Assembly: GCA_029204225.1 (NCBI GenBank)
Contig: CM055098.1
Coordinates: 574,501-638,500, forward strand
Direction of reading: 5' to 3'
DNA length: 64,000 nucleotides
Origin: Diphasiastrum complanatum
Taxonomy: Eukaryota > Streptophyta > Lycopodiopsida > Lycopodiales > Lycopodiaceae
Within the stretch, counting starts at the first letter, position 1. Each line of letters starts with the position of its first letter. The notes beneath the pieces were generated by a model that saw nothing but the letters and a program-made list of their open reading frames with translations, was not told the DNA's origin and ran no database searches. The position numbers and the translations under genes are program-made. Positions 1 through 64,000 of this stretch are shown piece by piece.

Positions 1-1715
1 AGTTACAACTATGGAGAAAGTCAATAACACTGATCTTTAGGCTAAAGATCGATCAAGATCCTGAGAAGCCACTTACTTGGAGGTCAATTCCATTAGGAAA
101 AAAATAGCAAAGAGCTATTTCTAAAAAGTTGTAAAAAGCAAAAAGTCTCCACCTTCTGTTCGATGCAATCCTGAACCTCTAATACCACGTAAGTGTAGAT
201 CCTTAAGATCCTGCTGCATACACCAAAAGGAGAAATGTGGAGCCAAATCACCAAACCAAAGAGAAACTGAAGATCAAACCTCAATCAGCGTCACCCTTGA
301 GCCACAATGATTGAATACACGAGAGGAGAGGAATATGACAACCAAATACTTTGGAAGTGGAGTAAAGCGAGTTTCTATAGGTATGTATAAACCCCAGGAG
401 ACTAGGAATATTTCCTCCAGAACCCTAATCCTTTACTATTCTCAAATTCAATTATTATTGATACTTCTCTACATGCATATAGCCGTCAAACACCATGCAC
501 CACTCCGCATGTCCAAATCAGAGTTCATGGGCCCTCACAAGTTTATTAATTACATTTTTGGACTAGATTGGAATGTCGAGGCTTAACTAATCAACCGGTA
601 CACTGGAGTATTGCTTATCCATGTCAAGGACTATTTCGAATCCTCTGTATTGGACATAGACGTGATGGAAAGGCACTCTACGGATGTTGACAACACTATC
701 TTTCCTTTGGTAGGGAGCTTTTGAATTTTATTACTCGTAATTTGTGATGGGTTGCATAGATGGTCAACTTTTATGGGTTTTGCTTGTTTGTCTATGACAG
801 GCAATAGTATGGTGGACTATTAGCTACCCTTGAAGTTTTTACACTACTATTTAGGGATACTAGTTGGAAGCAAAATTAATTATTTTTGTTTTTAAAATGA
901 AATACGCACAAGAAATCTTGAAGAAACTCAATTTGTTAAAATTTGAATTATATTGTCTCGTATTGATACTAGTGAGAAGTTGTTTAAGGAGGAGGAATCA
1001 CAAGAATAGGGTGAAACTATGTGAAGACAATAGCTAACAATATCGTATACTCAAGTTTGCGTAGATGAGGTGGTTAGTGAATTAGCGAGCAAGCCTAAGG
1101 AGGATAGTCCATCACTGTAGATTTTTTGCATGGTATTGGAGCATGTGAGCCTAGTATACAAATGTCTATAGAAACATAGCTTGTTATTTAGTAGGATACG
1201 CTCACAATCCAAATGACAAGAGTGGGTTGAAGCATATTAGCTTTTTGGAGCCACTTACAAATGATTCCATAGTGCCCACTTGCTTTTATATATTCAATTA
1301 TTAAATTCTCTTACAAAATATGGTTGGACTTATTAGATTACTTTTCAAAAAAGCACGAGCATTGACTCTCTCTAGTGGGGCATTTTTTAAAATTTTTATT
1401 GTTTTGTAGATTGAACCAATGTAGCTTAGCATTTACTTCCCTGCATTTTGAGATGAACAATAAGGTATAAACCGATAGAAATTAGTTGCAAATAAGATTT
1501 GTAGGTGAACGACATTTGAACTAGTATTGCTATTTGTTTCTTTCATCAATGATCTTCAAATGTAGGAAATGTGCAATGTAATGCATAGTTTGTCTCATTA
1601 AAGGATTACTATGCAAAGTAGATTTGGCATTTTCGTAGTATATCTATGGCTCTTGTATCACCCATAATGTGTAGGTTTTTATAGACAAGAGTTGTGTTTG
1701 GATTTCTACTTACAG
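1..1715. other. Region 5' of first PhyH exon; LTR remnant at about 470-660
   Basis: No coding exon could be fixed here, although the first PhyH exon (initiator codon) must lie here or further left. Bases 470-660 are clearly related to 8890-9090: both hold the same 'tcacaag.ttattaattaca' and 'catgtcaagga.tattt.gaatc' stretches. They are therefore probably remnants of the same gypsy LTR family. The rest shows no recognisable feature. Confidence 0.4.
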
Positions 1716-4700
1716 AATCTCAGAGGAAGAAGTCCAAAAGTTTGAGGAAGATGGTGCCATTGTTTTACGCCAATTGTTCTCATCTGATTGGCTTGAGAGG
1801 CTTTGCATTGCAGCAGAAGATAATATGAAGAATCCAGGTAATTGAAATTTTTTTGGAAAAAGAATCATCCCCAGTGTGTGTATTTAGCAACTAGTGCTCT
1901 TGGGAAAAAGAATGTGGTGCAAATTTTGAAATGCATGTAATGGAGATGATATTGCAAAAAATGCACATGTTGAAGTAGAAGCTGCAAAGTAGGAACAAAA
2001 TACCACCGACTCCGTGTATCCTAGAAGTTGACAATATGTTTATGCTAAAGTAAGGAAAGTAGATTTGCTGACCATGATTCACACATCAATCCAATTAGAC
2101 TAGGAGAAGTAGAAGACTGCATCAGCATGGAAAACTTTGCTGCATACGCTGAGATACCATGCCAATTGAATGGCCTAGTAATGCCATGTAAATGCATGAA
2201 TATGAACTTTATTGTATATGATGGTATTCCATATGAATTTAACAATAAGCAAGATATCCCATATAATAGTAGTTTCCCACACTATGTGAAGTGACAATGA
2301 ATGCCTAATAACGGTTACAACAAATAACTTAGGAAATGTGGACAAAGTCCACCATGTAGCCTTTGAAGATCATCCTTGTGACATTATCAATTATTTACAA
2401 AGTACTGTCTCACTCATCAATCACCACATGAATTAGCAAGATACCTTAAGTGGCACATGCACCAAGGAGAACACATATTAGTGAAGAGCCAACAAAAGTA
2501 CAAGGAGACACTTGTCACACATGGGAGGATAGGAGTCCACCACACTCTCTCACCGTGAATACTCTAGCTTAGTACTTTACTCGAACTTATAGAATGGGTC
2601 CTTTCCATAGCTTGAGCCCTATTGACATGACTCAAATAATGATGGAACTTAACCAATGAAAGTGCCACGTGGCATAATCAACTAGTACCTCGAGCTAGAC
2701 CCCTAGGCCTAGAAGTGGCCTAGTACCATTAACTAGTATTTCAAGCTAGCTTAAATGGATTGGCATCTCAAATCTTGGGTCCTTGATAGACATAATAATT
2801 GATGTGTACTTTGGGCACCATGTATTAAATTACATATATTATGACTTTGGGGGTTTTCACAAGACATTTAAGTTCTTACGTGCTCAAAACATGAAAATTG
2901 TACATGTAGGAAAATGATCATTGACACAACTAACTTAATAAAGTATCACTAAAGGAACATCGACATTTGCCTAAGTTGGAAGAATCAAGAGATCAACTTA
3001 ATGGTCACAGTGGCTGTACTTCAGGTAAACATGTAGGTGCTTCTTGGATCATCAAATAAATCGGTAGGAATGGTGCACGCTTTGTTAGTCGAACCAAAGA
3101 CACTTGTACATGTGCCTAAAATATGGGTGACAATGCCTCATTTGTAAATATGTGTAACTTTGTGTGCTTGAGGTTCATGCGTAGAGGTTGATACTGACAC
3201 TTTTCATTCGTAGATATCGGTGCATGTGCCTTATATGTGGATATTGGTACCTCATTTGTACTTAGCTTTGCCTCATAACCAGCTATTTGTACTTGACTCT
3301 CAACAACTTTGGTTCTAGATCTCTCTGTCTCTCATCATTGTAACTCTCTGGTCACGATCACTCTCTCTCAAGTCTTGCAGCAGCGTCAATAACTTCATCA
3401 TGTAGTCTAACTTCTCAAAATTCTTAAAACTAGACAATGATTATGGGCTATAAAAAAGAAAGACAACAATCACAAAAACTCAAGCTATATTAAAGTGATT
3501 TGCAATCGGTAAAAAAAAATTGATTTGACCTATAGTAAGAACAACGAGAGACAGAAATTCTGAAAACAATGTGGGAGAGTATGAGAAAGACGAAGTGATT
3601 AAAAAATTCCTAAAATGATTGATAATCAAAATTATGACTCTGAAAAATCCGATTGATAAGCTGTAAATTGCATTGGAAGCTCTAATCATTCAAATATTTT
3701 TAGAAAATTACACGACAATGTTACCAGCCGATTCGAATTGGGCCAATTCGTCCAGTTCGAACTGATTTGAACCAGCTTGGCAGGTTCGAATCGGAAAATG
3801 GTTCGAATTGGAATTTTGTTTTAAAAACGTTTTTTTTGTTTTTATTGGCTCCAAATAATTCAAATGGTTTGAACCGTGGTTCATGTAACTATGTGACACA
3901 AGAATGTAGAAAAATGGCGAAGTCCTTGAAATAAGTGAAAATTGGAGAATTACAAAATGACCTTAGACTTATTAGATTGATGAAATTGTAGCTCGAACGA
4001 AGATTCCAAAATTTTCAGACAATGTAGGAGAAGGTACAAAAAAACCATTGCTAGAAATTGGGAAAACTAAAAATCTAAGTATTTTCACTTTCAATAATCC
4101 AATTCAAGATCTATAAAGCGCAACAGAAGCATGTCACTACAAGAAACACGATGATCTTAATAAATCCACAACAATCCAAAAGAGATGCAGAAGTGATTGA
4201 AGCTATCCAATAAAATTGAAAATTTGAAGCTAGGGACCAACTCCTATATGCCCAAAAAGTCCTCTGATATCGAGTTATGTGCAAACCATCATGTTATAGA
4301 GGGGAGAAGGCAAATGTACTAATAGAGCAATGAAGCACCAACATAATAGTGGACAATTAAATAATTTTTACCAACATCATGATAACAAGTTGGTTTAAGC
4401 TGGCTACTTGATGATAAACTTACCTACCTTAGCCAACTTAATGTAAGGGCTCAGCATACAAATAGTCAACCATCCATAGTGAGCCTCCGAGGTCTATTTA
4501 TACTATATGATGCTCTATTACTTGATTTAGAGCTGAACATGTTTTCAGAAAAAGGAAAGTATTAGGCCTTTGATTTGTGGTCTTTAATCACTGATTAATT
4601 TGGGTCATTGTGAATGTTCAAGCTTTGCTCTTTGGAGAGATTATGTCTTCTTGCACATTACTAATTACGGTATGCATGAAATTTTTTTTTCCAGGTCCGT

Positions 4701-7120
4701 TGTGTGATGAGCATGAAAAACCTGGCCAGGTACATGATCTATATTTGTATTTTATTTTGTTATTTTCTGGTCATGTGTGGAAGTACACAGGTCCCACCTA
4801 CATGATGGCAATTGTAACCACCTTTTGTTATTAGTATATTTTTATCTTTTTTTGATATGCAATCATTTTAGAATATTCAGGAGAATAAAGCTTTAGCAAT
4901 GAATCTAACCTTCATATTTGCTACAAAACACATTCCCATCATGGTTCATAGAAGATCTCAAAACATTCAATTTTCTCTCATTGAATAAGAGGATTTTCAA
5001 TCAATCTTCAATTTCATACGTCCCCCTTCTTTCCTTGTCCATGTACTTAAAGATAATTTCCCTTGCACTTGCAACATAGTAAAGCATCTTTACTATGAAT
5101 GCAAATGCACAAGGCATGTCGTTGGCAATTCCTACAATTATTGTTCATATTGGCCTAACTTCTAATTAAGCTCACAAGGTCTCATCCTTTTAAAGCGCAA
5201 CTTATGCTCTTTAGAATTCGTTTCAACAAAGGTAAATATGAGACACCCTAGTTCCCTTCTTGCTTTGCTAGCTTAGAAGAGCATTTCTTGAGGATCTAGT
5301 TGCTTTGTCAATCAACTTATCAAAGAAACATGCATCGGATGCTATTGAGGTCTTGCTGTTGAGGGAAGAGCACCCAAGAGGACACTTGTTGAGGGTGAGC
5401 CATCCAAGATACTCATAGTTAAGGATGAGGTATCCAGAAGCACACTTGGAAGGGTTTTTAAGGATGCTACCATAACTGTTGATCTCCAAAGAAGGACTTA
5501 CAAAAAAGTATCATCTAGATTTAGATTTCACTCCATAGCTTGAGTGAAATCTAACTCTAGAACCAACTATATTACAATTATCTCAAAAAAATTTTAAATG
5601 CTCAAAATGGCTTAAAATTATAGAGCATGCCAGAATACTTTTTACTAAAACTTCATAGTAAAGCATTCACATGTTAGACACAATGTTGGAAGGTCAAGAT
5701 GGTGACCCATTTTAGAGAGTTTTATTCCATAGAAGAACGCTAGGATACAATTGATCCTTGATAGGAGGTCTTCTTGATTAGACTCAGTTTTGGAGACTTG
5801 ATTGGACTATGGCTGTCGGAGACATGAAATGATTTTATTTTCAGCTGGAATCATCCACTCAACAATCTTTGGAAAATCTTCTTTAGGATGTTGATCCATA
5901 TGGTATCCAAGGCACAATGAAAGCCACCTTCCACAAAAGAATAAAGACATGAAACATAAAAACTACTCGCAGTTTTCACAAGATATCATATTAGCTATTA
6001 TGACACTACATGAGCAAGTGGTTGGTTGCTTCTGTTTCTATGCGAGTATATTTGAAGCACACAGGGGAGCAAACTTGGCAATATTCTGATATCCATTCTC
6101 ATGTACGTAGATGATGCGGTTTTGGTCTCTCCACCAAGGAGGGCTTGCAGCAACATATTGATGCCTTATCTATGTTTTGCCATGCCAAAGGTTTCAAGGT
6201 GAATGTAAAAAAGACCAAAGTGATGGTCTTCAATACATTTTGCTCCTTCATGTAGTGCCAAACTCTCTCACTTTAGGTGAATAGCCTTTGGAAATTGTCT
6301 TGTTGTATACATATTTGGGGGTTCTATTCTCTGGTCCTATGCTAAACATGAGACCAACTACCACGACACATGTAGGTTAGGGAAGGGCCCTAGTCATCAT
6401 GGAGAGGCTTGTTTTAGGCTACATCCATGCCTTCAGATCTCCATGTTATCATGCATGATTGAGAGTAAGCCGTCAATCCCACATCTGATTAGCCTTGCAA
6501 AGTTTGCCAGAACTCCACTCCCTTTAAGTGCAGGGGTCAAATTAATTGTCTGTTTGCAAAAATTCATATTTTTTGTGACCATAGTTTAATGCACCGATCC
6601 AAATCGGCTGATTCGACTGGTTCGAATTGGTTGGGTCAGGTTCAAATCGGTCGATTCGAACATCCGAAAAAAAATTGAGGTTTTTCTTGCTGTTTGTGCC
6701 AGAACTTTTAACCATAAAATTGAGGTTATGCCAGAACTATAAGATTCTATTGCAAATTGAAATCATTAATGATTCATATCATAAATGATCTAATCGAGAT
6801 TTGATATTCATGATTCTACATGCTACCTTAGATGATAGATGATAGATCCTTTGCGTCTCGCAGTCTTGAGTGACTCGTTGACGTCAAGGAGTTGGGTATT
6901 AGGAGATCCTTTGCAGATAGTGCAAGTCCAAGACCGAGGACTGAGGACTCCAACAATCAATTACTTCGTATGGTATTATGGAGACTACTTACTACATCTT
7001 GGAGAATCCCAACTTCCAAGAGTAGCGAGCTAGCTATTATTAATGGCTAAGGGGCCATGGCTCAATAGCTTATAGGTTATTACTCATTACTCGTATGCGC
7101 GCGCGCGTGCGCACGCGCGT

Positions 7121-7157
<37 letters not shown>

Positions 7158-10100
7158 ACTCACACCCACTCACACACAAAAAGCCCAAACACACCACACA
7201 ATGCAAATCTCTCTCTCTCTCTCTCTCTCGTTGCATTGATGATTCGGGAGATGTCAGACTTGTGGATGACAAGACTGGACATAACCGCCCCCCCCTTGAT
7301 ATAGCAGCCAGCTGAGCATGAGGGAGTGCCTATCCTGCTGGAGACAGAGACAGGATGTAACCTTGAGCAATGACTTTGATGGAGAGGCTGAGATTCCAGA
7401 TGCTTCCAAATACAAACGACAAAGATAGTGTCGACGCCCAAAGGGACAGCTAGTTCCTAGGCCATAGTGTATAGCTCCATGGCAGCAGAGACAACATTGA
7501 CAGTCCACTCGGAGACAGAGGTCCACGACACACTCTACGATAGTTTCACAACATACTATATGTCATTTTTTCCAAATTGATGGGCATTTATTATCCATGG
7601 CCGATGGACTTTGACTGTGCCAACCATCTCATTATAAGTAGTTTGAGCATTACATATGTTCACATTGTTACCCCTAATGTTGTCATATAGGGTTAATTAG
7701 GATTATTGGGCCATGCCTGCATGCTAATTCTAGGGGCCTTTACCTATATTTAGTAAATTCAAGCTAGAATTTAGTTAGACTCAAGTTCAAAATTCTATTG
7801 CTTGATTTGGAGCACAAGTTTTGCTATAGATAGGTGTTGGTACTTTTACCATATATAGGGACATTATTTAGGCAATTGCTTTTAGATTGCTTTTGCTTTT
7901 GGCATAGACCAAAGGCTATAAGTATGTAGTGCGCCCTAGCTCATTTGCAATGGGACATAGTTGGAGTTTCTCTTCACTTGTGTTCTTTGTCATGTGTTTG
8001 GCTATTGTTTTATCACAATAGGAATCTTGTCTTGGGTTACTTGTATGAACAAGTCGGTTTTCTAACGGAGGGTTCACATGATTAAATCCAGTCGTTTATA
8101 TATCAAGCTTATGTTCAACATGTCTGCTTTAGGGGTTAACCTAGGCTACCGCAAGACACCTGAAGCTAGATGTGGCTGATTTTCTCATGCTACCACCTTA
8201 CCTAGCCTCTGCTTATCTGATAGCTTTTGAATTGTATGGGGATAGTCAAGGGTCTGTTCACATGTGAGGTGGGGAGTTTTTAGGGATACCTCAAGAGGAT
8301 AGGATGTACCAGATGTGTACATGGGAGGCACAGAGTTGGAAGAGCATTTGATCTTCCACTATCTTCTCTATTATGAGTTTCATTCTAGATACTGCTACCT
8401 CTTTCAAGATCTAGTTACGTTGCACTCGTTGATATCATATGAAGACCAAAGATGTGTAGCCTTGATGACCGAGGAAATGTTTCATTTGAAGAGTGCCACA
8501 TGCCACACCCCCTGACATACGATCGTGATTTGCTCACTCCTCCAAATGCCGCTCACATGTTGAATTTGAGTGATTCTGAGGAGACAAAGTGTGACGAACC
8601 CCAAAGATCAAGCTTGGAAGAACACTTGAAAGGAGGAGCCAAACCACCCAACCAAGTAGAAGCCAAAGATCAGTCCACAACAACTTTGCTCCCAAGTCGT
8701 AGTATGTGAATACGAGAAGAGAGAGAGAAAAGACAAGAATTTGAAGAATCCCAATGTGTAGGAAAGTGAGTTTCTACCAGTGGATATAGCGTATGGTAGT
8801 TTGTGCATGATGATGTGCAACTCCCCATTCAGTCTAGTCTCACTCCACAACCAACTAATAGTCATTCTGCATGCATGCGACCGTCACATACCATGTGCAG
8901 CTCCACATGTCACGATATGAGTGCCTGGAGCCTCACAAGGTTATTAATTACATAGCTAGCCTTGACTGGAATATCGAGGCATAACTAGCCTTGACTGGAT
9001 TATCGAGGCGTAACAAATAAACTTGACTCTATAGGGCCTATATACCCATGTCAAGGATTATTTTGAATCTTTGTAACTAGACATGGACATAATATTCTTC
9101 CCCCCTTGACCTACTGCTGTCCTTCGAAGTGGAAATTAGGGAAGTTCTTCTTTATGCTTTCAACTGCATCCCAAGAAGTATTATCCTTAATCTGACTTTT
9201 TCATTTAATTAAGCACTCAGAGAGAGAATGGTTTTCTAACTATTTATCTCCGACTTTGAGTGCTTACCTCAAATTCTTAAGGTACACTAAACGTGAATCC
9301 TCTGATTGGGTTTGATCCTCTCCAAGCGAAAGGCATCACCCACATGTAAACTCAATTCTCATTGATTCAGATGAAACACTAGGTGAATCGTCACCTCACC
9401 TTAGAGATCAAGTCCAAACCTTTGCGTTTTTCATTTGTCAACATTTGTTTGCACCTATGGTTATATTTATCTGATGGGTATTGTGTTCGTTGTATCTTTG
9501 AAATGAAGCCTGTTTAGACATTGTTTAATCATAACTTAGATTGCCTTATTCTCCTGGAGATCAGAGAAGTGCAAAAACATACTGAAAGTTAGCTATTGAA
9601 CCTTCTGAACACTGGAAAATCCCCTCACAATAGAAACATTTGCTGTGATTTGAAGAATATACATCAAAATCCGGGAACTCAGTCGAAACACATTCTTATT
9701 TGTTCTGATAGATATCTATTCTCTTTTTTCAGCCAGGTCGCTTTCATGATGACCAGTTTTTATGGCAAAGACATGAAACTATGCACAAATTTATTCACGA
9801 GTCTCCTGCTGCACAGATTGCTAGACGAATGATGAGGTGATTATCTATTCTTATCTCAGCTGCAGTTTGTCATCACATAGACCCCTCATATAGCTGGCCA
9901 GTGCATCTAATTTAAACTCATGCCACCCTTTGGCTGGTAAACTTGCAAACTGATCCTTGCCTTTTGTGTTTTGGAACAGAGGAAAGCATGTAAGACTCTT
10001 TTATGATCAGTTATTTGTGAAGGAACCTGGCACTCTTTCAGTAACTCCTTGGCATAATGATCATTCATACTGGCAACTAAAGGGCGAGCAAATCATTTCC

Positions 10101-13100
10101 GTGTGGCTTGCATTGGACTCAATTTCAGAATCTGTGTGTTTGAACTATGTCAAGGGGTCACATAAGTGGAAGTTAATGCATAGGTAAGACCATTAGGAGG
10201 ATTGTAAATTTTATGGACTTTATTTTAATTAGTGCTTATTTCACTTGACAGTGTTTGCCTTCACAAGCCATATGGTATAACCCATGTAAACATGTAGAAT
10301 CTCCTCCTTCTCTGGCGATCAGGATCGTTACAAGAGTTCGTCATCGGAGTCTTTGCCAGATGTGCCAGACATAGATGCCATGCATGACAAGGTGAAAAAG
10401 GCATTCTTTTGATTTTCCATGCTCGATAATTTTTGGTGGCTTGTCTATGAATTCAGAGCTTCACAAGAGTTGTCCATAGTGATCTAGATTGTGATGTCAC
10501 TTCCAGGTTGAGTTACTCAGATGGAAAATGGAACCTGGAGATTGTCTGGTCCATCATAGCTTTTCAATCCATGGAGCTCCTGGTATCTCTGCAAATAGTT
10601 CCAGGCGAAGAGCTTATGCAACCCGCTGGGTTGGTGATGACGTCACTTTTGATCCTCGTCCAGGTGATTGGATAAAAAGCTCAACCTTGAAGTTTCATAC
10701 TTGACTATGCAATAGCTGTTGTTGGAAAGAAAGTCTAACAAGGAGTCATTTTGGAAGATTGCCTTTGGAAAAGGAAAATTTTATTTCCAACTGCCGGTGA
10801 CTAACTTTGTAGAATGTCTAGGAGGAAGTTAGTGGTACTATCGATCTGACTGCAAGTATTTTCAAGTTGTGTTATAAGCAATTTCATATCGATATATGAG
10901 CAGAAATTCACAAACCTTGGTAGAGGGATGGCAAATGTAATGATAAATTTGGTGCAGAACAATCACTAAATAACAAGCTCCACTGGTATACTGGATCAAC
11001 TGAGCTGAATTAGTTTGAACCTATGCTAAGAATCTCAAGTTACCATCCGATCTAAGATCTAGTCTCCAAAAAATTGGTCAACACCAATTGGAGGCAATAA
11101 AAGCCAATAATCAATAAATAAATGTCAAATAATGAGTGGAGTTCCCAAACCATATGGCCTAATGTCAATCAACTCAATTGTAGCCCAAGGCTCAGGGTGT
11201 AGAAAATATGCCTGTTACTATCCCTTCTCAATATGACAATGTTCCCCCACCAATACATGGACAGTGGAATAGTCATTCAAGTACATCAGAGAATCAAAGG
11301 AGATTCATGAGTCTGTGATCTAGCCATCTTGATCTAATGCTATGCTAAGTTGTCTCCAGCCCGAGCTACTAACTGCAAGTTATCTCTATAGGGAAGAAGA
11401 ACAATCATCCATATAGCAAGGATGCATCCATGACTGTTTATACCCCATTAGTTAGGGCTAGGCTAGCATCAAATGGGTAGGACCTAATATTGCCAAGAGA
11501 CTTAGTAATATGTGTCAAATGATAAGCTAGGGCCTTAAACCCTAGGGTCTTGTGTATAAATGACCTGTAGCTTATGGACCATAAGTGCCAAATAGTAGCA
11601 GTAATAGACAACTCAAAAGATCGAGAAACAACCTAAGCAAGGTATAAAGACCAGATTTGTGATGATACAGATCAATGTACAGAATTTGATGATACAAATC
11701 AGTGTGCAGAAGTTAATCTTTACATAACTGTGTAGATCAATGGATAGGATCATAAAAGGGACCATTGTGGCTGAGATCATGAGTAAAAACTTTATAAAGA
11801 AGCATGATGCCGAAGCTACTGTAACACCACTAGAATATGTACATAAGAACAGATAACGATGACTTAATTATGTATAGGAAATGGGCTATTTACCACAATA
11901 GTAGATAATAATGACATCAATGATGAAAAGGAAATACCAAAAAGGCAATGAGAGACATTTATAAGCAGGTTCACAAAAGGTCATTATGAAAATGTGGGTC
12001 AAGGGAAGATGTGATTGAAGGTATGCATGCAATAACATGTGTAAATTGCCAAGATTAGAGAACAAAAGATGAGTTATGGCCAATTTGTGCATGGTACTTT
12101 GGGCCGTGGGCCCTTGGCTTCTTATTTGACATTACTCCTTATGCTCTAGGCACTTGGGCCTTATCTTGCAAGTCCTTGCGTTTGGTCACGTGTTTACAGG
12201 TGGCTGATTGATTAGTTGTTGAGCTATGTGTTCAGCTATCTTGAGTAGCTCAGTTTGGCACCAGTTAGCTTTCTTAGATCTGGTTAGTTAGCTTTCTAAT
12301 ATCAGCTTCCTGTGGAGTTGATTGATTCTTCATCGATTACAATTGTGCTTTATTGCTTTAGACAAAATATATATTTGTATTCTCCTCTCTATTACATATT
12401 TTGTACTGATGTTTTGCCTGTAGCTTGGTATTCAACCAATTTTGGAATGAAGGTGTTGGGGGTTGATTTCTGGAATATTTACATCAATCATTATTTAACA
12501 TCTTCGAAACAATTTCATTAGTTTGTAGAGTTTTAAAGAATTCCTCAAGGTTTTTGTTTCTGCTCTAGTTTTCTCTATAATGGCTAGATATTTCTTTTTA
12601 GATTCCTCTCTGTTGTGCACCCACATGAATGCAAATTTTCTAATCAAAAGAAGGTAGGGTTTTTTTGCACTTTCTGCTAAATTTTGTGGAGATATTGATA
12701 TGATCGTGTCTCCTACAGTGGGGTGCTTTTGTTGCGGTATGGATCTCGTTTAGATCACTGGAAGTGCAGCTACCTAAGATTTCCTGGTTTTCAAGTTTTG
12801 GCACTTTATCTCTTCCATATTGTTTTGCATCATTTTCTGGAAAATTTTGGATGTTTGTTCTTCTTACAATATGGTTTGCTCCTTAGTGCTTTACAAGTCA
12901 TTAATCTGATAAGTAAGAGTTGACTTTCTGATTTTTTAGTCTTAAGACTTTTTAAAGCTTCATCTTTTTCATACTCTTTTGTATCTTTTTTGATGTAATC
13001 TAGATTCTTGCTCTTCCTACAATAGGGCACTTGTGACTTGATGTGCACTTCACACTTTGTGAATCTAATAAGCCAAAATATTGTTGATCCATTTTCTGTC

Positions 13101-16100
13101 TTTTCTCCACTTCATCTTTTCCATCATTGTTTGGATCTGTTAGTCAAACTTTTTACATTTTTGATTTTCCTACATTGAGTCACTCTTAGTGCACTTTACA
13201 GTATGTCAATTAGTCATTTATAAGTGAGAGGGATTCAAATTCATTTTTAAGGGATTTTTTCACTTCGTCTTTTTAGTCTTTCTTTACAACATCTCCACAA
13301 ATACGATGTCTTGGGAACCGACTTACTATTGTCATTGTAAATGTCCTACTTGTACTATACTACATACACTACACCTTCTCATACAAGAAGTACAAGTCTT
13401 GGCTATATGGAAAATGCCACTTGCAACATATTTGAGCATGGAGAGTTTTTAATATGAGTTGTACATGTTCTACTTGTATGAGCTATTCCACTTACTACAT
13501 CTCTCAACATTATTATGCACATTATAGTGGTAGAGGCCCATCTTCCATTGGTGCTTCATATATATGGTAGTGTTCCAACCATGTTAAATTTTCTTAATTA
13601 GTTGAGGTACTATGATTCCTTTTACAATGAGTGGTTTATTTATTTATCTTTGTGGTTTAGGACGAATGGTTGGATGGTTGCATCAGGTGTGGCCTTCTAT
13701 TTGACATTTAGAGTTTATGGCACATAGATGACACACATGGTCACCCAGTGTTTTGCCAGCTAGCTGCTCGTCCAACAGAGGCATCTCCGCTGCTGACGAC
13801 TAGGGTCCATACGGTCATAACTTCGCCTAATAACATCCTGTCAGGCGGTCACATTGGGTCACTGCCAGTGACGTACCAAAACCAACGCGTCTCTTGGTGT
13901 CCATCCCAGTTACTGGCCTTGGGCAATGCCATGGCCCTCGACCCCTAGTAATTGGTCGTGTCGGGAATACGTTAGAGCCCAATTGACATCTAACAATCCT
14001 TCCCTCTTATGGCAAGTCAGCGATCCTTGATGACAAACTCTGGGTAAGACTTCCGCAACTCCTGGTGAGTCTCCTAGGTAGCATCAGATAAAGGATGCCC
14101 TTTCCAAGCCATTAGATACTCCTGGAGGAGACGATTCCTTAATCGTCGTTGCCTCCGATCAAGGACTCTTTCTGGCCCATAACCTGTGGTGTCTTTCTCT
14201 TCCAGAGACACCACCAGGCTATCACCATCGTGCAAACATTTCTTCAGTTTGTTGGCATGAGACACTGGATGTACCTTGCATCTCACAGGCTGTAGCTTAT
14301 AAGCTACTTGGCTAACCTATTTAATAATAAACCATGGTCCACAGTACCTAGGAGGTTCTCACGAGTATAACTCTCGCCATACCCTTGGACAAGTTAGCTC
14401 GTGCCATTTCTAGCTTATGTTGCATCTGAGTCATAAACTCTACAACACTAGGTACCTTACACAGAATTCCTATGATCACAGGACTCAACGACTTGAAACC
14501 AATTGAGCTCAAATGGCCTCAATCCAGTGGACGCACGTCTCTTGCATCGTACGCAATGAAATCCATGGAGATACTTTCCCACCTTCCTGCAGGAATCTCT
14601 AGTGGATGTAGTGAGCCCGGAGGACTTACGCTCAGCCTTGTTCACCTGACAAGCCATGCAACACTGGACGTACTCTCTGGCGTCTCACTGCAATCATGGC
14701 CAGAAATAATGCCTTCTGACTACTAGTCTTATCAATACCTGGGTGCCCTGCACAGAGACTATCATGGCATGAAGTATCTTACGACGAAGATCCTTCACGT
14801 CTGGCACGAACACCTTTCCGTTTCTCAATAACATACTATCCTTCCCGTATGTTAGATATGTAGCAACATCTTTGACTGACTCTTCTGCTTGGTTGACTAC
14901 CTTGCAGGCCACACACACTGAGAATGTGCGTCAGGTACAAAGGAAGTCAAGTCCTCCAATTATACTAGTTCATCTTGGGGAACAAGGTTATCCTTCCCAC
15001 CAAGTTGTTCCTTAAATGACTCGCATGGAATACAGGATGAACTGATGTTCTTGACGAAAGATCTAGTCGATAGGTGGATTGATTAACTTCTCCAATCCGG
15101 CTCAAAGCATCAACAATACAATTCAATGTTTGAAGTTATTAGTGTCTACAACCCCTATTTTACACATAGTGGACCCTAGCAAACCTTTCCTGGTGGAAAT
15201 GGATGATAGTGACTATGCGATGGGTGCAATCCTTTATCGAGATGGTAGACTTGTGGCTTTCGAAAGCAATAAGTTGGACCCAGCTCAAAGTATAGAAGGG
15301 ACTTTTTGTTGTCATCCATGCATTAAAGATCTGGAGACATTATTTGTACGGATCTAAATTCATGGTAATGACAGATCATGAGTCCCTTAAGTTTATCTGT
15401 GATGTTGTAGACCTTAGGGGTCGTAAGGCCCATTGGTCGAAACTCATGCAGAACTCATGCGATTCGATTTCGACATTAAGTACCATCGTGTAAAGCTTTG
15501 ATTCAATTCATCGGTCCACACAACTGGCGGACCAATTTTACTTTGCCTTGAGTTACGTGGAGCCTTGAGGGAGCGGGCTCCCATTCTTTCGCTTCTTCGG
15601 TTAGTCCTTAGACAAATGCCCTTTCTCCATACAAGAGAAACACAACCCATCGCTCTTGGCCTTGTCAAAATCTACCCACTCTAGTCGAAGACGTTTCTTC
15701 TTCTTTCCCGAAGGGGAAGCTGTGTCAAAGACCTTCTCGTTGTCCTTCTTGAAGGAGGCGCTTGAAGATGGTTTCTCTTTGGTTTTGGACTTGAGGCCTT
15801 GTTGCTCTTTGTCGGTTAAGGCGTGCGTGTCATCATAGATTCTGGCGAAGCGCACCACATCTTCCAAGGTTTGTGGCTGATTCCGACGGACTTCCAACTA
15901 ATAGTCTTTGGGGTCTTTGGGCGAGTCCAAAATGAAATGCAACTTCAGAAGGACCTCGTCTATCCGGTTAACAAATCGCGAAGCTGCTTTCTGAAAGTCT
16001 TGAAGGTAGACGTCTACTTGTGTGCATTTGCACAATGGCAAACCGACGATAAAACTCAAAATCGTCCAAGATCGGCATAAATGCGGTCTTAAAAGCTACT

Positions 16101-19071
16101 TGAAAGTCATCCCAAGTTGTAGGGACCATAGCTCATTCTTTAAGATCCTGCCACCAAAAATACGCCTTGCCGTGTAAAAACATGATGGAAGTAGCGATCC
16201 GTGAGCTATCCGATAGATTGAACTCCATCGATCAAGCCACGCCATAATTACATCCTGGTGCCTGTCTTTTTGCTGCCTTGTAAAAACCTCTAGGGTGAAT
16301 ATCGGGTTGAAGAGGGGTTGTCGAGACTGTGCCATAGCCTTCATCTCTGCCTCCGCCCGTTCATGCTTTGCCTGCATATCAATAATTTGTTGTTGCAACA
16401 AATTAATGGCACGCACCATTTCATCCATATCAGCCGCTGTTGGGCTTGGAGCTCGAGTTCCTTGCGTTGGAGACTCCATGGTAAAGAGGGAGAGAGAGGT
16501 GTTGCAAGAGACTCGAGGAAAAAAATGGTGAACAAAGTTGTAACCACCAAAAACAAGTGTGTATAGCACAAAAGGCTTGGAAATACACAAACATAGAGAG
16601 CCAAACTTGCAAGAGGAAAAGTGGAGTGAAGGGATGTCAAAGCACGTTTCCTAAACCTCCCCCCCCCAAAAAAAAGAGCCTCACACCCTTTCCATGCAAA
16701 AGAGACAGGTGGGCCCCAATAGGGAGTTCACATTTTCCTTCTTGAACCTTTGACCAAGGTGGAAGCCCAAGGGGTTGCCACTTGGCTTGTGGAACACATT
16801 CCTTTACTCAATTCAGCAACAAGTTTCAGTGAAAGCAGTTGATGTGGTACATAGATAAATATCCCATCTCATGCACCATGTCAAAGAATGTTGGATAATG
16901 CTAGTAGTAGTAATTGTGTTATAACATATATTGGTAGCTAACATGGGATCCTCAAAGGCCAAGATTATGAACCCAACACTTTATATGTATTTACCATGAA
17001 GGAGATATAATATTAGTAGCAAATGATGTAGAATGTACATTCCAAGATAGCAGTTTAGGACCATATTGAATGTACAGAGTCTTAGGACTAGAGAACGCTA
17101 GAAAGGAGTTGAATAAATAGTTGTTGAGATATTTATGGATTAAATAAGTCTTGAAGTGGAAATTGCCTTCACAAGTGAAGCAAATGCAAATTATAGTCAT
17201 TTGATATAAGAGAATAGCTTTAAATGTAATTGTCATAACCATTGAAACACTATAGAGTGGATAAAACTTCGATGTATATTCTTATGCATCATAGTTGAAA
17301 TCACAGACACGATAGGAGCTAATAATGACACTTGTATCACAAATGCAATAAGAGGAGGTGATTGCCAATAATTAACATAAGTTGTACTGCTATTGATGAC
17401 AATAGTGGCTATGAAAATCACAACTAAAGAATGCCATAATAGTATGACCAATGGCAATAGTGGCTATGCCACATACATCAAAGTCAACATTGGTTCCTAT
17501 TATTGGATCAACATAAAAAATTAAAGGTTCTTGCTTATTATTGCTTCGAAATACTACTGTCACCACATAATATTGTTGCCAAGTGTGCCACAAGAATGTT
17601 GTAACCACAAAGAAGACGCTGCTAGAATGTACCATCAAAATTCTTACAAAGAGACAAGGTGTAACGCCCAACAATGCCAATTAAAGGCATCAATCCACCA
17701 ACAAAGGTACAAATCCTCAACATGCATACACATTTAAGTAGTTAAAATATAACTTGTATGAGACAATAATGATGTGTGAAAAGGTAGCTCTAAGTATGGT
17801 GTATCATCTAAGCCCGTCATAGAAAAGATTCACTTTTGGTTTGGAAACAATCATGCAAGTATGAACTTTTATATTGTAATATGTGATCCAAGTGATATTG
17901 AAAGTAGACTTTGACTGTGCACACATTTCTTTTTTAATCAGCTTGAAAAAAGATCAAAGGACATTTCTAGCTCATATTTGATCCATTTGGTATTTTTAAT
18001 GAAGTGGTTGCTTTCAGTTCTTATTGACATCGATGTTTTATTTCACCATCTTGGGTAGCTAAAACATGTGTTCATGACAACATAGTTTGTAAAGATTTCG
18101 TTGTGGGCCCGCTTTATATTCACATATGTCCTTCGTGAAAATAAGAATATATCTAATTTGTAATACCATTTCCTGGTAAGGTTTGAGCACGTTGAAGTTT
18201 TGAAATGTAAAGTTTTTTTATTTTCCAATGAGCAAATATGGATGGACTTCATTTGATTGGCTTTGCTTGTTAGTGCCAGTTTCCATCATGACTGGGTTTG
18301 CCCTTTACATCTGGATAAGTGAGAGAAACTTAGTATGTTGATCATAGTACAAATGGATGAAGGCTAATGTGGACATGTGTATGTGACCTACACCAACTTT
18401 AGTGTGTAGACATCGTGAGTAGGAATGTCATAGCATTTGCTCCACACTATGCATGATGAAATTAAGATGTTGAGGTTGGAGTATTTAAGTTTGAAGATGC
18501 ACATCCTTTGTTATTTTGATTCCTATCCTATGCACAACATTAATATATTTTTCTGTCATATTAGCAGACATGTAGTTCTCATTTGATATTTTTGTCGAAT
18601 TCACGATCGACCAAGTTGTGCTGATTCGTTTCATCTTCAATGGTGCATTTTGTCCATCGGCTATGCTATCTAGTTAGGTTTTGACAAGCTGAAGTGACAA
18701 AATGTAATTTTCTCTTATTTTTTCCATGAGGAAATAGGAAATTTATTTGATTTTCTTTGCTAGATTTAAGGTTCCTTTTGTGTTGGATGTATGCATTGGA
18801 CTTAAAGCTAAACTATATTTTCCATCTTTACAAACAAATTTTATTTGTGTAACGTTGTAATGCTTTTCCATTATTTTATCACGAATAATACATTCGTGTC
18901 TATTCTACTTTGTTTCGGATGAGGGATACCAAATAATGTCTATTTGCCTCATATTTCTCCCATGCTTTTCTTTCAGGGACTATGCATTACGTATGGCTTA
19001 AAGCTGGCTTGGATCTTGCTCTTCAACCTGGCAATCCTTTAAAATCAACTCTTTTCCCAGAGGTTCATTAA
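1716..19071 (+). CDS. Phytanoyl-CoA dioxygenase (PhyH) family protein, 7 exons, N-terminus missing
   Basis: Exons at 1716-1837, 4695-4729, 9733-9836, 9980-10183, 10298-10391, 10507-10663 and 18977-19071 join with matching phases into one open frame of about 269 codons ending in TAA. Every intron has GT-AG borders. The product is a PhyH-family Fe(II)/2-oxoglutarate oxygenase. The iron-binding HxD lies in TPWHNDHSYW, and the distal His and 2-oxoglutarate Arg lie in HHSFSIHGAPG...RRRAYATRW. The N-terminal part reads EEEVQKFEEDGAIVLRQLF, as is typical of the family. The length is close to the usual 270-300 aa, so only a few N-terminal residues, on an unseen upstream exon, are missing. The acceptor at 10298 was chosen over the AG at 10322 because only it keeps the frame. 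No lesion is visible, so the gene looks functional despite 2.9, 5.0 and 8.3 kb introns full of transposon debris. The substrate is unknown. Confidence 0.9.
1838..4694 (+). other. PhyH intron (2.9 kb), no gene
   Basis: Intron between two in-frame PhyH exons, with donor gtaatt and acceptor ttttttttccag. It holds no open frame of note. A cluster of GGTTCGAAYYGG-like motifs sits near 3725-3875. Runs of mildly repetitive AT-rich sequence are otherwise unremarkable. Confidence 0.7.
3725..3880. repeat. Cluster of GGTTCGAAYYGG motifs
   Basis: About six copies or near-copies of the palindromic core TTCGAA with flanking GG/CC (for example ggttcgaatcgg, ggttcgaattgg, gattcgaattgg) lie within 150 bp. 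The same motif family recurs at about 6593-6660 in the next long intron. It resembles the subterminal motif clusters of small DNA transposons, but no terminal repeat was found. Confidence 0.45.
6093..6360 (+). pseudogene. LINE (non-LTR) reverse transcriptase fragment
   Basis: Reading + from about 6103 gives the catalytic box MYVDDAVLVSP. After a one-base frame change near 6132 it continues as TKEGLQQHIDALSMFCHAKG and then FKVNVKKTKVMVFN, the palm-thumb segment of plant LINE reverse transcriptases. A further piece at 6306-6335 reads YTYLGVLFSG, the block that follows in the same family. Frameshifts and a TAG near 6255 show that it is dead. It lies in a PhyH intron in the same orientation as the gene. 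Confidence 0.75.
6593..6665. repeat. Second cluster of GGTTCGAA-type motifs
   Basis: Four or more copies of (g/a)ttcga(a/c)-type motifs, including ggttcgaattgg and ggttcaaatcgg, lie within 70 bp. They match the cluster near 3725-3880. Confidence 0.4.
7095..7156. repeat. (GC)n/(CA)n compound microsatellite
   Basis: Alternating purine-pyrimidine tract: gcgcgcgcgtgcgcacgcg, followed by about 22 CA units. Open frames on both strands here are artefacts of the repeat. Confidence 0.95.
7208..7231. repeat. (CT)n microsatellite
   Basis: About eleven CT units lie shortly after the CA tract. Confidence 0.9.
8590..9089 (-). repeat. Probable 3' LTR of an antisense Ty3/gypsy chromovirus
   Basis: On the minus strand the segment starts TGTCCATGTC just after a purine tract (the plus-strand cccccc near 9100-9107) and ends ...TTCGTCACA. 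That gives a TG...CA unit of about 500 bp placed directly after a chromodomain-like coding remnant. Part of it is repeated at 470-660. The boundaries are approximate. Confidence 0.5.
9108..9400 (-). pseudogene. Ty3/gypsy pol C-terminus (chromodomain) remnant
   Basis: Minus-strand translation gives DNTSWDAVESIKKNFPNFHF just before the polypurine tract. This is the end of the chromodomain of plant chromoviruses (family pattern: ATWED...IK..FP.F). Upstream of it, LVYLKNLR...LENHSLSECLIK fits the start of the domain, with two stop codons. It lies antisense in the PhyH intron just before the exon at 9733. Confidence 0.65.
14030..14286 (-). pseudogene. Ty3/gypsy chromovirus chromodomain fragment
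   Basis: The minus frame reads HPVSHANKLKKCLHDGD near the start, then GYGPERVLDRRQRRLRNRLL, then EYLMAWKGHPLSDAT followed by a stop. Past the stop, ELRKSYPEFVIKD completes the domain. This is the junction of the integrase C-terminal region with a chromodomain in plant chromoviruses, where the chromodomain targets integration to marked chromatin. One premature stop separates the two halves. It is the 3' end of the element whose gag lies at 15.6-16.5 kb. Confidence 0.75.
14457..14918 (-). pseudogene. Ty3/gypsy integrase N-terminal and core fragment
   Basis: Minus-strand translation shows KDSMLLRNGKVFVPDVKDLR, the end of the linker before the HHCC zinc domain. A degraded HHCC region follows (HAMIVSVQGTQ...RRHYFWP), then in another frame GRWESISMDFIA, the first catalytic Asp block of the core. 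Frameshifts are frequent. The order and orientation match the neighbouring chromodomain and gag pieces. Confidence 0.7.
15079..15490 (+). pseudogene. Ty3/gypsy RNase H fragment, inverted relative to its element
   Basis: The plus strand reads TPILHIVDPSKPFLVEMDDS, then DYAMGAILYRDGRLVAFES, then KLDPAQ, the start of a gypsy RNase H with its first Asp. After a frame change, KFMVMTDHESLKFI and LMRFDFDIKYHR continue the domain. Gag lies to its right and integrase plus chromodomain to its left, both on the minus strand. It therefore holds the expected map position between gag and integrase but the opposite orientation. Protease and most of RT are absent. Confidence 0.8.
15601..16479 (-). pseudogene. 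Ty3/gypsy gag remnant with zinc knuckle
   Basis: The ATG at 16479 opens MESPTQGTRAPSPTAADMDE, followed by a short coiled-coil-like stretch (INLLQQQIIDMQAKHERAEA). The capsid part is frame-shifted. The C-terminal part (15601-15897) reads PQTLEDVVRFARIYDDTHAL, then a basic region and the zinc knuckle CFSCMEKGHLSKDC (CX2CX4HX4C). These are typical of plant chromovirus Gag, which packages element RNA. Several frameshifts make it non-functional. It lies antisense within the largest PhyH intron. Confidence 0.8.
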
Positions 19072-20030
19072 GTAGATGTTTATAGATTGCTAGGAAGAAA
19101 TAGACCTATTGTACATAGCACATCTATATAAGTTACCAAATCTATTTAAATAAACGTAGATCATGGGATGTTAATTTTGTTTGCTAAAGTACAAATCATG
19201 GTATTGAAGGTTGTTTGCTATCAAAGGTTATGTAAAAAGCCTTGTTTTGTTCATTTTCATGTTTGGATACAAGTATACCATTGTATGCAATTAGCAAATT
19301 CACGTGAAAATCATTGTGCACTTTTTGAATCATGATATCATATGCAAAATAGTAAAAGATGTGGATGACAAAAGGTTTCTTCACCGGGTAACATTTCTTA
19401 TCTGATATTAGAAACGTGTTTTTGTTGTTATGCTCTAAAAAGCCTCGCAACGATTTCAACCTCAAAGTTGAAATTACGTGATTAGAGTTGTTGAATGTTC
19501 CTTTTATGTGTTGTTGTTAGTCTTGTAATTTGATTTGTGACTTTTGCATTGTTAAGTAGAGAAAAAATTATCCATTTGAATCACTTGGTACTTCTATTGG
19601 TGATCATGCATGCTAGAAATAAATAGTAATCAAGGCTTCAACAAGGCTTACTTGCGTTTTATTTATTTGTTAACTATCAATTGGCTTGAGTTATAGGCCA
19701 TTTATAGATAATGCATCGAGCGCCCCCTTGACATATGACTCGTTACTAACTAGAATTTGACATGAGTTATAGGCCATGCATCAAGCCATGGGCCCCTTGA
19801 CAATTATGCGTTATTACTTGTCAGTAGGCCATATGGTTATACATAGACATGATGCTTCCTCATTAGTTAGATGGATGAAGCTTAGTCTTTACTTTATGTT
19901 AGTTTTTTCAACACTCAAATTGGCTTTACATTTAGATTAGGTTGCTATTGTTCTACATTCTATTGAGCTATAAAATTTCACATTGTGTGCGCTTTTGTTA
20001 TGTGATGTTTGGTTGATAACTTGGTAGCAG

Positions 20031-20042
20031 AGCACTTCCTTG
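20031..20042 (+). other. Retrotransposon primer-binding-like site
   Basis: tggtagcagagc differs by one base from the initiator-Met tRNA primer site tggtatcagagc used by many plant LTR elements. Sequence just upstream (about 19.7-20.03 kb) is LTR-like, with 'ttataggcc' repeats. No gag follows that I can recognise. Confidence 0.4.
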
Positions 20043-20779
20043 GGATGGTGAGAATTTTCACCTTTTTTTCAAAGTTTTTTTTTGTTCTTGCTCTTCTTCA
20101 GATTGGCAAGGAGGCTATTGTCAACAACCAAGGATGGATATGGTCTACCCTCTCCTCAGTTGTTTGTTGATTGTTTGATCCATTTATCTATTTTTAGTAC
20201 AATTTGTCACTCAACTTAGTCCAGTCTTGTTCCCATCATCATTCAGCTCACATTTTGGCCTCAATATTTTTTACCCCCTCATCTTGAGCTTGTTTCTTGT
20301 TGCTACGATTGTCATTGACTCTCCATCAATTTTTCAAATTTCTTCTCAAATCAACTTTTGCTTGGATCACCCTTCGCTCTTTGCTTTCTTCATCCCATGC
20401 TACAATTCTCGTGTCATTGTTTTCTTCGATTTTCAGTCTCTCTTCGGCATCATCTCTCAATCATGTGCCAACTCCTAATTAGCACATTAGTCCCACCCCC
20501 ACAATTTTATTTTGCAGATTTCCCCAGTCTTCCCTTCACCTCCATCTTCCTTATCCGTGATCATTTTTCTCTGCTCTCCCTTTCCAATTCCCCTATGTAT
20601 TTGTCGGCCTTCCTCAGTCTTTATCAGCCCATTTCTCCTTTGGCCTATTTCATGAATTCAGATTGGTACCAATTCAACCTAGTTTGAGGTTTGAACTATT
20701 GAATCATAAAACATTATAGGATACAAATACCTTCTATGATATGTTTTCACCTTCGCATGTGTTTGAAGTCCAAACCTTC

Positions 20780-21150
20780 AAGTAAGAAATACTAGGCCAT
20801 ATTACAAAGCTTCATACATGTATAGTTGAGGCAAAATTAGCAATTCATTGAACTAATCTCTTTGTTCTTGCAACCCAAGCGAAAGCTTGTTCCTCATCTG
20901 GTCCTTAATTTGTCAATGTTGTAGCAAATTTGCAACCTCTTCTCAGGTAGTTTGAAAGTTTGAACCTTTTAGTTAAGTAAGGTGATGTCAACCACTAGGC
21001 CATATTACAAGGTTTCATGCATGTAAAGTGGACGCATCACCATCGATTCATTCAACTAATCTCTTTCTTCTTGCAACCCTTGTTCTTCTTGTGGTCCTTA
21101 ATTGTCAATGTTGCAGCCATTTTGCGACTTATTCTCATGCAATTTGTAAG
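20780..21150 (+). repeat. Imperfect tandem duplication, period about 203 bp
   Basis: The block starting actaggccatattacaa at 20791 recurs at 20994. Both copies continue through 'attca.t.aactaatctctt', 'cttgcaaccc' and 'ggtccttaatt' to 'tgcaac/tgcgac..cttctca'. The copies differ by substitutions and small indels. Confidence 0.75.
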
Positions 21151-22339
21151 TCCCAATCAAGCCCGTTCGTTGACAAATAATTTGGGCTACTTTGGACCCT
21201 TCATTATTCAAAATTTGACATTTATTGTTACCGTAGTTGCATCATGCTTGGAATTATGTCTAGCAATGTATGTTGAAATGTTCTCCGTGGGTTAACATTT
21301 TTAGCTTTAGCTTTATACTTTTGGTCACTTGTCACTCTTATTAATTCATTATCATTTCATGCAATGTAGAATGCTATTGTTATCTACAATCTTGGTCAAT
21401 ACAATTGGTATGGAGTTTTTGAGTATTATGTCTTCCTCTTTTACATTCTGATGGAATTCATGGTCTACGAGTGTGTGGTTGATTCCATAATTAATTACAT
21501 GGGCAGTTGTTTAATGTCTAGCTCATGTATGGGTGGTTATGCACTTAACTTCCTTTGGCATGCCTTAGTTTTGAGTTCATAGTAATAATGCCTTTATGGG
21601 CAATTGAGAGGGAGAATTAGACCTTTATGAAGGAGGACAACTTCAGGGTTCTAATAATAAAATGGTTTAACTTTGGCACATAATTGTTGAAAAAGAGAGA
21701 GACTATCTTCAAGAAGAAGGGAAGATGAGGGGCTAGGGGAGAAAAAGGAGACCATACAATGAAAGCAAAGTGCAAGTTGTTTCAAGGGGTTGCAACCTTT
21801 CAGAAGAGAGGACCGACATAATTGATAAGGCTATGAAAGGAGGGTATGAAGTGGGAGGAAAATAGAGAGGAGTAGCTAAGAAGTAAACTAAGGAGCAATG
21901 TCTTCAAGAGGTGGTGATGGTTTTCAAGGAGGATAATCTTATGTGTAGGAAGTTTCGTTTTTCAATTGCGGATCATGGATACCAAGTCTTGTAGTAGTTG
22001 TGGGATAGTGCAGATCGTTCAAGGGAGTAGGCCTTTCTATTTACTCCAAAGGAAATTTTAAGCATCTTGATCAATGAATGGAATAAGCCTTTTTTTCAAA
22101 TAGTAGCAGAGTGAAATTAAACCAGGTCGACAACAATGATTATGGCCAGAAGGCTCAATGTTGAGAAATCTCACTTGGCTAGCTTTTGATTGAAATGGAT
22201 AAGGAACCAATCATATTTTGCTTGTTGGTAAGGGATAGCCCAAGGGACATCGTAAAAATTGAGTGATAGTGCCATGGGGGATAACAGAGAATTATAAGTT
22301 AAGGACTAGTGCAATGTAACTTAGATTTCTCTCTGTTAA

Positions 22340-23860
22340 CTATAGAGTAGGCATCAAATTCTTATTTTGTATCAAGGATGGAGTAGGCAAACCTTTCTTG
22401 CAACAAGGAGAGTAAAGTAATGTCATACAAGACATGGGAGAGAAGCGCCAAATGGGGAGTCTACCAAGGATATGGATAACGCTAAGACGTTCCAGGTGAT
22501 TATGAACAAATAGGGAGATAATGGACAACCTTGTCTAATGCCATAATGAAGGGAAAGGGATCAGGGATGAATCCACCATGATGAACTCCAATAGAGGAGT
22601 TGATGTAGAGGGCCTTGGTAAGTTTAAGAACAAGTAGGGGGAAAGCCTAACCTTTTGCAACAAAGGAACATGTAGTCTCCACCTATACAACCAAAAGACT
22701 TATCCATATCATTAGAGGAGTTCTAAATCCAAAAAAGACCTTTTGTAAAGATTCTTTATATTTTTTTTTCAAATGGACCAATCAGCACACATGGACCAAT
22801 CAAAACACTCAAATTTGAAATCTATGTAACGTAGCTCATTAGAATTGAAAAAAAAGTTTTCTTAATAATGTTATAATTCGGCATCAGGGGCAGCTCGCAA
22901 GCATGACATGTTATTCATAGTATAATATGCAATTATCATTAAAAATAGCATAGCTTTTAATTCATAGCTCTGATTGAGACGAAAATTATATCGTTGGAAA
23001 GCGCTTGACGAGAGCTTTCCAACGGTACTCTACATGATCCACTTCCGAGCTATTGTTCAAAAGTTATGGCCGGTCAAAGTTTTCAAAAAAAAAAGTCAAA
23101 TATCGCTCTTGTGCGCAAATAGCCGCGCACAAGAGCGATATTTGACTCTATTTACACACAAGAACGATATTTGACTTTTTTTTTTTTTTGAAAACTTTGA
23201 CTGATCATAACTTTTGAACGGTAGCTCGAAAGTAGGTCATGTAGGGTACCGTTGGAAAGCTCTCGTCGAGCGCTTTCCAACGGTATAATTTTTGTCTCAA
23301 TCGGAGCTACTATTAAAAAGTTACGCTATTTTCAACGAACTACAAACGATAATGTACATAGAATGGTTAAGCATCGAAAATAGTGCGGACAGAAATGAAA
23401 AAGAATTTGGGTAACGAATGAATTTATTTTGGTAATTTACATTAGTAAACTTTGTCAATCTACGTGTCATTTTTTAAAGGGTCTTTTTTGGATTCAGAAT
23501 TCCTCTAATGGAAGCTCAAGGAGGAGGGAATGGAGGACGAGACTAGGAAAAACTTAGAGACAATGTCAACATGTAATATAACATCTAAATTGTTTTTGTC
23601 CTTGATGAAACCAAACTTTTGAAGAGAGATGTAAACGTTGAGGAAGGAGGCTTTCACTATAATTTTGTAAGAAGTGACTCATGGAGGAAGTGAGTATGAT
23701 TTTGATGAGGCCTTGGATCATGGAAAAGGTTGATCCAGACCTGGGATTTTATTGTTGGCTAGAGAACGAAGGGAAAGGTCTAACTCTTTAGGAGAGAGCG
23801 TGCCAAAAAGAGTCTCAATTGTTGAAAGGGAAAGAGCAAAGAGCCTTCTAGCCTATCACC
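22340..23860 (-). pseudogene. Antisense LINE reverse transcriptase, split by an inverted-repeat insertion
   Basis: On the minus strand, 22500-22550 reads YGIRQGCPLSPYLFIIT, the hallmark RT block of plant LINEs. DMDKSFGCIGGDYMFLCCKR precedes it near 22700. Upstream of the insertion at 22711-23509, the minus strand gives LQKFGFIKDKNNLDVILHVD (LINE pattern: Q.GFI..R...D) and, near 23750, SLANNKIPGLDQPFP (pattern: ...DKSPGPDG.P). The order is right for one RT running leftward. Stops and frameshifts are numerous, and the YxDD block is not visible. Confidence 0.7.
22711..23509. mobile_element. 0.8 kb terminal-inverted-repeat hairpin element (MITE/foldback-like)
   Basis: The left end (attagaggagttctaaatcc then aaaaaagacc) is the reverse complement of the right end (ggtcttttttggattcagaa then ttcctctaat) with two mismatches. 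Inside, 22945-23130 and 23140-23340 form a second long inverted repeat: 'cgttggaaagcgcttgacga' recurs inverted near 23260-23285, and 'tcaaatatcgctcttgtgcg' inverted near 23130. Nearly the whole unit can fold back. A TA flanks both ends (22714 and 23506), fitting a TA target site. It interrupts a LINE RT and has no coding capacity. Confidence 0.75.
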
Positions 23861-23999
23861 ATTCCCTTGTTGATGCTTTTCATCTCAAACCAAGTCTTTG
23901 TTACCACAATTGGACAAATTGTTGTATTGGTCGTGACTTTCAATCCTTGCCTTAACATATTTTACATATCATTCCCGTGTTACTAGATCGCGGTCAATA

Positions 24000-24231
24000 A
24001 TATAGAGGCCCTCTTCTTCAACATGTATGAGATTGCTCACATGCTATTTTGAAGTGTAACCTCCTCACCTAGGAAACTGTTCCACTATATCATAAATAGC
24101 TTGTTACTCCACCTAGACATTGTGTTCCAACCTCTAGCCTTGGAATTATCTAGCACCTTTGGTCTTGAAAATAGGCTTTGTGCCACCTTCTCCTTCCTCA
24201 AAAACGTTTTCACACGTGTGAAATGTACACA
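24000..24231 (+). repeat. Copia-type 5' LTR remnant (3' end)
   Basis: Sequence ending ...cacacgtgtgaaatgtacaca lies immediately upstream of a perfect primer-binding site, as expected for the end of a plus-strand LTR. Its left border was not found. No gag frame follows, so the element is truncated. Confidence 0.4.
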
Positions 24232-24243
24232 TGGTATCAGAGC
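24232..24243 (+). other. Primer-binding site (initiator-Met tRNA)
   Basis: tggtatcagagc is the canonical plant copia primer site, located directly after a CA LTR end. Confidence 0.7.
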
Positions 24244-24949
24244 CTATCTAAGATTAACTTGTATTTTCTTATGGAGGGAACAAACAATGTGAATGATCTC
24301 GTAAGATGTGTGTGATTGCACATAGATTTATCTTGAATATAATACAAGCAATCTAGCTCACAATTCTAAGGCAAGAGCACTCTACACATGCATCTATCAA
24401 AAACCATTCATCACACATAATGAGAGACAACTTTGGGTAAAAAAAAAATAAAGTATGAAATTGGCTTGCTCTCAAGTAGAGAGAGAATGCTACATCAAGC
24501 TCTCGGGTAGAGAGAGAATGTGAAAATTATTCTAAGTGTTGGAGCATGCTACATCCAAATCTCTCTTCAAAAAACTAGATGTGGACTCAATCTCACTCTC
24601 ACTCATAGTAGCTCGAGATCTTGCAGAGTGGAAATGGTGTACAATGATTGTGCTGGGATATTGTTCGATGTGAGCGCGGTCGCGAAGAGAAGTGAGGGGA
24701 GAATCCTCGGTGCATGCAACTATGTCTATCGGATTCAGGCCGACTTCGATAGTTCGAAGTCTACTTTACTTGATCATAGCTTATAAGTTGTTGGATATAT
24801 AGACATGGTTAACTAATTAAAAGAATACTTCTATACTTTACAAATAGAATTAAGGCACTACGTGCTGTTAGTAGTTGTCTCTGGACAATATCTAGTTCCG
24901 TTAGAGATTCTGTCCGGTCATGATGAAAGTACTGTATGTGAAAGATTTC

Positions 24950-25512
24950 ATAAAACAGTAAGCTATTGTATTTCACGCGTGTGGATTTGAAAATAGCATT
25001 TAATGAACATTCTACACAAAATTGCAAGATATTACAAGTATAGTGCACCAATGGATATTAGAACCCAAGAGAACCATGTATAAGCATGAATGAGATAAGA
25101 GAGACTCCTCTTCCCAAGAGATACATCCTTTTATAGCAGGTTCAAACCTAAGTTCAAACTTTGGTTTCCCTCCATAATGAGAAACCCTACTATTATTGAG
25201 CGTGGAAAGGGTGTGACGTCAGGTGAACGTTGGTGATGATGCAAAAGTGCGTCACTCTTACGAATGGCCTTAGGATAAGATTTACAAGATGCCTTAGCTT
25301 TTAGAGCAATTTTGGCATTCAGTAAGGTAGTGTTCCCTTTTTGCCTGTCACCATAACTTGTGTAAGAACACAGTGTCGCGATTCATTCGCATTTTTTTCA
25401 TCTGTGCGAATTTGCATGTAAAAATGCAGACTGCGTGACAACGTTAGTAAATATGCAGCATGAATGGAGGCAGATTAAAAATTGGGATTTAGGAGAGTAG
25501 AAGGAGTAAATC
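24950..25512 (-). repeat. 3' LTR of an antisense copia element (family also at 31.77-32.58 kb)
   Basis: On the minus strand the LTR begins TGTTGGATTTACTCC at 25512, immediately after the polypurine tract. At 24953-25210 it is closely similar to 31769-32030 (for example 'agcatttaatgaacattcta' and 'gtatagtgcaccaatggata'). The end at low coordinates is not fixed and may reach about 24790. Confidence 0.65.
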
Positions 25513-25519
25513 CAACACC

Positions 25520-25533
25520 CCCCCCCCCCCCCT
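25520..25533 (-). other. Polypurine tract of antisense copia element
   Basis: A run of fourteen C on + (G on -) lies between the stop codon of the copia polyprotein and the LTR start. This is the normal position of the plus-strand primer for reverse transcription. Confidence 0.75.
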
Positions 25534-26090
25534 TAATCTGGATCCGTGAATGCCTTGATTTTTAGACTGAGCAATGCACAAAATCTGTTGTGCGCATTAA
25601 CATTGAATGCTTTCGTGAAAATGTCTGCAACCATATCCTGCGTTCTACAGTACGTTAAGCTCACCTCTCTGTCGAGAACCTTGCCCCTGATGTAGTGATA
25701 ACTTATCTCAATGTGCTTACTCCTAGAATGAAATCTAGGGTTGGCCGATAAGACAATAGCACTTTGATTATCACAAAACAAAATTGTAGGGCTGTATTGA
25801 TACAGAGTGATGTCTAACAACAAATTTCTCAACCAAAATGCTTTCTTAATAGATTGAGAAGCAACAATATATTCTGCTTCAGTAGAAGAAAGTGCGATAG
25901 AGGTTTGCTTACAATTGTTCCATGAAATAGGACTGCCATCGAAGAAAAATGTAAATTCAGATGTGGACTTACGATGGTCTGCATCTCCTCCCCAGCTTGC
26001 ATCAGAATAACCACTGAGCTGATGAAGATTGTCGTTGTTGACATTGTTAGCCGATTCTCTAGTACCGAGCCAAGCAGAAGACATAAGTTA
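25533..26090 (-). pseudogene. Ty1/copia RNase H, C-terminal end of Pol
   Basis: The minus frame shows GYSDASWGGDADHRKSTSEF, CKQTSIALSSTEAEY, SATIVLxDNQSAI-type text (LFCDNQSAIVLSANPRFHSR) and VADIFTKAFN. These are the complete catalytic blocks of copia RNase H (Asp in DASW, Glu in STEAEY, Asp in CDNQSA). It ends with the natural stop, followed by PPT and LTR. The upstream RT is absent, so the element is truncated at about 26.09 kb. Relative to other remnants here this domain is well preserved. Confidence 0.85.
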
Positions 26091-26199
26091 TCTCTCACCC
26101 ATGACCGAAGAGGTCTCAAAAGGAAGAGAGCAGAAGAAGCTGAGAGCTGAGCGTGAGAGCCGAAGAAATACTAGCTAGGAAGATAGTGATTAACTATGT

Positions 26200-27082
26200 G
26201 AGCCTACGTGGTGTATCCCAAAGAAGGAATGACCATGTAGGAGCTAGTAACATTTCCTTGAATAGTTGTAATAAATGTAGACCCCCCTTAAAATAGTAAG
26301 AGTGAGCCACCTTTTGATGGTGACCTCTAGTGGAAGGGCAAATTCCACATGTAATTTCTATTTTAGTGGAAATGCCACATGGGCTCCACATGGGCAGCCT
26401 TCTTGCTTATTTAAGGCCCCCCCTCTCTTGTGAGGGAGCTTTTGATTGTATTTTCAAGTTCTCTTGAGCTAATAAAGAGGATCCTCCACGAGTTCTTGAA
26501 GATCACTAAGCTCTTTGTTCATGGAAATGATCGTGAGTGATATTTCTATGATGCTTGATTCCTTGCTTGTGAATTAACTAGATTTTTGTTTCTTGTTCTT
26601 GCTTAGTTGTGGATTAGCTTCAATTCTTGCTTGTGGAATCTTGTAAAAATCAGCATTCAAGTAAACTATAGAGGCTAGAAATGTGGTGTAAACTCTTGCA
26701 TAGTCTTGACATTCTAGTTTTTGATGTTCTTGGATAATTTAGGCATCAAGTAATGTATGTTTCTTGGTTCCTAGATTGTTAAATGCCGTTAGAAATCTTG
26801 TTTCTTGTTTCTTGAATCTGGTTTTGGTTTCAGTAGCTATTCTAGTTCTTGATTGTTCGTTGATTCAATAGTTAGTAGTAGGATTGCTCTCTATGATGAA
26901 TGCTGATCTGTTTGAGTTGTAGATGGTTGCATGACTAGTGTATGCATGTAGCTGAGTATCGGATTTGAGTTACCCACTGACAGACTGGGAAATACGTTAT
27001 GCATTCTTGAATATTGCTTCTGCTCTGTAAACGTTCTAATAAGAAGAATAATTACAAAGAACCATAACGACAAAGGTAATCC
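26200..27082 (+). repeat. Left LTR-like copy of a small LTR element
   Basis: Bases 26464-27082 are about 95% identical by eye to 27794-28413. Upstream (26200-26463), present only in this copy, is a U3-like stretch with a TATA-like ttatttaagg at about 26406, followed by 'ttttgattgtattttcaag' and the aataaag where the shared part begins. The left border is not determined. Confidence 0.6.
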
Positions 27083-27793
27083 AAGACAGGTAAGCAACAA
27101 GAAGAGAAAAACGTGTTCACAGATTCAGTGAATAAGTGAACATTTGGCGCCGTTCCATAGCTACATACACGCTCAACCAAGCCATATCTCAATCTCCTGT
27201 GTTGCGACACCATCGTCTGAGAGCTCCTACACATTCATTGACGAGCTCATCCCTTCGGTCTGGACCGAAGTCCTGCTCGTTTCTCAATCGGAGTCTTACG
27301 ATCCTCACCACGACGAGCTCCACAATCTCAACCAGAGCCGGACCACTACCTCATACCTCTCGACCGAACGAAACCGTCATATCTCAACTGAACCCTTCAG
27401 TCAAAAAAAAAAAAAAATTCACCCGGAGTGCTCAGTAAAAACTCGATCGGAGCACTGCCATCAATTCTCAACCAGAGTGCTCCGTAAAAAAACTCAACCC
27501 GAGTACTGCCATCACATCTCAACCGGAGTGTTCAGTCCAATCTCGACCGAAGCACTCTGCTCAGATCTCGACCGCAACACTTCTGTCAGCTCTCGACAGA
27601 AGCATTCCGCTCACATCTCAACCAAAGAACTCTCCTCCGATCTCGACCGGAACACTCTGCTCAGATATCGACCGGAGCACTTTTCTCAAATCTCAATTGG
27701 AGCACTCTGCTCACATCTCAACCGGAACACTGATGTAAAAGCTATCAAGTGCATATTCCTAGGATATGATGATCGCGTGAAGGGCTATAGATG
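27083..27793 (+). mobile_element. Interior of a short non-autonomous LTR element
   Basis: Between the two repeats are 711 bp. At 27141 lies atttggcgccgtt, resembling the TGGCGCC-type primer site of some plant LTR elements. A 25-bp minisatellite occupies 27385-27735. The last codons read KAIKCIFLGYDDRVKGYR, the conserved end of the copia integrase region. The 217-aa frame across this segment mostly encodes the minisatellite and I do not consider it a gene. The element lacks Gag and almost all Pol. Confidence 0.55.
27385..27735 (+). repeat. 25-bp minisatellite, about 13 diverged copies
   Basis: Consensus atctcgaccggagcactctgctcag, 25 bp; the last eight copies (from about 27538) are in perfect register. 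Earlier copies are shortened or interrupted by A-runs. Because 25 is not a multiple of three, the reading frame rotates from copy to copy. Confidence 0.85.
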
Positions 27794-28413
27794 TTGAGCT
27801 AATAAAGAGGATCCTCCACGAATTCTTGAAGATCACTAAGCTCCTTGTTCATGGCAATGATCTTGAGTGATATTTCTATGAGCATGCTTGATTCCTTGCT
27901 TGTGAAATAACTAGATTTTTGTTTCTTGTTCTTGCTTAGTTGTGGATTAGCTTCAATTCTTGCTTGTGGAATCTTGTAGAAATCAGCATTCAAGTAAACT
28001 ATAGAGGCTAGAAATGTGGTGTAAATCTTGCATAGTCTTGACATTCTAGTTCTTGATGTTCTTGGATAATTTAGGCATCAAGTAATGTATGTTTCTTGAT
28101 TCTTAGATTGTTAAATGCCGTTAGGAATCTTGTTTCTTGTTTCTTGAATCTGGTTTTGGTTTCAGTAGCTATTCTAGTTCTTGATTGTTCTTTGATTCAA
28201 TAGTTAGTAGTAGGATTGCTCTCTATGCTGAATGCTGATCTGTTTGAGCTGTAGATGGTTGCATGGCTAGTATATGCATGTAGCTGAGTATCGGATTTGA
28301 GTTACCCACTGACAGGCTGGGAAATACGTTATGCATTCTTGAATATTGCTTCTGCTCTGTAAACGTTCTAATAAGAAGAATAATTACAAAGAACCATAAT
28401 GACAGAGGTAATC
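27794..28413 (+). repeat. Right LTR-like copy lacking a U3 region
   Basis: Matches 26464-27082 from ttgagctaataaagagg to ggtaatcc. It starts directly after the integrase-end codons, with no U3-like sequence before it, so the two 'LTRs' are unequal. Confidence 0.7.
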
Positions 28414-28439
28414 CTAATGTGAGAATGTCCTAATGTGTG

Positions 28440-29215
28440 AAATTGATCTCCTAAGCTTGGCTCATGCACTATAGATCACCTACTTATTGAAATCCAAGAT
28501 CAATGACAAGATCTAAGGCAAAAAGACCATTCTACATGCATTCATTCATTACCAAAAGGTGTTTCACACATGTGGAAGACTTAATGAAATAAACTAAGTC
28601 CCAACAAGCTCCTCTCCTCGGGTAGAGAGAGAAAATACCACTTTTGGGCTCATCTAGAGAGATAAAACAATACAAGCAAAATTGACAAATTTTCAAATTG
28701 ACTAAAAAACTCATATATCTCTCGTACATGAGAATAAAATTACATATAAAAACTTGTGGAGATCCATACTTGATTCTTATTGGACTCCTTAAACATAGCC
28801 TCTCTAATCCTATTGGATGTGTAATGCAACATCCTTCACTTTTGATTGGACCCTTCCAACACATCTCTCTCTTATGATTGGACCCTTTGACTTTTGCCAC
28901 CACCTAGGGTGCATCACTCATCAAACCTAAACTTGACATGTGTAAGCAACCTAACTAGCTTGAGTTACATCACAATTGAATTTTGACCTAATCATGACAA
29001 AACATGTGTACTTGACCATTTGACCTCTAAAGCCAAAATTGGCCCTATCAAAGTTCTACACCAAGATGCTTGATACAAAATCTTTATGATACCCCTAAAG
29101 TCAACATTATAAACTATTTCTAGGTATTTCATGTGGGAACATGTTTCACACATGTGAAATGTACTCACAAATATTAAACATAAAATTGCCAAGCTAGATT
29201 TTTGCCAATTTTTCA
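28440..29215 (-). repeat. Probable LTR/3' remnant of the antisense copia at 29.2-31.0 kb
   Basis: The segment contains 'ctcgggtagagagaga' and 'cacacatgtggaa/gaaatgt' motifs also seen at 24.2-24.5 kb and 51.1-51.2 kb, consistent with a shared copia LTR family. It lies at the 3' side of the leftward element. Borders are not resolved. Confidence 0.35.
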
Positions 29216-29219
29216 CACT

Positions 29220-30004
29220 ACCAACAATCACCTTGTTAGTAGAAGGAATGTAAACCTTGTAGGCTTTACCCACCTCACTATATCCAACAAATATACCTTT
29301 CCTTGAAGATGGATCCTCCTTGTTGACATAGCATGTGCATCCAAAAGTTTTAAGAAAGTTGACATTCAGCCTCCTCTTGAATAACATCCAAAAGGTGTCC
29401 TTCCATCCAAAATAGCACTCGGCCACCTGTTGCACAAGAAATTAGCACACAACAAAGCTTGATCCCAAAATGGCTTATCAAGGTTAGCACTTAATCTCAT
29501 GGCTTTGGCATTTTCACATAAAGTCCTATTCTTCCTCTTGGCCACTCCATTTTGTTGTGGGGTCCTTGGTGTTGTATACTCCCTCTTGATCTCATGCTCA
29601 TCACGACAGGCCTTGAACTTGGTAGATATGTACTCTCCACTATTGTCACTTCTCAAGCACTTGATCCTTGTAAAAAATTGGCTCTCCCTTACATTCTTGA
29701 ACTTGACAAAGACATCATACACTTCATCTTTGCTCTTTAGTAGATAGATCCAACAAAATCTACTAAAATCATCATTGAAAGTTACATACATCATAGCTCC
29801 ACTATTGTTAATTGTAGTAATTACATGAATATCCAAATTTACAATTTGAAAAGACTTTGTAGATCTAGTATAAGGTAGTCTATGTGACTTTGACAAAGCA
29901 CAAGACTCACAAACATGATTGATACTTTTTAAGGAACTTGGGAGACCTATCACAGCTTGCTTTCTAGCCATTATTTCCAATGACTTAAAGTTGAGGTGCC
30001 CCAT
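29220..30004 (-). pseudogene. Ty1/copia integrase
   Basis: The minus frame starts MGHLNFKSLEIMARKQ, continues with the CX2C part of the zinc domain (HVCESCALSKSHRLP), then the core. Catalytic positions are the first Asp in NLDIHV, the second in CLRSDNSGEY, and NGVAKRKNRTL where the third block normally has Glu. That Glu is replaced by Lys. After a frame shift near 29.4 kb the region ends with VNFLKTFGCTCYV and KGIFVGYSEVGKAYKVY. RT and RNase H are missing, so the element is truncated at about 29.22 kb. Confidence 0.85.
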
Positions 30005-30143
30005 CCTTTTATGCCAAACTTCTTGAATAGGTATTTTCTCTTTTGCAACACATCCAACTTGTTAGCAATAACACAAGCATCTAGTTTGAATCACAACTTT
30101 CATTGCCTTTTACCTTTTGCAATCAAGATATCCTTCTTTTTGA

Positions 30144-30470
30144 TCATACAAGCATCTCCATTAAACTCAACTTTGAGGCCTTCACTCTTAGCAAATGACT
30201 CACACTAAGTAATTTCTTGGTAATAGATGGAATGAACAAAACATCTTTCAAATGAACATTCTTATTTGTAGAGAGAGAAATATGAATTGTGCCAATTCCT
30301 TTGATTGCACACTCACCATCATTGGCCGTGTAGATTACCCTCTTGTCATCTCCATATGCCACTAAAGAGCTCAAATACTCTTTGTGAAAAGTCATGTGTG
30401 AACTTGCTCCACTATCAATCCACCATGGATCTAGATCTCCATCATTAGCAAGCATACATGAAGACATCAA
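30144..30470 (-). pseudogene. Ty1/copia protease region
   Basis: The minus frame reads DPWWIDSGASSHMTFHKEYL, the retropepsin active site in the copia form (DSGAS). It is followed by GIGTIHISLSTNKNVHLKDV and LFIPSITKKLLSVSHLL, the rest of the protease. It lies between gag and integrase of the same element, with frame breaks on either side. Confidence 0.85.
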
Positions 30471-30563
30471 AAAAGCATCATCATTTGCATTTTGAATATC
30501 TAAACCATCCTCATCAAGAGTAACATTACCTTGTTTGTCTCCTTGATCTCTCTTCTTCTTGTA

Positions 30564-31018
30564 GCACTCACTTGCAAAGTGTCCTTTGATGCCACAATAG
30601 AAGCACTTGAGCTTGATCTATCTTTCTTTTTGTCATTTGAAGATCTTGCCCTTTAGACCACTTACTTTTGCTTTTGTCTTTGAAAAGATTTGCCTTCTTA
30701 GGGTCAACACTCTAGAAGTAGACTTGGACTCATAAAGCTTCTCAAAGTTTCCCAAGCCTTACTTGATAAAGTACACTTACCAACTTTCTTGAGAAGTTCA
30801 TTGGTAACATTAATCTTTATCATATGTAGAGCTCTTTTGGCCCTCTTGTCATACCTTAGTTGATCTTGTTGTGTTGCTGGCATTTCTTCCAAACCCACAA
30901 CAATATCCAAAACATCATTAATTTCAAGAAGTGATTCCATCTTCACTTTCCACAATGAATAGTTATTTGAGGTAAGCTTATCATTGCCCTCCAATGTATA
31001 TCCAATTGATCTAGCCAT
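30564..31018 (-). pseudogene. Ty1/copia gag with zinc knuckle
   Basis: The start at 31018 gives MARSIGYTLEGNDKLTSNNY, then SLWKVKMESLL and AWETLRSF, the usual N-terminal part of plant copia Gag. A zinc knuckle lies further on, at 30564-30605 (CFYCGIKGHFASEC, CX2CX4HX4C), separated by frame changes. This is the 5' end of the antisense element whose protease and integrase follow leftward. Confidence 0.8.
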
Positions 31019-31019
31019 G

Positions 31020-31765
31020 TAGCAATGACCTGATCTTCTCTTTCAACTTGTTTCAATGCACAAAGAACTCCTTTGAACAACAACAAATGTTTTCAAAAGG
31101 AAATCACAAAGATATGATACCTCTCAATTCTCTTCTAGCACTTATACCAAGCAAATTAACACATAGAATTGTGAATCTTGATCAACCTAAGATCTATCCT
31201 CAATCTAATGACTCTTGCCATTTCCTAAGATTGAAACACACTCAAATGAAGTTTAGTAATCTCACAATCTAGAGATCCAATCAAAATTAGGGTTTTGAAA
31301 AATTCACAAAAAAATAATTATTTCAATTTCTACATGCAATTGCCTAAAACTTGATATGCAATTTTATATGCACCACTTAGGATTTTCCAATGCTCTAAAA
31401 ATCGGCCAAATCTAGTAATTATGATGTGAAATCGAAATTGATTAAGAATATAACCCTATTTAGAGTTTTGATCTACAAAAGATCCAATCTACATCGATTT
31501 TGGTGTAGAATCCAATCTAGCATGCTCTAGCATTGATATCTTTTCCAAATCATTGATAGATGTGATTGCTTCCTTCATAACCTGAAACACAAGATTTCAG
31601 ATCAATTAAGATCCAAATCTACAAAATGATCTTGGGTTAGAAAGACAACATATCACCAATCTTACAAAATATTAAAAAATCGACATTTACACTATGAATG
31701 AGATGCAAACTCTAATAGATCTTGATCAAACATGAACCAAAACATAAAATAAAGTTGTTGTCCAT
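31020..31765 (-). other. Untranslated/LTR-proximal part of antisense copia
   Basis: AT-rich region upstream of the copia gag start. No gene is seen. 'gctctagcattgatatc' at about 31526 may be a decayed antisense primer site. Confidence 0.35.
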
Positions 31766-32580
31766 ACAAAAACAGTAAGCTACTATATTTCACACGTGTG
31801 GATCTAAAAATAGCATTTAATGAACATTCTACACACAAAATTGTAAGATATCACAAGTATAGTGCACCAATGGATAATAGAACCCAAGAGAACCATGTAT
31901 AAGCATGAATGAGACAAGAGAGAGAGAAAGACTCATCTGCTCGCGAGTTACATCCTTTTATAGTAGGTCCAAATCTAAGTTCAAACTTTGGTTTCTCTTC
32001 ATAATAAAAAAACCCTACTATTATTGTGACTAGATTCAATGTCTCTACTACTCAGATTGAATCTCTCCAAAAATCGTGTTCTACACTTTTCCACACTTTC
32101 CAAAAGTGTTTATTCAAATGCTTTTAGACTAATATAACTTTAAAAAGTCAAACTCTAAGTCTAATATGAAATTGGCCTCAATTGCCATATAAACAAATGT
32201 AACAAATTTGACTAAACTAGTTGAAATCTCTCACACTGTTGAGCTGCCGAATGTTCGAGTCGACTATTGGAGATAGACATATGCCTTGTTGATGAAGTTG
32301 AATTGTCGATGTCGGATGTCCGCCAAATAGTCAGTGTCAGATGAGTACTTGATGTGTCCGACGAATAGTCGAGGTAGGCCGAACTATCGAAGGGTGGCCG
32401 AATAGTCGGTGTCGGCTGGGTTGTCAAAACATTGTCACCGATTCCTTTGTATTTTTGCAAACTGTTAGAAAACGAGTGTATTTCTACAAAGTGTGCAACT
32501 GTACAAGTATTTACAACAATTAATGAATGGATCTAGATTAGTGATGAAATAAGAGATGGAGAGGATAGAAATCCAACACC
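31766..32580 (-). repeat. Copia LTR, same family as 24.95-25.51 kb
   Basis: Closely similar to 24953-25210 for about 260 bp and ends with the same aatccaacacc boundary (32570-32580). The middle (32230-32420) contains several 'ccgaatagtcg'-like repeats absent from the other copy. Confidence 0.65.
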
Positions 32581-32608
32581 TCTCCTTAATACTGCAGTCG
32601 TCATAAAA

Positions 32609-33507
32609 TGCGCACAAAAGTGTGCATTTCATGCACTTATTCAAAAAATCATATCTCATATATTATGATGAATTACATCAAATCCTTTCACATGTGTGTT
32701 TTTCATATATACATTTACTGATTAGAAAGTTTGAGACCTTCATTTTGAGCAACTTATATGTAAGATATGATGTGTCAAACATGTGGGGGTACTGATGAAA
32801 CTTTGATACTTTCATATATGGGACTACATTGTTGTGAATTTTACATTCAATTTTTAGCTTGTCTACTCTCAAAAATCCTATATGATTATAGGAACATGTC
32901 TATTAAAAAAAAATTGAATTTGAAAATCTATAGAGATAGATACGTGCATTCAAAGTTACCCTTAAATGTTGATAAAAGTCACCAAAACTGGAAATATTAT
33001 ATATGAGTGTATAATACCATAATTTTAACAATATTCTTTTTGGTTTGTCTACTTTAAAATGTATTATATGGCCATAGAAACATGTCTCTCAATATTTTTT
33101 TCAATTTGGAGTTATGTAGAGATAGATATGTGCATCTAAAGTTACCCATATCAAGTGTTGAAATGTATTGAAAATTATTGAAATGTTCTACAAAGTTTTG
33201 GCTCTTTTGGAGGTGCTTTTAACAACTCTTTCTTTGGCTATCTACTTTCAAAAATCTTTTATGACCATAGAATCATGTCTGTAAAATTGTTTTTTTACCC
33301 ATGTGAATTGTTGAAAAGTGCTGAAAATTGAAGTCTTTTGGGGCCAAATTGCCATCAATTGAGAGAATTTTTTTTCAAGTCTTCCAATAACACAATGAAG
33401 AGTCAAGTCTAGTTTCACATACAATTGAAAGATTTAAATTTCAATCATTTGGTGGCATGTTATGTCTCGTCAAGTGACCAAGGGTTTTATGCACACTTTT
33501 GTACGCA
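32609..33507. mobile_element. 0.9 kb terminal-inverted-repeat insertion with three internal diverged repeats
   Basis: The left end tgcgcacaaaagtgtgca (32609) and right end tgcacacttttgtacgca (33490-33507) are inverted copies with one mismatch. Inside, a unit of about 185 bp beginning 'ctact.tcaaaaat' and including 'ata.gaa.catgtct' and 'agagatagatacgtgcat' occurs three times (about 32863, 33049, 33241). It sits between a copia stop codon (33542) and its LTR (32580), which are only about 20 bp apart in the related copy at 25.5 kb. This supports insertion. Confidence 0.55.
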
Positions 33508-33541
33508 CACGCACAAGAATGTGTTGAAAACAACTCTAATG

Positions 33542-34085
33542 TTAATCTGGATCCTTGAATGTCTTGATTTGGAGATTCAAGATAACACAAAAATTCTTGT
33601 GTGTTTTCTGATTTAATCCTTTTGTAAATATATCAGCTGCCATGTACTGGGTTCTGCAAAAGTTCAGACTTACATCCTTGTTGAGTAGTTTGCTCATGAT
33701 GTAGTGGTATTTAATCTCGATGTGCTTGTTCCTAGAGTGAAATCTAGGATTGATCGATAATGCAATAGCACTCTGATTGTCGCACTGAATAATTGTTGGA
33801 GCATATTGTTCGAGACCAATATCAAACAATAAATTTCTCAACCAAAATGCCTCTTTGGTAGCTTTAGAGGCTACAATGTATTCTGATTCTATAGATAACA
33901 CTGCAATGGAGGTTTGTTTTCGACTATTTCATGATATGGGAACATTATTGAACATGAAGACAAGTCTAAAAGTCGATCTTCTGGTGTCAATATCATAGCC
34001 CGTACATATCTGATTACTCTTAAAAGAGCTTTCCAGTGGATCATACCGGGGTTGGCCATGTATTGGATCAAGGAGCTGATGGCGT
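33542..34085 (-). pseudogene. Ty1/copia RT end and RNase H
   Basis: The minus strand reads MANPGMIHWKALLRVIRYVR (end of RT), then in another frame GYDIDTRRSTFRLVFMFNNV, then ESEYIVASKATKEAFWLRNL, IQCDNQSAIALSINPRFHSR and AADIFTKGLN to the natural stop. Two frameshifts break it. It is the same family as the RNase H at 25.5-26.1 kb. Confidence 0.8.
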
Positions 34086-34478
34086 TGATCGGGAAAGGTA
34101 GAGATAGCTATCATCCCATCGAGTAAATTTCCATGATGTCTACGCAATGCACAAGTTGAGTCATGAATTTTGGATGCCTCCGTATAATGCATTGTATTCG
34201 AACAAGACAGAACAAAATGACGTTCTTCTCCATTAGAACCCCATGTCATGAATTCAACCCTTTCAATCAGCATGGTTTCAAGCATTAAAATTGCCCGCAT
34301 CACACTTATAGTTTCAACATCCTCCATCGAAAATCTAGGCTCACCAACCAATACTTTGGAGACAATGACAAAGACTTTCATGTACTGTCCGCTGGAACTA
34401 GGCTTTTGAACAATTTTCCATGCCTTTGTAAAGAAAATTGGATTTGCATCACCAACGAGCATGAGGACAGTCTCTTCT
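34086..34478 (-). pseudogene. Unrecognised open frame fused upstream of copia RT end
   Basis: The minus frame is open from an apparent splice acceptor (ctttctag, 34480) and reads AVEETVLMLVGDANPIFFTK, KVFVIVSKVLVGEPRFSMED and ERHFVLSCSNTMHYTEASK. It then runs into copia sequence at about 34085. It has no copia, gypsy or LINE motif that I know, and its composition is that of a normal protein. It could be an exon of a host gene captured or disrupted by the copia element. I cannot name it. Confidence 0.4.
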
Positions 34479-34594
34479 ACTGCCTAGAAAGCCTACAAAC
34501 GCTCATCATATAAACAACATTCGTATGAGAAGACAAAAACATAAAGTTTTTAATATATATATTATATATATGAAAGTATATATATGATTTTATG

Positions 34595-34596
34595 AC

Positions 34597-34651
<55 letters not shown>

Positions 34652-34652
34652 G
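34595..34652. repeat. (TA)n microsatellite
   Basis: About 28 consecutive TA units, with shorter TA runs just upstream at 34553-34590. Confidence 0.95.
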
Positions 34653-34767
34653 AATATATAACCATATATTATCCCATATGCGATTAAGATTTTTAAATTA
34701 GAATTTTTTTTTAAAACCACTATGTCTTGTTAAATTAAATTTTCTAAATTTAAGAAAAGGTTAAATC

Positions 34768-34920
34768 TCCCCCCCACCCACCGCGTCGAGTGGGCTAGGG
34801 GGAGAGGAATGTAAATTTTTTTTTATTAGACCCCCCCCGCTTGCCCACCTGCCGCGGCGGGTGGGCGGGGGGAAATTCAATTAAAAGTTCCTATTTCAAA
34901 TTTCTAGCCCCCCAACACCC
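34768..34920. repeat. GC-rich inverted-repeat block
   Basis: In very AT-rich surroundings, 34831-34872 is a hairpin-capable sequence (ccccccccgcttgcccacct facing ggcgggtgggcgggggg around a ccgcgg centre). A related half-site, ccccccacccaccgcg...gggggag, lies at 34768-34804. It has no coding potential. Confidence 0.6.
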
Positions 34921-35047
34921 GCCGTTTTTTTTTTAAATTTTTCCCTCCAGCTGCAGAATTTTTTGTTGCAAATTTTTTTCGATGCCTTCGTGAAAATTTT
35001 GCTATGGCAACCTTTGCAAAAATTTTGCACGCGATAAGGTGGAAGAA

Positions 35048-36123
35048 ATTACGGCTGCTACGGATGCGGCGAAGGACACAGAATTGAAAAATGTCCCTAC
35101 AAGGGACAATATACATCCTGCGGTTATGGACACTATTTCAAGAATTGTCCATTTAAACCTGGAACCAGTGCACCTCTTAACTTCAATGCAATACAACAAC
35201 CAGTAGTTCCAGCAGGGATGCCATCGGAAGGACGACAATTCCACACTCTTATCTTAGCTATTACGCGAACACAAAAGAAGAAGAAAGTGGCTCCCTCACC
35301 ACCACCATCGGTCACTGACGACCAATCCTCAACTTCCGCGCCATATCCGAATGTGAGGGAAGAAAGAAGACAGTACCAAAAAATAAGACACTGGGTACAA
35401 AAAGCACAAGCGGAGGAAAAAGATCAAGAAATAGACAATCCCACAGAACCTCCAGTTGGCGTCGAACCGCAAGCGGGCTCACCACTGTGCACTGATCAGA
35501 ATGATCGGTTGCACCAACATGAACCACCTTTTCACATGGTGGAGCCCAAGGAACTACGCACTGAATGGCTCACACTTTTATTGTCAAGCCATGTTAGTTT
35601 ACCACTCGGAGAACTACTGCGGATTGCACCACAAGCGAAAAGCCTTCTAGCTGAATGGGCCAAAGCCGATGAGGAGCCAATAGCGTCTGAGCCCATATAC
35701 TGTACGAGCTATGAAGAAACAAGTAACGTCCTCCACATCGGAGCAGCATGGGTAAGTGAGGAACACAACATCACTTTACCAATCAAACACAAGAGATACG
35801 AGGTCGAGGCACCAATGGTAGATGGAGGATCGAATGTCAATTTGATCTCCACTACTTTGTATGAAAAATGGGATTTTCAAGGGTTGAAGCCAGCAAGATT
35901 CGCCATCAAGCTAGCAGATCAATCCTGTGTGAAACCAAAAGGTGTAGTTGCCGATATCCCCGTAAAGATAGCAGACATGCAGTTTGTGATTACTTTTGTA
36001 GTCATGGATATACCCGAATCTCCATCTGCATACCGTGTTTTACTGGGAAGACCATGGTTGAGGACTGCGCAAGTAGTACACAACTGGGGTATGAGAAAAC
36101 TCACCTTCGAAAACAGAGAATAG
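35048..36123 (+). pseudogene. Ty3/gypsy gag C-terminus and protease
   Basis: From 35048 the frame reads a zinc knuckle, YGCYGCGEGHRIEKCPYKGQ, then a second imperfect knuckle, SCGYGHYFKNCPF. After a variable linker (basic KKKKV, acidic stretch) comes the aspartic protease: EAPMVDGGSNVNLIS at the active site (DGG where most have DTG/DSG), ADIPVKIADMQFVITFVVMD and a flap-end block YRVLLGRPWL. The frame stops at TAG 36121-36123. The 5' half of gag and the 5' LTR are absent: sequence left of 35.0 kb is unrelated. Confidence 0.85.
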
Positions 36124-36928
36124 GCTGTAAAGGTTGATCCAACTACATGGGCGGTGAAACCTATTGCACCCAAAGCTGATGACGGATCATCTATGACAGG
36201 ATTGATCGCCCAAGGCCAGCCAAGGGAGTCACTATGATTCAAAGACGGATGTCGTAAGATGGATGGATGCGTTAGCAACTATTGACTGCCGGACATGTCA
36301 ATATGAATCAGATTCGGAACCCAGTACATCTTCACCCAAGTGTTACACTATGGACACACCATCACATTTGGGGTGAATATGATACACGTAGCATTGTTGT
36401 CAGCGGAGCCTATTGAGAACCCAGTGGACGATGATCTAGTCCCTTGGAAACATGCTCTAACTTGTAATAAGGAGATTGAACTGACTGATGAACAGCTCCT
36501 ACACCACATGGACCCAAATCGTTATGGAACCAAGAAAGTACCAGCTCAACCACTGCAAAATTCTGCTATGGCGAAAATCTCAAGGATCGATCCACCCAAG
36601 CCACCTGTGAATAAGAAGAATCAGTTGAAGCAATGCTACAACTAGGTGATCCGATGGAGTAATCTACCCGAAGAAGCGATAGCTACAATGGATGTTGATA
36701 TTCGCAACCACGAGGCGAATGTCATGGCAGTCTCGATGAAAGATAACAAGGATGAACCCACCAAATGACAAAATGGGCAAAAAGAAGGTGTTAGACTCCT
36801 TGAAGTCAATAAAGATAGACTCATATACAATGTCATCTTCTACACAGGTGACAGAAAATCAAAAAATGACCAGTCGGGCTAAGATCAATATGCTGAAGAA
36901 GGAATCTTGACGAGCACCAGTTCACGAG
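36124..36928 (+). pseudogene. Ty3/gypsy protease-RT linker remnant
   Basis: In-frame fragments such as 36340-36645 (VALLSAEPIENPVDDDLVPW) and a short frame around 36660-36770 form the poorly conserved linker between protease and reverse transcriptase. Several stops interrupt it. I see no separate gene. Confidence 0.55.
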
Positions 36929-37615
36929 ATGCCTGAGACTTTCAAGAATTATACCTTGGACGACGTGGTAATCATGACGCCGCAAGCCCAGAGAGAACTT
37001 GATCAAAGTCAGGCACCAGCGGAACAAGTCTTTGAGGGACCTGCGCGAACACAGCCGATGAATCTTGCTGAGCCAGGTGAAGAAGAAAAGATAGTGCATG
37101 TGGGAGAGCAGTTAACACCCACACAGTTCAAGAGACTACGATCATTGTTGGTGGAGTATAAAGACTGTTTTGCCTGGAGTTATAGTTACCTGAAGGGCAT
37201 TCCACCAACAGTAGTCCAACACACCATACCCTTGGTGGACGGAGCAGTTTCCAAGGTAAGCCATTATTATCGCTGCAACCCGAATTATACTGAGCTAATC
37301 AAGCAAGAGTTGTAGAAGTTGATCGATGCAAATTTCATCTATGAAATCAAGCACACGGAATGGGTATCACCGATAGTTATAGTACCCAAGAAGAATGACA
37401 AAATGCGGATTTGTGTCAATCTGAAGGCGCTAAATGCAGTCACCAAAAAGGATCATTTTTCTCTACCATTTATGGAAAGTGTCCTTGACAGAGTAGCTGG
37501 CGTCGAAGCCTGCAATTTTCTAGATGGCTTCAGCGGCTACAACCAGGTGAAGATAGCCCCCCAGGACCAGCACAAGACAACATTAGAAAGCCCTAAAGGC
37601 TTTTCAGAAGCTTAA
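36929..37615 (+). pseudogene. Ty3/gypsy reverse transcriptase with catalytic core deleted
   Basis: The frame reads DCFAWSYSYLKGIPPTVVQH, a TAG at 37315, then IKHTEWVSPIVIVPKKNDKM, RICVNLKALNAVTKKDHFSL and FLDGFSGYNQVKIAPQDQHK. Immediately after HKTT the sequence jumps to SPKGFSEA, the start of the connection/RNase H region. The part that should carry the YxDD box (roughly 100 codons) is therefore deleted. It lies between protease and RNase H of one element, all on +. Confidence 0.9.
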
Positions 37616-38057
37616 GGATGCATTGGTTTCAGCACCAATATTATGCCCACCCAATTGGTCTATTGAGTTTCACGTGCATACGGACGCATCGAAGTATGCA
37701 GTTGGAGCAGTCTTAACCCAGCCAGGTGAACACAAAAAAGATTTTCCAATCCGATTTGCAAGCCGACAGCTCAGTGATACCAAAATGAATTATTCAACCA
37801 TAGAGCGGGAAGCACTGACAATGATCTATGCGGTTAAGAAATTTCGTAACTACCTGATGGCCACACATTTTGCTTTTTATACGGACCATCAACCCTTGCT
37901 CTATCTCGTTAACAAAACCTGCAACACCAGAAGAATCACCAGATGGCTACTTCTGTTGTTGGAGTTTGATTTAGTTCGCAAGGGAAAACAACACTACATG
38001 GCAGATCATGTGTCACAAATAAAGGGAAAGGAGATTGCAACCCCAACCCGACGATGA
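37616..38057 (+). pseudogene. Ty3/gypsy RNase H
   Basis: The frame reads APILCPPNWSIEFHVHTDAS, KYAVGAVLTQPGE, NYSTIEREALTMIYAVKKFR, FAFYTDHQPLLYLVNK and HYMADHVSQI. These are the catalytic Asp (TDAS), Glu (EREA) and Asp (YTDH) blocks, plus the ADxLSR-like end with Val-Ser-Gln instead of Leu-Ser-Arg. The domain is essentially complete. Confidence 0.9.
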
Positions 38058-38775
38058 GCTGGTAGATGCTATCTTATTTTACGTGGACACAGTACCAGAA
38101 TGGGCTGTCGACATTGTTGAATATTTAATGCGGGGCCAACCAAACAAATCACTACCAAAGGTGAAACAACGAAAACTGATCTTGAAGGCTAGACCTTATC
38201 AACTGATAGTCGGCCAGTTGTATCGAAGAGGACCAGACGGAATTCTTTGGCGGTGTATTCTTCTTCATGAGGCCACCCAGATTATTTTGCTTTCACATGA
38301 AGGCATGGGTGAATGCCATTTTGCATCCGACATTACAGTTCGCAAGATCCTGCAATCAGGATGTTGGTGGCCAACGATTCATAAGGATATAGAGAAATAT
38401 AAGTGCGATGTGTGCCAAAGGGCGAGAAGGCCAACGAGATTGAATTATGACCTACTGCACCCGGTCTTAGCCCAAGCACCATTCGAAAAGTGGGGATTGG
38501 ATTACATCGGTCCAATTCACCCTACAGCAAGGAGTTCCCATGTTCGATACATAATCGTAGCCACAGACTACCTCACCAAGTGGGTCGAAGCCAAGGCAAT
38601 AAGAGTAGCTGAGGCTAGAACCACTACCAAGTTCCTTTATGAAAATATCATTGTGCGCTTTGGATGCCCGGTAGAGCTAGTCAGCGATCGCAGAAGTCAT
38701 TTCATCAATGAGACCATCAAGGTCTTGTTGGAGGAATTCTTCGTGATCCACAGAACCAGTATCCATCATGGATAA
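38035..38775 (+). pseudogene. Ty3/gypsy integrase, truncated
   Basis: The HHCC zinc domain is present (HEGMGECHFASDITVRKILQ...CDVCQRARR). The core keeps the first catalytic Asp (KWGLDYIGPIHP, Asp of LDYIG) and the second (ELVSDRRSHFI). The frame then ends at HRTSIHHG plus TAA, before the catalytic Glu. The C-terminal third and any chromodomain are lost. Sequence from 38776 to 38900 keeps a short pol-like frame but is not clearly part of it. Domain wording resembles the non-chromovirus (Tat/Athila-like) plant lineage, which is an inference. Confidence 0.9.
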
Positions 38776-38905
38776 TGGATATTTATTTTTTATAGTCACT
38801 TTATTAAGCCTCTTGTAATTCACACACCAGAGGCGGACAAAGTGGACGCTATACTAAATCGGCAGAGTGCCGAGGGACCGATACTACTTCAGGCCGTGGG
38901 TCCTG

Positions 38906-39578
38906 TTGGGGGAATTCTCAACAAACTGTAAATAAATAAAATCGTCCAATAAAATGTATTGCAAGGGCATGGCATCCTGCGCGTATAAGCCCATGGACCA
39001 ATGAGCACCCAAGCCAAAGTGTAAATAAAATAAAATAGACTTGGGCCTTTGTAATTAAAATAAAACTTGAGGCCCAAAGTCAATTTTAAACTTAGAGTTT
39101 ACTTTTTAAAGTTGGGTCCAATTTTGGACTCACATGAATCTTGTGATTTCCAATGTACTTTTTGTGGACCCTTGGATCAAGTTGGGTCCAAGATGAATGG
39201 ATAGGATCAATGTGAATATTAGCCCATAGGATTGAGGGGCAAGGGCCTTCTCCATTTTATTAAAAGGCATCATTTGTACACTATTTGCATGCTTAATAGA
39301 GAGGAGGAGACTCTACTATTTTGAGAGCTCAAGCATCCTCATTTGCTAATCAATCTTGCTGCTATTGTTGTGTTTGCTTGTTATTTCCATTTCTTCCATG
39401 CTTTTTGTTTGTGATTAGTTAAGGTTTCTTCATAAGCAATGACATTGAGCATTTGAGCTAACCTCCATCTCATCTCTCTCTCTCTCTCTCTTTCTCTCTT
39501 CTCTTCTTTCTTACTCTTCTTGTCTATCCTTTCCCTTCACCCAAAAGCATGATGAATGTTAGTGTAGAGGAGTAGAGT
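38906..39578 (+). repeat. LTR-like segment, same family as 50.30-50.99 kb
   Basis: It begins TGTTGGGGGAATTC after the gypsy remnant and shares with 50.3-50.7 kb the stretches 'ggcatcctg.g.gtataagcc', 'ccaatgagcac', 'aggcccaaagtcaa' and 'actcacatgaatc.tgtga', ending in CT-rich sequence. It may be the 3' LTR of the gypsy element or of another element. Its right part is cut at the start of the 39.58-45.79 kb element. Confidence 0.6.
39470..39500. repeat. (CT)n tract in LTR-like segment
   Basis: Short CT run followed by pyrimidine-rich sequence, matching the CT-rich part of the related LTR at 50.73-50.93 kb. Confidence 0.8.
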
Positions 39579-39591
39579 TAACATGATGACA

Positions 39592-40371
39592 AAAAAAAAG
39601 AGAAATAACTTGAAGACCCATTTTTTTTGAATTTATTAAATTTTTTAAAAAAGTATCCAAATTTAAAATACTTCAAATAAATATATTGTAATGGTAAAAA
39701 AATGTTGTATTTTGCAAGAAAATAATTTAAGCTACAAAAATTTGGTCAATAGATTTTTATAAATAGCTTAAAATTAGCTTATATTAAATAATAATACTAT
39801 TTAAAATAAAATCATTAGATACACAACCACTAATATACCTAAAAAATATTTTTTGCTTACTAAAAACAAAAGTTATAGTTTTTTTTTTTTAGAATTTTAA
39901 AAGTTTTCTAAATTACAATTCTTGTATCAAAAAAAATATTTTTAAAATTATGTTAAAAATTTAAATCAATATTTTTTAAAATTTTAAAATTTTAAAAATC
40001 TTTACTACACCCACGTAAGTTTATTTGATATTTAGACATTAAATAAACGCAAATAAAACTACTTTACAATAATCAAGATTAAATTATTTGTGATAATATT
40101 TAAATCACCCTGAAAAAAATCTAATTTTTTTTCAATTCTTATGATTTTTAACAATATTTCTTTTACAAAAAATATTATAAAAACACATCTAAAATTAAAA
40201 TATTGTAAACTTGACAAATCATTACAATTTTAATTTTTGGTAATAATTATCAATGTTAAAGTTTTTAAAATATTTCAGATTTATAATTTTAAATCATTAA
40301 AAAATAAATTAAAAAATATTAAATCAATAAAAAAAAATTCAAACACAATACATCAAAAAATATAAATACAA
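39592..40371. other. AT-rich non-coding left flank of the element
   Basis: Very AT-rich, with many A and T runs and no open frame of note. It lies 3' of the methyltransferase-like gene and probably contains its untranslated end. Confidence 0.5.
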
Positions 40372-41531
40372 TTATTCTTTAAAATAAAAGAGAATTTTGT
40401 ATTCCCAAAAATCATCGATGTCATTTACACCTTTTTCTTTTGTTTTTTCTTGAGTAGTCACTATACTATCAAGTGTCACCTCTTCTACAATTTCCTCGAC
40501 TACAGTTACTACATTGTAATCTTGAACCAAGACATCAGCAAATTCTCCTGTGTCGTCTACTTTTTCGCTAGCAGGAGGCTGAGGTTCCTTGGACAAGAGA
40601 ATTATTGTATCCTCGCTGTCCAAACTCTTTCCCACCTCAGATAATTCATTTGGCAAAATTGAAAGAGATTTCATTCTCATTTTTATAAAATCAACTAAAT
40701 TAGTATCTAAATCTACTGCAGCAACATGTCTACCTTTTGGAACAGCACATGCGCTTGTAGTGGCGCTACCGCTAAATAAATCTAAAACCCAATCAACTGG
40801 GTGAGAAAAAATATCAATCAAATGATTAATTAGTTGTTGTGGCTTTTGGTAGAGACAAGTCATAGAATCCGTCATTGGATTTTTTAATTTCTTTGTCACA
40901 GTTGGATATTGGAACAAGTTTCCAAAACTTGTCAGTCCGGAAGTGTTATAATACAACATCGAGTGTTTGTCATCCAAAAAATAATAACCGATGGTTATGT
41001 ATTCTATTTCATTGCAAAGTCGAGCTCCTCCCGAGTTCTTGACATTGGGCTTGTACCTGACATGGAACATTACAAGTAAAATCAATTTAGAATTTTAATT
41101 TAAAATAAAAAATTTAAAATAAAATTATGAATTAAAATATGAATTGATAATTCAGGAACTTAAAAACTTACCACACAACATTCTCAGGTCCCGCATTACA
41201 AAAAGTTAGTAGAGCTTTCTGTACTGATGCTGACTGCCAAAAAGAATGAAAAATAACAACTCTCTAAATTGGAGAAGTTGTGACTTCAAGAAGGCCCTGC
41301 ATAAAACTATGGATTTTAATGAATTTGAAAGGAGTATCATCATTTAATGATTCCTTCATCTAAAATCCATATGATATATCAGCGATGCAGAGTGTATAAG
41401 GTCTTTTTCTTAAAATCTTTGAAATTTATCTGCAATCGCCCTCCTCAACCTTTTGAACTCCGTAATGAATAGACCTAATCTTTTCCCTCAGCAATAGCAG
41501 CTAAAACCATTTTTAAACATTGCTTCATGCT
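40372..41531 (-). pseudogene. Beta-class N6-adenine/N4-cytosine DNA methyltransferase-like (N6_N4_Mtase family)
   Basis: Exons 41531-41173 and 41057-40372 are joined by an intron with gtaagt/cag borders that restores VVWYKPNVKNSGGARLCNEI. The order is a catalytic (D/N)PPY-like site read as CIADISYGF, then the variable part, then CLYQKPQQLINHLIDIF (motif X), then VLDLFSGSATTSACA (motif I, SAM binding), then HVAAVDLDTNLVDF. Catalytic site before SAM site is the beta-class order of bacterial CcrM/MboII-type enzymes, which methylate adenine N6 or cytosine N4. An acidic, valine-rich tail follows to a natural stop. Lesions: stops after ISYGF and TSPI, one near 41430, and at least one frameshift; ISY replaces PPY. 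It is dead now but was spliced like a eukaryotic gene. Confidence 0.75.
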
Positions 41532-41669
41532 CTGGACAGAATAAAAAATCAAGTTTCAAATATAATGACTAAAAGCTTACATCTAAAAGTTTAAATAATT
41601 TTATATCTAATAACAACGATGCTAAGCATGAAACAAACATGATTAAAAATATATTTCATAATTACTCAC

Positions 41670-42046
41670 CAAAGCAACTAGAGCTTTATCAAAATAGGCT
41701 TTTATGGCCTCGTCCTGACAAAGTCGGATCTTTATCATAGTCTCGTTCAGAATAAAAATAGAACGAGACTTATCTGTCTCCTTTACAAGTATATTCACAA
41801 AACCTTCTTCTTGATTCTCATCTGGTTGATCACCAAGCAATCTTCCTTGAACTTTGAATTGCGAGTCTCCTTTGCTAGGCTTCTCAGCTAAATGAATAAA
41901 AAGCTCCGAAAGCTTTGTGTTGTTGACCCCTTTGGTGAAATAGTACATGAATTTTTTCTTATCTTTTAACAGAATATCTTGAGGTTTTCCCGAAATTTTA
42001 AAAGAAATCCTCGACATTTCAAAAATTATCAAAGACAATTGAAAAT
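41670..42046 (-). pseudogene. Upstream exon of the methyltransferase-like gene
   Basis: The minus frame runs from acceptor tttttttgcag (42047) to donor gtgagt (41669), reading LSLIIFEMSRISFKISGKPQ, YYFTKGVNNTKLSELFIHLA and DEAIKAYFDKALVAL. It joins in phase to SMKQCLKMVLAAIAEGKD at 41531. I recognise no domain in it. It would be the N-terminal region, perhaps for target recognition or protein contact. It is uninterrupted over 125 codons, unlike the downstream exon. Confidence 0.5.
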
Positions 42047-42250
42047 CTGCAAAAAAAAAAAAAGACTTTTTAGGAAAATTTAAAACGCTATCTTAATAAA
42101 AATGCTGAAAACTTTAATAACAAGCTATTTTTGTGATTTTTTTTTTTTAAAAACAAAACTACAAATTCAACATATTTTCTTACTAAAATATCTCAAAAGG
42201 ATCACTTTTCTGAGACAAAGCGTTGTAAAACAAGAAAATACGAGTAGCGA

Positions 42251-42756
42251 CCTATGCTAAGCATAGGTTGTGGTCGAGTCCTTACTAACAACTTATGCTT
42301 AGCATAGGACGGAGGCGGGATTCTTCAATTCTAACCTCCTTTTGACCTATGCTAAGCATAGCTTTAATCTCTGGTCATGTTCCAACCTATGCTCAACATA
42401 GGTTAGCAAGCAAATTGCGAAGACATCCTATACTCAGCATAGGTCGTTACTCGCGCGCTCTTGTCCAACCTATGCTGAGCATAAGATGTCTTCACTATTT
42501 GCTTGCTAACCTATGCTAAGCATAGGTTGGAAGAGGAATCCTATGCCGAGCATAGGATATGCTAAGCCGGAATCCTATGCTGAGCATAGGATATTACTAA
42601 GGACCCGAGCACAACCTATGCTCACCATAGGTTAAAGGAGAGGACTTGTGCAGGCACCTATGCTGAGCATAGGTTACCCATGTTGCAAGAAAATGAATAC
42701 AAATTAAAATATGAATATTTTCTAATGCAAGAATTTATTACCCATGCTAAGCATAG
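42251..42756. promoter_or_regulatory. Array of 17-bp palindromes, CCTATGCT-N-AGCATAGG
   Basis: Copies start at 42251, 42292, 42346, 42386, 42427, 42469, 42510, 42540, 42574, 42615, 42657 and 42741, with a degenerate one near 42557. The arms are conserved while the centre base is A, T, C or G. Most start-to-start distances are 40-42 bp (the last is 84). Spacers differ in sequence but mirror each other: 'gttagcaagcaaat' at 42403 returns inverted near 42509, and 'ttgtggtcgagtcctta' at 42268 returns inverted near 42614. The whole array is thus an imperfect palindrome centred near 42455. It lies between two divergent genes, so it probably binds a dimeric protein encoded by the element. Confidence 0.85.
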
Positions 42757-42785
42757 AGCAAAGGTAGAAAATGACAATAATCTTA

Positions 42786-42890
42786 CCGTTAAGAAATCTA
42801 GAAGCAAGAACGTATGTGAAATCTTATAAAAAGACGTGACTTGGTCGTAGCGATTGCTCTGGCAGTACGTGGGCTTCTGAATTCGCAAAT
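42786..42890 (-). other. Possible leader exon of the methyltransferase-like gene
   Basis: The minus strand has a good donor, cttaacg/gtaagatt, at about 42786. A transcript starting to its right would place the palindrome array inside the first intron. This is an inference from the splice site only. Confidence 0.3.
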
Positions 42891-43027
42891 GAGGTGAGTT
42901 ATGTTTGGACTATGGTCCTTAAATAAATTTTTTTTCGAGACCCCCGTCTCACGCTAGTCCTCCAGCTTACTTCGGGACCAAGTTGCCGCAACTCACCTCA
43001 CCCCACGCCGACCTCGAGTATTAGCCC

Positions 43028-43081
43028 GGACAGTCCAAACCTAACCCTAACTCTAGCTTTAAACCTAACCCTAGCCCTAAG
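43028..43081. repeat. Degenerate telomere-like CCCTAA repeats
   Basis: aaacctaaccctaactctag, then aaacctaaccctagccctaa: about seven imperfect CCCTAA/CCTAA units in the divergent control region. Confidence 0.6.
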
Positions 43082-43289
43082 AATGCTGCCAAACAATATT
43101 TAAGACATGGTAGCCGCCAAATTTTTTATTAACCAGTTATTTTTTAGGCTTGTTGCTCATTTGCATTTAGTTGGTTTTTCTGTGTGCGTCTATTGAGGTT
43201 CGCATAGATTTTTATTTGTTTTATGACCAGCATAGGTTGTAGTTATGTTTGAGGAGCACATTTAGTGTGGTGTTAACTATTTGAATGGT

Positions 43290-43306
43290 TCTATGCTTAG
43301 CATAAG
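43290..43306. promoter_or_regulatory. Outlying copy of the element palindrome
   Basis: tctatgcttagcataag matches the 17-bp palindrome with two or three changes and lies right before the rightward open frame. A half-site (agcatagg) lies at about 43230. Confidence 0.55.
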
Positions 43307-44565
43307 TACATAGTTAAATTTTTTTTTGAGGTTACGATATCAAGTAGTTCTACCTCTTCTATTCCAGTAGTTGTAACACTATATGTTGCAACAAGTGCAA
43401 CATCTTCATCTGACATTCTCAATGAAAACTTTTTTTATAAAGCCACTCCTGAATCTGAACATATTTTGGTAAACGATGTGGCATCGTCATCATTTACCCA
43501 TTCATCATTTGAAATTTCTCAAGCAAGTACTTTTCAGGAAATGACGCCTGTAACTCAGCTTGTATCAAATCTTTCGACCTCGTCCTCCTCTTCAAATACA
43601 GGCTCGGCACAACTAGAACATTGTTCTTTTGAACAAGTTGAATCATTGAGTGATGAGTCAAAAGCTTCAATTCACTCGGTTACTGATTCTAGTAAATCAA
43701 CAGATCTACGTAAGTCTGTTGATCCGCGACGTTCAAGCTTTTCTCATGTTCGTAGAAAACCTTTTCAAGGGTTGGAGCCAGAATTTTCAGTCATGAAATT
43801 CCAACACCTTCTCAACCAGTTCAAGCACCTACTAGTGTCACAGGTTCAATTTATAGATCAGACTCCAAACAAAAAGAAAAATACAAGAGAGACTTGAGAT
43901 CCTCACCCGATTTAACGAATCGTCAAAAATAGTTGATTACAAAATTTGAGATTCGAAAGGTACGAAATATTATTTGCTGCTCATCCTGTTGTTTGCAAAA
44001 GCTGAGTATCAGAGAAATTGAAGAATTAAGATCAAACTTCTTTTTACGAAGTAAGGATGAGAGAAATTACTATTTGTGTGCAACAGTGAGGCCGGACAAA
44101 AATTCATATTCGTATTTTTTAAATGCTTTGGAGGTTTGTCGCAAAGCTTACAAAGTAGTTCACACAATCGAAAACTCACACTTCAACAAATGCGTGCACG
44201 ACTTCAGAAAGACCCAACATCATGGGGATCCTTACAAGGTCGAACTGTTTCTCCAGATGCTTTAAATTCAACTGCTTGGCAAAAGCATTTCATAGATGTG
44301 CATGGAGAAAAATTGCCTAATTTCTTATATTTTCACTTGTCGGATAATTTTACAAAATTAGAAATATTTTTTATGTACAAAGAGTTTGCAAAAACAAAAA
44401 ATGTTCCCTATTTGAGTTACTCATATTTTCTTAGAATTTGAGAAAGAGATTTTGGACTGGTAAAATTCTCAAAAAATCACGAATGATAGTATGCTCCACT
44501 TGCGAGTTGTTAAAGTCTGCAAAACAACTTGCAAAGACCAATGATGAGAAAAGTAAATATTAATC
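43300..44565 (+). pseudogene. Transposase-like protein with DUF7869-type N-terminal motif order, decayed
   Basis: The open frame from about 43300 gives a Ser/Thr-rich low-complexity N-terminus to about 43790. After a frameshift and a TAG (43929) it continues IRKVRNIICCSSCCLQKLSI, REIEELRSNFFLRSKDERNY, LEVCRKAYKVVHTIENSHF, frame change, ALNSTAWQKHFIDVHGEKLP, YLSYSYFLRI, stop, ERDFGLVKFSKNHE, frame change, and the zinc-like CSTCELLKSAKQLAK. The order (Cys-rich start, VCR.A...H.I, A..WL..F....GE.LP, S.F...W...F..V, F.KC..C) matches the region before the DUF7869 core in transposon-like proteins of plants and animals, as I recall the family. At least three frameshifts and two stops show decay. Confidence 0.55.
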
Positions 44566-44670
44566 AAATTTGTCATTCATTTTAATACTTTCTGTTTTAA
44601 AAAAATTTATGTTGCAGTCTTTTTGAACACCATTATGGTATGATCTTTATTTTATTAAATAAGTGAATTA

Positions 44671-45484
44671 TTGTATTTTCAGTGGATGTTGGAACAAAAA
44701 CTGAGTTTGCTCAATCTCGAACATACATCAACAACTGATGAATTTCATTGGCCTCATAAATTAGGAACATCAACTACAACTGTCGAACCTTCAAATCTTC
44801 CTCGAGATAATGATTTCCTGCACTTGTGCAAGGTGAGGAACGTGAAATTTATGTGGGCTCAAGAAAGAATAGGCAAAGTGTAAAAGTTGCAAAAATGAAA
44901 TGGCGCAGTGATTTGAATGAAATCCCAATTGGAAGCCTTGTTGCACTTCTAGCTTTAGAAAACAATGAAGGACATCCATTTTGGATTGTCAAAGTACTTG
45001 GTTTTATTCAAAATAGCAATCAAACAAAAGTACTACGTGTCCATTGGTTGCGCACAACTTCAACGAATGCTTTTTTGGGAAGGTACAAACTCGAAATGTT
45101 GCAAGTAGATCAAAAGAGCAAGAGAAAGCGATTGTCAAAAAATCAACCAAGAGTCGACGATTTGAATCTACAAGATGTAGATGTTTTGGCATTTAATTTT
45201 AAATTAACAATGACCAATCATCTAGGAAAGTCAACAATATCTATATTGAAAGAACGACTTAGATTACTTGAAAAACCATCATCCTCCACTCGTCATCAAC
45301 AGAGAAAAGCTGATTTACAAGGTTTTTTGTGAACATTAGACACGGATTCTGAGGAAGACATGCCAGTTGACTCTGATGAAGAAGACGAGTCTTCCACTTC
45401 ATCAGCTGAAAACGAGAGTGCTGAGAATATGTCAAGTTCTGAATTGAGAGGCATCAGTGAAAATTCCTTAGAAAATGTACCTTA
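44671..45484 (+). pseudogene. C-terminal part of the transposase-like gene
   Basis: After probable loss of the central core, 44671-44825 and, in a shifted frame, 44826-45334 read KVAKMKWRSDLNEIPIGSLV and GHPFWIVKVLGFIQNSNQTK, then KVLRVHWLRTT. This V.G..VA...PFW..KV......VHW pattern is a small beta-barrel (chromo/BAH-like) region often found at the end of DUF7869-type proteins. An in-frame TGA at 45332-45334 is followed by an acidic tail (DTDSEEDMPVDSDEEDESS) to TAA at 45484, so the TGA is probably a late mutation. Confidence 0.5.
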
Positions 45485-45977
45485 AAAAAAGAATGTGCAA
45501 ATATAATAAAAGTTATTTTGTATTTCAATGGGATTTCGAGTTTCAAAAATCATTTGTTCTCTTGAATTATTATTTCTTTTGTAATTATGATGGTTTTATG
45601 AAGTTTGCAACAAAAAACTTGTAGTTCTTTATTTAAAATATGCATTTTTTGGCTTTATTTTAAAACAAAATTTAGAGATTTATTTAAAAAATCTATGATT
45701 TTGGCCTAAAACTAGGACCATTAAGAAACACCAAAAAAGATTACTCTTTTTCAGGTCAAAATCCCAAAACAAATGTCATCGTGTTAGTTAAAGGAGGGTA
45801 GTGTTAGTGGTGAATAGAGTTAAGGGAGAAAATAGGAAACTAACTAAAAATAGCATCTATGCATAGTTAGGTACCTATCCAGTGATCTAACCCTTGTTGA
45901 CAGGCAAGAGGGCTATACTACGCGAGATCTTCGACCCTACAAAGATATATATATATCAAGACTCTTTTATCCAACTT

Positions 45978-46903
45978 TCAATGATATAACTTTGGATCCT
46001 GCATGTGTTGACTTAGCTTATGAACACAAAAGCTTAGATCAGGCCTAGTAGCTGTTAACCAAATAAGAGAGCCAATAAGACTCCTATAAAGAGTGATGTC
46101 CACAAAGGATTTTTCATCATCTTTCATAGGAACTTTTACAGTGTGCTCCATAGGTTTATCTATGCCTTTACAGTTTTCCATAGGAAATTTCTTGAGCATG
46201 GAAAGTGCATATCTATTTTGACTTATAAATACATGACCTTTCCAAAAATCTATTTCAAGGCCTAGAATATAGTGAAGAACTCCTAAGTCCCGCATCTTAA
46301 ACTCAGTACCAAGTGCATACTTAGTTTCTTCAACTAGCTTCTCATTATTTCCACAAAGAATGATATCATCTACATAGATGAAAAGAATAACTACAAAGTT
46401 ATCTACAAACTTATAATACAGTGAAGGTTCATATTCACTTAGACAAAATTCGAGTGATATGAGATAAGAGTTGATCCTTGCATACCAAGACCTTGGTGCC
46501 TGTTTCAGTCCATACAAACTTTTGAACAAAAGACAAACTTTTGATTCATCACCTTTCTTCACAAAACCTGGAGGTTGTTCCATGTAAATATCCTCCTCAA
46601 GGTCACCATTGAGAAACACATTAGAAACATCAAGCTGGAACATACTCCATTTGTGAAAACATACAAGAGATATGAGTATTCGAATTGTTACCATCTTTGC
46701 AACTGATGCAAAGGTGTCTTCATAGTCAAGACCTTTGATCTGTGAGTAGCCTTTGGCACAAAGTCTTGCTTTATACTTATTGGTAGATCCATCATGATTA
46801 TACTTGATAATACCCACTTACATCCAATCACATGCATGTTTTTTGGTGGCTCCACAAGCTCCCATGTGTTGTTTGACATCAAGGCTTCAAACTCTTGGGT
46901 CAT
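45978..46903 (-). pseudogene. Ty1/copia reverse transcriptase
   Basis: From 46903 the minus frames read NTWELVEPP (RT entry) and, after a frame change, NKYKARLCAKGYSQIKGLDY, FQLDVSNVFLNGDLEEDIYM, LYGLKQAPRSWY, the catalytic LFIYVDDIILCG and LGVLHYILGLEI. It then stops at HMQDPKLYH, where RT normally runs into RNase H. RNase H and the 3' LTR are missing. Most of the RT is intact in one frame of 279 codons. Confidence 0.9.
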
Positions 46904-47074
46904 TGTTTCAACCCACTCCTTGGATTGAAGAGCTTCTTGGACATCTTTAGGCTCTTCATCTGATATGAAGAGAGCATGATAGGAAGTTTCACCTTCAACT
47001 TGCCTTCCTTCTTCATCATATGTGAGCCTCCTTGGCTCAGATCTTGCTCTTGTAGGTCTTCTGAGTGTGGTAGC

Positions 47075-47903
47075 TTAAAATTTCTCCTCCTCAAGCCTCG
47101 GCCTCACCTCTTCTTGAGCAGCATCAAGATTGATGATTGTAGATCTTGCATGAGTCTCCTTGATCTGTGCATCATCCAAGTTAAATTTCTGATCTTCATG
47201 GAAGATCACATCTCTACTAACAACATTCTTGTCAGTAGAGGGTAAATAAACTTTGTATGTTTTTTTGGTAGATGCATATCCTACAAAAATACCTTTTACA
47301 GCACTAGAATCTTCATTCTTCCTAGTTTTCAGAGGCACATGCACAAAGCATACACAGCCAAAAATCCTAAGATGATCTACCTTAGGCTTTTTCTTATACA
47401 ACATCTCAAATGGTGTCTTTCCTCCTATTGCAAGATTTGGAAGCCTATTACAAAGATAGTTTTCACATGCAATTGCCTCTCCCCAAAATTCTCTAGGCAG
47501 AGAAGCTTCTAGCCTAATGGCTTTTGCACACAACAACTCCATTTTACTGAGGAGTATATGAACAAGAAGACTCTCTTTGAATACCCTCTCTCTCACAAAA
47601 GTCTTTAAACTTATTGGAGGTGTATTCTCCTCCACTATCACTTCTCAAAGCTTTCAACTTGAAAGGAAACTGCTTTTCTACATAAGCTTTGAAAGTAAGA
47701 AAAACATCATAGACCATGGCTTTAGAAGATAGCATATAGATCCAAGAATATCTTGTATAATCATCTACAAAAGAGACAAAGCAATTTGCTCCTCCTTTGC
47801 TCTTAGTTGATGAGAAATGAACATTAGAGTGCACAAGTTCAAATGGTTGCTTTGTCTTGATACTTGATCTAAGAAAAGGCCTTCTGTGTGATTTTGCCAT
47901 CAC
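47075..47903 (-). pseudogene. Ty1/copia integrase
   Basis: The minus frame at 47903-47544 carries the core start (KTKQPFELVHSNVHFSSTKS, with Asn where the first Asp is expected) and the second Asp in ALRSDSGGEYTSNKF. The frame at 47641-47075 continues ENTPPISLKTFVRERVF (out of register), then FWGEAIACENYLCNRLP, HLRIFGCVCFVHVPLKTRKN and GIFVGYASTKKTYKVYLPS. Frameshifts are present around the third catalytic residue. The order is right for the element running leftward. Confidence 0.85.
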
Positions 47904-48460
47904 ACAAGCTTCACCTCCTTTGACAATGGCTTTGGTAGACTAACAACTTTTTCTCCCTTGACCATAGATTGCATGGCTTTGAAATTGGGATGTCCCAATC
48001 TCTTATGCCATAGATCCTCCCGAAGAACCTTGGTCTCATAAGCAATATTTGAAATGTTAGCACTCTCCCTAGAATCTAGTTTGTACAACTTACCAATTCC
48101 AGATCCTCTAGCAATAACTTCATTTTGTCTTGAGATTATACATTTGTCAACTTGAAACTTGACGTCCAATCCACTATCAAACAACTGTCCTACACTAATG
48201 AGATTCTTAGTCAATCTAGATACATACAATACATCATGTAAGCAAAAAGATTTTGATGATGATGCATGCAGTGGAATACTACCTACCCCTTCAATCCTGC
48301 AATCTACATCATTACCAGTATAGATTGATCTTTTTGCACCTAAATAAGACATGAGATTAGTGAAAGAGTTTCTAGAACTAGACATATGGGAACTAGCCCC
48401 ACTATATATCCACCAGACTTCTTCATTCTTAAAAGGAAAAGATGAAAAAGTAGACATCAT
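47904..48460 (-). pseudogene. Ty1/copia protease and integrase zinc region
   Basis: The minus frame shows WWIYSGASSHMSSSRNSFTN. This is the protease active site, but with Tyr in place of the catalytic Asp (family DSGAS). It then reads SFCLHDVLYVSRLTKNLISV and LWHKRLGHPNFKAMQSM (first His residues of the integrase zinc domain). The protease is therefore catalytically dead. Confidence 0.85.
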
Positions 48461-49356
48461 TAATGAATTCTCTCTTTCACTCTCAACACCCTCACACTCA
48501 TCCTCATTAGTAAGGTTAGCTTGCTTAGATTGGTTCTTCTTCTTGAAACAATTTGATGCATAGTGTCATTTCTTGCCACAGAAAAAACACTTGATCTTTG
48601 ACAGCTTCTTCTTGCCACTAGATGTTGCAACTTGTGAGGACTAATCCTCACCACCTTCTTTGGCTTTGTCCTTCTTGAAGTGTTGTCGTCCTTTGCCCTT
48701 GCCTCTTGACTTGTCTCTGATGAAAAGTGCTTTGTCATCTCCACCATCTTTCAATGAAAGTCTGTTGATCCTCAACATCTTGTTCTCTTGCCTACTTTCT
48801 TCAGCAATGAGAACACCTTGCAGTGTCTCTAAGGATGGAAGTTCCTCCCTAATAGCATAAGTCTACACAATATTGTCATACTCATCTCTAAGTCCATTAA
48901 GGACTACTTAACAAGTTCAGTGTTCTTAAGAGCATCTCCAATATCAGCTAACTCTTGATGAAGATCTTTTACTCTCAATACATATGATGAAGCACTCTCA
49001 TCTACTCTCTGATAACTTAGAAAGATTTGGTTTCTAAGTGTAAGCAATCTAAAAGTATTCTTGATTTCATAGATTGTCTTTAGAGTATCCCAAGCTTCAT
49101 TGGCAGTGGTGCATGTACTGATCTCTCTTAACACCTCATTGGTTACATTCATTTTTATGAAATGAAAGGCAATTCTGGTTCTTTTATGAAATGTTGCAGC
49201 TTCATTAGGTGTTGCAGGTTCTTCTTCAGCTCCACTCACAATGTCCATTACATCCTATAGAATCAATAATTATTCCACTCTAATCTTCCACATTGCATAA
49301 TTGTAAGATGTTAATCTCACACTATGCTCCAAGAAATGTGAACCAGAGGAAGACAT
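48461..49356 (-). pseudogene. Ty1/copia gag
   Basis: The ATG at 49356 opens MSSSGSHFLEHSVRLTSYNY and AMWKIRVE, then a stop. The frame resumes as MDIVSGAEEEPATPNEAATF, KMNVTNEVLREISTCTTAN, EAWDTLKTIYE and FLSYQRVDESASSYVLRVKD (UBN2-type Gag). The C-terminal region with the knuckle is frame-shifted (minus-strand KCFFCGKK at about 48580). It is the 5' coding end of the element, with its primer site at 50111-50122. Confidence 0.8.
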
Positions 49357-50110
49357 CTTGTTTATGAGAAATTCTAGTAATGAAAAAGATAGAGCTGAAA
49401 GATGTTGCTTGCTATCTCAACCTAGGATCTAACACTGATGATGTTGATCCAACCTATGAAATCTAGCAATAGAATGTGAGATCAAACTCTCAACACAAAA
49501 AATCAATCTATCTTGAATTTGGATATTGCCTCAATCACAGAAATGAAGCACATGCAAGTAAGAAGTCTATCTCTCCCACGAGTTTCAAAGAACTGAAAAA
49601 CTCTCTAGAAACTTACTTTCAACTCAAACACAGTAATTTGTGTGAAATAAAAAGTCTAAGACCTCACAAAACTCACTTATATCCAATTCTACTTGATTGA
49701 CAGTGAAAATTGATGAAATTGGTGAAAAGAACTGATGTGTGCTCACTTTGGCATATCCCACGAGATGAGTACTCTCTCAAAATCTTTGATTTCCTAAAAC
49801 TCTTCTAAAAACAAATCAAATTGATTTCAAAACTCGAGCACTCTTCAATACCTATCCAACAAGCTATAGAACATCAAATTTGGATCATTCCTTGAGAAGT
49901 AGCACTCAATTAAATAGGGTTGATTTCACACGTGTCAACTCTCTGTCCATATAGGGCTCAGCTGAAGCAGATCAGGCTCGTTTTGATCCACTTATGATCC
50001 ACAGATGGCTAGTTTGTCAGCGAGTTTGGATTCCTCTCCCAAATCCGAGTTCTTGCAAGCAAAAGCATTGTTGTTCTAATGTATACACCCTCACCTCTTC
50101 AAAGCATAAA
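49357..50110 (-). other. 5' untranslated region of the antisense copia element
   Basis: Non-coding stretch between the gag ATG and the primer-binding site. Nothing else is recognised. Confidence 0.5.
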
Positions 50111-50122
50111 TCTTTGATACCA
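50111..50122 (-). other. Primer-binding site of the antisense copia
   Basis: tctttgatacca on + is TGGTATCAAAGA on -, one base from the initiator-Met primer site. It fixes the inner border of the 5' LTR at about 50123. Confidence 0.65.
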
Positions 50123-51330
50123 TGTGAAGTTTTTAGCATGTGTGAACTTTACCACACACCTTACAAGATCTTATTGAGGTGTTGTGATTGCACAAGATCT
50201 TATTGAAGTGTTTTGATTGCACAAGATTGATCATAGAACAGATTTGTTGTGGGTATTTCATGTATACAAATAAATAAGTGGGTCCCACCACTTAAAATAC
50301 TGTTGGCCAAGCCTTTCCTAGTGGCCCCCGCCACAGTACAGTAGAATAATAAGTGCAAGGCACTGGCATCCTGTGTGTATAAGCCCAGCCACCAATGAGC
50401 ACAAGTAGCAAGTTGAAATTCCTAGGAATAAGAGACTAGGGGCTTAAAACTCTAAAATGACATTAGAGGCCCTAAGTCAAGTTGCAAATAAAAAAGCTAA
50501 AAGGGCCCAACTTAAAACTCACATGAATCATGTGAGTGCCCTTGTGCTTTCTTAGCACCAATAGATTTAAGTTGTGTTTAATTTAAAGGCTTGGATTAGA
50601 ATCCTTGCCCCAATGAATTGGCCAATGAGAGTACAGGAGGCTCACCTCTAAAATCTATAAAAGAGAGTCATTTCCTTTGTATTGTATCATCTTCCATTCT
50701 CATTCTAATAAAACTCTCTTGGTTTCTCCATCTCCATCTCCCTCTCTTTCTCTCCTCTCTCTCTCTCTCTCTCTCTTCTTCCTCTCTCTTCTCCCTCTCT
50801 CCCTACGTTGGGATAGAATAGCTTTGGATAGGCGCTTGAGCCCCCGAAGCCTTTCTCAACCTAGACGTTCTCTCTCTCCCTCTCTCCACTCTCTTTCTCT
50901 TCTTTCTCCTCTCCCTCTCTCTTCTTGCTATGCAGGTGAAGGCGAGGTTGCCGCTCCCAGCGACGGACCCCTATGCTACATCGATGACACAACAAGATTA
51001 CTTAAAGTCTATGGCAAGAGCACAATGGCATACATCTAACTGAAAAATCTTACTTCTCACTATGAGGAATGAATGTCAGAAATAATTCTAAGTGCTCGTT
51101 ATGAGAAAAACAGGCTGTTCTCTAGTAGAGAGAGAAAATCAAAGCTAGAACACTCGAGTAGAGAGAGAATGAGTCCAAAACACCGAAATCTCATTATTCA
51201 CAATATGGCAAAACATGCCACAGCTTCCCTATATCAAAGTGGCTTGTTTAAGACCTTTCACCATGAAAGTATGTACATGCACTTCAAAACACTATGTGTG
51301 GTGGTAAAGGATAATTTGAATTTGGAGTCG
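50123..51330 (-). repeat. 5' LTR of the copia element, split by a solo LTR
   Basis: Sequence from 50123 to about 50290 and from about 51000 to 51330 is copia LTR-like. The right part holds 'ctagtagagagagaaaatc' and 'gagtagagagagaatgag', also seen at 24.5 and 28.6 kb. Between them sits the solo LTR at 50303-50990. The outer end is not fixed. Confidence 0.5.
50303..50990 (+). repeat. Solo LTR of the 38.9 kb family
   Basis: It begins TGTTGGCCAAGCC and matches 38906-39560 in order. It has a TATA box (ctataaaa at 50655), an aataaa at about 50707 and long CT-rich runs (50733-50930). No coding sequence is attached. The right end is probably near 50960-50990. Confidence 0.6.
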
Positions 51331-51334
51331 GCCC

Positions 51335-51480
51335 CTTAGATGCATGCATGGGGAGGAGGGCCATGCATCTTTTTCCCCATACATGCATCCTCCTCCCCAA
51401 GTGTTTTAGTTAGAAAAAGCTCATGCATGGGTGAGGGGAGGAGCATGCATGGTGCACCCATACCCATGCGCAAAACTATA
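51335..51480. repeat. ATGCAT-centred GGGGAGGAGG inverted repeats
   Basis: gcatgcatggggaggaggg at 51342 recurs inverted as catgcatcctcctcccc (51383-51399) and again direct near 51423. Non-coding and hairpin-capable. Confidence 0.55.
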
Positions 51481-51488
51481 CATAAGTT

Positions 51489-51491
<3 letters not shown>

Positions 51492-51540
<49 letters not shown>
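51492..51540. repeat. (TA)n microsatellite
   Basis: About 24 TA units. Confidence 0.95.
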
Positions 51541-51541
<1 letters not shown>

Positions 51542-51566
51542 CTAATCAATTGTTATATAATATACA

Positions 51567-51926
51567 CTAACCAGACGAGATAAGTCGATTCTTGATACGC
51601 TCAAGCGCACATTTATGCTGAGACGTCATCTTCTCAAAGACAGACACAATAGATGCCTTCAAGCATTGATTCATTACTTTCAAACTAATTGTCAATATAA
51701 GCTCATAGTTATTACAGATCATAGTTAGCTTTGTGTAGCACGCGATTTCGTCCACTATTGTTTTGTGCTCACCTGCATTATCTAACTTGTATTTCAATAT
51801 ACTTAATCTGAATGAATTGTTGTCTGATCCTATGTTCAAATTTGTCAATATTGTATGCTTTCCACTTTCTGTTTGACTCTCTAATTGCTCTGATTGTCTG
51901 CTCTTCGCTTTCGCAAACAACCGCAA
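51567..51926 (-). pseudogene. Unrecognised exon-like open frame
   Basis: The minus frame of 119 codons (KSRQSEQLESQTESGKHTIL...LKVMNQCLKASIVSVFEKM...RIKNRLISSG) is followed by a possible splice donor, g/gttagtg, at its end. I recognise no domain. It lies leftward-facing next to a plus-strand transposase-like fragment, with CCCTAAA repeats between them, a layout like that at 41.7-43.5 kb. It could be an accessory exon of a CACTA-type element. Confidence 0.3.
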
Positions 51927-52079
51927 AATTAAAGCTTTACTTTAATCTTGCGTTTTGCCTACTGTTATCAGTAGTGCACGCACCGAGGGACTGGTTGAAA
52001 CCGCTGCTTTCGTGCAGTAGTAGGATCGCTCTGATCTGATTGATTTGACCTAGACCAAATTATCGGTCTGTCGTTTCGT

Positions 52080-52260
52080 TCCCCAGCAACCCTAAAGCAT
52101 AAACCGTAAATCCTACGCCCTCAATCCTAGACCCAAAATCTTAAATCCTACTCTTATTCCTAAATTTTAAATTCTCATCCCTAAATCCTAAATCTTGAAC
52201 CTTGGCCCTAAACCCTGAACCCTGAACCCTAAACCCTAAACCCTAACCCCAATCCTAAGC
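52080..52260. repeat. Interstitial telomere-like repeats (CCCTAAA)n
   Basis: A clean core at 52208-52247 (ccctaaaccctgaaccctga then accctaaaccctaaacccta) is embedded in about 180 bp of degenerate cctaaa units. The unit matches the plant telomere repeat. Confidence 0.8.
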
Positions 52261-52559
52261 TCTGAGTCCTGCAACCCTATAATTGTAAACTTGATTACAC
52301 ATCTCTTACCCTAAAGCCTAAATCCCTAATCTCTAAAACCCAAGCCGGTTACTGGACCTTTAATTAAATCACTCATCCTAATAAAATTATGTTTCCGGGT
52401 TATGTGGTGTATGTCAATAAATAAACTGATAACATGATCCTAATTTCTGATATGCACGTCAAGCTTAGCAGTACTCTTCATTTGTTATATGTGTATTCAA
52501 TTTTTTTATCACATGTTGCTCTCTAATTTTGTTTGTGATCCATTGTTACTTGACAAGGT

Positions 52560-53250
52560 GGACCGATGCAAATGGCGAGTTCACATTCTTCTTTATCATC
52601 CGATGAGGCTGTGGACCATCATAGATTGGATCAGAGGCCTGGCTACACCAAAGAGATATTGTGCCCATGTACACGATGTAAGTATGCATTGCAACAAGAG
52701 CGACGTATTACTATATCACACGCATGTATGGACAGATCAAGAGAGAGTCATTATTTGTGCGGTCCGAAGTCGGTTCTTTGGTGAGTTTTATGTATCTATC
52801 TTTCACTATGCTTAATGTTTGCAAACTTAACATTGCTAATTATTGCATGCACATTTATCTTGTATGTATTTGGCAGTCTTCATGATTAGCGATGATAGTT
52901 TATTGTTCTAATTGACTGTTGTTGCACTTCTTTTGTGTAGGATGATGACTAGCATTCACATGACCATCGAAGAATTCAACCAGAAGTTGTCATGCAATCA
53001 GCAAGATTTAGACGTGCAAGAAGTGCATGAGAGCCACCACTTTCCCCGCGTGTACATGTGGACTTGCACAAAGATATGTCTCAAGGATACACAATACACG
53101 AGGATGTGCCATTCGCAATGCATGATCATGAGGGCGACATGGATGACATGATGGAGATTATATGCATATTCGCTAAAATCATAATCACAATTATGTCGGT
53201 TCATGCAAAAATCTATTGTAAAGCAGTCTCCCACAAAAGAGGAGTATAAG
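52560..53250 (+). pseudogene. CACTA-type transposase N-terminal fragment
   Basis: The plus frame from 52572 reads MASSHSSLSSDEAVDHHRLD, then GYTKEILCPCTRCKY and RITISHACMDRSRESHY. This is the CPC..C plus His pattern of the domain that precedes plant CACTA (En/Spm) transposases. Further frames to 53250 are Asp/His-rich and disrupted (HEDVPFAMHDHEGDMDDMME). The catalytic region is absent. The transposon end at 54227 supports the class. Confidence 0.45.
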
Positions 53251-53650
53251 TATGCATATTCCAACAGCATGCAATCATTACTCGAATTATTGGAGAGACA
53301 AGGAGTGAGAATTGATTGGGATGGATATTCTGAGGTATATATGACTTCAAAATATATTTTAACTTCACTACATTCATGTGGTCTGACTTTCACTCTCATC
53401 AAATTTCTCAAATAACTGACTCATCTTCATTGGTCGATGCAAGTATCGCAGTCCCAATCCCATGCATCGCAGTCATATGAGTTCGATCGTGATGTCAATG
53501 GTCAGGACGAGGACGATTCAGCTGGATCTAATTAGGTGTTTCAATATTGTAGCATGCATGTATGTGAAAGTCAGTCCCGACTTAGTTTGTAATAAATCTT
53601 TGTACTCGAAACATTTATGTATAATATATATTGGTTTAAGTTAAGTCTCC
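53250..53650 (+). other. Low-information remainder of the CACTA-like unit
   Basis: A short plus frame (53203-53415, KEEYKYAYSNSMQSLLELLE) may be another transposon gene end. Nothing else is recognised. Confidence 0.3.
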
Positions 53651-53792
53651 TTCATCAATTTTTAAGTGCGTAAAATGTAACTTAAATATTTGCAGATTTT
53701 TTTATTGACAATTATGAACAAATGCTTTTGCTTACCAACTTCATAAGAAGTGGTGCAAAAGACTCATGGTGGTTGGATGGAGTCTATTTTTT

Positions 53793-53830
53793 GGGCAGAA
53801 TGGAGCCAGTACACTGGCTCCATTCTGCCC
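53793..53830. repeat. Perfect 38-bp palindrome
   Basis: gggcagaatggagccagt is followed by ac and its exact reverse complement actggctccattctgccc. It is directly followed by a run of A. The 18-bp arms are perfect with a 2-base centre. Confidence 0.95.
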
Positions 53831-53849
53831 TAAAAAAAAATTTGATTTT

Positions 53850-54227
53850 CGATCCCTCGGAAATAATCCTCCAGGAGGACGATCTTTTTTAAGAATACCG
53901 AGAATGCTCCTCCAAATGTCCCTCAGAATCCGTATATTATCAGCATTCTTTCCATAGGGTTTTATTGAGTTCCCTCAAAATGTCCCTTTGAACAGACAGT
54001 GTTGTCGAGGGGTATACCGAGGTCCCTCGATATATCCCTCGGCAAACACAGTCTCTAAACAACGTCAGAATGGGATGATGCTACCTCGGGAACCGATGTA
54101 ATTAACGAGGGTCTGCTATCGAGGTATAAATCAATGTGTATACTGAGGTTTGTAGAGTTTTTTTTTTAAAAACTTATTCAGAAAAGCCTCAGTAATAGAG
54201 TCAGAAAACCTCCAGAATGTTGTAGTG
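53850..54227. mobile_element. Right terminal region of a CACTA-type transposon
   Basis: Many short ccctcgg/ccgaggg-type motifs in both orientations (for example gatccctcgg, cgaggggtataccgagg, tccctcgatatatccctcgg) form a typical subterminal repeat zone. It ends gaatgttgtagtg at 54227, whose reverse complement is CACTACAACATTC, a CACTA terminus. No matching left end was found in the window. Confidence 0.65.
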
Positions 54228-54540
54228 GAAAGGGGGGGGGGGGGTTGGGGTTAGATGCACGTCTATGATGAATAGGATATGGCGTACAACTCTAATTCAC
54301 GATAGCTTCTTACACTAAGTTTTGCATGGGCCAACACAATAGAGATTTTTTGCTATATTCTATCATACTAATAGCATGGTGATATTTTAGAGGCATTAGC
54401 TTAGTTATGGAATAAAAAACATGATCCTTAGATAGAGATAGTACGCTTTTACTATCTATCTTCATTTTAGTTACCCTATGCAACTACTTTCCAACTTTTG
54501 TTAGTAGCATTATGAGCCACACAATTTCATTTACATTCTT

Positions 54541-55189
54541 TGATGTTGATATGTGTGCTGCCTCACATGAAGGTTGTGCTATCAGTGTTCACTTTTGGCA
54601 AACCCAGCTTCTGCCAATCACCAATCCGTTGTCATCTTTTATGCTTGCCCAACTTGCATCATTGTAGACTTCCAATAGTTGTCCTTGGTTGTTTCCATTG
54701 TACATGATTCCAGGTTATGCAGTTTTTTTTAATATACTGTACAATCCTTTTGCCATCCTCCCATGCATTTTGCCTGGGTTTTCATATAATCAATTTAATG
54801 AAAATACAGAATAAAACAAGGCTAGGGCACGTGCAGACGGTTATAACTTATGTACAATAAACTCCCTATAAAACTATGATATGGAATATTTCTCATTTCT
54901 TTTGCTGCAGTGATTAGATAATCTTGCTCTGCTGCAGTGGCTAGACAATCTTGCTTGCTGAGGGCTGCTCCTTCCGCCATGGGAGTGGACATTTCTTTGC
55001 AATGTTAAAATTGCTTATGATGCTTATAGCATATTTTGTCTGCTTAATATGTAAGGTTTTCTTTTGTCTATCTCTGATGATTTCAAGGCCTAGACATAAC
55101 TTTGCTTTTCCAAAATCCGTGATCTCAAATTCAGCACACAACAACCATTTAGTAGCATATATTAGGTCAAGACTATTTTCTATCATCAA
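54541..55189 (-). pseudogene. Ty1/copia RT end and RNase H fragment
   Basis: The minus frame at 55189 reads LLCAEFEITDFGKAKLCLGL, EIIRDRQKKTLHIKQTKYA and IISNFNIAKKCPL (end of RT). Further left, GIMYNGNNQGQLLEVYNDAS then WASIKDDNGLVIG give the start of RNase H (Asp of NDAS). Stops and frameshifts abound. It is a different copia family from the others here. Confidence 0.75.
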
Positions 55190-55841
55190 ACTATCATCTA
55201 AACATGGTCATCATAAAATAAAATTCATAATCCTTGATGTTGGGGTTGCAATTCTTGCAAGCTCAATAGAGATATATGTTGCTATTGTATGTTACATTGA
55301 ATCCACTATGGCAAGACATGATTGGGCCACATGGACATAAAAAGTGAAAGAAAAAAAAGAAGGTATCTTTACAAAGGGCCCTTTTAATATCAAGACCTTC
55401 TCTAATGATTGTTCTACATTGCTAAACCTAAACTCATATATAGCTTATGGCTCTTCTTTATAATTAATGCACAACTTTTGCTCTCAACATATAGAACTAA
55501 AATAGATGTCCTCGGCTCATTAGGATAATTTTAATAAAATTATATACTATTGAGCTTATAACTTAAGATTTTTTGAGCATTATATCATATGTAGCGGCAT
55601 TTGGTATTTCTTTGTGATAGGAACCACATTCGGATGAAAGGTTCTCAAAATTGTTTACCTTTTGTGGAAAAGAAAATGCATAGTATGCTTTATGAGGTGA
55701 AGGGCCCTTTGGAGCGCCTCCTAGTCAAGGGATGCAACATAAAAACTTCCCACAAAGGTAAAAGTTGTGAGTCTTTAAGTCTAAATCTTAAAATCTAGGT
55801 GAGAAACCAAATTTCAAAAAACATTGGTGATGATGTTCTTA
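55190..55841. other. No recognisable feature
   Basis: AT-rich. 55340-55500 may be degraded copia sequence. No gene is seen. Confidence 0.4.
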
Positions 55842-55970
55842 GGTGGGGGGGAAGGCCCTGCCCCGAGGGCCTTCCGTGCTGGAGGGCCCTTGCCCAAGGG
55901 TGGGAGCCCGAGGGCAGGCCGGACCTGTACGGAAGGCCCGAGGGGCTCAGGCCTTCCCTTGCGTAATGAC
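55842..55970. repeat. GC-rich block of nested inverted repeats
   Basis: Around 75% GC within AT-rich sequence. 'gaaggccctg..cgagggccttcc', 'agggccctt..aaggg' and 'ggaaggcccgag..caggccttcc' are overlapping hairpins. It ends sharply at gcgtaatgacag. Confidence 0.6.
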
Positions 55971-56002
55971 AGGTCTGAAATTTATTTCTCTCCTAGATTT
56001 TT

Positions 56003-56122
56003 GACAGAATCTTTAATGTTATTACTCAGGGATGAGAATTTTGGAGTAGTTTTTGATAGAATCTCTGATGTTGTTACTCAGGGATGAGAATTCTCAAGTA
56101 GTTTATGGACAGAATCATTGAT
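56003..56122 (+). repeat. Tandem repeat, 52-53 bp unit, about 2.3 copies
   Basis: gacagaatctttaatgttat at 56003, gatagaatctctgatgttgt at 56055 and gacagaatcattgatg at 56108. Each full unit includes 'actcagggatgagaatt'. Confidence 0.8.
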
Positions 56123-59100
56123 GCTTTCACATGCAAGCAAATTCCAGCATCAAAAATACAAAAAAAAAATCAAAGACTTGGCATTACTGAATACATGTAG
56201 CATTTTGCCATCATGGTCTATTCCTACATCTACTATTACTATTATTCGTCATAACTATCATCCATTGATCTACTATGCACCACTACATACTCTCTTCTTC
56301 TCCAACGCTCACGTAGTGAGTGCCCACTTCCCACGTCCTACCACCTTCTGCCGCCGTGTGCGTTCTCTCCTCTCACCTGAGCTCTCGTCTTTGAGGAGTG
56401 GCCCACAGACATTGGACTTCTGGTACCCACCTAGTTGCAAACAGGCACGCACGAAATAAAGCTGCATGATGAGGATCACTTTACCTGCCTGTGTTTGCTG
56501 CACAAATCCCGAAAAGTTGATGTTTTATCATCAAACCAATGCACTTGCGACTCGGATATGATAAGCTGAGCTAAATCAAAAAATGGGCATCTTTAGAAGG
56601 AACGTGTTACGTGAACAATACTGCTGCATTTATCAAGAAGAAACGAAATACTGCTGCATTTAGAGTGTGGCCAATCTATTTCAAGGCCTTTTTCATCCAA
56701 CCTTCAGGCCATGTTTTACCACAGGCTTGTGATGTCACAGATACTATCTGAACAGGTTTTTTGGCTGCCTTTGTAAAAGCTGGTTATTGCTTGTAATTTG
56801 ATATTATGTATTGCATGATGCTTCTGAGCTTCTGATGTGGACAATTTTGACGGATATTATGTTGGGAAGCCTTATTTGAGTCAATAGTTGAGACTTCAGA
56901 GAAGCCAAGTATCCTAAGTAATCTTTCACAAATAGAAACGAAGACGTCCACCAGTAATTTGACTCTTCCTTCTTTAACTATGATGGAAACATGTAGAGCT
57001 TTAGAAAGATAGTGCCAAACATCGTGATAGAGCATTCTCTTAGTGAGAGCTTAATGGGCAGCAGATTGAACCTACTCCTTCAAAGTTTGTAAGAAGACCA
57101 ATGTAGTATACCACGAGGATTTGCACATTGGTGGAGTTTATGTATCTATGAGTATAATTTTAATCATAAACATGCCTTGCGTGGGATGAAATGAAACCTT
57201 GATTGGGTGAACAAGCCCACGTCCCTACAACCACCACAACATGCCTGGACCAATCTTTTTTCATTTTGACTTTACTAGGTTTGATGATATAGTTCAAGTT
57301 CATGCATACTCACCATGTAAGTTTGACTAGATTGCTTTGATTGTTTTGAGATTGTTTTAGTAACTTCTTCATGGCTTTAAACCTGTAGATGAAAGGGGGT
57401 CTTTTGAACTTTTTACCAATAATATTATATTGACTACACCCACAAGTTTATGCTAAGCTTCACAAAGCACAATCCTACATTTTCAAAGTCTCAAAATTTC
57501 TTACAAAAATCATGATTTTAGAATTCTTACAATTTCGTATTCAAATTCAAAATTGTAGTTACAAATCAATATTCATAGTTTTACAGTTCAGTATTCAAGA
57601 TTTCATGATTGTGCCCACAAATTTCAAGGGAATTCATAAATCCATGATCCTATATTCACAACTTCAAGATGTTTTCACAACAGTCACTATTTTATAATAT
57701 CTATTATTTTCAAGTATCCACAATTTCAAAATGGCATGTTAAGGTCACATCAGAATAGTTATCAATTGTAAATTTTGTAGTCTTTTGCATGCATCTCACC
57801 AATTTCACCAACTACTCATTGATGACGTAGTAAGCAATAATATAATGATAGCAAGCAATAGTATAAACCTTGCAAAGTTATGGCAAATAATCCATTGTCT
57901 TTGGCAGAATGAGCTTAGAGAGAATAATTACGTTGAAGTTCTCAATTTAGCTAGAATTTCTTGATATCAATCCAAATAAAGCATGTACTTTATGATGACA
58001 ATTCAAATATATTTCTCAAAAATTATTATAATAGATGTTGATGCCTTTCTTCCTACAACAATGGCTATCTCAATTTCAAGATCATGTTGAAAAAATAATA
58101 TTTTGTGGAAGGGCTATTAATAATACACAATCTTTTTGCATAAACATAGTCTACACTTAAAAAACATGCTAAAATGAGAAAATGGAATAATAGTATGATG
58201 ATTACATGACTAGGTAATAATAGAAATTTGCCATTAATGCTCAACAATTGTTATCATTGCTTTCTATGTGAAGCATTTAGATTAAGAGGTTCAGTTTGAC
58301 ACCTTTGCTATAAAGTAGGATAATCCATCTTCCTTGACCGGGAAAAAGGTACACTACTACACTCGAAAGTATATTATAATAGTTATGAACTCCTCTTCAA
58401 TGTCAAACTCAACTTCAAATCATACCCTTCAAGTAGAAAATAGAATGTGAAAGTTGAGAGATCATGCTCCAAAATCAATAATATTTCCCAATTTGAATAC
58501 ATAGTCTTGCATTTGCAAGGATAGGGCAATGAAATCTTATAGTATTTGATTGTAATGACATAAGAAACAAATGACGTCATTCTCTTAGACTCCACACAAG
58601 GAAATAGAAATGTTATCAATGTTCAACTTTCCAAGAGTTATTTGATGGCAATTATACATGTTAGTATAGATTATGCCTCAAGCTTCATCAAGCCCATCAA
58701 CTTGTACTTGATCATCCTAATTGTTCCAACATTAGCCAGGATGTAAAATCTAGCAAAAATTCCGAACTCGTTGTCTTCGTTAATGTGAGTATCTCAAAAT
58801 CATTTTCCAACCAAGAATGTGTATAGTTTCTTATTTCACATTTTGAAGTAAGAGTAAATAATTAATTATTCTCTTAAAGAGCATAACCAACAAAAAAATC
58901 AAAAGAGTTAGAAGAAAGATGAAATGGTGCACTCTTTCCACCACTTTACAACTAGCAATGAATCATGTTACTAATTCCATAAGCATTGACTAACAATCAT
59001 AGCTTTTAATTCCTTGAAATTTAAGACCATAATAGGTAGTATAATCCCTGACAATCAAGGACACTCCTCTCATGATAGTCGACATTTTCTAAGGAATCAC

Positions 59101-60950
59101 AAGTTGAGGAAAAACTGCACTCACAGACTTATGTAATAAAGTTATTACTCATACACATGTATCATTTTCATACAACATGATGTGCGACAAAGAAGTGAGT
59201 TTCTAATTATTTTTTGAATGTTGGTGGTGGGGCAACTTCATGAATCATGGATTGCATGCATACAAGTTAGGTTTTAATGTTTTGCCTCAATAACTGCAAA
59301 AAAATGCAAAGCTTGCAAACAAAATGCTAAAATTCAAGTCTATTGCAATTGTAATGGATGTCTCTTACTATTGTAGTACATATTCTTAATTTCAAAGAAC
59401 ATCTCCCACGGTTGCTTGAGCACAGACTTGATATTCCAAATATTTCTTTGTGATTCTCTCTTAGATCTATCTTAATCTAGACTAAGAAAATGAATTAATC
59501 AATGATCTTTTCAAATTTTCCGATCTACTGCAATGTATTTTCCAATCAGTTGCTCTATCGCGATATTTGATTGGTAGTTAGGTGGAAAACTCCAAATAAT
59601 GAACATGTGACTTTTTTACTAGTTGCCAGCTTTGACGATACTAAAAGTCAAGGTATCTAGAGCTTTCTTTCACTAACGTGCTCACTTTTGTGCAAAGATC
59701 TAAAGTCATGGTTTAAATGGCTCGAAAATATCACTTTTGCCACCATTTTTTTCCAAAGATTGTTTAATGTCATTGCATCTCAATGCATGATTTTTTGTCA
59801 TTCTCCAATGTGAAGATGATCTGGCCTCTTTTGAGAAGTTTGTACATCTCTAGCTTCTCCTTCCAAGTGAGTTAAGGAATATAAGCACCATAAAAATAAG
59901 GATGTACAGAGGGATGTTGGCCATGTAATTATATATGAGATGCAAATTAGTTGTCTTTATGATTCAAAGCAATGAGATAATGATGGATCAACTTTGAAAT
60001 GAATTTAATCTCTACTTCAAACACTATCAAAGATAGCTTTGATCTCAGGTTGTCTCTCTTTCTAACCACTCGTGTGCCATAAGAAAGTCTCCTTTAACTT
60101 TGTTGAAACATCCTATCTTCGAAAGTCGAGACAAATAGACATTAATGGTGGCCTCTATGAAGATGTTGATGATAGTGCTACATGAGTGTTAGAAGAAGAT
60201 GATGGGTCAAAAATCTTGTTTCCACTTTTGTGAAATGCCTTTTATACCTCTTGATGAGCCATTGTGTAGTGGAATAGGAGCTTTTCTTCATCTTAGAGAA
60301 AAGGAAGTAAAACTCGAAGAATTTATAGTAAATTCAACAAAGCCACCAATGTAGTTAAAAAGATTGAGAACGAGGAAATCTAGATTGTTAACAATATTCA
60401 AGATTTTCAATATCTCCAACATGTCTAAGATAACATAATCAAATTGAGCTCCTTGGTTAGAATTTGGCCCATGAATTAATTGTAGCCATAACATGTTGTT
60501 TCCCTTGAGCATAGGAGCAACAAATTCCACTGGCAAAATACATTCACTTTTTCAATGATTTCAAGCTTGTTGTCTTGCGTTCCATTTTTTGGGCCCAACC
60601 TCCTTGCTTAGCAAGTTGAATGCCAATTTTAGAATGAACGAGCCAATCTAGTGCAAGGAAATCCAATTGGTCATTCATAGATGTGGTTCCATTAGTTCTT
60701 AGAATGCATTACTATGAAAGTAAGGTATAATCTACTAAAGCAATTCTTTAAGTTTTTAGGCACTTCCTTTTAACTTTGACTTTGTCCCATGCTTATGGCT
60801 AAAAAGTATTACTTTAAGGATATTGTGGTTAGGCCGATGGCTATCATGCCTTCTCTCTTCTTCCCTGCATTGCACACAACGCGTACTTGTCGTCATATTT
60901 GATCGGCAATTAGATCATTTGAAAAGAAAGCGAAAGTTTGAAATAGTTTA
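56123..60950. other. Long intergenic stretch, nothing recognised
   Basis: AT-rich sequence with only short open frames, none with a motif I know. A weak unit of fragments like 'ttcaa.att.acaa' repeats at about 57480-57730. The lower half (about 59-60.6 kb) might be very old retrotransposon sequence on the minus strand, but no domain can be named. Confidence 0.4.
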
Positions 60951-61159
60951 CCAGTTTAGCTCGACGATCATCACTTCTACCAAAGAATGCTGCAGGAAAG
61001 ATAATCTCAGTAAGGGACAACCACTTTCCGATAGCACCTCAGATGGGCTCAATTGACATAGAAAGCTATAGCGATTTTCTGCAGCTGTTAGAATAGCTCG
61101 CCTTTCAATTTTGTCTGCTGTATGCTCTAGTGATTTCATATGCTAAAGATTTACAGAAC

Positions 61160-61518
61160 ATTTAGTGCTTCTTTCTACGGTTTTAAAACTGGTTGATCAA
61201 GTAGATAACTCTTCAATCTTCTTCATAGTAGTTTCTAGCCTGATAAGCAGATTCTAAAATATAGTATACACAAGTTAATTTCTACTTGCTTTCCAGTATC
61301 CTGGATCCAGGGCTACAAGTAGGTTCCTCAACTTTCAAGTTCTAGAGAGCATTCAGAGCCCCTTGTTACAGTTTTCTCACTGGTTGATCAAATTGAAAAC
61401 TCTTCAATGTTCTTCGTACTAATTTCTAGCCACATAAGAAGATTTTGAAGTATCGTATATACCACTTTTGTCCTGGTTTTCCCCTATTCTGGATCCAAGG
61501 CTTAAGGTAGGTTTCTCG
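61160..61518 (+). repeat. Tandem duplication (period about 190 bp) upstream of the bZIP gene
   Basis: A block containing 'actggttgatcaa', 'actcttcaat.ttcttc', 'tttctagcc', 'ctggatccag/ctggatccaa' and 'gtaggttcct/gtaggtttct' occurs at 61160-61330 and again at 61350-61518. The second copy ends immediately before the ATG. It probably lies in the leader/promoter. Confidence 0.8.
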
Positions 61519-61520
61519 GC

Positions 61521-62275
61521 ATGGAGGTTCAAGGATCCGGAGAAGAAGCCGTCGTAAATTCAACGTCATATCATGTGAGTTCAGGGCAGCTTCCACCCAA
61601 GAGTCCCTCTAATATGCTAGATTCTGGCAGCGGTTCGTACATGGGATGGAATGGGTTTCTTAGTCGTGGCACTAGTAGCGGCTACAAACGGCATCAACGC
61701 ACTCCTTCGGCAAGTTTTCTTCCGCAGATACAACAAATCTGTTGGCTCGAGGACGTACTAGACTCTGAGGGTTCAGCTAGGAAGAACTCCCACCGGCGAT
61801 CCTCCAGTGATACGGATGCGTTTTACGGTAATCGTGAGCAAGGAGGTAAAGATGACGATTCTGGAAAAAGTTTGTCCTCTAGGCAAAGCGAGCAATCTAG
61901 TGATATAGATCGGCTTGACGAAGATAACCTCATGTCTATGTTCTCGGTTATTGAACCAACTCAGCAGCAGCAAGCTCAGCAAAATGGACGCACTGGTTTT
62001 CCCGGTTCTTCGTTGGAATGCTGGACAACCGAGAAAAAGGTGCCTGTTTCCGTTAACTCTGAAAATACGTCAACTCCATCAGATAGCAATAGTTTCAATG
62101 AAGCTTCCTATGAAGAGAACAGGCCTCCAGGTTTAGATCGCGTGAAGAGTGAACCGGAAGTTGAAAGTCTTGATGAAAGCGAGGATTCTCAGAAGAATGC
62201 CTCGCAAGCAAATCAAACAAATGTAACTGCGGAAGCAAAAGTAAATGGAGAGGTGGATCCGAAGCGCGCTAAGAG
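61521..62275 (+). CDS. bZIP transcription factor (group E-like), first coding exon
   Basis: The ATG at 61521 opens an uninterrupted 251-codon exon. It ends at AAGAG/gtgagt (62275, phase 2), so the TGA at 62277 belongs to the intron. Motifs: YKRHQRTPSASFLPQIQQIC, WLEDVLDSE, SHRRSSSDTDAF, then DEDNLMSMFS and a Gln-rich stretch, then acidic LDRVKSEPEVESLDESEDS, and VDPKRAKR at the exon end. The trailing (V)DPKR(A/V)KR directly precedes the basic region ILANRQSAQRSR in plant group E bZIPs (bZIP34/61-like). The basic and zipper exons are not in the window. It is expected to be nuclear and DNA-binding. The frame is clean, so the gene is likely active. Confidence 0.8.

Positions 62276-64000
<1,725 letters not shown>

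Follow-up and report, generated by a model that had tools for sequence, protein, structure and literature searches.

We consider it likely that the window, the whole 64,000-nucleotide stretch of Diphasiastrum complanatum DNA that was analysed, contains a dead, internally deleted class II DNA transposon that probably belongs to the Sola superfamily and carries a selected methyltransferase (MTase) with a presumptive role in methylating the element. The full-length copy L012 (9,108 bp) shares the divergent two-gene layout of the window copy and is collinear with it. Deletions have shortened the window copy, which is without L012 element positions 1864–3779 (the middle of the MTase) and 7054–8024, the second gap taking out nearly all of the DUF7869 core of the other gene. 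Because the DUF7869 domain and the MTase middle are lost and stop codons are present, the window copy is dead. The parts that a first-pass annotation had described as enclosed by an inverted repeat, namely a leftward N6_N4_Mtase open reading frame (ORF), a palindrome array and a rightward transposase-like remnant, were all found.

Element ends and target-site duplication

The 13-bp inverted repeat (one mismatch) noted earlier at 39579 and 45774 is present, but the TIR proper is 12 bp long and the thirteenth base pair belongs to an AGTT duplication. The exact element thus spans 39580–45785 of the window, from the left TIR AACATGATGACA (39580–39591, plus strand), a terminus shared with other copies, to the right TIR TGTCATCGTGTT (45774–45785, minus strand), and is flanked by the 4-bp target-site duplication AGTT at 39576–39579 and, identically, at 45786–45789. 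By itself, the 13-bp repeat is at chance level (9 pairs were counted between the two 2-kb flanks, where 100 shuffles gave 8.8 on average); it was therefore rejected as stand-alone evidence, and the element ends were proven by independent copies instead. Also rejected was a reading from the window only, in which an 11-bp repeat adjoined a TA target duplication; in other copies the duplication is 4 bp.

A search with the 25-nt right-end pattern, allowing up to 2 mismatches, returned 762 occurrences in the genome, versus 0 for the reversed control. Twenty MTase-matching stretches were fetched, five of which had both ends (L009, L012, L018, L022 and L023); 10 further end pairs yielded seven copies with both ends and three in which one end was not found (C17, C16 at 25.6 Mb and C16 at 6.7 Mb). 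The end analysis was carried out without the pairs at C3616, C578 and C10. After removal of repeats of the same insertion (L018, equal to L012, and C1667, equal to C2351) and with the window copy included, 11 independent copies were available. The proposed alignment of copy ends bore out the terminus, which is common to all 11 with 0–2 mismatches to an 11-bp core, and the 4-bp duplication was exact in eight, with one mismatch in two and two mismatches in one; a recognisable duplication is absent from one of the 11 copies, which counts against the assignment. Among cross-copy pairs used as a control, 2 of 110 matched. Terminal inverted repeats common to independent copies and a target duplication of constant length, here 4 bp, are features of class II TIR transposons.

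The leftward methyltransferase gene

The leftward, intron-containing gene encodes a predicted beta-class amino-DNA-methyltransferase. Its last exon (TRD side, motifs X and I) lies in an ORF at 40372–41094 on the minus strand, which matched Pfam PF01555 (N6_N4_Mtase) with 44.8 bits (E 1.8e-11; profile positions 135–219 of 221) and has at least 150 matches in its own genome. A broken exon region at 41190–41540 (minus strand) contains the motif IV site DISYGF, stops and the internal-deletion junction near 41449. The first exon, at 41670–42017 (minus strand), is an open frame from an ATG to a GTGAGT donor, with exon ends set by eye, and covers an N-terminal region with no known domain; tblastn detected its homology in 12 of the 20 fetched copies. 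In-frame stops and a frame change break the window MTase. Where the window reads DISYGF, DIPYGF was present in 12 of 19 matches, and where it reads DLFSGSATT, the commonest form was DLFSGSGTT (24 of 63 matches). The DIPYGF exon is upstream of DLFSGSGTT, the order of the beta class; we take the two to be motif IV and motif I, respectively.

One further exon presumably resembles a ParB domain, a likeness drawn by eye only; searches of Pfam, PHROGs and PDB sequences gave no ParB match for it. AlphaFold modelling from single sequences gave no usable structure for two window pieces (mean pLDDT 43 and 40), and a search of viral contigs with five element pieces found no relative. The reading of the MTase as a host gene was rejected because the gene is multi-copy and associated with element ends.

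The rightward DUF7869 gene

The rightward gene is represented in the window by a remnant at 43301–45485 (plus strand), which has lost the DUF7869 core near 44700. An ORF at 44814–45332 (plus strand) covers the C-terminal part of the protein, with 150 scored own-genome matches of 3347 candidates. Two neighbouring rightward ORFs of L012 scored 60.7 and 99.6 bits against DUF7869 (Pfam PF25273, cut-off 26), whereas the window pieces gave no match to this profile. The profile searches recommended at the outset were hence borne out for N6_N4_Mtase in the window and for DUF7869 in L012, but not for DUF7869 in the window copy. The acidic motifs VIDGMDQ, QLDNTARENKN and VGHTHDQIDQMFS, each recovered in six matches with variants, may be catalytic. 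DUF7869, a domain of unknown function, gains a context in this way, as its occurrence in a TIR element that has two genes and target duplications points to a transposase; we infer that the DUF7869 protein is a putative transposase.

Palindromes and the candidate role of the methyltransferase

The shared intergenic region contains an array of 12 palindromes CCTATGCTNAGCATAGG at 42249–42757, each with at most 2 mismatches and mostly 40–42 or 54 bp apart. Two further, weaker palindromes precede the transposase gene (43220–43306), at 43290 with 2 mismatches and at 43220 with 4; other copies likewise have a pair at a distance of 70 bp. Palindrome arms were less diverged than spacers, with the centre base free (rank 0 of 504 shifts without L011; rank 8 of 630 when L011, which has a misaligned end, was included); palindromes were counted without the near-duplicates L015 and L018. 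The palindromes (CTATGCTNAGCATAG) thus represent internal sites that have been conserved. Their GCTNAGC core with its free centre base resembles a restriction-modification site.

The full-length form, of about 9.1 kb and bounded by 12-bp TIRs and 4-bp duplications, has two genes that diverge from a common central region: the rightward one encodes the DUF7869 protein, the putative transposase, and the leftward one a beta-class amino-DNA-methyltransferase that selection kept during the spread of the family. In the mechanism that we propose, the MTase protein would recognise the internal array and methylate element DNA, and this methylation might either set the activity of the shared promoter or let the element's own machinery recognise element DNA. 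The element thus seems to bring its own DNA-marking tool. That it carries a complete self-recognition kit, in which a site-specific amino-MTase and its cognate palindrome arrays serve to mark the element and thereby tune the shared promoter or tell element from host DNA, we advance tentatively.

It is about equally conceivable, though not our preferred reading, that the transposase or a host factor binds the palindromes, whereas the MTase has its targets elsewhere, perhaps across the genome or in countering host silencing, since arrays at about helical spacing would suit any DNA-binding protein. Against this, the palindromes are internal: in L012 they lie at 2056–5569 of 9108, with none near the ends, the expected location of transposase sites. 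A palindrome cluster is also found inside the MTase gene, immediately upstream of the motif IV exon, and the divergent copy L110 has five palindromes 45 bp apart at that place.

Classification

The element is probably a member of the Sola superfamily, a placement made by TSD, TIR length, size and partner gene, not by transposase sequence. Its 4-bp TSD, 12-bp TIR and 9,108 bp agree with the accounts of Sola elements as having a 4-bp TSD, TIRs from 11 bp and a length mostly of 2–9 kb, with reported occurrence in the moss Physcomitrella (PMC10741241, PMC9033089). That DUF7869 transposons form a separate superfamily appears less likely, given this structural agreement with Sola in duplication length, short ends and size (PMC10741241) and the partner gene of the same kind that is found on the opposite strand of a Sola1 element in the brown alga Ectocarpus (PMC12477816). 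The fit to Sola and this Ectocarpus MTase gene together mean that the element, put forward by the first-pass annotation as a candidate undescribed transposon, is a new version of an already reported transposon type and not a new class.

Selection on the methyltransferase

The median dN/dS of MTase pairs fell from 0.78 at dS 0.05–0.15 to 0.22 at dS above 0.4, and was 0.17 (codon bootstrap 0.12–0.23) among 11 MTase copies hand-picked for spread. Selection counts were made after removal of copies at least 97% identical (MTase, 61 to 60; transposase, 21 to 17). Synonymous, nonsynonymous and stop variants numbered 140, 197 and 9 among those common to at least three MTase copies, and 81, 298 and 22 among singletons. 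Third codon positions accounted for 43% of shared versus 36% of singleton variants, a weak contrast (Fisher P 0.052); for the transposase piece, the contrast by codon position between shared and singleton variants was not significant. The dN/dS values show that purifying selection kept the MTase in the mobile lineage as the family spread, and hence that it mattered to the element.

The stops in many of the listed MTase copies and the dN/dS of 0.78 in young pairs are what a passenger captured once and carried without use would leave, yet this origin is improbable, as old pairs have a dN/dS near 0.2, synonymous changes make up a larger part of the shared variants than of the singletons, and the divergent copies L109 and L110, with an MTase about 72–74% identical to that of L012, retain the element left end.

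Co-occurrence of the two genes

The proposal that the divergent genes and palindromes are one mobile unit held up, as two-gene copies with common ends and duplications recur genome-wide. Of the 150 listed MTase matches (window included), 25 have a transposase match no more than 13 kb away in the window-like divergent layout and 4 have one in another orientation only. Two lists of matches gave 20 MTase-transposase pairs within 12 kb versus 0.31 expected. Several counts go against this: only 12 pairs within 25 kb were present among the 150 listed MTase and 150 listed DUF7869 matches; in 13 of the 20 fetched MTase stretches, each 9.9 kb long, no homology to the transposase was seen; and L109 and L110 had neither transposase homology nor the N-terminal or ParB-like MTase exons. 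The reading as two unrelated adjacent elements framed by a chance repeat is refuted because two-gene copies recur, for although 13-bp repeats are expected by chance in such AT-rich flanks, independent copies repeat both genes, the ends and exact target duplications.

Comparison with known systems

Amino-methylation of eukaryotic DNA (4mC, 6mA) is disputed and patchy. A high-copy transposon with a selected MTase would be a plausible vehicle for the spread of MTases in eukaryotic genomes, and its copies are a concrete place to look for 4mC or 6mA. KDZ transposons, which reportedly carry TET/JBP genes, likewise combine a transposon with a DNA-modification enzyme; the transposase and the enzyme chemistry differ. 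Compared with beta-class MTases of phages and plasmids, the motif X/I half is 23–40% identical in the 55 matches listed; these matches are partial, none reaching 80% coverage among those listed, and no ParB fusion was annotated in four plasmid MTase neighbourhoods.

The N4CMT of bdelloid rotifers, a chromodomain protein that places 4mC at transposons, and the 4mC methyltransferase of Marchantia are N6_N4-type enzymes of bacterial origin described as host genes (PMC8885841), whereas the bacterial-type MTase gene reported here belongs to a transposon. Plant Sola elements are alike in TSD, TIR and size, and the passages on Sola in these sources make no mention of an MTase (PMC10741241, PMC9033089). 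A close counterpart is Sola1-1_Ec32 of Ectocarpus, likewise a DNA transposon with an N4/N6 MTase-domain gene on the opposite strand (PMC12477816). It differs in size (21.5 kb versus 9.1 kb), in its 1104-aa protein and brown-algal host, in a ParB-like domain that is named there and is a by-eye likeness in the present element, and in palindromes, which form arrays here and go unmentioned in the main text of that report (PMC12477816). Similar green and red algal proteins are cited for the Ectocarpus ParB-like/MTase protein, and its authors suggest that the transposon encoding such an MTase protein may itself be the DNA that the protein binds and modifies (PMC12477816).

Element borders and target-site duplication

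The first-pass annotation had placed a 13-bp inverted repeat at 39579 and 45774 around a leftward methyltransferase-like (MTase) ORF, palindromes and a rightward transposase-like gene, and all of these were located at those positions in the window. Nine 13-mer pairs with at most one mismatch occurred between the two 2-kb flanks, compared with 8.8 on average across 100 shuffles; this repeat alone is at chance level and no evidence. The case for an element rests on other copies. Both element ends were present in 5 of 20 stretches fetched from the genome and in 7 of 10 further end pairs fetched. Adding the window copy and removing two repeats of the same insertion gave 11 independent copies. The 4-bp duplication was exact in eight copies (AGTT in the window, TATT, AGTT, GGAA, GATT, GCTA, TAAC, and TAAA), with one mismatch in two and two mismatches in one, whereas left and right 4-mers paired across different copies matched in 2 of 110 cases. 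These duplications define the element in the window as 39580–45785.

Copies in the genome

The genome (1.74 Gb, 5176 contigs) was searched for relatives, yielding at least 152 matches to the 240-aa MTase ORF (150 of 3490 candidates scored), at least 150 to the transposase C-terminal ORF (of 3347 candidates), and at least 150 to DUF7869, the domain of the inferred transposase (of 2953 candidates); DUF7869 was not found in 14 control genomes. Allowing up to two mismatches, a 25-nt right-end pattern occurred 369 + 393 = 762 times, a number that may include duplicate contigs, and its reversed control 0 times. Twenty 9.9-kb stretches were taken around high-scoring MTase matches. Transposase homology was present in seven (L009, L012, L018, L019, L021, L022, and L028); in the other 13 the element match mostly stopped or rearranged before or just past the palindrome array. 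L012, with AACATG and GTGTT at its two ends, is a full-length copy of 9,108 bp, and it too contains stop codons. The window copy aligned with it at 89–93% and lacks L012 positions 1864–3779 and 7054–8024. L012 and L018, which are 98.6% identical and share their flanks, represent a single insertion that occurs at two places on contig C17, about 130 kb from each other, through a segmental duplication.

Divergent arrangement of the two genes

Among the matches listed (best 150 for each gene), 20 MTase–transposase pairs lay within 12 kb, compared with 0.31 expected; some of these pairs look duplicated across small contigs (C2351, C1667, and C578; also C2093 and C2). Seventeen, including the window, were divergent and three otherwise oriented; three further divergent pairs were 12–20 kb apart. 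With DUF7869 matches added, at least 25 of the 150 MTase matches listed had a partner in divergent orientation no more than 13 kb away, and for four the partner was in another orientation only. Independent copies with a border between the genes would have spoken against a single unit; no such border was seen in any copy having both ends and the duplication. In L023, which has both ends and an exact duplication, the transposase side is reduced to its last part (element 8620–9108), and we read this copy as a deletion derivative. The two-gene transposon unit is real, and it is present in high copy number.

Among the matches listed, 12 MTase–DUF7869 combinations lay within 25 kb, and the best-scoring DUF7869 match had no MTase match within that distance. 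Other DUF7869 transposon families are probably present in the same genome.

Encoded proteins and selection

The DUF7869 assignment of the first-pass annotation was borne out in L012, where two adjacent ORFs matched the profile (60.7 and 99.6 bits). Conserved acidic motifs of this protein, read in six matches, may be catalytic. The N-terminal MTase exon had no Pfam match, and the middle region looked ParB-like by eye, with no ParB profile matching it. Motif I lies in the Pfam N6_N4 half, where 24 of 63 matches read DLFSGSGTT, and motif IV was ADIPYGF in 11 of 19 matches; the first-position D of motif IV gives a weak hint of adenine rather than cytosine as the target. Phage and plasmid MTases matched at 23–40% identity over parts of the query (among the matches listed, 15 out of 40 records and 40 out of 119).

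For the C-terminal MTase exon (60 copies, pairs not independent), median pairwise dN/dS was 0.78 at dS 0.05–0.15, 0.55 at 0.15–0.25, 0.43 at 0.25–0.4, and 0.22 above 0.4. In 11 copies chosen for spread, the 42 pairs with dS above 0.4 had a median of 0.17 (codon bootstrap 0.12–0.23). Among variants common to at least three copies, 140 were synonymous, 197 were nonsynonymous, and 9 were stops, compared with 81, 298, and 22 among singletons and neutral fractions of 0.278, 0.687, and 0.034. Scored by codon position alone, shared and singleton variants contrasted less strongly, third positions making up 43% of the former and 36% of the latter (Fisher P 0.052), although shared variants deviated from 1:1:1 across positions (P 5e-6). 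For the transposase C-terminal piece (17 copies) dN/dS went from 0.65 to 0.22, the last class comprising five pairs, and its codon-position test gave P 0.30, with too few shared variants. Judging from the MTase comparisons, the MTase is kept by selection; in our reading, copies would decay after insertion while the MTase was kept in the lineage that moved. Two divergent-group copies, L109 (around L082) and L110 (around L087), have the element's left end in their surroundings; the 9.4–9.5 kb fetched at each contained no transposase homology, N-terminal MTase exon, or ParB-like MTase exon.

Palindromes

Palindrome sites (up to three mismatches) numbered 175 in 21 related, and hence not independent, sequences (203.5 kb), compared with 8.7 in base shuffles. 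The arms carried 1.16–1.95 bits, raised by the search pattern, and the centre base was free (0.02 bits). Spacings clustered at 40–42, 53–54, 70, and 84 bp, with a phase coherence of 0.65 near 10.5–10.75 bp. Across six copies, arms differed less than spacers (transitions 0.047 versus 0.063, transversions 0.025 versus 0.050 per site), ranking 0 of 504 circular shifts with L011 left out and 8 of 630 with it. Transposase binding would be expected of subterminal sites, a reading disfavoured by the L012 palindromes lying at 2056–5569 of 9108, away from the ends, and by the five palindromes 45 bp apart in L110; both speak for a regulatory or marking role. Between 42375 and 42537 of the window, the palindrome array also forms a large inverted repeat, whose 70-nt arms are 89% complementary and separated by 23 nt, and which gives the shared intergenic region a higher-order dyad.

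Neighbouring elements

Adjoining ORFs at 35038–38775 (+) resemble, by eye, a degraded Ty3/gypsy-type polyprotein, the first having no Pfam match at E 0.001. A Copia-type remnant (45978–49254, −; RVT_2 E 2.7e-60) has a frame ending about 190 bp from the transposon's right end. Sequence comparison identified a 622-bp direct repeat, 96.5% identical (26464–27082 and 27794–28414), perhaps a pair of LTRs, enclosing tandem repeats (27415–27731) as well as an ORF whose match to a retroviral SH3 domain falls just under the cut-off. A retrotransposon piece with GAG-pre-integrase and integrase core domain matches lies at 29366–30061 (−), and a perfect AG run of 49.5 copies at 62829–62927.

Comparison with known systems

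Among the papers listed in the literature searches, which covered few subscription journals, none was seen to report such an MTase in a land-plant transposon. PMC8885841 describes rotifer N4CMT and cites a Marchantia 4mC enzyme, and PMC12115072 mentions a red alga with 66 N6_N4_Mtase genes. Sola elements, as outlined in PMC10741241, encode a DDD transposase, have TIRs of 11 bp upwards flanked by 4-bp TSDs, measure mostly 2–9 kb, and occur in moss; a Physcomitrella Sola1 is listed in PMC9033089. According to PMC12477816, the 21.5-kb Ectocarpus Sola1-1_Ec32 carries an opposite-strand gene for a ParB-like and N4/N6 MTase protein; similar proteins in green and red algae are cited there (Iyer 2011; Petroll 2025), and self-binding and self-marking are proposed for such proteins. 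The mechanism of the two-gene element is one that we infer, and the element is probably of Sola type with an accessory gene of a kind reported from algae.
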